64,000 nt of DNA from Caldicellulosiruptor kronotskyensis 2002 (lineage in GTDB: Bacteria > Bacillota > Thermoanaerobacteria > Caldicellulosiruptorales > Caldicellulosiruptoraceae), in contig NC_014720.1 in NCBI RefSeq assembly GCF_000166775.1, positions 2,164,501 to 2,228,500 on the forward strand, in the 5' to 3' direction. Numbering within the stretch: position 1 is the first letter of the stretch; the number at the start of each line of letters is the position of its first letter. The position numbers were made by a program, and so were the translations under genes. The notes below the pieces were generated by a model. That model saw nothing but the letters and a program-made list of their open reading frames with translations, was not told the DNA's origin and ran no database searches. Below, one piece after another: positions 1-64,000 of this stretch.

Positions 1-113
1 CTATCTTTATAATCTTCAGAAATTTTTTGTCCAAGCTCTTTTACCTTTTGCTTTATCTGCTCTTCTGTTATCAAAATTTCCTTAACTTTGAGTGATAAAT
101 CTTTCACAGTCAT
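1..113 (-). CDS. hpt: Hypoxanthine phosphoribosyltransferase, N-terminal part
   Basis: Only the first 37 or so codons lie in the window; the gene runs off the left edge. The visible protein begins MTVKDLSLKVKEILITEEQI and continues with a KVKELGQKISEDYKD segment, which resembles the N-terminus of bacterial HPRT (purine salvage, hypoxanthine/guanine to IMP/GMP). The catalytic PRPP loop is outside the window. Its ATG overlaps the tilS stop in an ATGA, so translation is probably coupled. The tilS-hpt order is common in Firmicutes and supports the call. Confidence 0.8.
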   Translation of the reverse strand, partial: MTVKDLSLKVKEILITEEQIKQKVKELGQKISEDYKD

Positions 114-1480
114 CCGTCTCCTTCCGTTTTTTGTATGTTTACTTCCAAAAAAGTATTTGAATCTGGCTTTATCTTATACTTCTGATTTATGGTAACCATG
201 TTTGAATAAATATCAAATATAGCAATCACTTCACTATCTTTTGCAAGAAGTAAAATGGAATCTCGCCACCGTTTAGGAATCTTTTTGTCGATGAACCATT
301 CTTTTAATTTTTTTTTACCCGCTTTAAGATAAATAAAATCACCATCTTTTCTTGTTCTGAGAAATAACTTTTTTTCTGCAATCTGCTGAATATCGATGTA
401 TATACTCTTCTGATTTTCTATTTTATGAGTAGTTTTAATATTAAACTTGAAATTTTTGTAAAATATTTGATGCTCCTTGTCTAAACAAATTTCAAAACAA
501 AAAGAACTTTCATCAGCTTTTCTGTAAAACACCAGCGAATCACTTTGTTTCTCAACAACCAAATCTTTATATACCTTTTTCTTGCCAGACAAAAGAAAAA
601 ACAAATCTTCAATTTCTCTTAACATATCATACGAAATTGTAGAGTTAAAATATTCAAGCATAATTTTTATAATTCTTCTTCGCAAAAATGCTGGAAGATT
701 TTTTGCTTTTTCAATATTTAAAACATAATAAACATCTTCTTTTTGAACATATTCCTGAAAATATTTCTGAGCAAGTGCTTCTATCTGGTCACTCTCTTCT
801 CTTATTATTTCGACTGTTCGAAAAATTGTATTTAACACACTTTCTCCAAATTTTTCTTTTATAAGTGGTAAGATTTCGTTTCTTACTATGTTTCTTTTAT
901 ATTTAAGACTAAAGTTTGTCTTATCGACAACAAATGGAACACTATTAAGTTTGGCATACTCTTCAATCTCTTCCCTTGAAATATTTATAAGAGGTCTTGC
1001 AATAATATCACGTACAGGAGGAACAGATGCAAGACCTTCCAAGCCACTTCCTCTGAACAGGTTCAAAAAGAAGGTTTCAACCACATCGTTTTTGTTGTGC
1101 CCCAGAAGTATTCTGTCAATGTTCAGCTCTTCTGCTACTTCATAAAAAAAACTATATCTTGCGTTTCTTCCTGCTTCCTCTTCAGAAAGTCCTTTTTCTT
1201 TTTTTAGTTTTGCAACATCAACTTTCCGCGTAATACATTTAATATTATACCTCTTGCACATTTCAATTACAAATTTCTCATCATCATCTGCCTCAGGTCT
1301 TAGCATATGATTAAGGTGTGCAACAGTTATATCCAAGTTGTACTTATCTTTTAGCCTTAAGATGCAGTCAAGCAATACCATTGAGTCAACGCCGCCAGAA
1401 CATCCTATTAACACCTTAAAACCTTCTTCTAGCATCCCATATTTCTCTATGTTACTCTTTACCTTCTCCAAAAACTCCAC
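110..1480 (-). CDS. tilS: tRNA(Ile)-lysidine synthase TilS
   Basis: TilS converts C34 of the CAU-anticodon tRNA(Ile) to lysidine, using ATP and lysine. The PP-loop motif SGGVDS lies at about residues 28-33, followed by the TilS-typical HLNHMLR and LLGHNKNDVVETFFLNLFRGSGLEGL segments. A C-terminal TilS substrate-binding region brings it to 456 residues, normal for the family. The frame is open to a TTG at 1498. I chose the GTG at 1480 because GAGGTG lies 10 nt upstream of it and the TTG has no ribosome site. The gene sits between the foldase gene and hpt, apparently in the pth-mfd-foldase-tilS-hpt operon. Confidence 0.9.
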   Translation of the reverse strand: MEFLEKVKSNIEKYGMLEEGFKVLIGCSGGVDSMVLLDCILRLKDKYNLDITVAHLNHMLRPEADDDEKFVIEMCKRYNIKCITRKVDVAKLKKEKGLSEEEAGRNARYSFFYEVAEELNIDRILLGHNKNDVVETFFLNLFRGSGLEGLASVPPVRDIIARPLINISREEIEEYAKLNSVPFVVDKTNFSLKYKRNIVRNEILPLIKEKFGESVLNTIFRTVEIIREESDQIEALAQKYFQEYVQKEDVYYVLNIEKAKNLPAFLRRRIIKIMLEYFNSTISYDMLREIEDLFFLLSGKKKVYKDLVVEKQSDSLVFYRKADESSFCFEICLDKEHQIFYKNFKFNIKTTHKIENQKSIYIDIQQIAEKKLFLRTRKDGDFIYLKAGKKKLKEWFIDKKIPKRWRDSILLLAKDSEVIAIFDIYSNMVTINQKYKIKPDSNTFLEVNIQKTEGDG

Positions 1481-1517
1481 TTTAAATTCACACCTCAAGG
1501 TTTAAAGCTAAAAACTA

Positions 1518-2525
1518 TTATATTGATACACTCTTTAGAACATCTTCAAACTTTTTTATCTTTGCTTCTTTTTTCCATTTCTCAAGCAAGCTCTGATAAT
1601 ACTCATCCTTCTTCTGACTCTCAATTGTTGACTTTATCTCATCCTTGACCTCGTTGAGAGAGAGTTGCTTTTTATCTGTTACCTTTATAATATGATACCC
1701 GTAACTTGTTTTGACAATATTGCTTATCTCGCCAATATTAAGAGAAAATGCAGCATCCTCAAATTCTTTGACCATCTGTCCTTTTCTAAAATACCCAAGG
1801 TCTCCACCTTTTTGTTTTGTTGTCTCATCTTCAGAATACTTTTGTGCGAGCTTTTCAAAGTTCTGCCCGTCTTTTATCATCTGCAAAACTTCTTCAGCCT
1901 TTTTCTTTTTTGTAGCCTCCTCTTTTGAATCATTTACTTTAAATAAAATATGGCTTGCTTTTACCTCAACAAAGTCTGATTTATGTGAACTATAATAGTT
2001 TTCTATCTCAGCATCTGTCGCTTTTTGATTTTTAGTTATCTCATCATACAACTTTGAAACGATCTGAGATTTTATTACCTGGTCCTTATATTCGTTCTCG
2101 GTTGCACCAATTGTCTGAAGATACTGCTTGAACTCAGCACCTGATTGAGAATCTGACTTGTATTGCTCAATTTGCTGGTCTATTGCCTTTTTTTCTGCCG
2201 AAGTCAAAGCAATATTTTTCCTTTTTGCCTGCTGCAGCTCAATTTGTCTTATTATAAGACCATCCAAAACATTCTCTTTTATCTGCTGCTCATATGTCTT
2301 ATCTCCAACCTTTTGTGATAAAAATGTTTTGTCAAGTCCATAGTAGTTTATTTGTGACCTATAGTTAATAGCAAACTCCTTTTTTGTTATTTTCTCGCCA
2401 TTTACTATGGCAACTGCTCTGTTTTCATCTACGTACTTTACTATTTCAGGTGTCACAGCAATAAGAATTATAAGAAGTACAACTGCTGCAATAGAAAAAA
2501 GCACAATTTTAGTTCTTTTATCCAT
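1518..2525 (-). CDS. Membrane-anchored peptidyl-prolyl isomerase (SurA/PrsA-like, PpiC domain)
   Basis: An extracytoplasmic foldase of the parvulin class. It has a positively charged start and one hydrophobic segment (about residues 7-28) with no lipobox, so it is probably a membrane anchor rather than a lipoprotein as in Bacillus PrsA. A SurA-N-like helical region (VNGEKITKKEFAINYRSQ) follows. Then comes one PpiC rotamase domain containing ASHILFKV, the GGDLGYFRKGQMVKEFEDAAF block and YGYHIIKV. The ATG at 2525 is preceded by AAGGAG; an in-frame start at 2579 adds 18 residues without a ribosome site. It lies between mfd and tilS on the same strand. Confidence 0.85.
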   Translation of the reverse strand: MDKRTKIVLFSIAAVVLLIILIAVTPEIVKYVDENRAVAIVNGEKITKKEFAINYRSQINYYGLDKTFLSQKVGDKTYEQQIKENVLDGLIIRQIELQQAKRKNIALTSAEKKAIDQQIEQYKSDSQSGAEFKQYLQTIGATENEYKDQVIKSQIVSKLYDEITKNQKATDAEIENYYSSHKSDFVEVKASHILFKVNDSKEEATKKKKAEEVLQMIKDGQNFEKLAQKYSEDETTKQKGGDLGYFRKGQMVKEFEDAAFSLNIGEISNIVKTSYGYHIIKVTDKKQLSLNEVKDEIKSTIESQKKDEYYQSLLEKWKKEAKIKKFEDVLKSVSI

Positions 2526-2619
2526 ACATCCCTTCTCCTTTGTTAAAAGTATTTTGATAATATTAATATTATAAAACAATAAAGGACTAATTTAAAGCAC
2601 CCCAATTGTAAAAACTTTT

Positions 2620-5600
2620 TTAATTTCCTTGTAAATCTTCTAAAATAGCTATTAAGGTATCAAACCAGTTATTTGCAATCAAGAGCTGTAACATATCATC
2701 CCTGTTTTGTAAATATGAAAGTCCTTTCCTTAAAAACTTCACCTTTGCAGCTTCAAGCATTTCTTTGTTCAAAAACTGAAGTTTAAAAAGACTTTCTTGA
2801 AACTGCAAAATACTTATTATCCCTGCCTTTTTACACAAACATTTCAAGTATGCAACCTTTATTAGATTATCAACCTCCTTTGGCACATCTCCAAATCTGT
2901 CTATTAGTTCATCATAAATATCGTTTATATCATCTTTTGACTCAATTGATGAAATCTTTTTGTACATATTAATTCTCTCTTTTTCATCATCAATGTAACT
3001 GCTACTAATAAATGCACTTACTTTTACATCTATTTGAGGTTCAATCTCTGGCTGTATATTTTCACCTTTAAGACGCCTTATCTCTTCTGAAAGAAGTCTT
3101 ATATACATATCATACCCAACACTGTTTATATGCCCATGCTGAAGTTTTCCAAGCAAAGACCCAGCACCTCTTATCTCAAGGTCCCTCATGGCAATTTTAA
3201 AACCAGCCCCAAGTTCTGTAAACTCTTTTATTGCAGCAAGTCTCTTTTGTGCCTGTTCAGACAGCACTTTGTCTTTTCTAAACGTAAAATACGCATACGC
3301 AAGCCTTGAAGAACGACCTACCCTCCCTCTTAGCTGATAAAGCTGAGCAAGACCAAGTCTATCACTGTCTTCCACAATAAGTGTATTGACGTTTGGCATA
3401 TCAACACCTGACTCTATAATTGTTGTACACACAAGCACATCGTACCTGCCTTCAATAAAATCAATCAATACCTCTTCAAGCTCCTCTTCAGACATCTTCC
3501 CATGAGCACATGCAATTTTCACACTGTCTCCTACAAGTTTTTGTAGTTTAGCTGCCACTTCTTGTATGTCTTTTACCCTGTTGTAAAGATAAAATACCTG
3601 ACCTCCTCTTGAAATTTCTTTCAAAATAGCCTCCTTTATTATCCTTTCATTGTACTCAAGCACAAATGTCTGCACAGGAAACCTGTCTTCCGGCGGGTCT
3701 TCAATCACACTCAAATCCCTAATTCCCAAAAGTGCCATGTTAAGTGTCCTTGGTATAGGTGTTGCGGTGAGGGTCAAAACATCAACATTTGTTTTTAGCT
3801 TTTTAATCTTCTCTTTTGCTTCTACGCCAAACTTGTGCTCTTCATCAATAATCAAAAGACCAAGGTCTTTGAACTTAACATCGCTTGAAAGTAGCCTGTG
3901 CGTACCAATCACAATGTCAATTGTACCTTCTTTTAATCCTTTTATTATCTTCTTTTGTTGTGTCTCATTTTTTAAACGCGAGAGAACTTCAATTGTTACT
4001 GGAAAATCTTTCATTCGTGCAGAAAATGTCATGTAATGCTGTTGCGCAAGAATGGTTGTAGGAACAAGTACTGCCACCTGTTTTGAATCCATCACAGCTT
4101 TGAACGCCGCTCTCATTGCAACCTCGGTCTTGCCATATCCAACATCGCCGCAAAGTATCCTGTCCATCGGCTTTTCGCTTTCCATATCTCTTTTTATTTC
4201 TTCTATTGCCTGAAGCTGACCTTCTGTCTCTGTATATGGAAACTTCTCCTCAAACTCTTTCTGCCAGAGGGTATCTTTTGAAAATTTGAAACCCTTCCCA
4301 AGCTGCCTTTTTGCATAAAGCTCAACCAAGTCTTTTGCCACAAGCTCAAGAGATTTTCTTACCTTCTGTTTTTGCTTTTGCCACTCTTGTGACCCAAGCT
4401 TAGATAGTTTTGGCTGTACATCATCTGTTCCAATATACTTTTCAATCACATCTAAGTTAGTTGTTGGGACATATAAATAAGAAGAGTTAGCATATTCAAG
4501 CTTTACATACTCTTTTGTTGTGCCTTCGACAGTAATCTTTTCAAACCCTAAGAATTTGCCAATACCATATGTCCTGTGAACAACAAAATCTCCAGGTTTT
4601 AAATCTTCAATAGTATAAAAGGCATCCTTTTTAGATTTTACCCTCTTTTTTGTCTCATTTTCCTTCTTCTTTTCAAGGTGGAAAAACGAAAGATAAACCA
4701 ATTTGAGATCTTGCACCTCAATGCCTTTTTCAATAGACCGGGCTATTAAATACACTCCCGTTCTTTCTACTTCTGGTTCTTCAGCCTCAGAAAACTGTAT
4801 ATCTTCTTTTAAAAGTGCATCAGCCAAGTCCTCAAGTGATGTTCGACTTCCTGTAAAGATGTTTATGGTATATCTTTTGGACATGTAATACTTCAAATCG
4901 TCTATTAAAACTTCCTTCTGCCCATTATAAGAAGGAAGCTCCCTTAAAAAATTGAAAGAAATGATATCTTTGAGTTCAAGCTCCTTTATAGCTGAGACAA
5001 ATGTTTGAAGAATTATCGACCTCGAAAGCTTTTCTAAAACTTCGCTTGTGGTAAAATAACACTCTGCCATTTTTGGAAGCACAAATCCTTTTTCTAAAAG
5101 GTCTGAAAACATCTCTTGTATCTCTTGTTCGAAAGCTTTCAAGCTGCTATAAACTTGGTTGTACTCGTCAACAAAGATAAGACATTCACCAAAAATATCG
5201 ACAACTGAGAAAAATTGTTGGTAGTAATAGGGATACAATCTTTCAACATTTAGTTGAAGTTCTTCTACAACCTCTCTGAAACTCTCCTCTAAATTTTTTC
5301 TGCCATCTTCCTTCAATTTCAATTTCATTTTTTTGTAGTCTTCCTTAACGCGTTTTAAACCTTCTGAAAAGTCCTCTTCCAAATCCCACTCAATTGCCTT
5401 GTAAATCTTCATACTATTTATTCTTTCAAAAGACTTCTGAGTTTCAACATCAAAAAGTCTAATTGTGTCTATCGTATCTCCAAAAAACTCAATCCTCACA
5501 GGGTATTTACTTGCTACAGGATATATATCAACTATGCCACCCTTTTGCGAAAACTGTCCTTTTTTTTCGACAGTTTTCACTCTTTCATATCCGAATTTTA

Positions 5601-6045
5601 AAAGCTTTTCTATAAGGATTTCAAGCTGAATGTCATGACCTTCTGTGAGATGGATATAATCAAACTTTAAATCTGTGTACTTTTCAAAAAGGTTCTGGCT
5701 ACTTAATATGAGAACATCAAAACCGTCCTCAAAAATCTTTACTAACTGCTCTATTCTACTAATTTCAGAATCCCTGCTCTTTGCAAAAGATGCAATATAT
5801 GGATTTTCTCTTTCCTGCAGGCTCACAACACAACTAAAAATGTTTTTAAACCTTCTTTCCCACTCAAGCTTTGCTCTTTGAGTTGTGATAAACAACGCCT
5901 TTTTGTTAAACTTTTCACATAGAGACTTGACCACAAGCGCCTTCCCCATCTCGCCAAGGCCTGTAACAACAAGAGGAAGGCTCTTTTTTACTACATCTTC
6001 TTCAAGCCTTTTGAAACTTTCAAGTTTTTCTAAAACCTTTAACAA
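2620..6045 (-). CDS. mfd: Transcription-repair coupling factor Mfd
   Basis: Mfd removes RNA polymerase stalled at DNA lesions and recruits UvrA. The length of 1141 residues is full size. Visible in order are an N-terminal UvrB-like region, a CarD-like RNA-polymerase-interacting domain (LKPGDFVVHRTYGIGKFLGF, near residue 490), and superfamily 2 helicase motifs: Walker A GDVGYGKTEVA near residue 630, DEEH near 733, and TATPIPRTLNMAL. The TRG motif region (HGKMSEEELEEVLIDF and QLRGRVGRS) and a C-terminal TRCF domain follow. The start is 3 nt from the pth stop, consistent with co-transcription. Confidence 0.97.
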   Translation of the reverse strand: MLKVLEKLESFKRLEEDVVKKSLPLVVTGLGEMGKALVVKSLCEKFNKKALFITTQRAKLEWERRFKNIFSCVVSLQERENPYIASFAKSRDSEISRIEQLVKIFEDGFDVLILSSQNLFEKYTDLKFDYIHLTEGHDIQLEILIEKLLKFGYERVKTVEKKGQFSQKGGIVDIYPVASKYPVRIEFFGDTIDTIRLFDVETQKSFERINSMKIYKAIEWDLEEDFSEGLKRVKEDYKKMKLKLKEDGRKNLEESFREVVEELQLNVERLYPYYYQQFFSVVDIFGECLIFVDEYNQVYSSLKAFEQEIQEMFSDLLEKGFVLPKMAECYFTTSEVLEKLSRSIILQTFVSAIKELELKDIISFNFLRELPSYNGQKEVLIDDLKYYMSKRYTINIFTGSRTSLEDLADALLKEDIQFSEAEEPEVERTGVYLIARSIEKGIEVQDLKLVYLSFFHLEKKKENETKKRVKSKKDAFYTIEDLKPGDFVVHRTYGIGKFLGFEKITVEGTTKEYVKLEYANSSYLYVPTTNLDVIEKYIGTDDVQPKLSKLGSQEWQKQKQKVRKSLELVAKDLVELYAKRQLGKGFKFSKDTLWQKEFEEKFPYTETEGQLQAIEEIKRDMESEKPMDRILCGDVGYGKTEVAMRAAFKAVMDSKQVAVLVPTTILAQQHYMTFSARMKDFPVTIEVLSRLKNETQQKKIIKGLKEGTIDIVIGTHRLLSSDVKFKDLGLLIIDEEHKFGVEAKEKIKKLKTNVDVLTLTATPIPRTLNMALLGIRDLSVIEDPPEDRFPVQTFVLEYNERIIKEAILKEISRGGQVFYLYNRVKDIQEVAAKLQKLVGDSVKIACAHGKMSEEELEEVLIDFIEGRYDVLVCTTIIESGVDMPNVNTLIVEDSDRLGLAQLYQLRGRVGRSSRLAYAYFTFRKDKVLSEQAQKRLAAIKEFTELGAGFKIAMRDLEIRGAGSLLGKLQHGHINSVGYDMYIRLLSEEIRRLKGENIQPEIEPQIDVKVSAFISSSYIDDEKERINMYKKISSIESKDDINDIYDELIDRFGDVPKEVDNLIKVAYLKCLCKKAGIISILQFQESLFKLQFLNKEMLEAAKVKFLRKGLSYLQNRDDMLQLLIANNWFDTLIAILEDLQGN

Positions 6046-6048
6046 AGC

Positions 6049-6618
6049 CTACACCACCACATCTCCGTTTATATAATTCATTGCCCTATCTATATCACTT
6101 TCAAGCAAGATTTTTATGCCGTTTGATGCTTTTTCAATTGCTCTGAATATCTTCTCTTTTTCACCATCTTCAAATTCAGACAAAACATATTTCACCATAT
6201 CATATTTTGGAACACCAATACCTATTCTGATTCTTGGAAATTCTTCTGTACCAAGGCACTGTATTATTGATTTTACACCGTTGTGCCCTCCATCAGACCC
6301 TTTTTTCCTCATCTTCACAACTCCAACATCAAAGGCTATATCATCGTAAATCACAATAAGCTTTTCAGTCTTTATCTTATAAAAGTTTACTGCCTCTATG
6401 ATACTTTCTCCACTTGCGTTCATATATGTCATTGGCTTTAAAAGCAAAACTTTTTTACCGGCATATTCAAAGCTGCCAACCAAACCTTTGAACTTTATTT
6501 TATCTACCTTTGTATTGAAAAGCTGAGCTAAATAGTCAATCGCCAAAAAACCTGCATTGTGTCTTGTAAAGATATATTTTTCACCAGGATTCCCAAGTCC
6601 TGCAATGATATAATCCAA
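6049..6618 (-). CDS. pth: Peptidyl-tRNA hydrolase
   Basis: It releases peptides from prematurely dissociated peptidyl-tRNA. At 189 residues it has the usual size. GLGNPGEKYIFTRHNAGF carries the catalytic His20. MTYMNASGESI and the IVIYDDIAFDVG block, holding the second catalytic acid, are present, as are the GGHNGVKSI and RIRIGIG segments. The start is a TTG at 6618 with AAGGAG about 11 nt upstream. The gene begins only about 30 nt after the prs terminator, leaving little room for its own promoter, so read-through from prs is likely. Confidence 0.95.
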   Translation of the reverse strand: MDYIIAGLGNPGEKYIFTRHNAGFLAIDYLAQLFNTKVDKIKFKGLVGSFEYAGKKVLLLKPMTYMNASGESIIEAVNFYKIKTEKLIVIYDDIAFDVGVVKMRKKGSDGGHNGVKSIIQCLGTEEFPRIRIGIGVPKYDMVKYVLSEFEDGEKEKIFRAIEKASNGIKILLESDIDRAMNYINGDVVV

Positions 6619-6648
6619 TTCCTACTCACTCCTTTTATTTATAAAAAC

Positions 6649-6682
6649 AGGCTGCCTTTTAAAATACATCAAAAGACAGCCT
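6649..6682 (-). terminator. Rho-independent terminator after prs
   Basis: On the minus strand the stem AGGCTGTCTTTT pairs with AAAAGGCAGCCT (one G-U) across a 10-nt loop and is followed by GTTTTTATAAAT. It lies between the prs stop and the pth start. Confidence 0.75.
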
Positions 6683-6708
6683 TTACTTATCTTCTTTGAG
6701 AGTAATTC

Positions 6709-7686
6709 TTATCTGTTCCCTTTTGTGCTTATATATTCATCAAAAAGGGTAGAAATAGCCACATCTTCGTATATTCTTGTTATTGCTTCAGCAAAAAGGC
6801 TTGCAACAGACAACACCTTTATCTTATCAATCCTTTTTTCAGGCGGAAGAGGAATGGTGTTGAGCACAACAAGCTCTTTAATAGGCGACTGTTGTATCCT
6901 CTCAACAGCAGGTCCGGATAAAACCGGGTGCGTACAACACGCGTAAACTTCTTTTGCACCATAATCCATAAGTGCCTGAGCTGCTGCAACAATTGTGCCT
7001 GCCGTATCTATCATGTCGTCAACCATCAAACATGTCTTGTCTTTCACATCACCGATTATATTCATAATCTCGGCAACGTTTGCTTTGGGCCTTCTTTTGT
7101 CAACTATGGCAAGTGGCAGGTCAAGCTTTGTTGCAAAGTTGCGTGCACGTGTCACACTTCCAAGGTCTGGCGATACAACAACAGCATTCTCTAAGTTCAC
7201 ATTTTCCATAAAATATTTTGCTAAAATCGGAACACCAATTAGATGGTCAAGTGGTATATCAAAAAACCCTTGAATTTGAGGTGCATGAAGGTCCATTGTC
7301 AGGACCCTATCTGCCCCTGCAGATGTTATCAAATTTGCAACAAGTTTTGCTGTGATTGGGTCGCGTGCTCGTGCTTTTCTGTCCTGTCTTGCATATCCAT
7401 AGTATGGTATCACAGCCGTAATTCTTCCTGCAGAAGCTCTTTTGAAAGCGTCAATCATGATTAAAAGTTCCATCAGATTTTCATTCACGGGATGACAGGT
7501 TGACTGGACTACAAAAACATCTGCACCTCGCACAGTTTCGTTTATTCTAACTGATATCTCACCGTCTGAAAACCTGCCAATCTCTGCATCCCCAAGTTTC
7601 TTGCCCAAGTGACTGGCTATCTCTTCTGCAAGCTCCTTGTTTGAATTACCAGTAAATATTTTTATCTCTTTACCATGTGTTATCAC
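6709..7686 (-). CDS. prs: Ribose-phosphate pyrophosphokinase (PRPP synthetase)
   Basis: It makes PRPP from ribose 5-phosphate and ATP, feeding purine, pyrimidine, NAD and His/Trp pathways; here it would serve hpt and upp nearby. The ATP-site flexible loop ([23 protein letters not shown]), the metal-binding [11 protein letters not shown] segment, and the PRPP loop [14 protein letters not shown] are all visible. The frame is open to a TTG at 7737. I chose the GTG at 7686, which has GGGGG 8 nt upstream and gives 325 residues, close to the family's 315-319. The glmU-prs order is conserved in Firmicutes. Confidence 0.95.
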
Positions 7687-7742
7687 TTTCTTTACCCCCA
7701 GCACAAAAGTTAATTTTTCTACCCTTTTCCTACGCAAACTAT

Positions 7743-7748
7743 ATTATA
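7743..7748 (-). promoter_or_regulatory. Probable -10 box for prs
   Basis: TATAAT on the minus strand about 57 nt upstream of the chosen prs start, in the gap after glmU. No convincing -35 box was seen at 17 nt. Confidence 0.35.
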
Positions 7749-7803
7749 ACACAAAATATTGAATAAATTTATTTTAAAATGTCTACAAAATCTATTCATT
7801 TTA

Positions 7804-9201
7804 TTATTTATTATTGTGGCTCTCATACATCTTCTTGCGCCTTAAAACCCAGCCTTCTTTTATAGTCTGCCTTTCACGGGCAATCGCAAGAGCATCTGCA
7901 GGAACATCATCTGTGATTGTAGAACCTGCCGCAATGTAGGCGTTCTTCCCAATTTTAACAGGTGCTACAAGATTCGAGTTGCAGCCAATAAACGCATTGT
8001 CTTCAACCACTGTTCTGTGCTTTTTATACCCATCGTAGTTTACAAATATGGTCCCGCAACCCAAATTCACATTTTCGCCAATGTCAGCATCTCCGATGTA
8101 TGTAAGATGAGCTGACTTTGTGTTTCTGCCCACCTTTGAGTTTTTCACCTCAACAAAGTTGCCAATCTTGACTCCTTCTTCCAAGATGCTGTTTGGACGC
8201 AAGTGAGCATAAGGTCCAACCTTTACATTGTCTTTTATCTCAGAATCCTCAATCACCGAAAACCACACATGGCACTTGTTGCCTATTTTTGAATTTACAA
8301 TGTATGAGTTTGGTCCAATTACGCACTCTTCCCCTATTGTAGTGTTGCCAAGTATGAATGTGCCGGGATATATCACTGTGTCTTTACCTATCTGCACATC
8401 TGGATGAATATAGACAGAATAAATATCTATCATTTGAACACCTTCTGCAAGGTGTTTTTTATTTATTCTTATTTTAAGCTCCTGCTCAGCCAAAAATAAT
8501 TCATATCTTGAGTTAATACCCATGACCTCAAAATTATCATCACATGCAATTTTTACTACCTTCTTGCCTTCTTTATTTAGTATCTCAATGCTGTCTGTAA
8601 GATAATACTCGTGCTGGCTGTTGTTATTGTCTATCTTTGTTAAAACACTTGCAAGTGCATTTCTTTCAAAGCAATAAAATCCTGGATTTATTTCTTTTAT
8701 TCGCCTTTGCTCATCTGTTGCATCCTTCTCCTCGACAATCTTTAAAACATTACCATTCTCATCAGAAATTATTCTCCCATAACCATACGGATTTTCGAAG
8801 ATGGCAGTCAAAAGACAGAGCGATGCGTTCTCCTTCTTTCTTTTTTCAGAAATTCTTTTTAGTGTATCTGCTTTAATAAAAGGTGCATCTGCGTAAAGAA
8901 CAAATACATCTTCCGCCTGCTTTGAAACCATCTCCATTGCACACATCACCGCGTGGGCAGTCCCAAGCTGCTTTTCTTGATGAGCAAATTTTACATTCCT
9001 GCCTTCTAATACCTTGCAGACATCCTCTTTTTTGTTGCCGACAACAACTACTATCTCGCTATTTTCAAAGTTTTTCTCAATCTCGTCAATCAGATAAAGT
9101 ATCATTGGTTTTCCCATTATTTTTTGAACAACCTTAGAATACTTTGACTTCATTCTTTTGCCTTCACCAGCAGCAAGTACAATAAACGCTTGACTTTTCA
9201 T
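7804..9201 (-). CDS. glmU: Bifunctional GlmU (UDP-GlcNAc pyrophosphorylase / GlcN-1-P acetyltransferase)
   Basis: GlmU makes UDP-N-acetylglucosamine for peptidoglycan in two steps. The N-terminal uridyltransferase half carries LAAGEGKRMKSKYSKVVQ and later YADAPFI. The C-terminal half (from about residue 250) is a left-handed beta helix of hexapeptide repeats (IGKDTVIYPGTFILGNTTIG and onward), including NFVEVKNSKVG, HLTYIGDADIG and NLGCGTIFVNYDG with acetyl-CoA site residues. At 465 residues it is full length. It lies 15 nt after the dCMP deaminase gene and precedes prs; with murA upstream it forms part of a cell-wall-precursor and nucleotide cluster. Confidence 0.97.
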   Translation of the reverse strand: MKSQAFIVLAAGEGKRMKSKYSKVVQKIMGKPMILYLIDEIEKNFENSEIVVVVGNKKEDVCKVLEGRNVKFAHQEKQLGTAHAVMCAMEMVSKQAEDVFVLYADAPFIKADTLKRISEKRKKENASLCLLTAIFENPYGYGRIISDENGNVLKIVEEKDATDEQRRIKEINPGFYCFERNALASVLTKIDNNNSQHEYYLTDSIEILNKEGKKVVKIACDDNFEVMGINSRYELFLAEQELKIRINKKHLAEGVQMIDIYSVYIHPDVQIGKDTVIYPGTFILGNTTIGEECVIGPNSYIVNSKIGNKCHVWFSVIEDSEIKDNVKVGPYAHLRPNSILEEGVKIGNFVEVKNSKVGRNTKSAHLTYIGDADIGENVNLGCGTIFVNYDGYKKHRTVVEDNAFIGCNSNLVAPVKIGKNAYIAAGSTITDDVPADALAIARERQTIKEGWVLRRKKMYESHNNK

Positions 9202-9216
9202 TTCAAACCACCTTCA

Positions 9217-9663
9217 CTATTTTTCTTCAAACTTTATCACCTCTATCCCCGCTTCTTTAAATATCTGCTGACTCATTTCATCTGGATACGAACCTTTATA
9301 TATAACCTTCTTTATCCCTGCGTTTACTATCATCTTTGCACATATTACACAAGGATATGTTGTTGTGTAAATTACACTTCCATCTATCACAACACCCATT
9401 TTTGCTGCCTGGATTATAGCGTTTTGTTCTGCATGAAGTCCTCTGCAAAGCTCATGTCTCTGACCTGAAGGAACATTTAACTTTTCTCTTAAGCACCCAA
9501 CCTCGTCACAGTGAGGAATACCTGTGGGTGCTCCATTGTAGCCTGTTGCAAGAATCCTTTTGTCTTTTACGATCAAAGCCCCAACCTTTCTTCTGAGGCA
9601 AGTGGAGCGCTCTTTTACTATATCCACAATCTGCATAAAGTATTCGTCCCATGTAGGTCTCAT
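9217..9663 (-). CDS. dCMP deaminase / ComEB-type cytidine deaminase
   Basis: A zinc-dependent deaminase that probably converts dCMP to dUMP for dTMP synthesis; the Bacillus homologue is ComEB. Zinc ligands are visible as HAEQNAI and [15 protein letters not shown], and the extra [10 protein letters not shown] segment is typical of dCMP deaminases. The frame can begin at 9711. The ATG at 9663 ([10 protein letters not shown]) has GGAGG 9 nt upstream, matches family N-termini and gives 148 residues. It sits between upp and glmU. Confidence 0.9.
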
Positions 9664-9713
9664 CTTAAAATTCCTCCATCCAGCTTCTCTGAATCTTTCC
9701 CAAACTTTCACCG

Positions 9714-10355
9714 TTACTTTGTACCAAACAGTCTGTCACCGGCATCACCAAGTCCGGGAACAATATAGCCGTGGTCATTTAGTTTTTCATCAACTGCTGC
9801 GCAGTAAATCTCAACGTCAGGATGGTCTTGAGTTAACCTTTCAATGCCTTCTGGTGCTGCAATGAGGCACATGAGTTTCAAACTCTGAGGATTGTATTTT
9901 TTTATATAGTCAAACGCGGCAGACGCAGACCCCCCTGTTGCAAGCATCGGGTCAAGCACAATTATGTCCCTTTCGTGGACATCCTGTGGAAGTTTGCAGT
10001 AATACTCAACAGGCTTTAAAGTCTCAGGGTCTCTGTAAAGACCAATATGCCCCACCTTTGCAGCAGGAATTAACTTTAAAAGTCCATCCACCATGCCAAG
10101 CCCGGCGCGCAGAATAGGCACAATTGCAAGTTTTCTTCCAGAGATTACTTTGCACTTTGCAACTCCAACAGGTGTTTCAATTTCAACCTCTTTTAAAGGT
10201 AGATTTCTTGTAACCTCATACGCCATGAGCATTGCTATCTCTTCAACAAGCTCTCTGAACTCTTTAACCCCTGTGTTTTTGTCACGAATTAAGGTTAGTT
10301 TGTGCTGAATCAAAGGATGATCAAATACATATACATTTTTCTTGTACTCTACCAT
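9714..10355 (-). CDS. upp: Uracil phosphoribosyltransferase
   Basis: Pyrimidine salvage: uracil plus PRPP gives UMP. At 213 residues it is standard length. The N-terminal [19 protein letters not shown] block, the substrate loop [13 protein letters not shown], the PRPP-binding [13 protein letters not shown] motif and the C-terminal uracil site [17 protein letters not shown] are all present. It lies in the murA-to-glmU gene string, 38 nt after rpiB. Confidence 0.97.
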
Positions 10356-10393
10356 ACTCTTTACTCCTTTCTAATAAATTTGTAATAATTTTA

Positions 10394-10840
10394 CTATTTC
10401 TGGTCATTCTCTATAAGATGTATCTTATCAATCCTTCTCTGATGTCTTCCACCTTCAAAGTTTGATGCCAAAAAGGTGTCCACAATCTCACATGCAAGCC
10501 CTTCACCGATAACCCTTGCACCCATCGCAAGGATGTTTGCATTGTTATGAGCTCGTGCAGCTTTAGCAGAAAATGTGTCATGACAAAGCGCAGCTCTAAT
10601 TCCCCTTACTTTGTTCGCAGCAATAGAGATTCCAATTCCTGTCCCACAGATGAGTATACCAAATGTAAACTCTCCGTTTTTTACTGCCAGCGCTACATCT
10701 TTCGCAATGTCCGGGTAGTCACAAGACTCCTGAGAATACGTTCCAAAGTCCTTGAACTCAACCCCTTTTTTCTCAAGATGTTTCTTCACCGCCTCTTTCA
10801 AAGAAAATCCTGCATGGTCAGAACCTATTGCAATCTTCAC
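10394..10840 (-). CDS. rpiB: Ribose-5-phosphate isomerase B
   Basis: It interconverts ribulose 5-phosphate and ribose 5-phosphate, the precursor of the PRPP made by prs downstream. RpiB/LacAB family signatures are KIAIGSDHAGFSLKEAV, the catalytic-Cys loop ILICGTGIGISIAANK, and HNNANILAMGARVIG. A GTG at 10840 has GGGGAG 9 nt upstream and gives 148 residues, the family size. The longer frame to 10885 would run into the preceding gene and lacks a ribosome site. Confidence 0.93.
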   Translation of the reverse strand: MKIAIGSDHAGFSLKEAVKKHLEKKGVEFKDFGTYSQESCDYPDIAKDVALAVKNGEFTFGILICGTGIGISIAANKVRGIRAALCHDTFSAKAARAHNNANILAMGARVIGEGLACEIVDTFLASNFEGGRHQRRIDKIHLIENDQK

Positions 10841-10869
10841 TTTTAAATTCTCCCCTTTCAAAAAATTCT

Positions 10870-11667
10870 TTATAGTAATGAACAAAGTGATGGACTGTAC
10901 CTGTTTGCAATTTCAAGAGAAAGATGATAACTTTCAAATACACCATGCTGCTCTAAAATTGAACTTACTGTCAAAAGCGCAACATCCGGGTGATTATTTT
11001 CCTCACTCAGATGTCCTAAATAGATTCTTTTTGTTCGATCAAGATTTAGTCTTAAAATCATCTGAGCTGCCTGTTCATTTGAAAGATGACCTTTATCGCT
11101 TTTTATCCTCTGTTTAAGATAATATGGGTAAGGTCCGAACATCAGCATCTCAACGTCGTGGTTTGATTCAAGTAAGATAATATCTGAAAAATCTATCATT
11201 CTGGCAACGCTGTCATTTACATGTCCAACATCTGTGCAAATTGAAACTTTTTTGTCTTTGAAATAAAAACAAAACCCCATCGGATCAGATGCATCGTGAG
11301 GTATTGAAAATGTGTCAATTCCAATACTTCCTACCGAAAAGCTTGTACCTGTATCAATTAATTTGACATAGCTTTCGTCAACTTTGCCAAGAGAGTTTTT
11401 TATGCTTTCCCATGTTTTGTAATTTGTAATAATGGGAACATTGAGCTTTCTAAAATAAATGCCTGCACATTTAACATGGTCGGAATGATCATGTGAAAGT
11501 AAAATTGCATCAATTTTCTTATTAAATCCAATTTTTTCAAGTCCCTGTGTAAGTTTTTTAAAGCTTACACCAGCATCAACTATTATTGATGTATCTTTGT
11601 ACGAAATCAAAATGCTATTTCCACTGCTTCCACTGTACAGCGGACAAAAAAGCACTTCATCTGACAT
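10870..11667 (-). CDS. Metallo-beta-lactamase-fold hydrolase, WalJ/YycJ-like
   Basis: The fold is clear from the SGSSGNSILI start and the metal motif SHDHSDH near residue 60, with later ligands in CTDVGHV, LLESNHD and LGHLSEENN. This pattern is that of the YycJ/WalJ exonuclease-like group, a probable DNA-processing enzyme in Firmicutes. In Bacillus it sits in the walRK operon; here it is between murA and rpiB with no kinase nearby. The exact substrate is not shown by the sequence. Confidence 0.8.
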   Translation of the reverse strand: MSDEVLFCPLYSGSSGNSILISYKDTSIIVDAGVSFKKLTQGLEKIGFNKKIDAILLSHDHSDHVKCAGIYFRKLNVPIITNYKTWESIKNSLGKVDESYVKLIDTGTSFSVGSIGIDTFSIPHDASDPMGFCFYFKDKKVSICTDVGHVNDSVARMIDFSDIILLESNHDVEMLMFGPYPYYLKQRIKSDKGHLSNEQAAQMILRLNLDRTKRIYLGHLSEENNHPDVALLTVSSILEQHGVFESYHLSLEIANRYSPSLCSLL

Positions 11668-11688
11668 TATTATCTTTCCCCTTTTATC

Positions 11689-12957
11689 TTATGTTCTTGA
11701 AACCTTTGCACCCAGTTTTGAAAGCTTAAAATCTATATTTTCATAACCTCTATCCACATTTTTGGCATTGTAAATTACAGTTTTCCCTTTTGCTGCAAGC
11801 CCTGCAACAATTAATGCAGCACCTGCCCGAAGGTCCACAGCAACAACCTCAGCACCTTGAAGGCTCTCAACACCTTCAACAACGGCCACTCTTCCCTCAA
11901 CCTTAATGTTTGCTCCCATCTTTTTGAGCTCATCCACATACTGGTATCTATTTTCCCACACACCTTCTGTAACAATGCTTGTACCATTACAAAGACTCAA
12001 TAGCACTGTCATCTGAGGTTGAAGGTCTGTGGGGAAACCTGGGTACGGCATTGTCTTTATGCTCGAACCTCTAAGTCTTTGCCGGCAAATAACTTCGATG
12101 CTGTCTTCATAAGTTATAACCTCTGCCCCCATCTCAATAAGCTTTGCTATCAGCGACTCTAAATGCTTAGGAATCACATTTTTTACAATTACATGTCCTT
12201 TTGTTGCGCATGCAGCAATCATATATGTCCCTGCTTCTATCTGGTCAGGAATAATTGCATACTTTGTTGGATAAAGCTTATCCACTCCTTCAATCCTTAT
12301 AACGTCAGTACCTGCGCCCTTGATTTTTGCGCCCATACTGTTCAGAAAATTTGCGGTGTCAACAACATGCGGTTCTTTTGCGGCATTTTCTATTATTGTT
12401 GTACCTTTGGCCTTGACAGCGGCAAGCATAAGATTGATTGTTGCACCAACAGACACAACATCCAAATATATCTTTGTTCCAACAAGCCTGTCTGCATATG
12501 CTTTTATCATACCATTTTCTATTCTAACATCAGCACCAAGCGCTGTAAAACCTTTTATGTGCTGGTCAATTGGTCTTGAACCAAAATTACACCCACCTGG
12601 CATGGCAACCTCCGCCCTGCCAAACCGAGTAAGAAGTGCTCCAATGAGGTAATATGAAGCTCGTATCTTCTTGACACTTTCATATGGTGCTACACAGCTG
12701 TGCAGGTTCCTCGCATCTATTTTAAGAGAATGATTGTCATACTCTATCTTTGCTCCAAGCCTTAGCAAAATGTCATCCATTGCAAACACATCTTCAATTA
12801 AAGGAAGGTTATCTATAACACTTTCCCCGTCAGCCATTAAAGCTGCGGGAATTACAGCAACTGCAGCATTTTTTGCGCCATTTATTATAACCTCGCCATC
12901 TAAAGGATTGCCACCTTCTATCACAAGTTTTTCATAAGCTTCTTTCAACTCTTGCAC
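11689..12957 (-). CDS. murA: UDP-N-acetylglucosamine 1-carboxyvinyltransferase MurA
   Basis: First committed step of peptidoglycan synthesis, adding enolpyruvate to UDP-GlcNAc. At 422 residues it is full length. [18 protein letters not shown] (with the substrate Lys-Asn pair) and [14 protein letters not shown] are present; the catalytic Cys is residue 123, the cysteine that fosfomycin alkylates. The [13 protein letters not shown] region near the C-terminus is typical. The GTG at 12957 lies immediately after GAGAGG, which is too close. A TTG three codons in (12948) would have better spacing, so the true start may be there. Confidence 0.95.
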
Positions 12958-13106
12958 CCTCTCTTTTCAAAAAGCTTTTATTTATTTTCCCATTCTTTTA
13001 TATTATATTCTTTCTTGTGAAATCTGAAAAGAAGAATATTCTTTTCATCAAGCCAATTGAAAATATCAGCGGAAATGAAAAAGTAGTGTGATTTTCTAAA
13101 AAATGA

Positions 13107-13112
13107 TATAAT
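13107..13112 (+). promoter_or_regulatory. Probable -10 box for the nitrilase gene
   Basis: TATAAT about 40 nt upstream of the plus-strand start at 13154, in the divergent gap between murA and the nitrilase gene. No good -35 hexamer was found. Confidence 0.4.
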
Positions 13113-13153
13113 AAGAATAAGCCAAGAAATTATAGCCGAAGGGGAAACAAAAG

Positions 13154-13870
13154 ATGAAAATCGGAGTTGTTCAAATGAAGATCTCAAATAGTATCGAAAA
13201 TAATCTTCTCAAAATTGCAAATTTTTTAGAACAAGCAAAGGTCGAAGAGATAGACTTAATCTGCTTTCCTGAAATGGCGCTGACTGGCTATAATATTGAG
13301 CTTTTAAAATCAATGAATTTGAATGATATTATTTTGCCTGCTCTTGATAAAATCTCTCAACTTGCAAGCAAATACTCAGTTTGTTGCATAATTGGACATC
13401 CATTTTACGAAGGTAAAGAGTTAAAAAATTGTGCATCGATAATATTTCCTGATGGCAGATGCGAAAAATATTACAAGCTTCACCCAACTGAGATTGAAAA
13501 GAAAATATTTTCTGACGGAAAAAATCCACTTGTTTTTGAATACAAACAAAAGCGTTTTGGTACAGCCATCTGCAGAGACCAGAATTTTTATAATATATTC
13601 AAAGAATACAAAGATAGAGAATGCGACGGTGTATTTATATTAGCTGCGCACTATTACAGTCCGAAAGAAGCACGCTGGAAAATAGACAAAAATAGAAGTA
13701 TCCCTATTACAAGAGCCGTTGAAAACGGATATTATGTGTTTTTGGCAAACGCAACAGGTGCTCATCTTAACATGATAAGTCTTGGTCATAGCCTGATTGT
13801 AGATGGAAGCGGATGTATTATATGTGAGGCTGATGAGGCAGGGGAATATCTTTTGACTGCAGAAATCTAA
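13154..13870 (+). CDS. Carbon-nitrogen hydrolase (nitrilase superfamily)
   Basis: A cytoplasmic amidase-like enzyme of 238 residues. The Glu-Lys-Cys triad is visible: Glu40 in CFPEMALTGYN, Lys108 in KYYKLHP, and Cys140 in FGTAICRDQNF. The family acts on amides and nitriles; the substrate cannot be told from sequence. It is shorter than omega-amidases of about 260-280 residues. AAGGGG precedes the ATG. It is one of few plus-strand genes in the first 30 kb and converges on the YlmC-like gene 3 nt past its end. Confidence 0.8.
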   Translation: MKIGVVQMKISNSIENNLLKIANFLEQAKVEEIDLICFPEMALTGYNIELLKSMNLNDIILPALDKISQLASKYSVCCIIGHPFYEGKELKNCASIIFPDGRCEKYYKLHPTEIEKKIFSDGKNPLVFEYKQKRFGTAICRDQNFYNIFKEYKDRECDGVFILAAHYYSPKEARWKIDKNRSIPITRAVENGYYVFLANATGAHLNMISLGHSLIVDGSGCIICEADEAGEYLLTAEI

Positions 13871-13873
13871 GTC

Positions 13874-14104
13874 CTATATCTCAACCAAAATAACATCTTC
13901 ACCAATCTTTTTTATTCTTTCCCATGGAATTACATAATCTTTTTCTTTTGAGAAGATGTTGCCCACAGAAAATGGTGCCGGAACAATTATTGCATCTATT
14001 TTTCCAGTTTTAACATCAACCTCTAAATCACAAACCTTACCAAGCTTTTTTCCATCAGAGATGTTTATTACATCCTTTTCTCTCAAATCTGAAGACTTAT
14101 ACAT
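13874..14104 (-). CDS. PRC-barrel protein, YlmC/YmxH family
   Basis: A 76-residue single PRC-barrel protein (SSDLREKDVINISDGKKLGKVCDLEVD ... YVIPWERIKKIGEDVILVEI). The family is widespread in sporulating Firmicutes, where members are linked to sporulation, but a molecular function is not established. The ribosome site is weak. The gene is isolated: rnjA ends upstream of it behind a terminator, and a plus-strand nitrilase gene ends 3 nt away. Confidence 0.8.
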   Translation of the reverse strand: MYKSSDLREKDVINISDGKKLGKVCDLEVDVKTGKIDAIIVPAPFSVGNIFSKEKDYVIPWERIKKIGEDVILVEI

Positions 14105-14185
14105 TTTCTTTTATCACTTTTCAAGCACTGTTGTCTTTTATTATTATATGCAAAAGTTTTCTTCATGTGAAAATTTCACTTTAGC

Positions 14186-14221
14186 AAAAAGCCGCAGGTA
14201 CATTTTATATTTGCCTGCGGC
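14186..14221 (-). terminator. Terminator after rnjA
   Basis: Minus-strand stem GCCGCAGG with CCTGCGGC around a loop of about 15 nt, then TTTTT. It starts about 24 nt past the rnjA stop. Confidence 0.85.
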
Positions 14222-14244
14222 CCTATCAGCATAAGTAATTAAAT

Positions 14245-15912
14245 TCAAATCTCGGTTATGATTGGAATTATCATCGGATTTCTTCTTGTTTTTTCAAATA
14301 AGAAATTTCTCAGATTATCTTTTAAAATTACCTTTATTGCATTGGGCTCAGTAATATCGTTCTTATTGCAAAAGTAAAGAACGTCTTTTATTACTCTTTT
14401 TGCCTCTTCAATCAGGGGCTCAGATTCTCTAATATATATAAAACCTCTTGTGATTATATCAGGACCTGAGATGACATCTCTTGTTGCCGAATCAATAGTC
14501 AGCACAACGATAAAAAGCCCATCCTGTGCAAGGTGACGCCTATCTCTGAGAACTACATTTCCAACATCTCCCACACCAAGACCATCAACTAAAATATTCC
14601 CGGCTTGTACCATTCCAACAACTTTTGCTCCATCTTTTGTTATTTCCAATACTTTCCCATTTTCAAGTACAAATACATTTTTTTCGCCAAGTTCTAATGC
14701 AAGCTTTGCATGATGAATTAAATGCTTGAATTCTCCATGCACAGGAATACTATATTTTGGTCTTGTAAGATTGTGTATAAGCTTTATCTCTTCCTGGCAG
14801 GCATGACCTGACACATGAATGTCATCAATATCTTCATATATAACCTGCGCTCCCTGTTTAAACAAATCATTTATTACTCTATTTACAAACTTTTCATTTC
14901 CAGGAATTGGCGCTGCTGAGATTATAACAACATCTCCAGGAATAATTCCTACCTTTTTGTGCTCGGCAGATGCCATTCGTGAAAGTGCAGACATAGGCTC
15001 GCCTTGACTTCCTGTGGTGATAAGAACAATCTTGTTCAAAGGATAGTTGTCAAGCTCATCAACATCAATCAGCATTCCATCTGGCATCTTCAGATATCCA
15101 AGTTCAAGTGCTTTGTTCACAACATTTACCATACTTCTTCCCAAGACGCAAATCTTTCTTCCCTGCTTTTCAGCTGAGTTTATGACCTGCTGTACTCTGT
15201 GAATGTGTGAAGAAAATGTTGCAACAATTACTCTTCCCTGAGCTTGGGAAAATATCCTGTCAAATGTCGCACCAACAGTCTTTTCAGACAATGTAAAACC
15301 GGGCCTCTCTGCGTTTGTTGAATCGCACAAAAGTGCAAGAACTCCCTGTTTGCCAAGTTCCGCAAACCTTATTAAGTCAATCGACTCACCCTCAATGGGC
15401 GTAAAATCTACCTTGAAATCGCCTGTATGGACTATAGGACCAAGCGGTGTGTGTATAGCAACAGCAACAGAGTCAGCAATCGAATGTGTTGTCCTGATAA
15501 ATTCAATGCGCATATTGTTAAAGCTAATTACATCTCCTGCCCTGACAGTAAACAACTTAACAGTGTTCAAATCAATGCCAAATTCTAAAAGCTTTATCTC
15601 AACAAGCCCAAGAGTAAGTCTTGTACCATATATTGGAACGTTTAAATCGCGTAGGACATATGGTATTGCTCCAATGTGGTCTTCATGACCGTGTGTTAAA
15701 ATCAAAGCCTTTACCTTTTCTTTATTCTTTAAAAGATATGATATGTCAGGTATTACAAGATCAACGCCAAGCATCTCATCTTCTGGGAATGCGAGACCAC
15801 AGTCAATGACAACTATTTCGTCATTTACTTCTATTACTGTCATATTTTTGCCAATTTCATTTAATCCACCAAGAGGTATAATTCTAATTTTGTGTTCTTG
15901 TTTCTTCTTCAT
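14245..15912 (-). CDS. rnjA: Ribonuclease J
   Basis: An RNA processing and decay enzyme with 5'-exonuclease and endonuclease activity, of the beta-CASP metallo-beta-lactamase family. The 555 residues match RNase J1/J2. The N-terminal IIPLGGLNEIGKNM segment, the metal motif THGHEDHIGAIPY, HTGDFKVD, and the C-terminal motif SGHACQEEIKLI followed by PVHGEFKHL are visible. A longer frame from a TTG at 15927 exists. The ATG at 15912 has GGAGG 8 nt upstream and is preferred. It is monocistronic, bounded by terminators on both sides. Confidence 0.95.
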   Translation of the reverse strand: MKKKQEHKIRIIPLGGLNEIGKNMTVIEVNDEIVVIDCGLAFPEDEMLGVDLVIPDISYLLKNKEKVKALILTHGHEDHIGAIPYVLRDLNVPIYGTRLTLGLVEIKLLEFGIDLNTVKLFTVRAGDVISFNNMRIEFIRTTHSIADSVAVAIHTPLGPIVHTGDFKVDFTPIEGESIDLIRFAELGKQGVLALLCDSTNAERPGFTLSEKTVGATFDRIFSQAQGRVIVATFSSHIHRVQQVINSAEKQGRKICVLGRSMVNVVNKALELGYLKMPDGMLIDVDELDNYPLNKIVLITTGSQGEPMSALSRMASAEHKKVGIIPGDVVIISAAPIPGNEKFVNRVINDLFKQGAQVIYEDIDDIHVSGHACQEEIKLIHNLTRPKYSIPVHGEFKHLIHHAKLALELGEKNVFVLENGKVLEITKDGAKVVGMVQAGNILVDGLGVGDVGNVVLRDRRHLAQDGLFIVVLTIDSATRDVISGPDIITRGFIYIRESEPLIEEAKRVIKDVLYFCNKNDITEPNAIKVILKDNLRNFLFEKTRRNPMIIPIITEI

Positions 15913-15963
15913 AAAGAATTCCTCCAAAAAAAATCAAATGTAAAAAAGGTAAAAAGGCATTTT

Positions 15964-16001
15964 AAAAAAGCCCTTACGAAAATGGCTTTCGCAAGAGCTT
16001 T
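15964..16001 (-). terminator. Terminator after secF
   Basis: Minus-strand stem AAAGCTCTTGCGAAA with TTTCGTAAGGGCTTT (two G-U pairs), 5-nt loop, followed by a T run. It separates secDF from rnjA. Confidence 0.8.
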
Positions 16002-16040
16002 TTGAAGAATTTAAAAATAAGTCATAAAATAAGCATTCTT

Positions 16041-16973
16041 TTATGCTCTTTTCGGCTTTGCCTGAAGTTTTTTCTTTCTTGTACTGAGCTCCCAGTCAAA
16101 CCACAGTGCTGTTGCTATAAATATAGAAGAATAAGTACCTGATATAACACCAATCAAAAGAGGAAACGCAAATTCTTTTATTGACTGAACACCCATGATA
16201 TACAGAACGACAAGAACTATAATGACACTCATTGCTGTTGCAATTGATCTTCCTATTGTCTGGTTCATGCTAAGGTTCACAAGATCTTTGAGTTCCATCT
16301 TCCCTGCTATCCTTCTGTTTTCTCTTATCCTATCAAATACAACAATAGTGTCGTTTATAGAATAACCAAGGACAGTAAGGATTGCAGCTATAAAAGTGGA
16401 ATTTAATGGAATTTTAAAGAGAGTATATACAGTCAAAACAATCAACAGGTCATGAATCAGTGCTGCTACTGCAGTTGTGCCAAACCTGAACTCAAATCTG
16501 ATAGCAATATAAATGAGCATCAAAATTGATGCAATCACAACCGCCCAAATAGCCTGAGATTTTAGCTCAGATGAAATAGTAGCTCCTACATTCTGATAAG
16601 ATATTAAATCCTCTTTTTTCAGATTATATCTTTTAGCAATCTCAGCAAAGAGCTTGTCTCTTGTTTCCTTTGAAAGCTCTGTCTTGGTTTTGCCGTGAAC
16701 CTCATGTGCGTTTATCATTATCTTTTTGCCATCTTCAACTTTTCTCACAATTGGAGTTTGAGTTCCTGTAATTTGCTTTGTCAGTTTCTCAAGCTCGGAT
16801 ATCTCTTGAGCTGTCGGAACCTTATGAAGGTTTATCTCCAAAACTGTACCACCTGTAAAGTCTATGTCATAGTTAAAACCTTGTACAAAATACGAAATCA
16901 GCCCAATTACCATAACCAAAATTGAAACTATATAAAAGTATTTTCTTTTCCCCATAAAATCAATCTTGGTCAT
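16041..16973 (-). CDS. secF: Protein translocase subunit SecF
   Basis: An integral membrane component of the SecDF complex that pulls exported proteins across the membrane using ion flow; relevant to the many secreted enzymes encoded here. Its 310 residues have six predicted membrane segments. The periplasmic-side motif FNYDIDFTGGTVLEI and the conserved LGYSINDTIVVFDRIREN segment are visible. The ATG directly abuts the secD stop (TAAATG). Confidence 0.96.
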   Translation of the reverse strand: MTKIDFMGKRKYFYIVSILVMVIGLISYFVQGFNYDIDFTGGTVLEINLHKVPTAQEISELEKLTKQITGTQTPIVRKVEDGKKIMINAHEVHGKTKTELSKETRDKLFAEIAKRYNLKKEDLISYQNVGATISSELKSQAIWAVVIASILMLIYIAIRFEFRFGTTAVAALIHDLLIVLTVYTLFKIPLNSTFIAAILTVLGYSINDTIVVFDRIRENRRIAGKMELKDLVNLSMNQTIGRSIATAMSVIIVLVVLYIMGVQSIKEFAFPLLIGVISGTYSSIFIATALWFDWELSTRKKKLQAKPKRA

Positions 16974-18221
16974 TTAAGCATCCACCTCCCTGGTTTTCTT
17001 ACCGCCATACCACCTGATATCTTTAAATAACCCTGTATTTATAATTGAAGTAAGTAAAAATCTTGTAACGGTGATTGCTGTGAAGAACGATACCACAATA
17101 CCTATGGTGAGCGTCCATGCAAAACCCTTAATAGGACCTGTTCCTAAGAACAAAAGAACAATTCCTGCGATTATTGTTGTCACGTTAGAGTCAATAACAG
17201 CATTTAGTGCTCGCCTAAAACCTGCGTCCATAGCAGCTCTTAATGTCTTTCCACTTCTCAGCTCCTCTTTCAACCTTGCAAAGATCAAGATATTCGCGTC
17301 AACTGCCATTCCGGCAGAAAGGATTATACCTGCTATACCAGGGAGGGTCAAAGTTATCTTTGCATACCCCACAATTGCAACCAGAATAACTATATAAGCA
17401 ACTAAAGCTATATCCGCAACAAGCCCTGGCAGTCTGTAGAAAATTATCATAAACAGGAACACAAGCAAAATTCCAATAATTCCAGCTTTTAAAGTTGATT
17501 TAAAAGCCTCATTTCCAAGTGAAGGTCCTATAGCCTTGCTCTCTATCACTTTCAAAGCAAATGGAAGAGCACCAGCTTTTATCTGCTGAGCAAGAGTTTT
17601 TGCCTCTTCTAAATCTTTCATACCTTCAATTACAGCCTCACCATTGTCAATCTCTGCCTGAACAATAGGATTTGAAATGAGCTTGCCATCAAGATAAATT
17701 CCAATGTTCTGACCCAAATATTTTTTTGTCCCTTCGGCAAACTTTTTTGTTCCCTCTTTGTCAAACTTTAATGCAACTACATATCCTGATGCTGTCTGCT
17801 GTGCATATGCATCAACAACATTCCTACCTGAAACTATCAAATCTCCAGAAGGTCCCTTGAACTCAATCAAAGCTGTTCTTCCTATATATTGTATAGCTTC
17901 ATCAGGGTCTTTGACCCCTGGAATTTCTACCCTTATTCTTTTTGAACCCTGAATTGTCGCCGTTGCATCATAAAAGTTTCTCATGTCAAGCCTTGTTCTG
18001 ATAAGCTGCAACGCTGATTCCATTTCTCTTCTTGTTGGGTTTTCCTTTGCTGCCTCATATACAATGTAAACGCCGCCTTTCAAATCAAGCCCATACCTTA
18101 TAACTTTTTGGACTGACGGGATGCTTGCAGTTCCAATTTCCAGCCCAAAAAACACTATGTAAAATGCAAAGGCTATTACCAAGCATCCTATCAAAAACTT
18201 TGCTAAGCTCTTATTTTGCAT
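16974..18221 (-). CDS. secD: Protein translocase subunit SecD
   Basis: Partner of SecF. It carries the SecD signature GLDLKGGVYIVYEA, a P1-like extracytoplasmic domain (RVEIPGVKDPDEA, GRTALIEF), and the transmembrane block with GIILSAGMAVDANILIFARLKEELR. The length of 415 residues is normal for Gram-positive SecD. AAAGGAG precedes the ATG. A good promoter lies about 85 nt upstream and the secDF unit ends at the terminator near 15964. Confidence 0.96.
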   Translation of the reverse strand: MQNKSLAKFLIGCLVIAFAFYIVFFGLEIGTASIPSVQKVIRYGLDLKGGVYIVYEAAKENPTRREMESALQLIRTRLDMRNFYDATATIQGSKRIRVEIPGVKDPDEAIQYIGRTALIEFKGPSGDLIVSGRNVVDAYAQQTASGYVVALKFDKEGTKKFAEGTKKYLGQNIGIYLDGKLISNPIVQAEIDNGEAVIEGMKDLEEAKTLAQQIKAGALPFALKVIESKAIGPSLGNEAFKSTLKAGIIGILLVFLFMIIFYRLPGLVADIALVAYIVILVAIVGYAKITLTLPGIAGIILSAGMAVDANILIFARLKEELRSGKTLRAAMDAGFRRALNAVIDSNVTTIIAGIVLLFLGTGPIKGFAWTLTIGIVVSFFTAITVTRFLLTSIINTGLFKDIRWYGGKKTREVDA

Positions 18222-18304
18222 AACCCTTTCTCCTTTCTTCTTAGAAGGTTAAAAAAACTTGTAGAAGATTTAATATAAACACAGATAAATACTTATTCAG
18301 TAAA

Positions 18305-18334
18305 ATTATAATCCTCTGTTTGATAAAAAGTCAA
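18305..18334 (-). promoter_or_regulatory. SigA-type promoter for secDF
   Basis: Minus strand: TTGACT (-35, 18329-18334), 18-bp spacer, TATAAT (-10, 18305-18310). The start site would give a leader of about 75 nt before secD. Confidence 0.7.
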
Positions 18335-18344
18335 CAAATAAAAT

Positions 18345-18860
18345 TTAATAACCTTTTATCTTTTTATACTCATTGCTAAGTTCTATATACTCTCTCGCAG
18401 AAATTGCAATCTTTTCAATCTCCTCTGGTGTAAGCTCTCTTATCACTTTAGCAGGTCTGCCAAACACAAGGGTATTTGGCGGAATAACCATATTTTGAGT
18501 TATAAGACTTCCTGCTCCAATCAAGCAATTGTCTCCTATTTTGCTGCCGTTCATAATGATAGTCCCCATTCCAATTAAAACATTGTTGCCTATCTCACAA
18601 CCATGTAGAACCACATTGTGACCAACTGTAACATTGTCGCCTATTATAACAGAACAGCAGTGATCTGTGTGAATTGTCGTAAGGTCCTGTATATTTGTAT
18701 TCTTTCCAATTATAATTCTATTCTCTTCACATCTTAAAACGCAGCCAAACCACACACTTGAATTTTCTCCAATCTCAACATCACCTATTATAACTGCATT
18801 CTCAGCCACAAAAGCAGAAGTCGCAATCTTAGGCGTTTTGTCTTTATAAGTAATTATCAT
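18345..18860 (-). CDS. Gamma-carbonic-anhydrase-like hexapeptide protein
   Basis: A left-handed beta-helix protein of 171 residues with repeats such as VIIGDVEIGENSSVWFGCVLRC and NTNIQDLTTIHTDH, plus TVGHNVVLHGCEIG. The three His zinc ligands of the gamma-CA family are plausible (the His of TIHTDH and the pair in VGHNVVLHG). YrdA/CaiE-like proteins share this pattern and many lack proven anhydrase activity. Its ATG begins 1 nt after the stop of the SCIFF maturase, so it is co-transcribed with it. Confidence 0.75.
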   Translation of the reverse strand: MIITYKDKTPKIATSAFVAENAVIIGDVEIGENSSVWFGCVLRCEENRIIIGKNTNIQDLTTIHTDHCCSVIIGDNVTVGHNVVLHGCEIGNNVLIGMGTIIMNGSKIGDNCLIGAGSLITQNMVIPPNTLVFGRPAKVIRELTPEEIEKIAISAREYIELSNEYKKIKGY

Positions 18861-18861
18861 T

Positions 18862-20223
18862 TTAGCTTCCTATCCCCTTTTCCATAAGATAAAGCTTTAT
18901 AGCTATTGCATTTTCCACCCTCTTTCTTTCAAGTTCACAACCAACAATGTAAGACTTTTTAACATCACCATTCATATTATAATTTGCAGCAGCACATCCG
19001 CCACTGCAGTAAAACCGCGCCCAGCACTGTGAACATTCTTCTTTTTCATAAACGTTATTTTTCTTAAACTCCTCAACCAAATCAAGTCTTTTTATACCTT
19101 CAAACACGTTTCCTAACTTGAAACTTGGTTTGTCAACAAACTGATGGCACGGAAAGATATTACCCTCAGGGTCAACTGCTACATACTCAAACCCAGCACC
19201 ACATCCTGAAATTCTTTTTGAAACACATGGACCACCTGTAAGGTCTATATTGAAATGGAAGAAGTTAAAGCCTTCTCCTTTAAGTTTCGCATTTATATAC
19301 TCCTCAGCCAAAATATCATACTCTTCTTTTATCCTTTCGATGTGACTCTCACGTATCGCCCAGGGACTGCTTTTGTCCAGCACAACAGGTTCATCCGAAA
19401 TTTCTTTTATCCCAAGGCTGTATAAGTGTAAAACGTCCTTTGAAAAATCCAGGTTCTTTGCTGTAAATGTTCCTCTCACATAATAAGTTTTCCCATTTCT
19501 TTTTTGGATAAACCTCAAAATGTTGTCTGTAATTTTGTTATAGGTGCCATTGCCGTCCCTGTCAATCCTCATAAAGTCATTGATTTCAGGTCTTCCATCA
19601 TGGCTGAGTACAACATTTTCCATGTTCTGGTTTAAATATTCAATTATATCGTCTGAAAGGTTTGTCGCATTTGTTGTCAGGGTAAAAGATATTTTCTTGT
19701 TATATTTATTCTCCTCATGCCTTGCATACTCAACAATGTTTTTTACCACATCAAAATTCAAAAGTGGCTCTCCACCAAAAAAATCAACCTCTAAGTTTTG
19801 TCTTGAACCAGAATTTTGAAGCAGAAAATCTATTGCCTTTTTTCCCACATCAAAGCTCATAAGTTTTCTCTCTTGTTTGAAACTGCCACTTGATGCAAAA
19901 CAGTATCTGCATCTCAGGTCACAGTCGTGGGCAACATGAAGGCACATTGCCTTTATAACCGGATTTCTTTTTTCAATCAAATTCATATCCTTATAAGTAT
20001 CCTCAGAAAATAAAACGCCTTGTTCAATCAAGCTTTTTATTTCAGAAACTGCCTCAGCTATTTGTTGTTTGTTAAACTCAAGTGCATCTTCTACTCCTTT
20101 AAAACTTCCATTTTCTTTGTAATACTTTATTACCTCATAAGCAACGCTATCAACTGTAAAAATTGAACCTGACGCCACATCTACAACAATTTTGAGTCCG
20201 AACTTCTCAAACGTATGAACCAT
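18862..20223 (-). CDS. SCIFF peptide radical-SAM maturase
   Basis: This enzyme crosslinks Cys to a neighbouring residue in the SCIFF peptide, a ribosomally made, modified peptide nearly universal in Clostridia. The radical-SAM cluster motif CDLRCRYC is at residues 101-108. Before it lies a RiPP-recognition-like N-terminal domain (residues 1-80), and after it a C-terminal SPASM region with clustered cysteines (GPCVSKRISGCGAGF, IFPCHQF, CSQCWARFYCSGGC, VGCELER). The length of 453 residues fits the family. GGAGG is 17 nt from the ATG, unusually far, which may keep its level low. It lies about 100 nt after the precursor gene. Confidence 0.93.
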   Translation of the reverse strand: MVHTFEKFGLKIVVDVASGSIFTVDSVAYEVIKYYKENGSFKGVEDALEFNKQQIAEAVSEIKSLIEQGVLFSEDTYKDMNLIEKRNPVIKAMCLHVAHDCDLRCRYCFASSGSFKQERKLMSFDVGKKAIDFLLQNSGSRQNLEVDFFGGEPLLNFDVVKNIVEYARHEENKYNKKISFTLTTNATNLSDDIIEYLNQNMENVVLSHDGRPEINDFMRIDRDGNGTYNKITDNILRFIQKRNGKTYYVRGTFTAKNLDFSKDVLHLYSLGIKEISDEPVVLDKSSPWAIRESHIERIKEEYDILAEEYINAKLKGEGFNFFHFNIDLTGGPCVSKRISGCGAGFEYVAVDPEGNIFPCHQFVDKPSFKLGNVFEGIKRLDLVEEFKKNNVYEKEECSQCWARFYCSGGCAAANYNMNGDVKKSYIVGCELERKRVENAIAIKLYLMEKGIGS

Positions 20224-20281
20224 CTTTTTTTATTTGTCTTCCTCCTGCCTTATTACATTTTAAATTAAAAAGTTTTGCACA

Positions 20282-20313
20282 GGGCTGCCCTCAAAAAAAT
20301 TTTTTGACAGCCC
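20282..20313 (-). other. Intercistronic stem-loop between SCIFF gene and maturase
   Basis: On the minus strand GGGCTGTC pairs with GGCAGCCC (one G-U). An A6/T7 tract continues the stem, so there is almost no loop. U-rich sequence appears only about 10 nt later. It could be a leaky terminator or a 3' stabiliser for the short SCIFF transcript. Confidence 0.6.
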
Positions 20314-20325
20314 ACTCCCAGAAGA

Positions 20326-20469
20326 TTATTTTCTATTTTTGCAAATCTGGTTTCCAACAGTACAGGATGTCTTACAAGCTGACTGGCAGGATGCTTGACA
20401 CTCACCACAGCCACCAGAAACAACTGTTTTTGAAAGAGCATTTTTTACAACAACCTTTACATGCTTCAT
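20326..20469 (-). CDS. SCIFF (six cysteines in forty-five) precursor peptide
   Basis: A 47-codon gene starting MKHVKVVVKNALSKTVVSGG. It then has six cysteines at residues 21, 24, 28, 32, 36 and 43 in the pattern CGEC-x3-C-x3-C-x3-C-x6-C, with the conserved SCQSACKTSC core. This is the substrate of the radical-SAM enzyme immediately downstream. AAGGAGG lies about 12 nt before the ATG, much stronger than the maturase's ribosome site. The role of the mature SCIFF peptide is not known. Confidence 0.93.
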   Translation of the reverse strand: MKHVKVVVKNALSKTVVSGGCGECQASCQSACKTSCTVGNQICKNRK

Positions 20470-20532
20470 AAAGACTTAAACCCTCCTTTTAAAGTAAGAA
20501 GTTTTTTTAAACTTATTCTTTTTTCGTAAAAA

Positions 20533-20549
20533 TATGCGTCATACGCATA
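20533..20549. promoter_or_regulatory. 17-bp palindrome upstream of the SCIFF gene (possible operator)
   Basis: Perfect inverted repeat with 7-bp arms TATGCGT and ACGCATA around CAT. It lies just downstream of a candidate minus-strand promoter (-35 TTGTAA, 17 bp, -10 TACTAT), about where transcription would begin. A repressor site is inferred. Confidence 0.45.
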
Positions 20550-20605
20550 AACAACATATAGTATTTTACCACAAACTATTTTACAATACAATTTTGTCAA
20601 AAGAA

Positions 20606-20633
20606 AAAGGGCAAGGTTTTCTCTTGCCCTTTA
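20606..20633 (-). terminator. Terminator after the aldolase gene
   Basis: Minus-strand stem AAAGGGCAAG with CTTGCCCTTT, short loop, followed by TTTC and TTTTG. It closes the PGI/PMI-PHP-fba unit. Confidence 0.85.
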
Positions 20634-20645
20634 TTTGAAGTCTTT

Positions 20646-21617
20646 TTAACCTCTGTTTTTCTTTATTTCTTCTAAAATCTCAGGAGCCTTGCCCGCACAG
20701 CCAAGAACGTTTCTAAGCTTGTGTTTTACCATCTCTTTTATTGCATCTCTGCCATCCTTGAGATACTGTCTTGGATCAAAATGATCAGGATGCTCATACA
20801 GGTGTTTTCTGATAGCTGCGGTCATTGCAAGTCTCAAATCAGTGTCAATGTTAATCTTTCGCACACCAAGCTCTGCTGCTTTTCTGAGCATATCCTCTGG
20901 TACACCTTTTGCACCTGGAATATTTCCTCCATACTTGTTACACATCTCAACAAATTCAGGTAAAACTGTTGATGCACCATGAAGAACAATCGGAAAATCT
21001 TTTGGAAGCTTTTCAACAATCTTCTGAAGTCTTTCAAAATCAAGTCTTGGGTCGCCTTTAAATTTGTACGCTCCATGGCTTGTTCCAATTGCAACAGCTA
21101 AAGAGTCAACACCCGTTCTTTCAACAAATTCTGCCGCCTGGTCAGGGTCAGTAAACGCCGCTTCATGCTCTGCAACCTTCACATTGTCCTCAATCCCGGC
21201 AAGCTTGCCAAGCTCTGCCTCAACTACCACACCACGTTCATGAGCATATTCAACAACTTTTCTTGTAAGTGCAATATTTTCTTCAAAAGGAAGTCTTGAC
21301 CCATCAATCATAACAGAAGTAAATCCACCGTCAATACAAGCTTTGCAAATCTCAAAGTCTTCACCATGGTCAAGATGAAGAGCAATTGGTAGGTCTCCTG
21401 AATCTTCCAAAGCTGCTTCAACAAGCTTGATAAGATATACATGCTTTGCATACTTTCTTGCACCTGCTGAAACCTGCAAAATAAGCGGTGCCTGCTCCTC
21501 CTTTGCAGCCTCAACAATTCCCTGGATAATCTCCATGTTGTTGACGTTAAATGCACCTATTGCGTACTTGCCTTCGGCCGCTTTTTTAAACATTTCTCTT
21601 GTGGTAACTAACGGCAT
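20646..21617 (-). CDS. fba: Class II fructose-bisphosphate aldolase
   Basis: A zinc-dependent glycolytic and gluconeogenic aldolase of 323 residues. Visible are GAFNVNNMEIIQGIV, the zinc motif LHLDHGEDF, the catalytic/zinc region EAELGKLAGIED, SLAVAIGTSHGAYK and VLHGASTVLP, and the phosphate site KINIDTDLR. GGGGAGG precedes the ATG. It lies 28 nt after the PHP-domain gene, last in the sugar-phosphate operon. Confidence 0.95.
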   Translation of the reverse strand: MPLVTTREMFKKAAEGKYAIGAFNVNNMEIIQGIVEAAKEEQAPLILQVSAGARKYAKHVYLIKLVEAALEDSGDLPIALHLDHGEDFEICKACIDGGFTSVMIDGSRLPFEENIALTRKVVEYAHERGVVVEAELGKLAGIEDNVKVAEHEAAFTDPDQAAEFVERTGVDSLAVAIGTSHGAYKFKGDPRLDFERLQKIVEKLPKDFPIVLHGASTVLPEFVEMCNKYGGNIPGAKGVPEDMLRKAAELGVRKINIDTDLRLAMTAAIRKHLYEHPDHFDPRQYLKDGRDAIKEMVKHKLRNVLGCAGKAPEILEEIKKNRG

Positions 21618-21645
21618 TCTAAATTACCTCCCCAAAGTTTTTGTT

Positions 21646-22407
21646 TTAAATCTCAATATCCTTTCCATGAAGCTTTAGAAAGCTTATAAAGCTTTCTAAG
21701 CTTTTGTTGACAATAAGCTCAGGCGGAAATTCATACTCACACACAAGTTTTTGAGTAATTTCGCATCTGCCGATGTCTGCTTTGTAGTGTGCATCTGAGC
21801 CCATTGCAATGTACACACCATGTTTTTTGCACAGCTTTAAAATCTCTATGCAATTTTCTTTACTTTTTTCACGAACATAAAACGAAGAGTTGTTTATCTC
21901 AATTGCTTTTTTATATTCCTTTGCAGCAAGCACAACCTCTTCTTTATCAATTTCATATAATGGATTCCCTGGATGCCCTATACAATGTATATACCGATTT
22001 TTGATTGCACCTATCAGTGCCCTGGTATGGTCAAAAACTGTCCCACTCGGGATACAAACATCGTGCAGGCTTGCAATCACAAAATCAAGCCTTTTCAGGG
22101 CATCTTCCGGGATATCTATTCTGCCTTCATAGTCAACAATATTTGCCTCGCAGCCTCTAAATACCATTATACCATTTATTTTTCTCGGTACAACAATTAG
22201 ATTGTAAAAATATAAACTACTGCACGACCCTGGCATCTCAGGGCCGTGGTCTGTAATACATATCCCTTTCAAACCTTTTCTTTGTGCCTCAAGTACCATC
22301 TCTTCCAAGGTATTGTAAGCATGACCGCTTGCAATGGTATGACAGTGTGTTTCCACTTCCAAAAACATTTTCATCTCAGCTCTCATCAAAAATTTTGTTA
22401 AATACAT
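21646..22407 (-). CDS. PHP-domain phosphatase (YcdX-like)
   Basis: A polymerase-and-histidinol-phosphatase fold metal enzyme of 253 residues. Metal-binding segments are ETHCHTIASGH, ITDHGPEM, ASLHDVC, CIGHPGNP and MGSDAHY. This pattern fits YcdX-like phosphatases; the substrate is unknown. The ATG shares one base with the stop of the isomerase gene (TAATG), which suggests coupling. Inner ATG codons at residues 8, 12 and 14 are alternatives. Its place between an isomerase and an aldolase suggests a sugar-phosphate substrate, an inference only. Confidence 0.78.
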   Translation of the reverse strand: MYLTKFLMRAEMKMFLEVETHCHTIASGHAYNTLEEMVLEAQRKGLKGICITDHGPEMPGSCSSLYFYNLIVVPRKINGIMVFRGCEANIVDYEGRIDIPEDALKRLDFVIASLHDVCIPSGTVFDHTRALIGAIKNRYIHCIGHPGNPLYEIDKEEVVLAAKEYKKAIEINNSSFYVREKSKENCIEILKLCKKHGVYIAMGSDAHYKADIGRCEITQKLVCEYEFPPELIVNKSLESFISFLKLHGKDIEI

Positions 22408-23471
22408 TAATCTTTAATCTCTGCAAGTTTGTTCTTTAAAATATCAATCTTCTTCACAGGAGTTGGGTCATTCTGATAAAGTGTTGCAAGATAAAGCGAT
22501 ACATAGTCTCCTAAGTAGATTAGAGAAAACATTCTTGCAAGCCTCGAATTTCCGATTGAGTATATATCATTTACACCAGACACAACACCCTTTATAAGGT
22601 CTTTTGTAATATCCATTCTGATTGCATTTCTCTTGTGGTCTTCTGTGTCATGGAGCATTACAATTTCAAAAAGTCCAAGAATATGTTTTGGCGACTCAGT
22701 TCCAACTATCTCGTTGTGGTTGAGTTCTGAAAACACATTGAAATATGCTGGTGATTTTGAATTTTCACAAATCTGACCCTTCCATCTCTCTGCTATGACC
22801 TCTGTGGTTCCGCTAATGCCATATATGATTGGGAGCTTGTTCCAAAGTTTTAGTGTAAGTCTCTTCGCAAGGTTTTTCTCTTCCGGCACCTCTGGTTTAT
22901 ATCTCTCTCTCAAGTCACTTAAAACCTTTACTGTCTCTTCTATCTGGTCATCAACAGGTTCAATCAGACCAAGTTTGACAAATAGCATCAAGAGTGGAAT
23001 GAATGAGTATCCAAGTGCAGCTCTTGGCTGAAGCCCGCTTGGAATTGTGATTACATCAAATCCGTCTTTTTCGGCAAACTCTTTTAACTTTCCGCCTGTT
23101 GTGATTGCAATGATTTTTGCCCCTTTTGACTTTGCATCCTGGTATGCAGAAAGTGTCTCTTCGGTGTTACCTGAGTAGCTGGACGCTATAACAAGAGTTT
23201 TAGAGTCAACATACGCAGGAAGTACATAGTCTCTGTTAACAATCACAGGAATTTTGCACTTATCAAGGACAAATACTCTCAAAAGGTTTCCACCTATTGC
23301 TGAACCGCCAAGACCTGTAATCACAACCTTATCTATATCTTCTGCTTTTACATTCACGCTAATATTTTTGCCTATTTCGTATGCTTTTTGAATTTGCTCA
23401 GGAAGATTATAAACTGCCTCAAACATACCGCTTGGGTCATTCTGTGCAATTGTCTCTAAATTATCAAGCAT
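22407..23471 (-). CDS. Bifunctional phosphoglucose/phosphomannose isomerase
   Basis: It interconverts glucose 6-P or mannose 6-P with fructose 6-P. Two SIS domains are visible: VVITGLGGSAIGGNLL and SSYSGNTEETLSAY in the first, and in the C-terminal PGI/PMI domain, LNHNEIVG with the conserved Glu-Leu-Asn-His segment. At 354 residues it is far shorter than classical PGI, as expected for this subfamily. It is first in the operon, with a good promoter and AAAGGAG before the ATG. Confidence 0.88.
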   Translation of the reverse strand: MLDNLETIAQNDPSGMFEAVYNLPEQIQKAYEIGKNISVNVKAEDIDKVVITGLGGSAIGGNLLRVFVLDKCKIPVIVNRDYVLPAYVDSKTLVIASSYSGNTEETLSAYQDAKSKGAKIIAITTGGKLKEFAEKDGFDVITIPSGLQPRAALGYSFIPLLMLFVKLGLIEPVDDQIEETVKVLSDLRERYKPEVPEEKNLAKRLTLKLWNKLPIIYGISGTTEVIAERWKGQICENSKSPAYFNVFSELNHNEIVGTESPKHILGLFEIVMLHDTEDHKRNAIRMDITKDLIKGVVSGVNDIYSIGNSRLARMFSLIYLGDYVSLYLATLYQNDPTPVKKIDILKNKLAEIKD

Positions 23472-23506
23472 TTTCCCAGACTCCTTTCTTTAAAATTTTC
23501 TATTTC

Positions 23507-23535
23507 ATAATATAACAATTTTTCAGTTTTTTCAA
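23507..23535 (-). promoter_or_regulatory. SigA-type promoter for the PGI/PMI-PHP-fba operon
   Basis: Minus strand: TTGAAA (23530-23535), 17-bp spacer, TATTAT (23507-23512), about 36 nt upstream of the start codon. Confidence 0.65.
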
Positions 23536-23549
23536 CTTCATAACCACAC

Positions 23550-23606
23550 AAAAAATAGGAAAGCACCACTTCTAAAGAAGTTTAAAACCTTCTTGTGGTG
23601 CTTTCC
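23550..23606 (-). terminator. Terminator after the xylanase gene
   Basis: Minus-strand stem GGAAAGCACCAC with GTGGTGCTTTCC, extended by an inner AGAAG/CTTCT pairing, followed by TATTTTTTG. It ends the xylan operon. Confidence 0.85.
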
Positions 23607-23621
23607 CATTCTATCTGCTTT

Positions 23622-25691
23622 TTATTCTTCTGGCACAACTGACGGGTCTATTAAGCTCCAGAAAGCAAATTTTGGCTGATAATCTTTGTCAAACAAAAGT
23701 GGAAAATCACCTTGAAGCCATGAATAGTCATCTTTGAGTCCCCAGAACGAAACACTTGTTACTACATTTTTGTATTTTTTGAACACATCAAAAAGATCTT
23801 TTAACTTTCTTGCCTGCTGAATTAAAAGATATCTTTTTGTTTCTTCATCTATGTCTTTGCCATATTCTTTTGCCACACTTATATCAATTTCTGTGACATG
23901 TATCTTAATACCAGGAATGCTGCTAAAAAGTTTTATAGTTTTTTCTACCTCTTCAACGCTTGGCCAGCTTACAGAAATATGGCACTGAAGACCAACACCA
24001 TGAATGGGTATTCCTTTTTCTCTTAGACTCTTTATTAGCTTGTAAATATATTCTCTCTTTACTGGATTTTCTGTGCTGTAGTCATTGTAAAAAAGCTGAG
24101 CGTTAGGGTCTGCCTGATGAGCGTATATGAACGCTTTTTCGATATACTCTGGACCCAATACATTAAACCAGTCACTTCTTCTAAATCCATCTGGCTCATT
24201 TTCATCAATAGCTTCATTTACCACATCCCATGCATATATTCTACCCTTGTATCTTGAAACAACTGTCTGGATATACTTTTTTAGCCTCTCTAAAAGTATC
24301 TTTTTGTCTTTTTCACTATTCGTCAGCTTTTTCCCTGTCTGAGGGTTTTCAAAAAACCAGTTTGGGGTTTGCTGATGCCACACAAGTGTGTGACCACGAA
24401 TAGCTATATTATTCTTTTTGCAGAAATTAAGATACTCATCAGCAATTGAAAAGTTGAAATTGTCCTCTATTGGTTCAAGTGCTTCTGGCTTCATCTCATT
24501 CTCTGCTGTAATGCTGTTAAAATGTCTCTTTATGAAAGCAACATCAACTGGATTTGTCAAAGCCCTGTATGGTACAGCAACACCAATTTTAAAGTAGTTT
24601 TTGTATTTCTCTCTCAAAGAAGGTAAATCTAAATCAGGTACAGCTGAATACCATCCATCATCTGAAATTGTAAAGTTGTCGATATAGTAATAGGAAATAT
24701 CTGAGAGGGGTCTTATGAAAATCACAAAGTCTTTTATCTTTGAATCCAAAGAGGGCGTATAACTTGCAAATACTTCTGTCCACTTATTCTTTGGAATGGT
24801 TACCCTCCCAAGCACAATCTCTCTCATATTCTTTCCACTTTCCAGAAACCTTATACCAACTGCAAAATTTAAACTCTTTAGAATGGATTGATGCATATAA
24901 AAAGATATTGAATAACTTTTCCCCTTTTCAAATGTTCCTTTTACAGGCAAGATAACTGTTGTGTTTTGTCTTTTAACTGTTTGCTGAACTTTTATGCTAT
25001 ATGTACCTTGGTAAGCTTTTTCTTTTGAAATGGATAATTTACATTTTTTATCTTGAGAGATAAATCCTGCTATATTTTTATCTTCAAAGTTTTCAAATTT
25101 TATTAGATGAGATTTGTCAGCAACTTTGAGTGTAAAAAGGTCAACGTAAAAATTTGTGGTTGAGGTTGGTACATATACTTTTAGCCAAACTTTTTTTATC
25201 CCTTTTTCCTCAGTCAAATTTAAACTTGCATCAAGTTTTTTCCAACTTTTTGGAATAATAATTTTTTCACACAGCAGTTTGTTTTCTTTTCCGCTTTTTG
25301 TCTCAATTTCGCTACTCACAACAAAACGCTGCATTTTGCTTGACTTGTGATAAACATATAGAGTAATTTTATATTCATTTGCATAATCTATAAGATTGGT
25401 TACATCAAGCAAAATTCCATCATCTATTTGTTTTCGGCCACTTGCAAGAAGTGAAAAGGTCCCTTCTGCTGCTGTTGTATTGTCAATCCTTAAACTCATA
25501 GATTTTCCTGACGCTTTAAATGGTGCTATAAACCTATTTTCAAAATTATACTCCACAAAACTCTTTTTTGTTTCTCCAATGACTCTACTAATTTTAGTAC
25601 TTTCTATACCAATTAAGGTTACAATCAAAAATAAAATTACTAAAATCAATACTGAAAACCTTTTCAATCTTCTATAAAAGCAACAACTCAC
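23622..25691 (-). CDS. Secreted endo-beta-1,4-xylanase, CBM22-CBM22-GH10
   Basis: A secreted xylan-degrading enzyme of 689 residues. A signal peptide or anchor (residues 10-30) is followed by two CBM22-like modules (about 45-190 and 197-345, each starting with an F/E-rich N-F-E-x segment and ending FYVD or YYIDNF). A GH10 catalytic domain runs from about 355 to 685. Catalytic residues are Glu493 in WDVVNEAID (acid/base) and Glu601 in IHVTEIDIS (nucleophile). HTLVWHQQTPNWF and the FWGLKDDYSW block also match GH10. The start is a GTG with AGGAGG 8 nt upstream. It lies 15 nt after the ROK regulator gene and is last in the XylR-controlled operon. No SLH domain is present. Confidence 0.95.
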   Translation of the reverse strand: MSCCFYRRLKRFSVLILVILFLIVTLIGIESTKISRVIGETKKSFVEYNFENRFIAPFKASGKSMSLRIDNTTAAEGTFSLLASGRKQIDDGILLDVTNLIDYANEYKITLYVYHKSSKMQRFVVSSEIETKSGKENKLLCEKIIIPKSWKKLDASLNLTEEKGIKKVWLKVYVPTSTTNFYVDLFTLKVADKSHLIKFENFEDKNIAGFISQDKKCKLSISKEKAYQGTYSIKVQQTVKRQNTTVILPVKGTFEKGKSYSISFYMHQSILKSLNFAVGIRFLESGKNMREIVLGRVTIPKNKWTEVFASYTPSLDSKIKDFVIFIRPLSDISYYYIDNFTISDDGWYSAVPDLDLPSLREKYKNYFKIGVAVPYRALTNPVDVAFIKRHFNSITAENEMKPEALEPIEDNFNFSIADEYLNFCKKNNIAIRGHTLVWHQQTPNWFFENPQTGKKLTNSEKDKKILLERLKKYIQTVVSRYKGRIYAWDVVNEAIDENEPDGFRRSDWFNVLGPEYIEKAFIYAHQADPNAQLFYNDYSTENPVKREYIYKLIKSLREKGIPIHGVGLQCHISVSWPSVEEVEKTIKLFSSIPGIKIHVTEIDISVAKEYGKDIDEETKRYLLIQQARKLKDLFDVFKKYKNVVTSVSFWGLKDDYSWLQGDFPLLFDKDYQPKFAFWSLIDPSVVPEE

Positions 25692-25705
25692 TTAGTACCT
25701 CCTCC

Positions 25706-26905
25706 TCATGCATATTCTGGAAAAGAAAGCATGTCGGAAATCACCATAGCTATACATCCCAGCACCACAGCTCTGTCTTTTAGTTTTGAAACCTCTATCT
25801 TAAGATTATAAAACTGGGCGATAAAGGATCTCTGGTTAATTACTTCCCTCAATTTTTCTAAAAACAACTCTCCAAAAAATGATGCCTTATTACCTATAAT
25901 TACCATTTCAGGATTAAAAATATTTACAAGATTTGCCACGCCTATCCCCATCTTTTCAGCAACCTCAAGTATAGCCATCCTGCAAACTCTGCTTCCTTCT
26001 TTTGCTGCTTGTATTATCCGAGAAGGAGTGATTTCATGTACATTTTCACAGCTTATATACCTATCCTCTACTCCTTGTTTTACAAGCTTTTTGATAACAC
26101 TCAAAAGTGCCCTCTCGGATGCAAAGTTCTCAAGACAGCCAATATTGCCACAGCTGCAAACATCGTCCTGAAAGTTGATAGTGGTATGTCCAACTTCACC
26201 TGCAAATCCTGCAGCACCTCTGAAAAGTTTGTTGTCGATAATAATTCCTGCACCAAGCCCAATTCCAACACTCAAATAAATCAAATCACTAACTTTTCCC
26301 CACTCACCAAACCACTTTTCGCCCAGTGCTCCTGCATTTGCTTCATTGTCAATATAAACAGGGAGGTTGAATCTTTGCTGAACAATTGATTTTAAGTGAA
26401 CATTTTTCCACTTCAAATTTGGAGCAATAAGCACAATACCAGACTCTTTTTCCACAATACCTGGAACACCAATTCCTATACCCAAAATTCCTTTTGGTGT
26501 GTGCGGAGCCCTATCTATTGCTTTTTCAATTAGGTCAAAAAGAAGATCAAAAAGTTTGTCTTTGTCCTCCCCCATCTTCATTTCTGCATATTCTTCAAAA
26601 ATAACCTCACCAACAAAGTTTGAAAGAATAACATGAATATAGTCAACACCCAAATCAATTCCTATGATTGAACCTACATCCTTATTCACCTGCAAAAGTA
26701 CAGGTCTTCTTCCACCTTTTGACTTACCATATCCTTTTTCTACTATATACCCTTCTTTTATAAGCTCATCTGTGAGGTTTGAGACTGTTGCTTTATTTAA
26801 ATCCACAAGCCTTGATATTTTCGCGCGGGATATTATTTTATTGTCCAAAATTGTTTTCAAAACCAAAAGCTTATTTATTTGTTTTAACAGCGTGTGGTTA
26901 CCCAT
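25706..26905 (-). CDS. xylR: ROK-family transcriptional repressor (XylR type)
   Basis: 399 residues: an N-terminal winged helix (residues 10-60, RAKISRLVDLNKATVSNLTDELIKEG), then a ROK sugar-binding fold with GIDLGVDYIHV, IGIGVPGIV, DNEANAGALGE, and the zinc/inducer motif GEVGHTTIN with CSCGNIGCLEN. The XylR name is inferred from context: it sits in an operon with a xylanase, and a palindrome shared with xylA lies in front of that operon. A TATAAT at 26943-26948 may provide a weak internal promoter. NagC-type regulators have the same architecture, so the inducer is not proved. Confidence 0.88.
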   Translation of the reverse strand: MGNHTLLKQINKLLVLKTILDNKIISRAKISRLVDLNKATVSNLTDELIKEGYIVEKGYGKSKGGRRPVLLQVNKDVGSIIGIDLGVDYIHVILSNFVGEVIFEEYAEMKMGEDKDKLFDLLFDLIEKAIDRAPHTPKGILGIGIGVPGIVEKESGIVLIAPNLKWKNVHLKSIVQQRFNLPVYIDNEANAGALGEKWFGEWGKVSDLIYLSVGIGLGAGIIIDNKLFRGAAGFAGEVGHTTINFQDDVCSCGNIGCLENFASERALLSVIKKLVKQGVEDRYISCENVHEITPSRIIQAAKEGSRVCRMAILEVAEKMGIGVANLVNIFNPEMVIIGNKASFFGELFLEKLREVINQRSFIAQFYNLKIEVSKLKDRAVVLGCIAMVISDMLSFPEYA

Positions 26906-26942
26906 CCTGTCATTTTCCTTTGCTAATTAAGCTTTGCAAATT

Positions 26943-26948
26943 ATTATA
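26943..26948 (-). promoter_or_regulatory. Possible internal -10 box for xylR
   Basis: TATAAT on the minus strand 38 nt before the ROK gene start, with a T-rich spacer and no clear -35 box. Confidence 0.3.
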
Positions 26949-26997
26949 CAACAAAAATAGGTTGCAGGAAAACAGTTTTTGACGCTAAAACAACTTC

Positions 26998-27825
26998 TTA
27001 TCCTTTTACTGCACCTGCCATCATACCTTTTATAATTTTGTCCTGACCCAAAATATACGCAATCAACATTGGCAAAAGCGATAATGTTAAGAATGCCATG
27101 ATAGCTGGTATGTCTGAACCATACCTTGCCTGAAAATCCCAAATACCAAGTGGGAGTGTCCTTTTATCTGGCGAACTTGTTAATACTAAAGCAAAAACAA
27201 ACTCGTTCCAAAGATATGTCCCATTGTATATCCCAACTGTAATTAAAGCAGGTCTCGAAAGAGGAAGAAGGATATCAGAATACAATCTAAACATGGAACA
27301 GCCATCTATTTTAGCTGCTTCTTCAAGCTCAAAAGGAATCTCTCGCATAAACTCTGTCAGGATAAATATTGACATAGGCAAACTTAATGCTACATACGGC
27401 CCAATTAATGCAAATATAGTATCATATAACTTAATTTTATTAGTAAGAACATAAATTGGGATTAAAGTAACATGAATAGGAATTGCCATTCCTGCAATTA
27501 TAAGAGAATACAATATATTATTCAGAGAAAATTTCATTCTCGCAAATACATACGCTGCCATTGAAGATATAATAAGTATTAAAATTACTGAAATTGAAAC
27601 TGCAATAACACTATTTTTGAGGTAGTTAAAAAAACTACCATGAATTACAGTTGAATAGTTTCCAACAGTAGGCTGTTTTGGTATTTGCCATGTGTTACCT
27701 TCAAGTAGCTCTGATTGTGTTTTTATAGACGTAAAAAACATAAACAAAAATGGCACATCTGCAACTAATGTCCATATAGCTAAAAATATGAAATACCATT
27801 TTTTAATTTCTTTTGCAAAACCCAT
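26998..27825 (-). CDS. Carbohydrate ABC transporter permease, MalG/LacG type
   Basis: 275 residues with six hydrophobic segments and the EAA cytoplasmic loop (ELEEAAKIDGCSMFRLYSDILLPLSRPAL) that contacts the ATPase. The C-terminal GAVKG tail is typical of MalG-type permeases. AAGGAGG precedes the ATG. It is the third gene of the xylan operon, after the binding protein and the MalF-type permease. No ATPase gene is in the operon, so a shared MsiK-like ATPase elsewhere is expected. Substrate inferred: xylo-oligosaccharides. Confidence 0.9.
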   Translation of the reverse strand: MGFAKEIKKWYFIFLAIWTLVADVPFLFMFFTSIKTQSELLEGNTWQIPKQPTVGNYSTVIHGSFFNYLKNSVIAVSISVILILIISSMAAYVFARMKFSLNNILYSLIIAGMAIPIHVTLIPIYVLTNKIKLYDTIFALIGPYVALSLPMSIFILTEFMREIPFELEEAAKIDGCSMFRLYSDILLPLSRPALITVGIYNGTYLWNEFVFALVLTSSPDKRTLPLGIWDFQARYGSDIPAIMAFLTLSLLPMLIAYILGQDKIIKGMMAGAVKG

Positions 27826-27862
27826 TATAGTATTGTACCTCCTTTTGGCGCAAACTTAAAAT

Positions 27863-28765
27863 TTAAGCTTCTTTTTTCTTTGTCGCAAAATATGCTAAAA
27901 TTCCTGCTGTTGTAATTATTATGAACATTGCCGAAGCAATTGTGCTGCCATATCCCATCTTAAATGAGGCAAAAGCGTTTTTATACATATAAGTTGCCAT
28001 GAGTTCTGTTGCGTTTGACGGTCCGCCCTCTGTCATAACATAAATCAAATCAAAATATTTAAGAGAACCAATCAAGGATAAAATACAAGCAGTCTTTATG
28101 GACGGGGCTAAAAGAGGAAGTTCTATTTTCCAAAAATACTGACCTTGTGTTGCCCCGTCTATTCTTGCTGCTTCGTAAAGTTCATGAGGAATGTTAGAAA
28201 TTGCAGCTATAAAGAATATCATGTAAAAAGGTATATATTGCCAACATATAACAGCAACAACAGAGTAGAAAGCTACATTTGGATCACCCAGCCAATCTTG
28301 ATTTAAAAAGTCAAGGTGTAAAAAGTTAAGTATTCCAGCTAAAAGCCCAAATGATGGATCATATATATATTTAAATAGTACACCAATCGCCACTGATGAC
28401 ATTAACATTGGAAGATAAAACAGTGACTTAAATGCATCAAACTTTTTGCCACCTCTATCAAGCATTACTGCTATCAATATTGCAATTGGCATTTCGATTA
28501 TTATAGATAAAAATATAAATTTAATATTATTACCAAATGCGTGCCAAAATATCGAGTCATGTATAAGATCAATCCAGTTTTTAAAACCAAGATATAATTT
28601 TCGAGGAGAAACACCATCCCACTCGTACATACTGAGGTCAAAAGACATTATTATTGGCCAAATTATATAAACTCCAATAAGAATTAAAGCGGGAGCCAAA
28701 AACAATAAAATGCCTAAATTTTGCATTAGTTTTGATGCCTTATCTCTCTGCAATTTTAACTTCAC
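27863..28765 (-). CDS. Carbohydrate ABC transporter permease, MalF/LacF type
   Basis: 300 residues, membrane-spanning. It has the EAA loop ELYEAARIDGATQGQYFWKIELPLLAPS and the GGPSNATELMATYMYKNAF segment typical of the UgpA/LacF branch. It pairs with the downstream MalG-type permease (37-nt gap). The GTG at 28765 overlaps its only Shine-Dalgarno-like sequence (GGGGAG); a TTG four codons in would have normal spacing, so the N-terminus is uncertain by a few residues. Confidence 0.88.
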   Translation of the reverse strand: MKLKLQRDKASKLMQNLGILLFLAPALILIGVYIIWPIIMSFDLSMYEWDGVSPRKLYLGFKNWIDLIHDSIFWHAFGNNIKFIFLSIIIEMPIAILIAVMLDRGGKKFDAFKSLFYLPMLMSSVAIGVLFKYIYDPSFGLLAGILNFLHLDFLNQDWLGDPNVAFYSVVAVICWQYIPFYMIFFIAAISNIPHELYEAARIDGATQGQYFWKIELPLLAPSIKTACILSLIGSLKYFDLIYVMTEGGPSNATELMATYMYKNAFASFKMGYGSTIASAMFIIITTAGILAYFATKKKEA

Positions 28766-28809
28766 TCCCCAAAATTAAGTTTTAATTTAAACAGTTTTAT
28801 AGAAAATTG

Positions 28810-28856
28810 AATTGGTATTAGCCATGGAGATTTACTTTCCATGGCTAATACCAATT
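28810..28856 (-). other. Perfect 19-bp stem-loop between binding protein and permease genes
   Basis: Arms 28810-28828 and 28838-28856 are exact reverse complements (AATTGGTATTAGCCATGGA) with a 9-nt loop. It starts about 28 nt after the binding-protein stop and is followed by only a short U-rich stretch. It is suited to partial termination or to protecting the upstream mRNA. Confidence 0.8.
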
Positions 28857-28884
28857 TTCTTTATTAGTATAAAATATTTAATTC

Positions 28885-30192
28885 TTACTTCTTGAAATAT
28901 TCCTTAGCAGCTTTCTCCATTTTTTCTGCAGCAGCTTTTGGTGTAATTGTCAAGCCAAAGAGAGATTGCACAATATCCTTATGAGTCTCTGCAAGTTGTG
29001 GTGGAAGGTATTGATCCCACCAAAGCTGAATACTCTTTGCTTTTGAAATTACATCATAAACTTTTTGTAGCATTGGATCTGTAAATTTTAATCCTTTTAC
29101 AGGTGGAATTTGACCATAGTTAATTCTCTCTTTTACTGCCTGATCATCAATCAAGTATTGAATCATATTGAATGCTTCTTTTGGATACTTACATGTAGTT
29201 GTCACAGCATAGTAGTTTGAAGACGCCATTCCAACTAAACTTGTTGGATCTCCTTTCCCACCCTTAATCGACGGGAATGGGAAGAAATCAAGATTCTTTT
29301 CATAAAATTCTTTCTTTTCAGCCTTTACTATAGGTATCTGCCAAGTTCCCATTAATTCCATTGCAGCTTTTCCAGAGTATAAAAGCATTCTTGATTGTCC
29401 CGTATCCCAGTCAAGTCCATTAAATCCTTTTGGGAATGCTCCCATTTTGACCAAATCCTGAAGCATCTGACCTGCTTTTACAAACGGTTCATCTGCAAAG
29501 CTACCACCTGTTCTCTCAGCAGCTTTTTCAAACGCTGAAGCACCACCTAATTTATTTACCAAATTCCAATACCAGAAACAACCAGGCCATTTTGTTTTAT
29601 TAGCAAGAGTTATCGGAGTTATTCCTTTTGATTTTAATACCTTTACAATATTTAGAAACTCATCATAAGTCGTTGGTACTTTCAAATTGTATTTTTTGAA
29701 TATTTCCTTATTGTACCATACAAGCGCAACACCAGCGCCTTCAACTGGAACTGCCCATATCTTATTGTTATAAGTAATTGGGCCAAATGCTGCATCAACA
29801 AATCTGCTCTTATAATTTTTCTCGTTCATATAAGCTGTAATATCTTTTACCTTACCAGCCCTTACATATTCAAAGAAAGGACCACCACCCCATGTAACAA
29901 ATACATCTGGTGCCTGGTTAGAACCCATAGCAATTTTTAATTTTGTCTTGAATGAATCATTCTGTAGTGGAACAACTTCAACCTTAAAGTCTGGATGCGC
30001 TTTCAAAAATCTGTTTACTTGGTTTTGAATCATTTGCTTTCCGACAGCATCAGTTGTGATGTGCCAAAATACAATCTTTTTTGTTCCACCAGCTGAGCTG
30101 AAAGCCTTTTCAGATGGTGAAAAAACTAAAACTAAGCTCAACATAAAAACAACCAAAGTTACCAACGCTACAATTCTTCCAAGCCTCTTCAC
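28885..30192 (-). CDS. Extracellular sugar-binding protein, family 1 (xylan operon)
   Basis: 435 residues. An N-terminal signal segment (RIVALVTLVVFMLSLVLVFS) is followed by a family 1 solute-binding fold (KKIVFWHITTDAVGKQMIQNQVNRF, VPTTYDEFLNIVKVLKSKGITPITLA). No lipobox cysteine is evident in the signal. The GTG start has AAAGGAG about 11 nt upstream. As first gene of the operon with xylR and a xylanase, behind a XylR-like operator, it probably binds xylo-oligosaccharides or xylose (inference). Confidence 0.9.
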   Translation of the reverse strand: MKRLGRIVALVTLVVFMLSLVLVFSPSEKAFSSAGGTKKIVFWHITTDAVGKQMIQNQVNRFLKAHPDFKVEVVPLQNDSFKTKLKIAMGSNQAPDVFVTWGGGPFFEYVRAGKVKDITAYMNEKNYKSRFVDAAFGPITYNNKIWAVPVEGAGVALVWYNKEIFKKYNLKVPTTYDEFLNIVKVLKSKGITPITLANKTKWPGCFWYWNLVNKLGGASAFEKAAERTGGSFADEPFVKAGQMLQDLVKMGAFPKGFNGLDWDTGQSRMLLYSGKAAMELMGTWQIPIVKAEKKEFYEKNLDFFPFPSIKGGKGDPTSLVGMASSNYYAVTTTCKYPKEAFNMIQYLIDDQAVKERINYGQIPPVKGLKFTDPMLQKVYDVISKAKSIQLWWDQYLPPQLAETHKDIVQSLFGLTITPKAAAEKMEKAAKEYFKK

Positions 30193-30208
30193 ATTACACC
30201 ACTCCTTT

Positions 30209-30231
30209 TGGTTTATTTATTAAACAAACTA
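30209..30231. promoter_or_regulatory. XylR-like operator in front of the xylan operon
   Basis: A palindrome centred at T30220. The right half TAAACAAACTA is identical to the xylA operator. The left half differs at two positions (an A to G and a G to A change). It lies between a weak TATAAA-type -10 region and the ribosome site of the binding-protein gene, where a bound repressor would block transcription. Confidence 0.75.
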
Positions 30232-30432
30232 TTTATATATTTCGCTGCAAATTTTAAAACTCCTTCTTCGATTTTTTAATCTTTTGTTAATTAATATTAA
30301 ATAATTTGTCATTTCTCAATATATTTTTGTTGTATTTTTATTAGCTTTTATAATGAAATATGTAACTTCATTTTGTTAAATGCTAACAATTTCAAATGAG
30401 CTTTTGAAGCTGATTTTTTTGTTGAAATGTTT

Positions 30433-30438
30433 TATAAT
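30433..30438 (+). promoter_or_regulatory. Probable -10 box for the unknown gene at 30488
   Basis: TATAAT 50 nt upstream of the start codon; no good -35 partner. It is followed at once by an ATCTAA-A-TTAGAT inverted repeat. The rest of the 295-bp divergent gap (30193-30487) is AT-rich and shows no gene. Confidence 0.4.
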
Positions 30439-30487
30439 CTAAATTAGATATTTCAATATACACTTTTGTTGAGGAGATTTTAAAACT

Positions 30488-31183
30488 ATGAACAAATCAA
30501 TAGTAAAACTTTTTACCATTCTTGCGTTTTTGCTTGTACCTATGTATATCATAACTACTATTGTTAACCACGTTAAGATAAAAAATGAGATTAAACATTT
30601 TTCTAATCGTCAGTATTATATAACAGCCCCAAATAAAATTTCTGATAATAGATCATACATTTCGACTTCTGTATACAGTAAGCTGTATGAAAATCAACAA
30701 ATAAATGATAATCTTACTATCTCTGACAATGTCTTTACTCAAAAGGTTTCAGATTCCATTTATATTGTAAGTAGTAAAAATTCAAATGGGACCACAACTC
30801 AGAAAATTTACTATAAAAATAAGGTTTCTGCATCTGAGATGAAATATTATAGCCCTGTTATTAGTTTTATCAAGTCTCAAATCTTGATGTCAAATGTCTT
30901 TGAAAAAGGAATTTATGATGTGTACATTGAAAAAATTGACGTAACATCAAAGTATATAAATGCTGCTGTAATGTTTTATCCTTTAGAAAAGATTGAAAAC
31001 AATAAAAGTTCTTTAATTGACGGTGAAATGATTGTCCTTACATTCTTTGTCGATAGAAGTAAAAAACCAGAAGAATATTCGCTCTTATCTGTGATAAAAG
31101 ACCACAGCCCAAATGACTTTTTTAATGTGTTTTTAAAGTCGGTTTATAAATTTACTGTGATAAAGAAAGGAGACGAGGATTAG
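30488..31183 (+). CDS. Unknown membrane-anchored protein
   Basis: I do not recognise this 231-residue protein. One N-terminal hydrophobic segment (residues 7-24) suggests an anchor or uncleaved signal. The rest is polar, rich in Ser, Tyr, Asn and Lys, and predicted to lie outside the cell. GAGGAG lies before the ATG. The gene is 9 nt upstream of an endonuclease III-like gene on the same strand, so the two are probably co-transcribed, although their locations in the cell would differ. Confidence 0.6.
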   Translation: MNKSIVKLFTILAFLLVPMYIITTIVNHVKIKNEIKHFSNRQYYITAPNKISDNRSYISTSVYSKLYENQQINDNLTISDNVFTQKVSDSIYIVSSKNSNGTTTQKIYYKNKVSASEMKYYSPVISFIKSQILMSNVFEKGIYDVYIEKIDVTSKYINAAVMFYPLEKIENNKSSLIDGEMIVLTFFVDRSKKPEEYSLLSVIKDHSPNDFFNVFLKSVYKFTVIKKGDED

Positions 31184-31192
31184 AAAAACGCT

Positions 31193-31870
31193 ATGAAACA
31201 AGAAGATATTTCGCAATTTCTTTATAACGTATATAACAAGCTCTATGAATATTGGGGCCCTCAACACTGGTGGCCTGCTGAAACCAAATTTGAAATGGTC
31301 ATTGGTGCAATCTTAGCTCAAAATATCTCTTGGATCTCTGCTAAAAAAGCTATCTGTAATCTGAAAAAATTAAATATTCTCTCAGTTGAGGGAATTTTAC
31401 AAACTCCTGAGGAGAAGCTTGCTGAATTAATCAAAGCTGCGGGATATTATAACCAAAAAGCCAAAAGGTTGAAGGAATTTTGCAACTTTTTAAAAAGAGA
31501 GTTTAACTCTGACTTAGAAAAATTATTTGCTCTTGACATCTCCAGCTTGAGACAGGTTTTGCTTTCTCAAAAGGGAATAGGATTTGAAACAGCTGATAGC
31601 ATAATTTTGTATGGTGCTGAAAAACCCATCTTTGTGGTAGACAGTTATACAAAAAGACTTTTTTATAGGCTGGGTTTAATAGAAAGTGAAAAAATATCAT
31701 ATAATGATTTACAAGCAATTATTATGGCCAATCTGACTCCTCAAACCAAGTTTTTTAATGAGTTTCATGCACTTATTGTAAAGCATTGCAAAGAAATTTG
31801 TAAAAGCAAAAAGCCAATTTGTAACAAATGCTGTTTAAGATTAATTTGTAATTATTATAATGAAGAGTAA
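31193..31870 (+). CDS. Endonuclease III-like DNA glycosylase with 4Fe-4S cluster
   Basis: A base-excision repair glycosylase of the HhH-GPD superfamily, 225 residues. The helix-hairpin-helix is LLSQKGIGFETADSIILYG; the catalytic Asp lies in IFVVDSYTKRL. Four cysteines spaced C-x6-C-x2-C-x5-C at the end fit the iron-sulfur cluster of EndoIII. The KGIG-ETADSI and VVDSYTKR pattern and the absence of the EndoIII catalytic Lys motif point to a 3-methyladenine glycosylase-like branch (MagIII type). Substrate not proved. Confidence 0.82.
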   Translation: MKQEDISQFLYNVYNKLYEYWGPQHWWPAETKFEMVIGAILAQNISWISAKKAICNLKKLNILSVEGILQTPEEKLAELIKAAGYYNQKAKRLKEFCNFLKREFNSDLEKLFALDISSLRQVLLSQKGIGFETADSIILYGAEKPIFVVDSYTKRLFYRLGLIESEKISYNDLQAIIMANLTPQTKFFNEFHALIVKHCKEICKSKKPICNKCCLRLICNYYNEE

Positions 31871-31877
31871 TTAAATA

Positions 31878-31910
31878 GAAGGCTGTTCAATAATGAGTTG
31901 GACAGCCTTC
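31878..31910 (+). terminator. Terminator-like hairpin after the glycosylase gene
   Basis: GAAGGCTGTTC pairs with GGACAGCCTTC (one G-U) around an 11-nt loop. The U tract is weak (TTGAG). It ends 9 nt before the insertion sequence, so insertion may have displaced its tail. Confidence 0.55.
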
Positions 31911-31944
31911 TTGAGACTATAAATAATTTTGTGTAAAGTATAAG

Positions 31945-31999
31945 AACCTCCTTCTTGGTAAGAATCAGAATATAAACAAAAATATCAAAGAAGGAGGTT
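31945..31999 (+). promoter_or_regulatory. Hairpin masking the transposase ribosome site
   Basis: AACCTCCTTCTT in the left terminal repeat (31945-31956) is the exact complement of AAGAAGGAGGTT (31988-31999), which contains the Shine-Dalgarno sequence of the transposase. Transcripts entering from outside the element would fold and hide it. Confidence 0.65.
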
Positions 32000-32006
32000 T
32001 TTTGAT

Positions 32007-33233
32007 ATGGAGAATGTTTTAACAAAAGAGCAGCTCTTAGAGTTTATAAGAAAAAATAATATTCAGAGTGTAAGTGATATTTACGAAAGTTTGAAAGACC
32101 TGTTCAAAGATGTATTTCAAAGCTTTTTAGAAGCAGAAACTGAGGAAACTCTGGGTTATGAAAAATATGATATTAAAAACAAACAAACTACTAACTCTCG
32201 AAACGGATATACCCAGAAAACCGTAAAAACAAAATTTGGAGAGATGGAAATTGATATTCCAGGAGACAGAGAAGGTGAATTTGAACCCAAGATAATTCTC
32301 AAATATAAAAGAGATATCTCTGAAATTGAAGATAAAATAATAGCTTTATATTCCAGAGCAATAGTAACAAGAGATATTCATAAACAAATAAAAGATATCT
32401 ATGGTATTGAAGTATCTGCTGAGATGGTAAACAAAATTACAGAAAAAATAGTACCATAGAATAAGAGAGTGGCAAAACAGACCATTGGAAAAGATATATC
32501 CGTTTATTTTTATGGATGCAATCCATTACAAGATAAAAGATGAAGGCAAGATTGTAAATAAGGCTGCTTACGTTGTTTTAGGGATTACCATTGAGGGATA
32601 TAAGGATGTTTTAGGAATATGGATAGGAGAAAGTGAAAGTTCTAAATTCTGGCTTGGAGTTTTGAATGATTTAAAGACAAGAGGGGTAGAAGAAGTCCTG
32701 CTGTTTTGTGTTGATGGTCTTACTGGTTTAAAAGAAGCAATAGAAGCAGTGTTTCCAAAGAGTGATATTCAAAGATGTATAATCCACCAGTTGAGAAATT
32801 CATTTAAGTATGTTTCGTATAAACACATAAAAGAATTTTCAAAAGATTTCAAGAGAGTATACCAGGCAACAAATGAAGAAGAGGCATTTGAGTAATTTTT
32901 GTACAAATAAAAGAGAAATGGGGGAAACAATATCCTTATGCATTTAGAAGCTGGTAAAGCAACTGGGAAATGCTGACCTCGTTTTTTAAGTTTCCCCCAG
33001 AGATTAGAAGAATAATTTATACAACAAACATTATAGAAGGTGTTCACAGACAGTTTAGGAAAGTTACAAAGTCAAAATCAGTATTTCCAAATGATATAGC
33101 TTTAGAAAAGATGCTTTATCTTGCGACAAAAAATGTTGTAAGAAAGTGGACGCAAAGATACAGAAACTGGGATATGATATTAAACCAGCTTTTAATAATG
33201 TATCCTGAGCGGTTGAAAGAATATATAAAGTAG
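32007..33233 (+). pseudogene. IS256-family transposase, frameshifted and interrupted
   Basis: The protein matches IS256/mutator transposases in three pieces. Piece 1 (32007-32459) holds the N-terminal DNA-binding part, including TTNSRNGYTQKTVKT, and ends at a TAG. One base out of frame, from about 32460 to 32895, the catalytic core continues (PFIFMDAIHYKIK, with the first Asp, and FCVDGLTGLKEAIEAVFP). A second frame change near 32893 leads to IKEKWGKQYPYAFRSW, a TAA stop near 32955, then TSFFKFPPEIRRIIYTTNIIEGVHRQFRKVTKSK to 33233. Two frameshifts plus a nonsense codon mean it is inactive. Confidence 0.88.
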
Positions 33234-33251
33234 AAGCAATCATTTGTTCGC

Positions 33252-33289
33252 GTTTTTTTAACTGCTTCTATAGAAGCAGTTAAAAAAAC
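33252..33289. repeat. 17-bp perfect inverted repeat at the 3' end of the transposase
   Basis: Arms GTTTTTTTAACTGCTTC and its exact complement enclose TATA. It begins 19 nt past the transposase stop and could terminate transcription from either side. Confidence 0.6.
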
Positions 33290-33457
33290 AAATAAAAAAA
33301 GATAATATAACCCAGTATTAAATTTTCTCCATGAAGTTAAAAATTTATGCATAAAAAATATTGAAATGGAAATACTAAAAATAGAAAGTTGGCAATAAAA
33401 TTTTGAATGATTACTTACCAAGAAGGACGGCTTATCTTAAATACACAAAATTATTTA

Positions 33458-33784
33458 CACACCCCAACAAAAAGCTCAAAAAAGTTACTATTTTTCGCTG
33501 TTATGAGAAAAATTATTTGTATCATCTTTGCTATTATGCGTGATAAAAAACCTTTTGAAAGCAGAAACTCCTAAGGAACATATTCGAAGATGCTTTAATA
33601 ACACTGCTGTTTATTGCGTATAAATAGTTGTTTTATTAATGAAACATTAGTTAACCATAATATGTGCTCAGCCTCCATATGTTATGTCAACTTCTAATGG
33701 ATGGCTTACTTTCTTATACCCTTTTAAAAGAATTTTCTACCATAAAATGTTATCAAAAATTTTTTAAAAAACTTTTGACTTTAA
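33458..33784. other. Intergenic stretch without a recognisable gene
   Basis: About 330 bp between the insertion sequence and the starch-binding-like gene. It is AT-rich with scattered stops in all frames. I see no convincing gene, RNA or promoter; it may be remnant sequence. Confidence 0.5.
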
Positions 33785-34432
33785 TTAGCTGGTCTCTTTA
33801 AATTTAACAACTGAACCTTCTTTTGCACCATTCCATGCCCATGATAGGTTCCCAAAACCACCTATTATAATCTTAAATCCATATGGTATCGAAAAATCAT
33901 TGTAACTATTATCATATAAATAGGTATATGTTGCATCTGGCACTCTTACAAATTGATACTTACCATCATTAGGGTCCCATTCACTATTAACTCCTACAAA
34001 TTTAAAAGAATTTTGCCCTACTAAACTATCAGGCCCATTTGGAAAATGAGTGCTGTCAATTACAAGCTGAGAATTTTTGAAGAACCAAAACTTAACTGTC
34101 TGACCATCTGTAACATTAAGAGGTATGTTAGTATTATTATCTGCTACTTTTGGAGCACCTGTACACCATATACTACCATTTATAACTGCTTTGAACTCAT
34201 AAGAACCACCAGTTTTAAAAGTATACTCACCATAATAAAGTCCCGGAGTTGAGGTTTCACTCAAAACAATATTAGAGCTGTCAAAATTCCAGTTACCAGC
34301 ATCCTGCCAGTTACCTACAATTTTTATGGTATCTTGTGCTCTTGCTTGCTGTGGAAAAACACCTAAGAACAACGAAAATACAAGGACAATGCTTACCAGC
34401 AGAGCAAGAGACCTTTTTAATAGCATTCTCAT
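33785..34432 (-). CDS. Small secreted protein with two X25/SusE-like starch-binding-type domains
   Basis: 215 residues: a signal peptide ending near AQARAQD, then two similar beta-sandwich repeats (IKIVGNWQDAGNWNF ... and FKFVGVNSEWDPNDGKYQFV ...) like the X25 modules found N-terminal of pullulanases and amylases. No catalytic domain follows. It could be a free-standing starch-binding accessory protein or the surviving front of a larger enzyme whose rest was lost next to the insertion sequence. It sits downstream of the pullulanase gene on the same strand. An AAGGAGG lies before the start; a second inner ATG is possible. Confidence 0.6.
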   Translation of the reverse strand: MRMLLKRSLALLVSIVLVFSLFLGVFPQQARAQDTIKIVGNWQDAGNWNFDSSNIVLSETSTPGLYYGEYTFKTGGSYEFKAVINGSIWCTGAPKVADNNTNIPLNVTDGQTVKFWFFKNSQLVIDSTHFPNGPDSLVGQNSFKFVGVNSEWDPNDGKYQFVRVPDATYTYLYDNSYNDFSIPYGFKIIIGGFGNLSWAWNGAKEGSVVKFKETS

Positions 34433-34477
34433 CCTTCTCTTGACCTCCTTCTACTTATTTTGGTTTTAGGGGTGAAT

Positions 34478-34536
34478 ACCCAACCCTGCACACCTATCCA
34501 TCTCACTTAGAGATTGGACGGTGCGCAAGGTGGGCA
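34478..34536 (-). other. Imperfect GC-rich stem-loop between pullulanase and the X25-like gene
   Basis: Minus-strand CCCACCTTGCGCACC can pair imperfectly with GGTGTGCAGGGTTGGG across about 25 nt. It follows the pullulanase stop by about 15 nt with no U tract. It is unusually GC-rich for this genome. Confidence 0.4.
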
Positions 34537-34548
34537 AATAATCTTGCT

Positions 34549-37500
34549 TTATTTATCAGCCCAGTTCAAAACTGTATCGTTGACTATCATCTTTCCGCCG
34601 CCTTCATCTTTAACTGTTAGTTTCCTATTCTCTATCTCTTCTTTATTTGCACCTTTCTCGACTGTAGTCCAGCTACCTCTTGTGTATTTATATTCGAATG
34701 TTTCACCTGCGTTAAGTTTAACAGTCACAGTATATATCCCATCTTGCAATCTTACAAGTTCTATTGCTCCATCCTTATCTCCTGGATTCCAATCAGAAAG
34801 TCCAGCTTTCCCAAACGAACCTGCCAAATAGATAACATCATCATCTGTCCCAGCTGGTACCTTTACTTTAAATGTGACTTCAATATTTCCATTACCATAA
34901 ACTTTTGGAACTGCTACTGTACTTGAGCTTTCTAATAATACAGGGTCCTTACCGGTTACCTTAGTAAAACCTTGTGGAAATTCATTGCTCTTGTATGCAA
35001 CAAACATAGAAATTGGTGCAACCAATGCCTTGCCAGCAACAAAGTTTGTAAGATTCTTAATTGGTGTTGTGCCAACTTCATCTCCATTTGCAACAACTAC
35101 CCAGTTCCCTTCTGGCAGTGTGACCTCTTGTACTTTCTTTGTTGAGTTGTAAACAACTATAATGTCATTCCATGTATCTTTTGGATATGTGAGTCTGAAT
35201 CCTAATGTTCCTTTCGGTGTTTGGATAAATGTAAGATATTTCAGTATGTCTTCTGCAGTTGTCATTCTGAAGGCCGGATGAGCTTTTCTTAGTGCAATCA
35301 GACCCTGATAGTACTTGAAAGTGTTGTACCACTTTACTTTAAGGTTCCAGTTGTACTTATTAATTTTATCACCCGCATTGTATGAGTTATGATTCATATA
35401 TTTTGTTCGGTTGAATTCAACTCCACCATGCAAGAATGGAACACCCTGTGCTGTCAAAACAATTGCATTCGCAAGTCTACCCATCTTATCCTTGATGTAA
35501 TCTGGTTCATTTGGCACACTCTTTTGAAGTTTATCCCAAAGAGTTAGGTTGTCATGTGCTGAAACATAGTTTATACATTCATCCGGGTCTGCAGCAAAAT
35601 CACCAAGACCACCTTGAATGCCTCTTTTGAGATCTTCAAGCCTAAACGAGTAATTCCCTTGCATGAATCCCTTAGATTCATTGTCAAGGTTTCCTCTTAT
35701 TGCCTCTCTTATTCTGTCGTTAAAAAGTCCTATGTGAAGGCCTGCCTGATTAAATGAGCCTATTTCCATTCTAAGTGAGCTATCAAGCGGTGTTGAACCT
35801 GCAAGCCAGCCCTCTCCATAGATTACTGCTGATGGATTTATCTTTCTTATTTCTTCTTGAGCTTTTGCCATAGTAACCCTGTCTATTGCTGCCATTAAGT
35901 CAAATCTAAAACCATCTATGTGATACTCTTTTGTAAGGTATGTCAAGGTATCAATTATAAACTTTCTTACCATAGGTTTTTCTGTTGCAATTTCGTTACC
36001 ACAGCCTGATGCATTGGAGTAGTTTCCATCTTTGTCTTTTCTGTAGAAGTATCCTGGTACTATCTTGTCGAATATTGATAATTTTGCATCGCCAATCTGG
36101 AATGTGTGATTAAAAACAACATCTTGGATAATGCCTATGCCAGCCTTGTGCAGTGCCATGACCATTTGTTTGTACTCTTTAATCCTTGCAATTGTGTTTG
36201 GATTTGTAGCATATGAACCTTCAACGTTTTGATATAAAACAGGGTCATATCCCCAGTTATAGCCTTTGTCAGGATTGGTCTCATCTATTGAACCAAAGTC
36301 ATATGTTGGAAGCAGATGTACATGGGTTATACCAAGCTCTTTCAAATGGTCAATACCTGTTTTTACGCCATTCGGTCCTTTTGTCCCTGTTTGGGTAAAA
36401 CCTAAGTATTTGCCTCTAAACTCTGGCCTTACACCACTTGAATCATCTATTGTGAAGTCTCTTACATGCGTCTCATAAATTATCGCATCCTCTTGATTCT
36501 TTAGAGTCACAAAAGTATCTTTTTCCCAGCCGACAGGGTTTGTATCTTTTGGATCAAAGATTAAGGTTCTTTCAGAATTTGCAGATGTTGCTCTTGAATA
36601 TGGATCTGGCACAACATATTTTCTGATTGTATCGTCAGTTATAGAGTTAGAAGCATGCCAAACTTCATACTGGTAGTATTTCCCTTTCAAATCTCCATTT
36701 ATCTTAAGATACCATGTTCCGTTGACAGACTGCTCCATTTCATACTCTTTATACTTGGTAGTCTTATAATCATCATAGAGTCTTAGTATAACTCCAATTG
36801 CTGTTGGAGCCCAAAGTCTGAACGCTGAATAAGCTTTTGTATATGTGCATCCTAAGTCATTGCCTTTATAATAATATTTTGGATTGTCTAAGATGTTTCT
36901 TGCCTGTGCAACTGTTGGTTTGAAGCCATCTTTCGATACAACATAAGGAACCTGTGGTTCTAATTCATCTTCAGTTGTAATCTTAAAGGTGTCAACTTTT
37001 GTTATCTTTTCATTACCAGTGTAAAGCTCTTCAATAACCTTGTCATTCCCCATTCCATCCGGATACCACTTTGCAGATGTACCATCCCATGAGGTGAACT
37101 TGAACTTAGCACCAATTACAACACCGTCTTTGCCAAGTTCTTTTACAAGTTCATAGTAACCTTTCTCTGCATTCCATGTCATTTTCCATGCAGGAAGCGG
37201 TTTGTACTTTCCTTCGGAAGATGCTGTTCCGCCCCAGTCGTTCATTGTTCCAGAGACATATACATCTATCTTACCAGAGGTGTCTGTAAATTTAAAATCA
37301 CCTGCTCCAGGTTTTAATATAAATTTCACTTTTGTGCCACCATCAATGAGTTCATACCCAGCTTCTTCTGGTTTAAAATTCTTATTTATCTTAGGCAAAA
37401 CTGGCTCAACTTTTTTGATAGAAACTTCTTCATAAAAGGCTGTAACTTTGAACCCTTGAGTCCTGTTATTTGAAAGGATATCTGCCTTCTTTGCAAGCTT

Positions 37501-37959
37501 TACAACGATTGTATTAAGACCATCAATAAAAGCTGTCATTTTTGGAGTTTTCTGAGGCTGAGATGTATAGATTTGCTCTTCACCTTCTATCAGCCAAACC
37601 TCTTTTGAACCGCTGATTCCTGAGATGAACCTGTCAACAGCAACATCTTTTGCTTCCCAGTTACCTTTTCTAACTATGATACCTACTTTTGTCACCTTTC
37701 CAGGAAGTTCAACTACTGCTTTTACACCAAAGTCATCTTTGGAAGTAAACTCATAAGCTTTGCCTTCTGCACCGACTGGCTCAACAGGCCATATCCACAA
37801 ATTCCAGCCTTGATAGTCTTCATTGTACCTGTAATAGTGGATGATGAGAGTTGTCTTTTCATTTGCTCTTAAAATAGAAATTGGAAAAATAAGAGTAGCA
37901 ATAAACAAGAATGTTACTAAACCAGCTATAAAACGTTTGCCTTTAAAATAGCTTATCAT
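34549..37959 (-). CDS. Secreted type I pullulanase (GH13) with N- and C-terminal binding modules
   Basis: It hydrolyses alpha-1,6 links of pullulan and branched starch outside the cell; 1136 residues. A signal peptide ([20 protein letters not shown]) is followed by a CBM41-like module ([21 protein letters not shown]), further beta domains, and the GH13 barrel. The type I signature YNWGYDP is near residue 566. Catalytic residues are the Asp in GFRFDLMA (near 685), the Glu in IYGEGW (near 714) and the Asp in VSAHDN (near 801). The last 120 or so residues ([20 protein letters not shown]) look like a CBM20-type module. The ATG at 37959 has GGGAGG 8 nt upstream; the longer frame to 38004 lacks one. 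A consensus promoter precedes it. There is no SLH domain. Confidence 0.93.
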
Positions 37960-38074
37960 CTTTCTTACCTCCCAGCAAATTTGATAAGATTTTAAAACAA
38001 TCACAAATAAATAATAAATTTAAAAATCAAAAATACAATTTATTAATGCAAAGGTTTGCTTTTACTTTGTAATG

Positions 38075-38103
38075 ATTATATATCTTTTCATTAACATTGT
38101 CAA
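38075..38103 (-). promoter_or_regulatory. Consensus SigA promoter for the pullulanase gene
   Basis: Minus strand: TTGACA (38098-38103), 17-bp spacer, TATAAT (38075-38080). Both hexamers are perfect matches. The leader is about 110 nt. Confidence 0.82.
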
Positions 38104-38159
38104 TATGCTGCAATTTGAATAAATTAAAGACTTGAATTTATGAAAAGTAAATAAAAAAG

Positions 38160-38186
38160 GCAGTCTCCACTCACTGTGAAGACTGC
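38160..38186 (-). terminator. Terminator after the SLH protein gene
   Basis: Minus-strand GCAGTCTTCAC with GTGGAGACTGC around a 5-nt loop, then CTTTTTTATTT. It isolates the pullulanase gene from upstream transcription. Confidence 0.85.
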
Positions 38187-38218
38187 GTATAGAAAAGTTG
38201 CAAAATTTATTTTACTTT

Positions 38219-39862
38219 CTATTCCCATTTGAAAAATATCCTGAACAAAAGCTGAGCAGCTTCTGCACGAGTTGCAAACTTTCGAGGCAGTATTTGATTT
38301 TTGCTATTTCCTTTTATTAAATCATTTGCAACCAAAACAGAAACACTATCTTGAGCATACGTAGATATATCAGACGAATCAGAAAATTTAGTTGCAAGGC
38401 TACTTTTTGTTTTTACAATTGGTTTGTTTGCAACCTCCAATGCTCTTTCAACAAGAACCATCATATCTTGCCTTGTTATATAATCCTCCGGCTTAAACTT
38501 ATTCGCATAACCTTTTGCAATGCCAAGTACTTTTGCAATTGCAACTTCACGCCAGTAGCTGCTACCTTTCTTGACATCCTCAAAGTTCGAAGAATACTGA
38601 GCATCAAGGCCAAGAGCATTTACCAGCCACTTGACAAACTCTCCACGCTTTATATACTCTTGAGGTCTAAAACTATTTTTGTCAACACCACTTATTATAT
38701 TTCTTGCGGCCAGGGAAGACACAGCTTTTTCAGCCCACGAATAATTTTTCAAGTCGTCAAATTTTTTGGTAACATACCCTATTGCAAACTTGCTAAAACC
38801 ATTCACATTTGCAATCACACATTTCGATGTCCTTACATATTTACTATTTGATAAAATCTCTGCTTTCCTGTCCTCTTTTATATGAAACAAAACCAAGTTT
38901 TCAATACCGCTCAGCTCTTCTATTCCAGGAGTATAAGCAATAGATATTTTTATAGAATTTGTAAGTCTTTCAACATTCACCTTTTTCAAATCTTGATAAA
39001 ACCCAATTTCATATATTGGTCTTTTCCCAACTGCCGCACCAATCTCTGAAGGTATATTAGAATTTTCTACTTTTTTTATCAATATCTCTATTTGCTTGTT
39101 CTTGTCTATGTTCTTTTCCTTTAATAGGTCAGCTGGAAGTTTCAAATCTAATTCATCTGTATCAACTAAAACTTCCTGCACATCAAAAGAAGCTGTAAAT
39201 ACTTTCGATGGAAGCACAATATTGTACTGTACTAAAGGCTTGCTGTTTTTTAGATCCAACGTTAAAATTTTGTTTTTTGACACCTGCATCTGCAGCGCTT
39301 TTTGTACTAAAGACTCATCTAATCTAACGTCTAATCTTCCCTCTGACAGCTGATATATTTTGGGCCTAATTATCCCACTATTGTCAATCGTAATTTCAGG
39401 GAAAGCCTCTTTATCACTTTGTTTAATATCTTCCTTTTGAGATGATTGACTACCTATCTGCCTTTCAGCTTCTTTAAACTCAGGGGTTAAAATCTCAAAG
39501 GATGAAGAAGACAAAGATGGCTGTTTCCTTATTACATTGAAAGTTTTTATATCGACAATAGAACCTTTACCTGCCACAACTGTGTAAGTACCCTCAGGCG
39601 AGTCTGCTGGTAAAGTAAATTTGTCACTGAAGTTTTTCCCCTTCACTGTATTTATATAAAGTATGGTAGAATTTGGTCTCAGCACTTTGATAACGATCTC
39701 ATCAAACACTGTTTGCCCAGAAATTACAACGTCTTCACCTGGATTTTTATCAGGTATGGAATTTAAAATAACTTCCTGGGCAGAATATCCCACAGACAAT
39801 AAAGAGAACAAAAACACAAAAACAAGCAATATACTTGAAGCTATCCTTGTTCTTTTTTCCAT
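38219..39862 (-). CDS. Secreted SLH-domain surface protein
   Basis: 547 residues: signal peptide (residues 8-27), an Ig-like region (PDKNPGEDVVISGQTVFDEIVIKVLRPN), a Ser/Gln-rich linker, a beta-rich middle part with no recognised catalytic domain, and three C-terminal SLH repeats (about 365-547; YSWAEKAVSSLAARNIISGV, SYWREVAIAKVLGIAKGY and DSVSVLVANDLIKGN). SLH repeats bind pyruvylated secondary wall polymer, so it is anchored on the cell surface. It lies between GH53 and pullulanase genes and may hold enzymes or substrates at the wall (inference). AAAAGGAGG precedes the ATG. Confidence 0.88.
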   Translation of the reverse strand: MEKRTRIASSILLVFVFLFSLLSVGYSAQEVILNSIPDKNPGEDVVISGQTVFDEIVIKVLRPNSTILYINTVKGKNFSDKFTLPADSPEGTYTVVAGKGSIVDIKTFNVIRKQPSLSSSSFEILTPEFKEAERQIGSQSSQKEDIKQSDKEAFPEITIDNSGIIRPKIYQLSEGRLDVRLDESLVQKALQMQVSKNKILTLDLKNSKPLVQYNIVLPSKVFTASFDVQEVLVDTDELDLKLPADLLKEKNIDKNKQIEILIKKVENSNIPSEIGAAVGKRPIYEIGFYQDLKKVNVERLTNSIKISIAYTPGIEELSGIENLVLFHIKEDRKAEILSNSKYVRTSKCVIANVNGFSKFAIGYVTKKFDDLKNYSWAEKAVSSLAARNIISGVDKNSFRPQEYIKRGEFVKWLVNALGLDAQYSSNFEDVKKGSSYWREVAIAKVLGIAKGYANKFKPEDYITRQDMMVLVERALEVANKPIVKTKSSLATKFSDSSDISTYAQDSVSVLVANDLIKGNSKNQILPRKFATRAEAAQLLFRIFFKWE

Positions 39863-39883
39863 TACTAAAATCCTCCTTTTAGG

Positions 39884-39889
39884 ATTATA
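39884..39889 (-). promoter_or_regulatory. Possible -10 box for the SLH protein gene
   Basis: TATAAT on the minus strand 22 nt before the ATG and just ahead of AAAAGGAGG. It would give a very short leader. The -35 region is poor. Confidence 0.35.
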
Positions 39890-39910
39890 GCCTTATAAAA
39901 CCTTTAAAAT

Positions 39911-39945
39911 CTGCCCGGCAACCACTAAAAATAGTTGCCGGGCAG
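39911..39945 (-). terminator. Terminator-like hairpin after GH53
   Basis: Perfect 12-bp stem CTGCCCGGCAAC with GTTGCCGGGCAG, 11-nt loop. It is followed on the minus strand by ATTTTAAAGG, a weak U tract. Confidence 0.7.
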
Positions 39946-39953
39946 TTAAAACC

Positions 39954-42900
39954 TCATCGAAGATCAACAGGCTCAGCAAGACTATTTGGAACAGAAAGGC
40001 TTGTGTCAAATTTGTCAAATACAAATACTTTTACTCTGTAGTCAGTGCTCAGATAATCACTTACATTAAAATAGGCCTTAAAGTCTTCAGCTTCTACTAC
40101 ATCCTTTTCAACAGCAACAATTGAAACAGGAGTTGTCCCTTTTAATAGTTCAAACACTACAACTTCTCTGCCATCATGCTGAATACCTTCTGATTGTTTT
40201 ACCGTAACACTTGCAATAAGTCCTTTATCTTTTTGCAGGCTTGTATTTGAAATCTCAAATTCACTGTCAGCAACCTTGAAAAATTCTACATCGTCAAGGT
40301 TACACCATGTTCCTCCTGCATTCTCTGAATCTGAATAAAGCCCTATTGTAACGCGTCCAGTGGTAACTTTAATGTTAGCAATTACCATTCTATGCCATTC
40401 AGCAACCCATTTGGTTGGCATATTTATTCTCAGTTCTTCTCCACCATAATCTTTTACAAACAAGTAGTTAGCATTCTGACCGCCACCACCATTTGCAAAG
40501 GCTCTGAAGATGTATATACCATTTGGTATATTTTCAATTGTTTGATATGTGACCACCTTGTAAGGTTTGTCACTCCAGTGAGTAAGCTGCGCTGTCCCAG
40601 AATGCCCTCCACTTTCAGTTTTGACTGCATTTGTATTTCCTTCACTTATCCAATACTTTAGTCCTTCTTCAAAACTGTAATTTTTTACAAGGTTTTTGCT
40701 GTTGATAACTTTGACTTTGGCATACGCTTTTAGAGTCGTGCCTTCTACAGTACCAGTCACAGTAAATTCACCAATCGCTGAGTATTTACTTTCATCAATA
40801 GCTTCCCATGTAACATTTGCCTCAGATGATGTATCATCATCATAAACCACCATGACAGTTGGCGGAAGCTGTGGCTTTTGTCCTACCTCTGTTGTAATAT
40901 CTAATCTTTGAACACTCACTATATTCTTTTCGATATCTGGGTCTTGGCGATAGAACAGAACATCGTCTATTGCACACCAAAAACCTGAATCAGCAGCAAT
41001 TTCAAACGAAATTGTGCACTTTCCTGTTGTCACATTAATATCATTTATTTCAGCAGGTGTCCAAGCATCCCATGAAGCTGACTGTGGAATTTGTATTCTT
41101 ATCTCCTGTCCACCATAATCCTTTATTACAATATCACGTTTTTGAGCACTACCAGTATTAACAAACCATGCTTTTAATGTATACTTGCCTTGCCCTAAGC
41201 CTGTAATTGTTTGAGATATTACAAGATTGTATGGTGAGTTATACCAAATATTTAATTTCTTATTTCCTGAACGGACAGGAGCACTGCTATTTGCATTTGC
41301 TGCTCCAGTCTGCCCCTCTATATTCCAACCAGTTAAATCCTCTTCAAATCCAGGATTTTGTATCAGATTTGCTACTTTTACTTTTGCAACAGGTGTAACC
41401 TCACTTCCTTCAACATACCCGTAAACTTCAAAGCTACCAGCTTGAGCATATTTTGACGGGTCAATACTGTCCCATGTGACATCAACCTCTTTTGTAAGAC
41501 CATTGCTCAAAATGGCCGTGATTTTAGCAGGAAGTTTTGGCATCTCACCGGGAGCTGTTCCAACAACAACTGGTTTGTAACCTACGATCATAATGTTATT
41601 GAGCATCTTGAACACATACAGAGAATCCAAAGTATTCCCATTAAAATCAAACATAGCTTGGTTATCCCATCCATTTCCCTCACCTGTCTTCCAGCCAGCA
41701 CCTTCAACAGGTATCCAATCTGGCTCCCAATAGAATATGCCAAGTCCTTTGCCATCTGGAACTTGTGCTAAAGCGTTTGCAATGTTTCTAATAACCAGCG
41801 CTTGATTTTGGACTGATGGATCATATCCTGCTGTTGCAGCTTCTCTTGTGCCAAAGATATTATTCAGTCCATCTCCATTTTCTAAAGTGTATGCATACGC
41901 TGTTTCTGCAATAACTATCTCTTTGTTATATCTTTTGCTAATATCATTCATATTGTAGATTAAATCACTAAGCTTTCCATGCCAGTATGGATAATATGAA
42001 AGTCCAATTACATCAAATTCAACACCGCGCTGGGTCAAATTGTCAAATACTCTTCTGTATAGTTCATTGTCCCCTCCGTTTGCAAGGTGAATCATAATCT
42101 TTACCTGATTATCAGGTCCAGCAGCATCTTTTACACCTCTAATCCCTGCCTTTAGAAGCTCTGCAAAATTGTCATATCCTCCAGCATTTTCGCCCCATGT
42201 TTTCCCATCCGGCCAGAGCATACCGCCATTAACCTCATTTCCAACCTGAACCATGTCAGGAAGAGCACCTTGATCTTTGTACATTTTTATGACGTCATAA
42301 GTATACTGGTAAACTGCCTGTTTTAGTTCATCAAATGAAAGGTTTGCCCATGCTTTTGGTTTATCTTGTTTTCCTGGGTCTGCCCAAAAGTCACTGTAAT
42401 GAAAATCAAGTAATAGTTTCATACCTAAAGCCTTTGCCCTTTTTGCAATCACAAGCATATTCTCCGCACTGCAATTTCCTCCTCCCAATGGATTACCATC
42501 AGCATCTTTAGGGTCATTCCATATTCTAAGCCTTATCCAGTTAACTCCAAAATATTTCAAAATCTCAAGTGCATCCATCTGGACTCTGTTCAAATAGAAC
42601 TTACCACCACAATCTTCTATTTGTTTTAGCATTGACACATCTGCGCCCTTTATGAAAGTATCATCAACCATTCTGTATACCTTTAACTCCTTTATTGAAG
42701 CTGGCTCATTGTTTGGTGTTGAGGTGATTGTAACACGGATATACCTTATCCCTGAGGCAGGTGGTATGAACTTGTCATACTGTGTTTGTGAAGTGTCACT
42801 ATTGTTTGATTTGTCTACTAACACTGTCCACCTATTGTCATCTATTGAATATTCAATTTTATACTGATAGCTTCCATTACCATTAAAAACTACTTCAGTT

Positions 42901-43208
42901 GCAAAAAGGTTTGTATAAACATCTCCCAAATCAATCTTCAGCCAATGAATGCCTGCATCCTGTGCACTCCAAAAAGTAGTCTCATCACCGTCATTTGCAA
43001 GGGTTGCCGGATTTGTTGGGGCTTCACTGTCAGAAAAAATATTTTTGCCCACAGCTATATCAGTACCAATTGGGTCAACTTTTATCCCAATTTGCTTCTT
43101 TACCTGAGCTGAATTCTGGGCTAAGACCTTGGTTGGCAACAAAGGAAAAGCAAAAGTAAAAGAAATGACAAAAATGAGCAATACAAAAATGGTAAATACT
43201 CTTTTCAT
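39954..43208 (-). CDS. Secreted multimodular arabinogalactan endo-beta-1,4-galactanase (GH53)
   Basis: It cuts beta-1,4-galactan side chains of pectin. It has 1084 residues from the ATG at 43208 (GGGG with ribosome-like spacing; a longer frame to 43271 has none). Modules in order: signal peptide; an F5/8-type discoidin/CBM32-like domain (about 40-165, LANDGDETTFWSAQDAGIHWLKIDLG); GH53 catalytic domain (about 170-530; acid/base Glu in VQVGNEVNGG, nucleophile Glu in IVIAETAY; WIRLRIWNDP and LLLDFHYSDFWADPGKQ typical). Then two copies of an Ig-like (Big_4) plus CBM61-like pair (NLIQNPGFEEDLTGW ... and NLVKNYSFEEGLKYW ...), and a short C-terminal beta domain. It lies downstream of the LplABC-type importer. 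Confidence 0.92.
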   Translation of the reverse strand: MKRVFTIFVLLIFVISFTFAFPLLPTKVLAQNSAQVKKQIGIKVDPIGTDIAVGKNIFSDSEAPTNPATLANDGDETTFWSAQDAGIHWLKIDLGDVYTNLFATEVVFNGNGSYQYKIEYSIDDNRWTVLVDKSNNSDTSQTQYDKFIPPASGIRYIRVTITSTPNNEPASIKELKVYRMVDDTFIKGADVSMLKQIEDCGGKFYLNRVQMDALEILKYFGVNWIRLRIWNDPKDADGNPLGGGNCSAENMLVIAKRAKALGMKLLLDFHYSDFWADPGKQDKPKAWANLSFDELKQAVYQYTYDVIKMYKDQGALPDMVQVGNEVNGGMLWPDGKTWGENAGGYDNFAELLKAGIRGVKDAAGPDNQVKIMIHLANGGDNELYRRVFDNLTQRGVEFDVIGLSYYPYWHGKLSDLIYNMNDISKRYNKEIVIAETAYAYTLENGDGLNNIFGTREAATAGYDPSVQNQALVIRNIANALAQVPDGKGLGIFYWEPDWIPVEGAGWKTGEGNGWDNQAMFDFNGNTLDSLYVFKMLNNIMIVGYKPVVVGTAPGEMPKLPAKITAILSNGLTKEVDVTWDSIDPSKYAQAGSFEVYGYVEGSEVTPVAKVKVANLIQNPGFEEDLTGWNIEGQTGAANANSSAPVRSGNKKLNIWYNSPYNLVISQTITGLGQGKYTLKAWFVNTGSAQKRDIVIKDYGGQEIRIQIPQSASWDAWTPAEINDINVTTGKCTISFEIAADSGFWCAIDDVLFYRQDPDIEKNIVSVQRLDITTEVGQKPQLPPTVMVVYDDDTSSEANVTWEAIDESKYSAIGEFTVTGTVEGTTLKAYAKVKVINSKNLVKNYSFEEGLKYWISEGNTNAVKTESGGHSGTAQLTHWSDKPYKVVTYQTIENIPNGIYIFRAFANGGGGQNANYLFVKDYGGEELRINMPTKWVAEWHRMVIANIKVTTGRVTIGLYSDSENAGGTWCNLDDVEFFKVADSEFEISNTSLQKDKGLIASVTVKQSEGIQHDGREVVVFELLKGTTPVSIVAVEKDVVEAEDFKAYFNVSDYLSTDYRVKVFVFDKFDTSLSVPNSLAEPVDLR

Positions 43209-43329
43209 TTTTTGTTCCACCCCTTTATTGTCGTTTAAAAGCAGGCAAGAACTTGTTTCAAAAATTTGCATTTCACAACAAGTTACTTTATATTTAATTT
43301 ATAAAAATCCTTTATGCTCTATTTTCTAT

Positions 43330-43359
43330 CTAAATTAGCGTAGACTAAATTAGTGTAGA
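43330..43359. repeat. Tandem 15-bp direct repeat upstream of GH53
   Basis: CTAAATTAGCGTAGA (43330-43344) followed directly by CTAAATTAGTGTAGA (43345-43359), one mismatch. It lies 120 bp upstream of the GH53 start. Direct repeats are a common form of AraC-family binding site, so this may be a target of the YesN-type regulator at 48.9-50.5 kb (inference). Confidence 0.5.
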
Positions 43360-43404
43360 GGCTACCAGCAAACCATCCCGCTCTTCTGATCACTGGTAGC
43401 CTCT
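43357..43404 (-). terminator. Stem-loop after the LplA-type binding protein gene
   Basis: Perfect 12-bp stem AGAGGCTACCAG with CTGGTAGCCTCT, 24-nt loop, beginning 29 nt past the stop. No U tract follows, so termination may be partial with read-through into GH53. Confidence 0.55.
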
Positions 43405-43432
43405 TTCCTTTTCAAAAAACTATTCTATAAAT

Positions 43433-45022
43433 CTACTGATTTCTCTCCCTGAAGTACTGTTCAAGTTGTCTGAGTGCCTCAGCTTTAACCTTGTCAACAC
43501 CAGCTGCTTTGAGCTTCTTGTCAAGTGTTGCAAATGCTTCATCCACGTTCTTTACCATACCCAAACATATTGGATTATAATACTGTGTCATAACGCTATT
43601 AAGGTTTGCAATCTCTGTTTTTACCTTTGTCTGGTCAAGTGAGAATGAAGACAGTGGTGAGCTTACAAGTGCCTTCTTGATTGTGTTTCTGAGTGCAATG
43701 TAGTTATCATCCCAGCTTGCAAGTGGTAAGAACTGGTCTTTATTTGTGAACCAGAACCCTGCAGCATCTGGTGGATAAGTGTTGTTATCTGCTGTAACAC
43801 CTTTTGGCAAATCAATTTTGTTGTTTTTGATTATATAATTCTTGCCCTGAATTCCAAAGTAAACAAGATAGTTATAGGACTTTTCTTCCATAATCAGGTC
43901 AAGTGCCATAAGTGTTCTTTCAGCGTTTTTTGTCTTTGCAACAAGAGCAACACCATTGTTTATATATGGGTCTGCTGGTCTGTGTCCTCTTCTATCGAAT
44001 ATTGGGATAATCTCAACTTTCCAACCCTTGGCTTTTGCATTTGCAAGATTTGATTGTATATCTTGGCTGTTTCCAAATGCAACTGCAGACTTTCCTTGGT
44101 CAAACGCATCCTTGCTTCTTACTTTGTTAGCATAAGCGTTTCTGTTGATATATCCCTTGTCATACCATGACTTTACCTTCTCTGCTGCCTCTTTGAATGC
44201 AGGAAGTATTTCCTTATCCATAATATAGTAAACTTTTGGTTTTGTATCATATATTGTTGTGAAAAGTCCTGTACCGCCTGTTGATACTCTTGCAACATCT
44301 TCTAAGTAATCTGTTTTTTCAACCAAAAGTCTCCACATAACTGAGTTCAAATCATACTGGTTGTCCAAGTTCATTGGCATCATGCCTTTTTCATTCTTCT
44401 TTACTGCAGCAAGGAACGGTTCAATGTCATTATACTTTTTGATTGGTGGCAGCTTATATTTTTCTCTCAAATCTCCTCTTAAAATTACAACATCAGCTTT
44501 TCTGTCGGGTGTTGCAGTCGGAATCATGTAAATCTTGCCTTTTACCTTTGCCTCCTGCCATGCAACAGAAGGTGTTGCTTTGTAGTGTCTTGGCATGTAT
44601 TTTTTGATCATATCCATTGTTAGTTCCTTAAATCCACCTTTTGCAGCTTCCTGGAAGTAGAAGCACCAGTTTGCTGCGTACATCCAGTCAACATTTTCTC
44701 CAGATGCCAAAATAAGCGGATATTTGTAGTTCAAATCTCCCCATCCAATGTAGTTAATCTCCATTGTTGCGTTGATATCTTTTTGAAGCTTTTTGTTGAG
44801 TTCTTTCATAACGTTTGGAAATTCAGCCGGTGCATCACCTAAAAGATAACCAACAATCTTGACAGGTTTTGACACATCAATGCTCGGATCAAAACCGGGT
44901 GCAGTTCTTTTCGCCTTTGTTTGCGCACCAAAACCAACCACAAACATTGAAACTAAAACGGTCGAAAGTACAAAACATACTGTCAAAATGAACGATAAAA
45001 GCCTGAAGTTCTTTTTCATCAC
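43433..45022 (-). CDS. LplA/YtcQ-type extracellular oligosaccharide-binding protein
   Basis: 529 residues. An N-terminal signal (residues 6-32) without a clear lipobox is followed by a large type-2 solute-binding fold (KIVGYLLGDAPAEFPNVMKELNKKL, NRNAYANKV, and a long C-terminal DUF3502-like part). This subfamily pairs with LplB/YtcP permeases and imports uronate- or pectin-derived oligosaccharides in other Firmicutes. Here, next to GH53, galacto-oligosaccharides are the likely ligand (inference). GGGAGG lies upstream of the GTG at 45022; the next codon ATG is also possible. Confidence 0.9.
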   Translation of the reverse strand: MMKKNFRLLSFILTVCFVLSTVLVSMFVVGFGAQTKAKRTAPGFDPSIDVSKPVKIVGYLLGDAPAEFPNVMKELNKKLQKDINATMEINYIGWGDLNYKYPLILASGENVDWMYAANWCFYFQEAAKGGFKELTMDMIKKYMPRHYKATPSVAWQEAKVKGKIYMIPTATPDRKADVVILRGDLREKYKLPPIKKYNDIEPFLAAVKKNEKGMMPMNLDNQYDLNSVMWRLLVEKTDYLEDVARVSTGGTGLFTTIYDTKPKVYYIMDKEILPAFKEAAEKVKSWYDKGYINRNAYANKVRSKDAFDQGKSAVAFGNSQDIQSNLANAKAKGWKVEIIPIFDRRGHRPADPYINNGVALVAKTKNAERTLMALDLIMEEKSYNYLVYFGIQGKNYIIKNNKIDLPKGVTADNNTYPPDAAGFWFTNKDQFLPLASWDDNYIALRNTIKKALVSSPLSSFSLDQTKVKTEIANLNSVMTQYYNPICLGMVKNVDEAFATLDKKLKAAGVDKVKAEALRQLEQYFRERNQ

Positions 45023-45053
45023 AAAATCAACCTCCCTGATTCATTTTAATCTA

Positions 45054-45087
45054 TACCAACAGGCATTATAAAAAGCACCTGTTGATA
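45054..45087 (-). other. Stem-loop between LplC-type permease and binding-protein genes
   Basis: Minus-strand TATCAACAGG pairs with CCTGTTGGTA (one G-U) around a 14-nt loop, in the 73-nt gap before the binding-protein start. No U tract immediately follows. Confidence 0.6.
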
Positions 45088-45095
45088 CCATTTTC

Positions 45096-45974
45096 TTAAC
45101 CCTTCACAGCACCAAGTGTAATGCCTCTGACAAAATACCTTTGAACAAACGGGTACAAGAAAATTATTGGGCCTGTTGCAACAACTGTCATTGCAAGTTT
45201 TAAAGACTCTTTGGGCATATCAATTCTAACCACATTCTGCAGAATATTTGCCGCAACATTGACACTTGACAGGATTAAATACAATGTATACTGTAGAGGA
45301 TACAAGCTCTGTTTCTCGATGAACATCATCGGCGTCCACCAGTCGTTCCAGTAATTGAGAGCTATAAAAAGTCCAATAGATGCCAAAGCTGGTTTTGAAA
45401 GTGGCAAAACAATTCTCAAGAATATTGTAAAATCTCCTGCGCCGTCAATCTTTGCTGACTCTATCAAAGAGTCTGGAATAGAACCTCTGATAAAGTTGCG
45501 CAAGATTAAAATGTAAAACACATTGAAAAGTGGCACAAGTATCAGAACAAGTACGTTGTTTTTCAAATGATAGTAATTTGCCAATATTATATAGTACGGA
45601 GCAAGACCGCCGTTAAAAAGTGTTGTGAAGTACAGGAAAAAAGCCAATGCATTTCTATATTTCACATCTTTTCTGTACATAACATACGCAGCCATTGTGG
45701 AAAGAAACAACGACAAGCTTGTACCAACGCTTGTCACTATAATGGTTACCAAGTAAGCTCTGAAAATTCTTTGAGGGTTTTGGAAGATGAGCTTGTATGC
45801 ACTGAGTGAAAATTCTCTTGGAATTAGAGTGTAACCGTGATTTATGATATAGTTTTCTGAAGCAAATGAACTTACAACAAGCGCAACAAAAGGTATGAAA
45901 GTAAATAGTCCGATTATTGTTATGAATATATATCCGACAATGTTAAAGAGGATATAATCCTTACCCTTTCTCAA
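45096..45974 (-). CDS. ABC transporter permease, LplC/YtcP type
   Basis: 292 residues with six hydrophobic segments and the EAA loop SLIESAKIDGAGDFTIFLRIVLPLSKPAL, ending GITLGAVKG. It begins with TTG, with GGGGAG 6 nt upstream, 26 nt after the LplB-type gene. It forms the inner-membrane channel with the preceding permease. As in the other two importers of this window, no ATPase gene is linked. Confidence 0.9.
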   Translation of the reverse strand: MRKGKDYILFNIVGYIFITIIGLFTFIPFVALVVSSFASENYIINHGYTLIPREFSLSAYKLIFQNPQRIFRAYLVTIIVTSVGTSLSLFLSTMAAYVMYRKDVKYRNALAFFLYFTTLFNGGLAPYYIILANYYHLKNNVLVLILVPLFNVFYILILRNFIRGSIPDSLIESAKIDGAGDFTIFLRIVLPLSKPALASIGLFIALNYWNDWWTPMMFIEKQSLYPLQYTLYLILSSVNVAANILQNVVRIDMPKESLKLAMTVVATGPIIFLYPFVQRYFVRGITLGAVKG

Positions 45975-46000
45975 TGTTATCTCCCCTTTTATGTCAAGAT

Positions 46001-46921
46001 TTAGAACAGTGCATAGTCTTTATCATATCTTCTGACTATCCAGTTGACAAACATTATAATTACAAAGCACAGCACAGACTGATAAGCACCTGCTGCTGAC
46101 GCCATTCCAATATCCTGAACCTGCATGAGACTTCTGAATACAAGAGTGTCTATAATATCTGTATAGTCAAGCAAAAGACCGTTATTACCTATTATCTGAT
46201 AAAACATATCAAACTCGCCACGCAAAATTCTTCCAAGTGCAAGCAAAATCAATATTATCATTGTCGGTTTTAACATCGGGATTGTGATATAAAAGATTCT
46301 CTGGAAGATATTTGCACCATCAATTATTGCTGCCTCATAACATTCTTCGTCAAATCCCATTATAGCTGCAAGATATAAAACGCTTCCGTAACCTACCCAC
46401 TTCCATACATATAACATTGGCAAAAGGAAATACCAGTAAGTAGGATTTGAGTAGATATCTATAGGCTCACCACCAAGGTTTTTTATCAAGGTGTTAATAA
46501 GACCATAATCATAGTTGAAAAAGTTATACATCATAGCTGCCACAACAACCCATGATACAAAATATGGTAAAAACATTACAGACTGGATGAACTTTTTAAA
46601 GATTTTACCTGCAAGCTCGGCTATAAAAATTGCGCAAGCGACTGAAAATACTGTGTACGCAGCTAAAAAAGCTATGTTGTAAAGAATAGTGTTTTTTGTG
46701 ACAAGCCAAGCTCTGCCCGAAGCAAAGAAATACTCAAAGTTTTTGAAACCGTTCCATGGACTGAAAAGTATTCCGTCTCGATAGTTGAACTCTTTAAAAG
46801 CAAGAACAATTCCACCCATCGGTATGTAGGCAAACAGAATGTAGTAAATTGCTACTGGTAAGAACATGGCATAAAGTACCTTGTTCTTTTTTATTTCATA
46901 CCAAAAACCGTTCTTTTTCAA
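46001..46921 (-). CDS. ABC transporter permease, LplB type
   Basis: 306 residues, membrane-spanning. It carries the EAA loop CYEAAIIDGANIFQRIFYITIPMLKPT and the subfamily's QSVMFLPYFVSWVVVAAMMYNFF segment, ending with RRYDKDYALF. It starts with TTG preceded by GGGAG at 9 nt. It is the first gene of the importer operon; the two-component genes upstream end at their own terminator. Confidence 0.9.
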   Translation of the reverse strand: MKKNGFWYEIKKNKVLYAMFLPVAIYYILFAYIPMGGIVLAFKEFNYRDGILFSPWNGFKNFEYFFASGRAWLVTKNTILYNIAFLAAYTVFSVACAIFIAELAGKIFKKFIQSVMFLPYFVSWVVVAAMMYNFFNYDYGLINTLIKNLGGEPIDIYSNPTYWYFLLPMLYVWKWVGYGSVLYLAAIMGFDEECYEAAIIDGANIFQRIFYITIPMLKPTMIILILLALGRILRGEFDMFYQIIGNNGLLLDYTDIIDTLVFRSLMQVQDIGMASAAGAYQSVLCFVIIMFVNWIVRRYDKDYALF

Positions 46922-46982
46922 TTTCTGCCACTCCCTTTGTAGTGATTGAACAAATCATTTATTTTCGCTTCTTCTATTTCTT

Positions 46983-46988
46983 ATTATA
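46983..46988 (-). promoter_or_regulatory. Probable -10 box for the LplBCA/GH53 unit
   Basis: TATAAT on the minus strand about 62 nt upstream of the LplB-type start, after the kinase terminator. The -35 region is poor, as is usual for promoters needing an activator. Confidence 0.45.
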
Positions 46989-47067
46989 AAAGGTCAGTTT
47001 GAAATTCATATCAGACAAAATTAATATTTTCTTTGTAAAATTAAGATGATAAAAATTGCAAAAAATA

Positions 47068-47093
47068 AAAGCTGGTCTTTCAAAACCAGCTTT
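47068..47093 (-). terminator. Terminator after the YesM-type kinase gene
   Basis: Minus-strand AAAGCTGGT with ACCAGCTTT, 8-nt loop, then TATTTTTTG. Confidence 0.82.
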
Positions 47094-47142
47094 CATCTCT
47101 TTTTGAGCATTGTAAGGAGAAAAAATTAAAATGCTGCTATGG

Positions 47143-48927
47143 CTATTCTTCCACAGGAAACAGCACCTTTGCAACTGTTTTCTCGTTTATTTTGCTCTCG
47201 TAAAACAGTCCAGCTTCATTTCCAAAATAGATTTTTAACCTTTCGTTTATATTTTTTATACCAAAACCATGTCCTTTTGACGTCTCAACCTCTCCCTTTT
47301 TTATCTTTTCAAGAACTTGCTTACTTATTCCAACACCATCATCAATAACATATATCGCAGCCATTTTGTCATCTATTATTTCGCCTTTTATGATTATTGT
47401 ACCTTTCTGCTCCTCTTTTTCCAAAATTCCATGGTGAATAGAATTTTCAACAAGCGGCTGAAGTGTCAGTTTAGGAATGCGTGCTTTGAGAAGTTTTTGT
47501 GGAACATCTATCTTAAGGTCAATGCAGTTGTCAAACCTGTAATTTTGAATCATCACATAGGCTTTTACATGTTCTATCTCATTTTCCACTGTTACAACAT
47601 CCTCACCCTTGCTAAGACTTAATTTATAAAACTGAGAAAGAGAGGTTACAAGCCTTGAAATATCTTCATTCTTGTTCTTAATTGCAATCCAGTTTATAAG
47701 GTCAAGGGTGTTGTACAAAAAATGAGGATTTATCTGTGACTGAAGAGCTTTTAGCTCTAAATTTTTCTTCTCCTTACCAAGCTGGTACTGCTCATGCAAA
47801 AGTTCTTTTATCTTTTTTAGCATATAGTTAAAGGTATATATGAGCTGCCCCACCTCATCTTGAGAGTGGGAATCCAATTCTATATTGAAATCACCTTTTT
47901 CGATAACCTTTTTCATATTATGAGTAAGTTTTTTAATTCTTGATGTGCTTGAGGTCGCTGCCCAGAAAGCAAATATCAATGTAAAAGGTGTAATCAAGAA
48001 TATCATGAAAAATACTTGTTTAATAGTCTTTATATTAAGCTCATGAATCTCTTTGTAAGGTGTAACCAGTACAAGATACCAATCTGTATCACTAATACTC
48101 CTCGTTCGAACAAGAAGTTTCTCACCCCCTACCTCCATTTCAACAACATTTGCCTCTTGAGATGATATATTCTTTTCTATTCCTTTTATTATCTCCCCAA
48201 TAGATAAATTTGCTCTATTTAAAGAACGTGCAACCACTTCTCCATTTGAATTGACAATAAAAGCAAGTGTTCTGCTTGTAAACAAAGCCTGATTTAGTAT
48301 CCTTTCAATTTCAGCAATTGAGATATCAGCTCTGATCGCAGCTCTGTATTCACTAATATTCTTAGGGTCTGGAATCAGTCTTATCAAAGACACAACATCT
48401 TTTCGCGCAACATTTATCATTTTTGGGGTCACCCAAGCAAAAAGCTCCCCTTTTAAAACCATCTGCTGATACCATGGAAGCTTTTCAATCCTTTCAAAAA
48501 GAAAATAGCTATCTGTCTCGCTGAGTTTTGCCAATCCCTGTGTCATATAAATTGAGATGCTTAGTATGTCAAAATTTTGGCATGTGCTGTAAAAAAGTTT
48601 TGTAAATCTCTGGGAGTCTACAAGCCAGTTTCCTATGTTTTCGTAGTAATAGTCATCCGGTCTGTTTACAAGCTCTTGCACAGTTGAATCAAGAGCTAAA
48701 ATGTTCAGGACATTTTTGACTGATGAAACCCTGTTTTCTAAGAAAGAAGCTGTCTGGTCCACAATCTTGCCAGAAGAATAAATAGCCTGTTTTTCGACAT
48801 CCCTTCCAACAATAACATAGTTCATAAAAGAAAATATACCAAATGATATTAAAATCACAAACATATATGAAGCAAACAATTTGTATTTTATACTCATATT
48901 TGAAAAAGTATTTGTAATTCTTTTCAT
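47143..48927 (-). CDS. YesM-type sensor histidine kinase
   Basis: 594 residues. Two membrane segments (about 16-36 and 295-315) enclose a Cache-like extracellular sensor domain, followed by a HAMP linker. The His_kinase motif ALQSQINPHFLYNTLDLINW has the phosphorylated His, and the ATPase domain has LVENSIHHG and DDGVGI plus KGHGFGIKNINERL. The ATG overlaps the response-regulator stop by 4 nt (ATGA). It probably senses galactan or pectin sugars for the importer downstream (inference from position). Confidence 0.93.
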   Translation of the reverse strand: MKRITNTFSNMSIKYKLFASYMFVILISFGIFSFMNYVIVGRDVEKQAIYSSGKIVDQTASFLENRVSSVKNVLNILALDSTVQELVNRPDDYYYENIGNWLVDSQRFTKLFYSTCQNFDILSISIYMTQGLAKLSETDSYFLFERIEKLPWYQQMVLKGELFAWVTPKMINVARKDVVSLIRLIPDPKNISEYRAAIRADISIAEIERILNQALFTSRTLAFIVNSNGEVVARSLNRANLSIGEIIKGIEKNISSQEANVVEMEVGGEKLLVRTRSISDTDWYLVLVTPYKEIHELNIKTIKQVFFMIFLITPFTLIFAFWAATSSTSRIKKLTHNMKKVIEKGDFNIELDSHSQDEVGQLIYTFNYMLKKIKELLHEQYQLGKEKKNLELKALQSQINPHFLYNTLDLINWIAIKNKNEDISRLVTSLSQFYKLSLSKGEDVVTVENEIEHVKAYVMIQNYRFDNCIDLKIDVPQKLLKARIPKLTLQPLVENSIHHGILEKEEQKGTIIIKGEIIDDKMAAIYVIDDGVGISKQVLEKIKKGEVETSKGHGFGIKNINERLKIYFGNEAGLFYESKINEKTVAKVLFPVEE

Positions 48928-50489
48928 ACGTAATACCTCTCTCTAAATTCAGATGGAGTCATGCCAACCTTCTTTTTGAACAAGGATGAGAAATAATTCG
49001 GGTCTCCAAATCCAACTCTCTCTGCAATCTCATATAGCTTGATGCTATTATCTTTTAAAAGCTGCTTGGCTTTTTCAATTCTGACTTCAGTTATATAATC
49101 GTTGAGTGTCTTACCAGTTGCTTTTTTGAACATACTACATAAATAGTTTGGACTAAAGTAAAAGTAGTGAGCAATTTTTTGGATGCTAAGTTCTTTGTCA
49201 TAAAAGTTTTCTTCAATGAATTTCACTATCTGATAAGCCTTTCTGTTCAAATTCCCGCGTGTTTCAAATATCTCAAATATTCCGTCAATGGTCTCATAAA
49301 CAACCTCTTTTACTTGGTTTAAGGTAAGCTTTTGTTCAATTTCACGCCATTTTTTAGATCTTCCATCTTCATCTAAAAGCTGTGTTATCTTTCTTTGTTT
49401 GCCCACTTGGTACACAATCAGTATCATCTCAAAAAACAAATTTTTAACCTTCTCTACATCAATGGTTTGGTTTGATTTTAGCCAAAAATACAGCTTTTCA
49501 ATTTCCTCCTTAGCCTTTTTTATCTCATCCCTTCTGAGATACTCTTCAAATCTCTCAAAGTCAAAATTGACTTCTTCTGCTTCCCTTTTATTTTCAAAAG
49601 CTTCGTATGTATACAAATCGCCAAAACCGTTATAAAATACATTTTTCTGTAGCATTTTGATTATATTCTCAACATGTTCTTTTATCTCATTTGCTCTTAT
49701 TGAATACACAATAGCAAGAGAAACTTCCCCTTTTTGCGAAAAAGCCTCTTTGAGGATATCTACTGCCTTTCGGGTATCAATTTCTCTTTTATTGTTACAA
49801 ATAAGAACAAAGCTGTTTGGAGACAAAAATGCAAAAAGTGCTGCAATTTTAGATGTAAAGTCTTTGCCTAAAAATCCATTGTATAAATCTTTTGATACAA
49901 TTTCATTCATGTGTTCTTCTTCGGACTGCCAATTTACAAATCCAACAATAACATCTAAGTTTGAATTTAAAAAATCTTCAGCGTTGTATTTTTGAAAAAT
50001 GCTGAGGTCAGGATGATCTGTTAGCAGCTGCTGAATAAGCTGTGTGCAAATATAGGATAGACTTTGGTTGTAGTGCTCTTTCAATTTTTCTCTTTCTTCC
50101 TCTCCTTTTCTCTCAACTTCAATTATCTCAACAACTTTTTTCATGGTACTTATAATCTTCTCTATATTGAGAGGTTTTTCTATGTAGTCAATTGCATTTA
50201 GACGAATGGCCGATAAAAGATACTCCTTTTCAGCATATCCACTGATAAACACTATTTTGCATTTTGGGAAAATACTTTTTAATCTCTTTGAAAACTCTAT
50301 ACCATCCATTCGCGGCATTCTTACATCGCACAGGAGAATATCTGGAGTGTAACTTTTTACAATTTCTAAAGCTTCTTGACCATTTTTAGCACTCTTAATT
50401 TCTCCAATCCCAAGCTCATCCCATGGTATCAATGTCTCAAGACTTTCTCTTGTTATCCTCTCATCTTCTACAATCAAAAGTTTAAACAT
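48924..50489 (-). CDS. YesN-type response regulator with AraC DNA-binding domain
   Basis: 521 residues. A receiver domain (residues 1-120) has the phospho-acceptor Asp55 in LLCDVRMPRMDG and the conserved Lys in YIEKPLN. A long helical middle part and a C-terminal AraC HTH pair (IVKFIEENFYDKELSIQKIAHYFYFSPNYLCSMFKKATGKTLNDYI ... RVGFGDPNYFSSLFKKKVGMTPSEFR) follow. It starts at the ATG at 50489, with GGGAGG about 11 nt upstream; the longer frame starts with a TTG inside that ribosome site. It is the first gene of the regulator-kinase pair and likely activates the LplBCA/GH53 unit. Confidence 0.93.
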   Translation of the reverse strand: MFKLLIVEDERITRESLETLIPWDELGIGEIKSAKNGQEALEIVKSYTPDILLCDVRMPRMDGIEFSKRLKSIFPKCKIVFISGYAEKEYLLSAIRLNAIDYIEKPLNIEKIISTMKKVVEIIEVERKGEEEREKLKEHYNQSLSYICTQLIQQLLTDHPDLSIFQKYNAEDFLNSNLDVIVGFVNWQSEEEHMNEIVSKDLYNGFLGKDFTSKIAALFAFLSPNSFVLICNNKREIDTRKAVDILKEAFSQKGEVSLAIVYSIRANEIKEHVENIIKMLQKNVFYNGFGDLYTYEAFENKREAEEVNFDFERFEEYLRRDEIKKAKEEIEKLYFWLKSNQTIDVEKVKNLFFEMILIVYQVGKQRKITQLLDEDGRSKKWREIEQKLTLNQVKEVVYETIDGIFEIFETRGNLNRKAYQIVKFIEENFYDKELSIQKIAHYFYFSPNYLCSMFKKATGKTLNDYITEVRIEKAKQLLKDNSIKLYEIAERVGFGDPNYFSSLFKKKVGMTPSEFRERYYV

Positions 50490-50607
50490 TTTTATTGTCT
50501 TTCCTCCCAACAGAGAAAAAAGTTAATCTTGCACAACTTTTTGAAGACTTTCTACTTGAATATTATACACCATGTGAACTCTTTAAGTAGCTAAAAAAAT
50601 AAAAAAA

Positions 50608-50647
50608 GCCTGTCCATCTTCCTTTGCACCTTATGAAGTGGACAGGC
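50608..50647 (-). terminator. Terminator after the small winged-helix gene
   Basis: Minus-strand GCCTGTCCACTTC with GAAGATGGACAGGC (one mismatch), followed by TTTTTTTATTTTTTT. Confidence 0.88.
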
Positions 50648-50665
50648 AACAAGTTTTTTAAGTGC

Positions 50666-50842
50666 TTATTTTGCCTTATAAAAGCAGCGTTTTGGTGACT
50701 CTATCAGCCCTTCACTTTTTAGTTCCTTGATAGCTTTTTCAACCTCTTTTTTGTCAAGCCCTGTCTTTTGAACAATATCCTGAGTTTTCATCGGCTCTGG
50801 AGAACTCTTTAAAGCCTCTAACACTATCTCTTTTGCGCTCAT
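50666..50842 (-). CDS. Small winged-helix DNA-binding protein
   Basis: 58 residues starting MSAKEIVLEALKSSPEPMKT, with a helix-turn-helix (TQDIVQKTGLDKKEVEKAIKELKSEGLIESPKRCFYKAK) that fills the whole chain. It resembles the minimal winged-helix fold of many small regulators; the target is unknown. GGGGAG lies 9 nt before the ATG. It is divergent from the arginase-fold gene and may regulate it (inference). Confidence 0.72.
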   Translation of the reverse strand: MSAKEIVLEALKSSPEPMKTQDIVQKTGLDKKEVEKAIKELKSEGLIESPKRCFYKAK

Positions 50843-50950
50843 AAAAGTCAACTCCCCTCTAATACAAATTCCTTACAGTATCTTCTGCTTTCAATACATT
50901 TTTATACCACCATTTTGCTTCTTTATAACAGCATCTTCACCTTAAAGTGA

Positions 50951-50956
50951 TATAAT
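50951..50956 (+). promoter_or_regulatory. Probable -10 box for the arginase-fold gene
   Basis: TATAAT 39 nt upstream of the chosen start, in the divergent gap with the small winged-helix gene; no clear -35 box. Confidence 0.4.
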
Positions 50957-50994
50957 TATATATGTAAACTCTCCAAAAGAAGGAGATGATGAGC

Positions 50995-51702
50995 ATGAAA
51001 AGCTTATTATCTTCTTCATACATTTTAATGTTTGATGAGTATTATACTTTTCAGCCAAGACTTAAAGAGATTTGCACTTGCATTGACCTCAAAGATCTTT
51101 CTTCAATCAAGTACATGTGTTCAAAAAAGGTGCTTGATTCAATCTCAGAAAGGATAAAAAAAGTTGAAAATTCCTTGTTCTTTCTTGGTGCTGGGGAATA
51201 TCACCACTTTACATATATGTTATTAAAAAGTTTTAATAAAACTTTTTCTCTAATAGTGATAGATAAACATGTTGACTATTCAGTTGCTTATCCGGGATTT
51301 ATAACATGCGGTTCATGGTTAAAAGATGCAGCAGAATTAAAGCAAATTGGAGAAATTTTTGTCCTTTCAGAAGATAAAAAAAATGTCCATAACAATAAAG
51401 TCAAAATTTTTTCACCACTTGAATACAAAAAAATAAAACCTCGCCTACCAGTTTATATAAGCATTGATAAAGACATCTTGACAAAGTCCTCAATAAACAC
51501 AACCTGGGACCAGGGACACTGCCAACCAAAAACCTTAATTGAAATAGTTTCACATTTTACGTCATCTTTTGAAATAGTTGGAGCAGATATTTGTGGTGAA
51601 CCACCTGCACATTTTTTCTTACCCGAACACAAAAAAAGCGAGAACATAAATATACAACTTCTTTCTTTGCTCACAGCAAAATCTCAAAGTATTGTTGCAT
51701 GA
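50995..51702 (+). CDS. Arginase-fold (ureohydrolase superfamily) protein
   Basis: 235 residues from the ATG at 50995, the third of three nearby ATGs and the only one well spaced from AAGGAG. Manganese-binding signatures are partly kept: FLGAGEYHHFTYML in place of GGDHS, VIDKHVDYS in place of DAHxD, SIDKDILTKSS in place of SxDxDxxDP, and DICGEPP near the end. Shortness (family about 300) and these changes mean that it may not be a true arginase or agmatinase. It is monocistronic and convergent with xylA. Confidence 0.75.
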   Translation: MKSLLSSSYILMFDEYYTFQPRLKEICTCIDLKDLSSIKYMCSKKVLDSISERIKKVENSLFFLGAGEYHHFTYMLLKSFNKTFSLIVIDKHVDYSVAYPGFITCGSWLKDAAELKQIGEIFVLSEDKKNVHNNKVKIFSPLEYKKIKPRLPVYISIDKDILTKSSINTTWDQGHCQPKTLIEIVSHFTSSFEIVGADICGEPPAHFFLPEHKKSENINIQLLSLLTAKSQSIVA

Positions 51703-51708
51703 AAAAAG

Positions 51709-51731
51709 CTGGAAGGAACTTCCTTCCAGCC
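51709..51731. terminator. Bidirectional terminator between the arginase-fold gene and xylA
   Basis: Inverted repeat GCTGGAAGGAA/TTCCTTCCAGC with a one-base centre. TTTTTT follows on the minus strand (xylA side) and CCTTTAGTTT on the plus strand. Confidence 0.85.
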
Positions 51732-51751
51732 TTTAGTTTGCAATATTGGTC

Positions 51752-53068
51752 TTATTCAGTGAACATATATTTATTTAAAATCATCTCAAGGAGTTCTTGC
51801 TTGCCAGATTTATTTTCTATCTTGTCAAGAGACAGAGCATATTCCTCTAACATCTTGAAGTTTGCTTCACCGCTTACAATCTTAGCACCGATTCCTTCTT
51901 TGTAGCTCTTGTATCTCTCATCTATAAATTTATCAAATACGCCATCTTTAACAAGCTTATACGCAATCTTGAAGCCTTTAGCAAAAGCATCCATACCTGC
52001 AATATGACCAATTACTAAATCTTCAAGCTCAAATGAACCTCTTCTTACCTTTGCGTCAAAGTTAAGTCCACCTTTGCCAAAACCACCAGCTTTAATAACC
52101 TCATACATAGCAAGTGTAGTAAGTCTTACATCTGTTGGAAACTGGTCTGTATCCCAGCCCAAAAGCAAGTCGCCCATATTAGCGTCAATTGAACCAAGCA
52201 TATTATTTATTCGTGCAAACCTCAGCTCATGATGGAAATCATGTCCTGCCAAGGTTGCATGGTTTACTTCTATATTGAGCTTGAAATACTTGTCAAGATC
52301 ATATTTCTTCAAAAATCCATAAACATGAGCCGCATCAAAATCGTACTGATGCTTAGTTGGCTCTTTTGGTTTTGGTTCTATTAAAAACTGTCCGTCAAAA
52401 CCTATTTCCTTTGCATACTCAACTGCCATATGCAAAAATCTTGCAAGGTTATCAAGTTCCAATCCCATATCTGTATTTAGAAGTGTCTCATAACCTTCTC
52501 TTCCGCCCCAGAACACATAGTTTTCGCCGCCAAGCTCTTTTGTAACCTCTAAAGCCTTTTTCACCTGCGCTGCTGCATATGCAAAGACATCTGCATTGCA
52601 GGATGTTGCAGCACCATGAACATATCGTGGATGCGAAAACAGGTTTGCTGTCCCCCATAATACTTTTGTCTTGCTGGTTTTCAAATACTCTTTTATTAAA
52701 GAAACAATCTCATCCAAATTCTTATTTGACTCTTTTAAATTTTCCCCTTCAGGTGCAATATCTCTGTCATGGAAGCAGAAAAATGGTACATCTAACAGTT
52801 CAAAAAATTCAAATGCTGCCTCAACCCTTGCTTTTGCGTTGTCCATTGGGTTTGAAAACTTATCCCAAGGACGAACAATTGTAGGTTGTCCAAACGGATC
52901 GCTTCCTGTTGCACAGAATGTGTGCCAGTAAGCAATAGCAAAACGAAGGTGGTCTTTCAAAGACTTGCCGTCAATGATTTCGTCAGGATTGTAGTACTTG
53001 AAAGCAAATGGGTTGTCCGACTGTGGACCTTCGTATTTTATTTTTGGAATATCTTTGAAGTACTTCAT
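51752..53068 (-). CDS. xylA: Xylose isomerase
   Basis: It converts D-xylose to D-xylulose, feeding xylan sugars into the pentose phosphate pathway. The 438 residues match class II enzymes. The catalytic [12 protein letters not shown] (His and Asp), the metal ligand region [18 protein letters not shown], and [33 protein letters not shown] with further ligands are present. AAGGAG precedes the ATG. The promoter carries the XylR-like palindrome over the start site. No xylulokinase gene is beside it. Confidence 0.97.
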
Positions 53069-53143
53069 TTTATAAATTCACACTCCTTATATAATATATA
53101 ATTTTTTGACTAAATCTTATTTTTAAAACATGCCATACACATA

Positions 53144-53170
53144 CTTAGTTTGTTTATTAAACAAACTAAG
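53144..53170. promoter_or_regulatory. XylR-like operator over the xylA start site
   Basis: Perfect 27-bp palindrome: arm CTTAGTTTGTTTA, centre T, then the exact complement of the arm. It begins 4 nt downstream of the xylA -10 box, so a bound repressor would cover the transcription start. The core recurs at 30209-30231 in front of the xylan operon that contains the ROK repressor gene. Confidence 0.85.
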
Positions 53171-53173
53171 TTT

Positions 53174-53202
53174 ATTATAATATATATTCTCCACTTTTTC
53201 AA
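53174..53202 (-). promoter_or_regulatory. SigA promoter for xylA
   Basis: Minus strand: TTGAAA (53197-53202), 17-bp spacer, TATAAT (53174-53179). Confidence 0.8.
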
Positions 53203-53262
53203 AAAATCCTTCTTTCAAAACAAAGAATGTTTTTAAAAATAAAGGCATATTGTCAATTAAAC

Positions 53263-53291
53263 TTGTGCAATGAATGTATTTTGTTTATAAT
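53263..53291 (+). promoter_or_regulatory. Promoter for the HTH-MFS pair
   Basis: TATAAT at 53286-53291 with TTGTGC 17 bp upstream (53263-53268). The -35 box matches only half of the consensus. Confidence 0.5.
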
Positions 53292-53338
53292 ATAAATATA
53301 AATTAAATAGAATTTAGGTGTAATATGAGGTGATACGA

Positions 53339-53767
53339 ATGGAAAAAGAGGTTTTGAACTTTGAAGAAGCAGCTGAGTTTTTGAAAATTTCTACTAAAAC
53401 ATTTAATCAAATTTTAAAAGATGAAGATATACCAGCAAGAAAGATAGGCAGAGAGTGGCGTTTTTCTAAACATGCTTTGCTTGACTGGCTTGGAAGAGGA
53501 TCATCAAAAGATTATTTTAAGAACCAGACCATATCTCGTTTTGAAGAGACAAGAAAAGGAAAGACTGAAAACCTCATTTCACATGCAAAAGAGATTCTTG
53601 ACACAATTTCCCGTGAAAAGTCAATTACCATTGAAAATCGAAAGTTCGACTTTCCAGATAATGTTGAAATGGAAGTCAAAATCAAGAAAAGAAGTGACAC
53701 CATAAAGTTTGAGCTTGAATTTGAATGGCAAACTGATGAGAAAGGAGAGAATGAAAATGAAGAATGA
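53339..53767 (+). CDS. Excisionase-type HTH protein with a charged beta-rich C-terminal region
   Basis: 142 residues. The N-terminal MerR/excisionase-like winged helix (residues 1-55) reads LNFEEAAEFLKISTKTFNQILKDEDIPARKIGREWRFSKHALLDWL. A linker and a short domain follow (KFDFPDNVEMEVKIKKRSDTIKFELEFEWQ) that resembles the amphi-Trp type of small beta domain; this second assignment is tentative. The ATG at 53339 has GAGGTG 6 nt upstream. Its end overlaps the start of the MFS gene by 11 nt, so the two are translationally coupled and it may regulate the transporter. Confidence 0.75.
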   Translation: MEKEVLNFEEAAEFLKISTKTFNQILKDEDIPARKIGREWRFSKHALLDWLGRGSSKDYFKNQTISRFEETRKGKTENLISHAKEILDTISREKSITIENRKFDFPDNVEMEVKIKKRSDTIKFELEFEWQTDEKGENENEE

Positions 53768-54977
53768 AAAGGACAATCTTGAGGAAAAGAAAATTCTTGG
53801 CATACCCTGGAACGCTTTTATATTCGGTTTTGTAAGTTTTCTCAATGATTTTTCAAGTGAGCTTACAATTAGAGCACTTCCACTTTTTTTGAAAAATGTT
53901 CTGAACGCAAAAACCTCAGTGATAGGTCTTATAGAAGGTGTGGCAGATTCAACCGCAACAATCCTAAAAATCTTTTCAGGGTATCTTTCTGACAAGCTAA
54001 ATCAACGAAAGTGGCTTGTAGCCATAGGTTATGGCCTTTCTGCACTTTCAAAACCACTTTTATATTTTGCCAATAACTGGGTATTCGTATTGGTTATAAG
54101 GTTTTTGGACAGAGTTGGAAAAGGCATAAGGACTTCTCCTCGTGATGCCTTGATTGCCAACACAACCAAAAAAGAAGAACTTGGAAAGGCATTTGGATTT
54201 AACAGAGCAATGGACCCGGCAGGGGCAATTTTAGCTTTGATTGTGGCCAGTTTTATAATATATTTTACCTCTAAAAACACCTTAAAGCTTACGCAACACT
54301 TGTTTCAGATTCTTGTTTTAGTGTCAATCTTCCCAGTCTTTTTTGCACTTTTTTTAATAATTGCATTTGCAGTAGATACTAAAAACCAAAACCTATCGGC
54401 AGCAAAGGTCAACCTATCATTGAAAGGATTTGATAAAAAGTTTAAACTATATCTTTTGACTATTTCAATCTTTACCCTTGGAAATTCTTCAGACGCTTTT
54501 TTAATCCTTCAGGCTCAAAACAGGGGATTGACAGTTTTAGAGATATTTTTGATGCTGGCTGCTTTTAACTTGATTACAACTCTAAGTAGCTACCCTGCTG
54601 GAATTTTGTCAGACAAAATAAGACGTCAGTACCTGATTGTGGCAGGATGGATTGTATATGCTCTAATATACTTGGGTTTTGGACTTGCAACAAAAACATA
54701 TCAAATAGTTGCTTTGTACATTTTGTACGGTCTTTATTATGGACTTACAGAAGGTGTTGAAAAGGCACTTGTTGCAGATTTAGTTCCCTCTGAGAAAAGA
54801 GGTACTGCCTATGGTCTTTACAACGGCGCTGTTGGAATTTTTGCTTTTCCAGCAAGTTTGATTGCTGGACTATTGTGGCAATATATAAGTCCTTCTGCAC
54901 CTTTCATCTTCGGCGCCATCCTTGCTATTTTCGCCTCAATGATGCTACTGAAGGTAGTAAACATAAAGCAAGAATAA
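53757..54977 (+). CDS. MFS transporter
   Basis: 406 residues with about 12 hydrophobic helices. The loop 2-3 motif GYLSDKLNQRKW and the conserved IRFLDRVGKGIRTSPRDALIA segment mark a YajR/NreB-like branch of drug or metal efflux MFS proteins; the substrate is unknown. The ATG at 53757 lies 9 nt after AAAGGAG inside the end of the HTH gene; the frame extends further upstream without a good ribosome site. A terminator follows. Confidence 0.85.
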   Translation: MKNEKDNLEEKKILGIPWNAFIFGFVSFLNDFSSELTIRALPLFLKNVLNAKTSVIGLIEGVADSTATILKIFSGYLSDKLNQRKWLVAIGYGLSALSKPLLYFANNWVFVLVIRFLDRVGKGIRTSPRDALIANTTKKEELGKAFGFNRAMDPAGAILALIVASFIIYFTSKNTLKLTQHLFQILVLVSIFPVFFALFLIIAFAVDTKNQNLSAAKVNLSLKGFDKKFKLYLLTISIFTLGNSSDAFLILQAQNRGLTVLEIFLMLAAFNLITTLSSYPAGILSDKIRRQYLIVAGWIVYALIYLGFGLATKTYQIVALYILYGLYYGLTEGVEKALVADLVPSEKRGTAYGLYNGAVGIFAFPASLIAGLLWQYISPSAPFIFGAILAIFASMMLLKVVNIKQE

Positions 54978-54995
54978 TTTTAAGTTCAAAAAATG

Positions 54996-55023
54996 AGAGG
55001 GGCTAATTTTTGCACGCCCCTCT
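54996..55023. terminator. Bidirectional terminator between MFS and response-regulator genes
   Basis: AGAGGGGC with GCCCCTCT around a 12-nt loop. TTTTTAAT follows on the plus strand and CATTTTTTG on the minus strand. Confidence 0.88.
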
Positions 55024-55025
55024 TT

Positions 55026-56663
55026 TTAATCGCTTACTTTTTCACCTTTTATTTTTACACCTTCTTTGTATTCAGAAGGGCTGTAGCCCGTGTAGCGTTT
55101 AAAAAGCCTTGAAAAGTAGTGTGGGTCTGGAATACCAACCTTATCTGCAACCTCGTATGTTTTAAGGTCGGTTGTGAGCAAAAGATGCTTTGCTTTTTCT
55201 ATTCTATACTCATTTATAAAATCTGAAAGATTTTTTCCTGTTTCTTTTTTGAATAACCTGCTCAAATATGAAGGACTTACAAAAAATTTCTCTGAAATAT
55301 CACTGAGGGAAATCTCGCCTGAGTGATAGTTTTCTTTTATGTAATCTATCACCTTTTTTATTAAACTGCCCATTTTGTTTAGGTTGTGTTTTTGGACTTC
55401 TTCAATAGTCTGTTGAATAGATATTCGTAAGATGCTACTCAGTTCTGACAAATTCTTGCATTTTATAATATCATTAAAATAATCAATGTGTTCAAACATC
55501 TCTTGATTCTCAGGCTTATTTATGGTTGAAGAAAGTTGTGCTTTAATCATGTTTATTTCAATAAGCATAAGATAGTAAAAATTATAGATATATTGCTTAT
55601 CTACTTTTGACTTTTTCAAAGTTTCCTCAAGATCATGTAAAAGATTATTTATGTTCGAATAGTTGCCGTATCTGACATTTGATAAAATTTCATTTTTCAA
55701 ATTCTTTAGTTTTCTATCATCCACATACATGAAAAAGTGAGAAAGGTCCCTGTAATATATGATATCTTCTTCATCAAAATAAAATCTATAATTTATTGCA
55801 TCTATGCATTCTTTATATTTGTCTGGAAGCTGCACTAATCCCCTGCCCCACGTACTTACTGCAAATGTCAAATCAATATTAAAACATTCCATTGCTGCTT
55901 TTTTAAGCTGGCTCAAAAGTTCAAAGAATTTCTTCTCTTCTTCTTTATCAAGTTCCTTCTTTGAGTTTACAATATATACTGCTTGAGAGTTATTTAAATA
56001 AATAGTATAGATGGTAAAATTATTGCTCAAAAAATCATTTAGCATATTTGAGATTCCTAAAAGGTATAAATGAGAATTCTTTCTCTCTTTCTCTTTTGTG
56101 CTGCATTCAGTTAAAATCATTAAAAATATACCAATTTCAATCTCATAAAGAGATGCCATCTGAAGAATCTCGTCCTCATTTGAAATCATCTCAAACATGA
56201 CATTGAACAAAAAATTTTCTCTCAAGATTGGTAATTTTTCTTTTAAAATGTTATTTATCTTTTCTATCTCTTCTAATATTGTTTTTTCTTTTTTAATCTC
56301 GTTTATAGCTTTTTGCACAACATTTATTATATCTTCTACCTTGGTTGGTTTTAGAAGAAAATCAAAAGCACCACATTTTATAGCTCTCTGTGCATATTCA
56401 AACTCTCTGTAAGCTGTTAAAATTACAATCTTGCAATGTGGTATAATCTTTTTAATTCTTTCTATGAGTTCAATACCATCCATATTGGGCATTTTAATGT
56501 CTGTAATGACAATGTCAGGCTTTACATTTTCAATCACCTTTAAAGCCTCATCCCCACTTGAAGCTTCTCCGCTAATTTCACAATCCAAATCTTTCCATCT
56601 TATTACATTCCTAATTCCTTTTCGAATAAGCATATCGTCGTCCACTATTACAATTTTATACAT
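55026..56663 (-). CDS. YesN-type response regulator with AraC DNA-binding domain (second locus)
   Basis: 545 residues. The receiver domain has Asp55 in IVITDIKMPNMDG and Lys in FLLKPTK. The middle part is helical, and the C-terminal AraC HTH pair (IKENYHSGEISLSDISEKFFVSPSYLSRLFKKETGKNLSDFI ... KVGIPDPHYFSRLFKRYTGYSPSEYK) is intact. Its start overlaps the kinase stop by 8 nt. It is the last gene of a binding protein-kinase-regulator operon and likely controls the second LplBCA importer (inference). Confidence 0.93.
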   Translation of the reverse strand: MYKIVIVDDDMLIRKGIRNVIRWKDLDCEISGEASSGDEALKVIENVKPDIVITDIKMPNMDGIELIERIKKIIPHCKIVILTAYREFEYAQRAIKCGAFDFLLKPTKVEDIINVVQKAINEIKKEKTILEEIEKINNILKEKLPILRENFLFNVMFEMISNEDEILQMASLYEIEIGIFLMILTECSTKEKERKNSHLYLLGISNMLNDFLSNNFTIYTIYLNNSQAVYIVNSKKELDKEEEKKFFELLSQLKKAAMECFNIDLTFAVSTWGRGLVQLPDKYKECIDAINYRFYFDEEDIIYYRDLSHFFMYVDDRKLKNLKNEILSNVRYGNYSNINNLLHDLEETLKKSKVDKQYIYNFYYLMLIEINMIKAQLSSTINKPENQEMFEHIDYFNDIIKCKNLSELSSILRISIQQTIEEVQKHNLNKMGSLIKKVIDYIKENYHSGEISLSDISEKFFVSPSYLSRLFKKETGKNLSDFINEYRIEKAKHLLLTTDLKTYEVADKVGIPDPHYFSRLFKRYTGYSPSEYKEGVKIKGEKVSD

Positions 56664-58527
56664 TTACCTCTTCCCCTTCGCCAGAAAATTCTTGCAAACT
56701 TTCTTCTACCGCTTTTGAAAGCGCATCTAATAGAATTTCAATTTTTATAGTAGTACCCCTCTGTGGCAAGCTTTCAATTGAAAAGTTTGCATTCCTGCCA
56801 TAAATGAGCTTTAGTCTCTTTACCACATTGACAAGCCCTATTCTTGTATAAGACCTCTCATACTGATCAAGCAAAACCTCACTGTTATCTTCTAAATTTT
56901 GGCGTATCCCCTTTAATTTTTCAGGTTGAATTCCTATACCATCGTCTTTTACAATTATGGCAAGCTTATCGTTCCAAATATAGCAACCCACAAATATTCT
57001 GCCAAAACCTTTTGGACGTATACCATGAAAAATGGAATTTTCTACGAGAGGTTGTATAAGAAGTTTGGGAATTCTAAGTTTTAAAGCTTTTCTGTCTACA
57101 TCCACTTCAAGTTTTAAATTCTCTTCACCAAAATTTATCCTTAAAATAGATACATATGAAGATATGTATTTTATCTCTTCCTCTATGGTTAAAAACTTCT
57201 CTTCTTTAAGATTCACCTCTAAAAGCTTTGAAAGCGCAATGACAACATCGCTTATTTGCGATACGCCGTTTAGCTGTGCTAGCCAGTTAATCGATTCTAG
57301 AATATTAAACAAAAAGTGTGGATTTAGCTGGGTTTGCAAAACTTTTAGTTCTGCTTCTTTTCGTGTTATCTGTTCCTTGTAAATCGAATTTATCAGATGA
57401 TTTATTTTTATCACCATACTGTTAAAGTTATCAATTAGAATACCAAGTTCATCCTTTCTGTCAAGATTTTCTATCGTCTTGTATTCGCCTTTTCTTATTC
57501 TCTTTGTTGCTTCCACAATAGCATTAATTGGTTTTAAAAAGTCCATTGAAAGCATTATTGACATTGCTGATGTTATAACAAACGACAAAAAACACAAAAC
57601 TATAAGCCACATCCTGAGTTTGTCTATGTCTCTAAATAATATTTTAACTGGAATAGACGTAACTATGTACCATTCTACTTGTTTTATTGGCAGTATATTT
57701 ACAATATATTCATTCGAAGTGTATGTAACAATTCCATTTTTATTTCTTATTTGAGACATAAATTTGAGGACTTTTTCTTTATTTATTTCACCTTTTGTTG
57801 AAATAAATATGCCATTTCCCACCACTGAAATTGCCTGACTTTTTTCTGCAACAAGCTCAGAAAATGTCTTGTCAAATAGCTCTGTGTTTATCATGACAGC
57901 TAAAATTCCTTCAAACTTTAATGTTTTAGGATTGTTTATACATCTTGTTATTAAAACTGCCGCTTTGTTTTCTTTGTCTTTTTTCAGTAATGTTACATAC
58001 CAAATAGGTTTCCCATTTCCCATTTCAGCTATCTTATATACTTTTTCTAACGAAATTTGAGAAGGTATTATTTCATCAAGTCCTATTTCTTTTGAAGTGT
58101 TATCAACTATACACAGCTTTTTTTCTTTTGTAAATACTCCTATCGATTGTACATCTAAATGTCCTAAGATTATCTTTCGAAACTTGTTTGTAAGTGAAGT
58201 GACATCATCATAGTAATCCATATTTTTCATTGATTTGTCCAAAACATTGTATAATTCTGTTTGATACAAAATATCCTGAGTTATGCTATTTAACTCGTTT
58301 ATCTTGTCAACAATGCGAAGCCTTGCTGTCTTTATAACATCAGAAGTGTATCCTACATATTTTTTGAAAATCAAATCTGACGAAATTCTAAAACTCAAAA
58401 CCCCAATAAGAATTATCGGGATAAATATTTGAATATATGATACTACCAAGAACTTCTTGTATATGGAAATTTTTCGGTAATATTTTATTAAATTTCTAAT
58501 AATAAGTTTTATTTTTAACATTTTCAT
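56656..58527 (-). CDS. YesM-type sensor histidine kinase (second locus)
   Basis: 623 residues. Membrane segments near residues 27-48 and 305-327 flank an extracellular sensor domain; a HAMP-like region follows. The phospho-His motif is VLQTQLNPHFLFNILESINW, and the ATPase domain has PLVENSIFHG and KDDGIGI. The ATG overlaps the stop of the upstream binding-protein gene by 4 nt (ATGA). This tight link suggests that the binding protein presents sugar to the kinase. Confidence 0.93.
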   Translation of the reverse strand: MKMLKIKLIIRNLIKYYRKISIYKKFLVVSYIQIFIPIILIGVLSFRISSDLIFKKYVGYTSDVIKTARLRIVDKINELNSITQDILYQTELYNVLDKSMKNMDYYDDVTSLTNKFRKIILGHLDVQSIGVFTKEKKLCIVDNTSKEIGLDEIIPSQISLEKVYKIAEMGNGKPIWYVTLLKKDKENKAAVLITRCINNPKTLKFEGILAVMINTELFDKTFSELVAEKSQAISVVGNGIFISTKGEINKEKVLKFMSQIRNKNGIVTYTSNEYIVNILPIKQVEWYIVTSIPVKILFRDIDKLRMWLIVLCFLSFVITSAMSIMLSMDFLKPINAIVEATKRIRKGEYKTIENLDRKDELGILIDNFNSMVIKINHLINSIYKEQITRKEAELKVLQTQLNPHFLFNILESINWLAQLNGVSQISDVVIALSKLLEVNLKEEKFLTIEEEIKYISSYVSILRINFGEENLKLEVDVDRKALKLRIPKLLIQPLVENSIFHGIRPKGFGRIFVGCYIWNDKLAIIVKDDGIGIQPEKLKGIRQNLEDNSEVLLDQYERSYTRIGLVNVVKRLKLIYGRNANFSIESLPQRGTTIKIEILLDALSKAVEESLQEFSGEGEEVNV

Positions 58528-59864
58528 TCACCTAATTTCTCCATATTCTCTTTCCACGCCTTGACTGCTCTTGTCCAAAATAACTTTGAAGAAATGGTTC
58601 CTTGTAGATAATAAGGAATATCTTTTGTTATTACCTCTTCCCAAACCATTCTATCAACAAAATGGTCAGGCGGTGCAACAAGCACATCAGCTTCTTTTAT
58701 AAGCCCTTCCACCTTTGAACGCAGTGGATTTTTGACATTTGGCGGATTCTTTATCTTTATATTTGAAATTAATCCTGTTCTTTCCACAAATATTCTCGCA
58801 ATCTTTTCTGAAGACAAAAATTTTAAAAGTTTTATTGCACTGTTTCTTTTTTTTATGTCTTGCCATGCTTGACTGCTCACATAAAACGTTCCTGCACCAA
58901 GACCGTAAATTAAATGTTTTTTGCCTTTCTCATTAGCCTGAGGAAAAATGTATATGTCAACTGTTTTTGGATCACACTTTGGTATGAACCATGAACCCTG
59001 AACTATCATTGCAGCTTTTTTTGTCAAAAACAAATCATTTCGCTGTTTGCTTGTAAGTGAATAGTAGTTTGCTGGAAATGCACCTGCCTTGTAAAGAACT
59101 TTTAAATAGTCAAGGGCTTTTATGTAGGGTGAGGAAAATTCACCGTTTTTGATCGGGTTTTCAACTTCATACTTTGTCCCTATAGAAACAATAATGTTTT
59201 GGTATATATATGTTCCTTCTGGCTGGGCATTGAAAGCAATGGGAATTATTCCTTTGCTCTTTAGTATTTTTGAGACACTTATCAAATCATCTAATGTTTG
59301 AGGAACTTTTAAATTGTATTTTTCAAATATATCCTTGTTAACAAATAGGCACTCAACTATTGTTTCAAGCGGAACACCATAAATTCTTTTATTGAAAGTT
59401 ACATACTTCCACATGTTAGGATAAAAACTCTGGTACCACCTTATATCTTTTTTAAGTACATCTGTTAAATCAGCTATTTGATGCCTTTGAATCAGCAAGT
59501 CTCTAACAGAACCTGGAAAAAGACCAAAAACATCAGGAGGGTTTCCAGATGCAAAGTCTGTCTGAAGTTTTATCAAAAAATCATCACCAAACAGAGATTC
59601 GTTGACAATAGTTACACCAGGATTCTCTTCTTGAAACTTTTGAAGTACAAACGAGAGTGTTTCAGCATAAGGGTCACTCCCGCCCCATGGACTTAAAAAT
59701 CTTATTTTTGTATTAACTTCTAACTCTTCATTTTCAATAGTTACGCTTTCTTCCACTGTCTTCTGCGTATTCAAAATGAGTACAATTATGAGCACAAGGG
59801 TAGTTACAAGAGGTACTAAAAAACTTATTGATAATATACGCCTTTTATTGAATGAATCATTCAT
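58524..59864 (-). CDS. Membrane-anchored family 1 sugar-binding protein linked to a sensor kinase
   Basis: 446 residues. One N-terminal hydrophobic segment (about residues 10-31) with no lipobox points to a transmembrane anchor. A family 1 solute-binding fold follows (TKIRFLSPWGGSDPYAETLSFVLQKFQEENPGVTIV, VPQTLDDLISVSKILKSKGIIPIAFN). It is not next to permease genes but directly overlaps the kinase gene, so it is more likely a sensor accessory than a transport component. The ribosome site is weak. Confidence 0.82.
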   Translation of the reverse strand: MNDSFNKRRILSISFLVPLVTTLVLIIVLILNTQKTVEESVTIENEELEVNTKIRFLSPWGGSDPYAETLSFVLQKFQEENPGVTIVNESLFGDDFLIKLQTDFASGNPPDVFGLFPGSVRDLLIQRHQIADLTDVLKKDIRWYQSFYPNMWKYVTFNKRIYGVPLETIVECLFVNKDIFEKYNLKVPQTLDDLISVSKILKSKGIIPIAFNAQPEGTYIYQNIIVSIGTKYEVENPIKNGEFSSPYIKALDYLKVLYKAGAFPANYYSLTSKQRNDLFLTKKAAMIVQGSWFIPKCDPKTVDIYIFPQANEKGKKHLIYGLGAGTFYVSSQAWQDIKKRNSAIKLLKFLSSEKIARIFVERTGLISNIKIKNPPNVKNPLRSKVEGLIKEADVLVAPPDHFVDRMVWEEVITKDIPYYLQGTISSKLFWTRAVKAWKENMEKLGE

Positions 59865-59966
59865 AAAAAATCACAACCCTAAAGAATTTAAATATAAACA
59901 TTTTTACTTCTATTTTAGCTCACAATAATATAAAATTACAATCCATTTTTTCTGAATATTAGAAGC

Positions 59967-60009
59967 AAACGGGATATCGGTACTCTAAATTCGCACCGAT
60001 ATCCCGTTT
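59967..60009 (-). terminator. Hairpin after the second LplA-type gene
   Basis: Perfect 15-bp stem AAACGGGATATCGGT and its complement around a 13-nt loop. The following minus-strand sequence (GCTTCTAATATTC) is only weakly U-rich. Confidence 0.65.
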
Positions 60010-60031
60010 GTAAATTTTCTAAATTTATTTT

Positions 60032-61534
60032 TTATTTCTTTCTTCCTGTCTTCTTCAGAAATTCGTCATACTGTTTCTGTGCCTCTTTTATAATAACGTC
60101 AACACCTGCTCTCTTGAACTTGTCAATTGCCTGTGGAATGTATCTGTCTGGGTCAACACTACCTGTCTCAAGCATTGGAATATACTGCTTCCATACGCTC
60201 TTGCATGCTGCAACCTGTGTTTTTACTTTTGAGTCATCAAAGTTGAATCCAAGGCTAAGAAGAGGCAGTGCCTTCTTGTTATACTCTTCAAAGTTCTTCC
60301 ATTTGTTAGGATCTTCATTTTCATAAATATAGTTTATAAACTGATTTCCAAACATCCAGCCAAGACCTGGGCTATAGTCTTTTGCCTTTGGTCCTGGAGC
60401 TATGATTCCTTTTGCTTTGTCTTTAAATACATAGTGCTGACCTTCAATACCAAAGTTTACAAGGTTGTTAAGATACTTGTCTGTGTTGAAAAGTTCTAAG
60501 AACATCAAAGCTCTTTCTGGATTCTTTGACTTTGCGTTGATTGCCTGCATAGAACCTATACATTCTCTTGTTGACATAACAGGTGGTGTTATATCTATCT
60601 GTTTCCATTCATAACCTGTTGAAATAGACATCTCAGCATCTTTTCCTGGCTTGAGTGACTGGGGCATTACAAACACTTTACCAGCTTTTAAATCAGACAT
60701 CCAATCTGTAACACTTGCTGCATCTTTTCTAATATATCCTGCCAAGTAATACTTTCTTACAGTCTTAAAGAGTGCCTTAGTATTTGGCTGTTCAAGTTCA
60801 TTGACAATCTTTGTGCTCTTATTATTCGGATAAAGTGATACAGGAACATCATCGTCTACAACCTTGTCCCAGTCTAAAAGGAATCTTGGCGACTCACCAG
60901 CATATGCTCCAAGTGGATATACACCTGGCTCTTTTTGTTTGATTACCTTAAGATATGGCTCTAAATCTTCTAATTTTTTAACCTTTTTAAACATGTCTTC
61001 TAATTTATACTTCTTTACCAAGTCCATTCTAACAATGAATCCCCAGTTGTGAGCCTTCTCCTTGTTTGCTGGAATTGCATATAGAATTCCGTTAATGGAT
61101 GCACCTTTTATGAAATCATCTCCAAGAAGCTTCTTTGTCTTTGGTGCATACTTAGAAAGTAGGTCCTTTCCGGGCTTATTGAGCGGCAAAAATGCACCTT
61201 TTGCAACGTTAGTTCTGTAGTTGTTTGTCCAGATTGCTGTAAAACAGATGTCAAATGGTTCACCTGCTGCAATCTTTGTCTGGAGCTTATCATTATATTC
61301 GCCCCAGTCAAACATTGTCATTTTGATTTCAGCATTAAGCTTTGGTTTGATGTACTCATTTACTTTTTGATTGATTAAATCCCAGTCTTTTTGCGGTGTT
61401 CCAATGACATACCATGTAAGCTTAACATAAGGAAGTTTTGAAGAAGATGCACCAAATCCTGTCACTATACCAATTACACTTGTGAGTACAAAAGTCACAA
61501 CAAGCATGACTACAAAAAACTTTTTGAGATTCAC
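60032..61534 (-). CDS. LplA/YtcQ-type extracellular oligosaccharide-binding protein (second importer)
   Basis: 500 residues from the GTG at 61534, which has GGGAGG 9 nt upstream; the longer frame to 61582 has no ribosome site. A signal segment (residues 6-28) is followed by a large solute-binding fold (VKLTWYVIGTPQKDWDLINQKVNEYI, FDICFTAIWTNNYRTNVAKGAFLPL). It is paralogous to the protein at 43.4-45.0 kb. The ligand is not known; a plant-wall oligosaccharide is likely. Confidence 0.9.
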   Translation of the reverse strand: MNLKKFFVVMLVVTFVLTSVIGIVTGFGASSSKLPYVKLTWYVIGTPQKDWDLINQKVNEYIKPKLNAEIKMTMFDWGEYNDKLQTKIAAGEPFDICFTAIWTNNYRTNVAKGAFLPLNKPGKDLLSKYAPKTKKLLGDDFIKGASINGILYAIPANKEKAHNWGFIVRMDLVKKYKLEDMFKKVKKLEDLEPYLKVIKQKEPGVYPLGAYAGESPRFLLDWDKVVDDDVPVSLYPNNKSTKIVNELEQPNTKALFKTVRKYYLAGYIRKDAASVTDWMSDLKAGKVFVMPQSLKPGKDAEMSISTGYEWKQIDITPPVMSTRECIGSMQAINAKSKNPERALMFLELFNTDKYLNNLVNFGIEGQHYVFKDKAKGIIAPGPKAKDYSPGLGWMFGNQFINYIYENEDPNKWKNFEEYNKKALPLLSLGFNFDDSKVKTQVAACKSVWKQYIPMLETGSVDPDRYIPQAIDKFKRAGVDVIIKEAQKQYDEFLKKTGRKK

Positions 61535-61567
61535 ATAAATCAACCTCCCAATTTCTATTTTTTTGTA

Positions 61568-61615
61568 TATAAGCCTCAGCATGCTGCTTTTTTTATAGCA
61601 GCTCTGAAGCTTATA
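61568..61615 (-). other. Stem-loop before the second LplA-type gene
   Basis: Minus-strand TATAAGCTTCAG pairs with CTGAGGCTTATA (one G-U), with an inner AGCTGCT/AGCAGC stem, in the gap between the permease stop and the binding-protein start. Confidence 0.65.
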
Positions 61616-61637
61616 GCCGCATTAATACAACCACACG

Positions 61638-62543
61638 TCAGCCCTTAATGGCACCTATGGTAAGACCTTTTACAAAATAGCGCTGGAAGAAAGGATACGC
61701 TAAAACTATTGGCCCCATTCCAAGTACTGCCATTGCCATTCGCGCAGACTCTGTTGGAAGGTCGGTAGGAACAATACCCGATGCACCAAGCTTTCCTGCA
61801 ATTTCTGCTAAATACTGAATCTTTTGTTGAACTCTGTACATCATATATTGAAGATTATAAAGTTTTTCAGTATCTATCAACATGAATGGTAGCCACCAGT
61901 CATTCCAATATGTGATAGCTGAAAATAAAGCAATTGTTGCAAGTCCAGGTTTTACAAGCGGTACAACAATCCTAAAAAATGTTGTAAATTCCCCTGCTCC
62001 ATCAATCTTTGCAGACTCTATAATAGAATCAGGTAAAGACATCGAAAGATATGTTCTAAAAATCAAAACATACCACATATTCATTACATACGGTAAAATT
62101 AATGCATAAATAGTATTTTTTAAGTGAAGAATATTTACACACACTATATACCATGGAACAAGACCTGCATTGATTAACATTGTAAAAAAACCAAAGAATG
62201 TGAAGAATTTTCTGTATTTAAAATCTTTTCTGAACAAAATATAAGCGTACATTGAAACTACTAACACACATAGCACTGTTCCAACAATAGTAACAAAAAT
62301 AGTAATACCATACGCATGCCAAATTGCTCTTCCCTGAGATAAAACAAAATCATATGACTTTGTACTAAAACCAACCGGCCAAAATCTATATCCAATTTGT
62401 CTAATCTTGTTATCATTACTGAGCGAAATTGATATAACAGACCATAGCGGAATTAAACATGCAAGAGTTACAATTCCAAAGAAGATGTGCAAAATGGCTT
62501 CTGATACTGCAGAAATCTGTAAAAATCTGCTTTTTGAATGCAT
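61638..62543 (-). CDS. ABC transporter permease, LplC/YtcP type (second importer)
   Basis: 301 residues with six hydrophobic segments and the EAA loop SIIESAKIDGAGEFTTFFRIVVPLVKPGL, ending GLTIGAIKG. It is closely similar in layout to the permease at 45.1-46.0 kb. It lies 42 nt after the LplB-type gene. AAAGGTG is upstream of the ATG. Confidence 0.9.
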   Translation of the reverse strand: MHSKSRFLQISAVSEAILHIFFGIVTLACLIPLWSVISISLSNDNKIRQIGYRFWPVGFSTKSYDFVLSQGRAIWHAYGITIFVTIVGTVLCVLVVSMYAYILFRKDFKYRKFFTFFGFFTMLINAGLVPWYIVCVNILHLKNTIYALILPYVMNMWYVLIFRTYLSMSLPDSIIESAKIDGAGEFTTFFRIVVPLVKPGLATIALFSAITYWNDWWLPFMLIDTEKLYNLQYMMYRVQQKIQYLAEIAGKLGASGIVPTDLPTESARMAMAVLGMGPIVLAYPFFQRYFVKGLTIGAIKG

Positions 62544-62585
62544 ACTATATCATCACCTTTCTTTGCTGTTTGTCTATAAAAGTTC

Positions 62586-63527
62586 TTAAAACAACGCTTT
62601 TTCTGGGTCAAGTCTTCGAACAATAAGATTTGATGTAAGAACCAAAATAAACCCCATTATCGACTGATAAAAGCTTGCAGCAGACGCCATTCCTATATCG
62701 TTCATGCCCATAAGAGTTCTATAAACATAAGTGTCAATAACATTTGTAACATCATAAAGTGCACCACTGTTCATAGGAAGCTGATAAAAAAGTCCAAAGT
62801 CTGCATAAAATATTCTACCTATACCCAAAAGAACAAGAACAACAACAAGCGGTGATAAAAGCGGAATTGTAATATGTTTTATCTGCTGCCATTTTGATGC
62901 ACCATCAATCAAAGCTGCTTCATAATACTCAGGATCAATTCCTGTAATTGCTGCTAAATATATGACTGCATTGTAACCAGTATATTTCCACAAATTTGCA
63001 AGTATTAATATCACCGGCCACGGTTTTGTTTCAAAATACCATGCAATTGGTTGTAAACCCAGTTTTGGAAGAACCATTGTATTTAAAATCCCTAAGTCTA
63101 TACTCAAAAACGCAAATGCCATATACGCAACAACAACCCAAGACAAAAAATATGGTAAAAACATTACTGACTGGTAAAATTTTGCCATAAATCTTGATCT
63201 CATTTCGCTCAACGCAATAGCCGTTGCAATTGCCGCCAAGTTCCCAAAGACTATAAAAGCAAAGTTGTAAAGAAGTGTATTTCTTGTTATAATAAAGGCA
63301 TCAGGTGTTTTAAAAAGAAATTCAAAATTCTTTAAACCCACCCAGGGGCTTTTAAGAATTCCTACATCATAGTGCACATCTTTAAATGCTATGATAAGCC
63401 CAAACAGAGGTAAGTAAGAAAATGCTATTAAAAGAACAACCCCCGGCAGTGCCATTAAGAATAGAGGAAAGTTTTTATTCAATTCTCTCAAAAAACCGCT
63501 TCGATATGTGCGCTGATCGTTTGCCAT
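62586..63527 (-). CDS. ABC transporter permease, LplB type (second importer)
   Basis: 313 residues from the ATG at 63527 (MANDQRTYRSGF), with AAAGGAG 12 nt upstream; a longer frame to a TTG at 63593 lacks one. The EAA loop is YYEAALIDGASKWQQIKHITIPLLSPL. The QSVMFLPYFLSWVVVAYMAFAFL segment and terminal RRLDPEKALF match the paralogue at 46.0-46.9 kb. It is first in the second importer operon. Confidence 0.9.
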   Translation of the reverse strand: MANDQRTYRSGFLRELNKNFPLFLMALPGVVLLIAFSYLPLFGLIIAFKDVHYDVGILKSPWVGLKNFEFLFKTPDAFIITRNTLLYNFAFIVFGNLAAIATAIALSEMRSRFMAKFYQSVMFLPYFLSWVVVAYMAFAFLSIDLGILNTMVLPKLGLQPIAWYFETKPWPVILILANLWKYTGYNAVIYLAAITGIDPEYYEAALIDGASKWQQIKHITIPLLSPLVVVLVLLGIGRIFYADFGLFYQLPMNSGALYDVTNVIDTYVYRTLMGMNDIGMASAASFYQSIMGFILVLTSNLIVRRLDPEKALF

Positions 63528-63706
63528 TTCTGATGCCGTCTCCTTTCTCAAGTTGTTTATTGAAACTTTTGAATTGTTCTTTGAACTTTTCAACTATAGT
63601 TTACAACCTATATTTTTCAAAATGAATTGAAAAAATTGCAGTTTTTTTGTGAAATGTTGATATTAAAATGTGCAATATTTTGTCATACAAGAGTGTCAAA
63701 ATAATA

Positions 63707-63737
63707 TAAAAAAAGCTGCCAGCATTTAGCCAGCAGC
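63707..63737 (-). terminator. Terminator after the partial SLH gene
   Basis: Minus-strand GCTGCTGGC pairs with GCTGGCAGC (two G-U pairs) around TAAAT, followed by TTTTTTTTA. Confidence 0.8.
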
Positions 63738-63768
63738 ATTTGTTAAAAATTCTTTTCAAATTCATGTA

Positions 63769-64000
63769 TCATAGCTTGCCTGCTAAGTTCAAGAGATTAT
63801 AGAAAATTGTTGCCACCTCCCCTCTTGAAACGCTCTTATTTGGTTCAAATGTTCCGTCTGAATACAGGTCAACAATACCGAGCTTAATTGCTAACTTCAC
63901 GCTTTCTCTGTATTGAGGATTTATAAGTTTTTCATCAGCAATTGGAACATCGTCTGTATTAACTTCTATCTTACCAGTCAATCTTTTATACACTTCAATT
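63769..64000 (-). CDS. SLH-domain protein, C-terminal fragment at window edge
   Basis: The last 76 or so codons of a minus-strand gene that continues past position 64000. The segment YRESVKLAIKLGIVDLYSDGTFEPNKSVSRGEVATIFYNLLNLAGKL is one SLH repeat at the extreme C-terminus, so the protein is probably held at the S-layer. What lies N-terminal is outside the window. Confidence 0.82.
   Translation of the reverse strand, partial: IEVYKRLTGKIEVNTDDVPIADEKLINPQYRESVKLAIKLGIVDLYSDGTFEPNKSVSRGEVATIFYNLLNLAGKL

Follow-up and report, generated by a model that had tools for sequence, protein, structure and literature searches.

Two XylR operators in the C. kronotskyensis genome

Two palindromic sites in the window, by which we mean the whole 64,000-nucleotide stretch of Caldicellulosiruptor kronotskyensis 2002 DNA that was analysed, are almost certainly operators for XylR, a ROK-family repressor whose gene lies at 25706-26905, with xylose as the probable effector that relieves repression. 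One of them lies at 30209-30231, in front of a xylo-oligosaccharide transporter operon, and the other at 53143-53171, in front of the xylose isomerase gene xylA. This two-site regulon is correct but already published: comparative genomics combined with RNA-seq assigned two loci to XylR in Anaerocellum (Caldicellulosiruptor) bescii, xylA and xynUVW-xylR-xynA (PMC8579813, 2021), and the operators themselves have been given as tagtttgtttaataaacaaacta (xylA) and tagtttgtttaagaaataaacca (xynUVW) (PMC12285236, 2025). The raw sequence confirms a compact two-site regulon in these biofuel-relevant thermophiles, and shows that the regulon published for A. bescii holds for C. kronotskyensis as well. Three small points are new here: the arms of the xynU site are asymmetric, a third candidate site before msmK is statistically weak, and one published binding assay may have been affected by a hairpin artefact. 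The relevant features of the window are as follows.

53174..53202, minus strand: xylA promoter, -35 TTGAAA (53202-53197), 17-nt spacer, -10 TATAAT (53179-53174)
53143..53171, no strand: XylR operator of xylA, a perfect palindrome of 29 bp with the same core as the operator published for A. bescii
53146-53168: conserved core of the xylA operator, TAGTTTGTTTATTAAACAAACTA on the plus strand
51752..53068, minus strand: xylA, xylose isomerase (TIGR02630, 753 bits, cut-off 533)
30232..30237, minus strand: probable -10 hexamer TATAAA of the xynU promoter, from the alignment, directly abutting the operator; -35 not clear
30209..30231, no strand: XylR operator of xynUVW-xylR-xynA, -10-proximal arm perfect, two changes in the RBS-proximal arm
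28885..30192, minus strand: xynU, sugar-binding protein of an ABC transporter (PF01547, 142 bits)
27863..28765, minus strand: xynV, permease (profile match)
26998..27825, minus strand: xynW, permease (PF00528)
25706..26905, minus strand: xylR, ROK-family repressor with an N-terminal helix-turn-helix, a ROK domain and the zinc-type motif CSCGNIGCLE
23622..25691, minus strand: xynA, GH10 xylanase (PF00331, 355 bits) with CBM_4_9 domains (PF02018)

The xylA operator and its promoter

On the minus strand, the xylA promoter reads TTGAAA-17-TATAAT (53202..53174) and matches the consensus at 11 of 12 positions; 2-3 nt beyond it comes ACTTAGTTTGTTTA-A-TAAACAAACTAAGT. The sequence-only reading had described a perfect 27-bp palindrome 4 nt beyond a -35/-10 pair. 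The palindrome is indeed perfect and the promoter pair is a good one, but the symmetry extends further, to arms of 14 nt each and 29 bp in total, and the distance from the -10 hexamer is 3 nt to the 27-bp palindrome and 2 nt to the full 29 bp. The xylA start lies 77 bp downstream of the operator core. In 20 random sequences of equal length and first-order composition, the longest arms with a loop of 0-1 were 8-11 nt, as compared with 14 nt at xylA. The only longer palindrome in the window is found at 33252-33289 (GTTTTTTTAACTGCTTC...); it is perfect, has 19-nt arms and looks like a bidirectional terminator.

A palindrome of this kind could also act as RNA, either as a terminator or as a 5' stabilising hairpin, rather than as a binding site for a protein. 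A terminator scan does list 53143-53171 as terminator-like on the plus strand, and the single strand folds well under DNA parameters; however, no plus-strand gene ends just upstream of it, xylA being on the minus strand, and the predicted minus-strand start falls inside the palindrome, so that the full hairpin would not be transcribed. Moreover, the copy at xynU folds poorly (-2.3 kcal/mol), yet its sequence is kept, and the orthologous DNA binds purified XylR (PMC12285236). We consider an RNA element at this position extremely improbable. It is also very improbable that control by the site extends to, or is mainly directed at, the divergent gene at 53330, which encodes an HTH_17/Amphi-Trp protein, together with its MFS neighbour: that gene does start about 160 bp from the site, and most xylA loci have the same neighbour, but the operator adjoins the -10 hexamer of xylA, and the published regulon at this locus consists of xylA only (PMC8579813, PMC12285236).

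The xynU operator and the operon behind it

The second site, TGGTTTATTTATTAAACAAACTA, had been described as a near copy of the first with two mismatches in the left arm and an identical right arm, and this is what the sequence at 30209-30231 contains. The hexamer abutting it, TATAAA here, reads TATAAT in several relatives. The GTG start codon of xynU lies 16 bp beyond the operator and is preceded by a ribosome-binding site, AAGGAG, at 30202-30207. Profile matches also bear out the gene content proposed for the operon, i.e. a binding protein, permeases, a ROK regulator and a GH10 xylanase. Since the gap between xylR and xynA is 14 bp, and a minus-strand terminator scan from xynW to xynA returned nothing except a weak match inside xynA, xylR and xynA are likely to be transcribed together. 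Between xynU and xynV, at 28810-28856, there is a near-perfect hairpin with a 20-bp stem, whose stem is kept in some relatives with a different sequence, a pattern that would suit an RNA element adjusting how much binding protein is made relative to permease.

XylR and its orthologs

The product of xylR has a winged helix-turn-helix at its N-terminus, matched by PF13412 over residues 11-54 (23.1 bits, gathering threshold 21.9), and then a ROK domain, matched by PF00480 over residues 81-389. Its translation contains the stretch VCSCGNIGCLE, which corresponds to the ROK zinc-type motif CxCGxxGCxE and is conserved in 12 orthologs. The closest solved structures are those of Lmo0178 and other ROK regulators, including a chain named XylR protein. 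For comparison we used 12 genomes of the genus, the present one included, and found XylR orthologs in all of them at 70-100% identity. The genome designated G002 is apparently A. bescii or nearly so, because the sequence flanking its xylA agrees with the probe published for A. bescii. At 94% identity to the G002 protein, the regulator described here is an ortholog of the A. bescii XylR that has been tested by experiment, and the location of palindromic operators with TAGTTTGTTTA arms at promoters of xylose and xylo-oligosaccharide genes fits its assignment as XylR.

The A. bescii system comprises the regulator Athe_0617 and operators at xylA (Athe_0603) and xynUVW (Athe_0614). The regulator, both target loci and the core of the xylA operator are the same here, the latter letter for letter, and the xynUVW operator differs at one central base. 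Other differences concern the outer positions of the palindrome and the distance between xylA and xynU, which is 23 kb here, about 15.7 kb in G002 and 15 to 33 kb among the relatives. Further afield, the XylR proteins of Bacillus subtilis and Geobacillus stearothermophilus are ROK repressors with very similar motifs and 43% identity to A. bescii XylR (PMC12285236); Bacillus XylR controls xylAB and xynPB, whereas the published A. bescii scheme places xylulokinase under XynR. The xylose-responsive ROK repressor XylR of Thermotoga maritima, 33% identical to A. bescii XylR, also acts on xylan and xylose genes (PMC8579813), but its regulon is far larger than the two loci of the present genome.

Two sites in the genome

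We searched the whole genome (2,843,785 bases, one contig) by pattern and listed the genes downstream of the matches; the sequence-only reading had proposed such a listing from a matrix scan. Only two sites with three or fewer mismatches were found, the xylA and xynU operators, and both stand at promoters of xylose or xylan genes; the reversed control pattern gave no match genome-wide at the same threshold. At this threshold the motif, far from being common and unrelated to sugar genes, is restricted to the two known loci. In the window, the same threshold gave two matches, as compared with none in 100 dinucleotide-preserving shuffles.

A looser pattern, AGTTTGTTTANNAAANAAACNA, again with up to three mismatches, gave 36 matches as compared with 43 for the reversed control. 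We set its weaker matches aside as background; besides the two operators, most of those with a listed context lie inside long reading frames. The match at genome position 1486683 is not credible as an operator, as it is situated in a many-copy dispersed repeat and is also seen in one relative. This intergenic repeat (genome positions 1486562-1486902) has at least two parts, at approximately 34-140 and 178-328 of the query, and is matched in 11 of the 12 genomes, with dozens of matches in some and 41 in G003.

Conservation across the genus

A xylose isomerase scoring above the family cut-off is present in 8 of the 12 genomes, and in all eight the 23-bp core before xylA is unchanged and perfect. 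The promoter block is kept in the other seven as well, with a few changes in the -10 region. Conservation among the relatives is limited to these central 23 bp; the flanking bases vary, and therefore the 29-bp outer symmetry of the present genome is not a conserved feature. No match to classical xylA above the family cut-off was obtained in G003, G007, G008 and G011. All four of these genomes have nevertheless kept xylR and the xynU operator, and they carry the xynU site only, with the exception of G007, where a dispersed repeat contains a further match with three mismatches.

The xynU operator core is present in all 12 genomes and is slightly imperfect in each, with a G-to-A/C-to-T change in one arm; not one of the 12 has a perfect xynU site. 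Which arm is changed follows the presence of xylA: in the eight genomes with xylA the arm adjacent to the -10 hexamer is perfect and the one adjacent to the ribosome-binding site is changed, whereas the four genomes without xylA have the change in the -10-proximal arm.

A larger regulon would result if the weak XylR half-site before msmK, the gene for a shared transporter ATPase, were functional, as XylR would then control all oligosaccharide uptake. The sequence AAGTTTGTTTAAAAAATCAATAG is found about 90-110 bp before msmK and is identical in all 12 genomes, and in A. bescii a low-scoring site was reported at this gene, whose expression rose 3- to 4-fold on xylan and on cellulose (PMC8579813). 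Against this, the matrix score of the msmK site (taken from G000, G001, G005, G006, G007 and G008) is 4.2, as compared with 27.8-36.5 for the accepted sites, and chance alone would give about 47 scores of this size per Mb; in addition, nearly the whole region upstream of msmK is conserved, so that conservation of the site itself says little. We judge this extension of the regulon unlikely and keep to the two operators at xylA and xynU.

Binding data and a possible assay artefact

That XylR-type ROK repressors bind such palindromes, which the sequence-only reading had given as known, is borne out by purified A. bescii XylR, which bound both sites in biolayer interferometry (BLI) and the xynUVW site in FP (Kd 165 nM); the perfect xylA site gave no XylR signal in FP and was detected by BLI only (PMC12285236). 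We observed that the labelled strand of the xylA FP probe can form an 11-bp hairpin of -8.4 kcal/mol, as compared with -2.3 kcal/mol for the xynUVW probe (DNA parameters). If the strand folded on itself while the probe was annealed, this might partly explain why FP gave no signal; we offer this as inference only, because the BLI probe for xylA, which has the same sequence as the FP probe, did bind.

A model for repression

Transcription beginning about 7 nt past the -10 hexamer would start inside each of the two operators, as is common where a repressor acts by blocking RNA polymerase. We infer for this strain that XylR binds there, that the operators overlap the start sites and that xylose is the inducer. 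In the absence of xylose, a XylR dimer would occupy the 23-bp palindrome overlapping the predicted starts of xylA and of xynUVW-xylR-xynA, and the bound protein would block RNA polymerase. Entry of xylose, the probable effector, would release XylR, and the xylo-oligosaccharide transporter, XylR itself, one xylanase and xylose isomerase would then be made. In A. bescii, transcription start sites have been mapped, XylR sites are located within 5' UTRs or on top of promoter elements, from which repression was concluded, and RNA-seq shows higher expression of xynUVW and xylA on xylan, xylose and cellulose (PMC8579813); the effectors of XylR could not be determined biochemically (PMC12285236).

The proposal that one ROK regulator governs uptake, xylan cutting, isomerisation and its own synthesis agrees with the XylR regulon published for Caldicellulosiruptorales (PMC8579813, PMC12285236), with the cutting limited to one xylanase. 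XylR is only a part of the control of xylan use and not its master regulator, because in A. bescii the LacI-family regulator XynR controls most xylanases, beta-xylosidase and xylulokinase (PMC12285236). The assignment of xynA itself differs between the two studies, being to XynR in PMC8579813 (Table 3) and to XylR in PMC12285236. XynR-type sites in the window numbered 12 at one or no mismatch, with 13.2 expected, none standing above chance; these matches are thus no evidence for XynR action in the window.

The perfection of the xylA site and the imperfection of the xynU site raise the possibility, in our view a rather doubtful one, that the two operators are tuned to different strengths. If so, the transporter would be derepressed earlier than the isomerase, and XylR would feed back on itself through the weaker xynU site. 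The exact borders of the operators are of practical use, since the A. bescii xylA promoter is employed as a xylose-inducible promoter (PMC12285236).

The DNA between the two operators, at 33785-50510, encodes a pullulanase-like protein, a GH53 protein with Big_4 domains, an SLH protein, an ABC transporter and a pair consisting of a His kinase and an AraC-type regulator.
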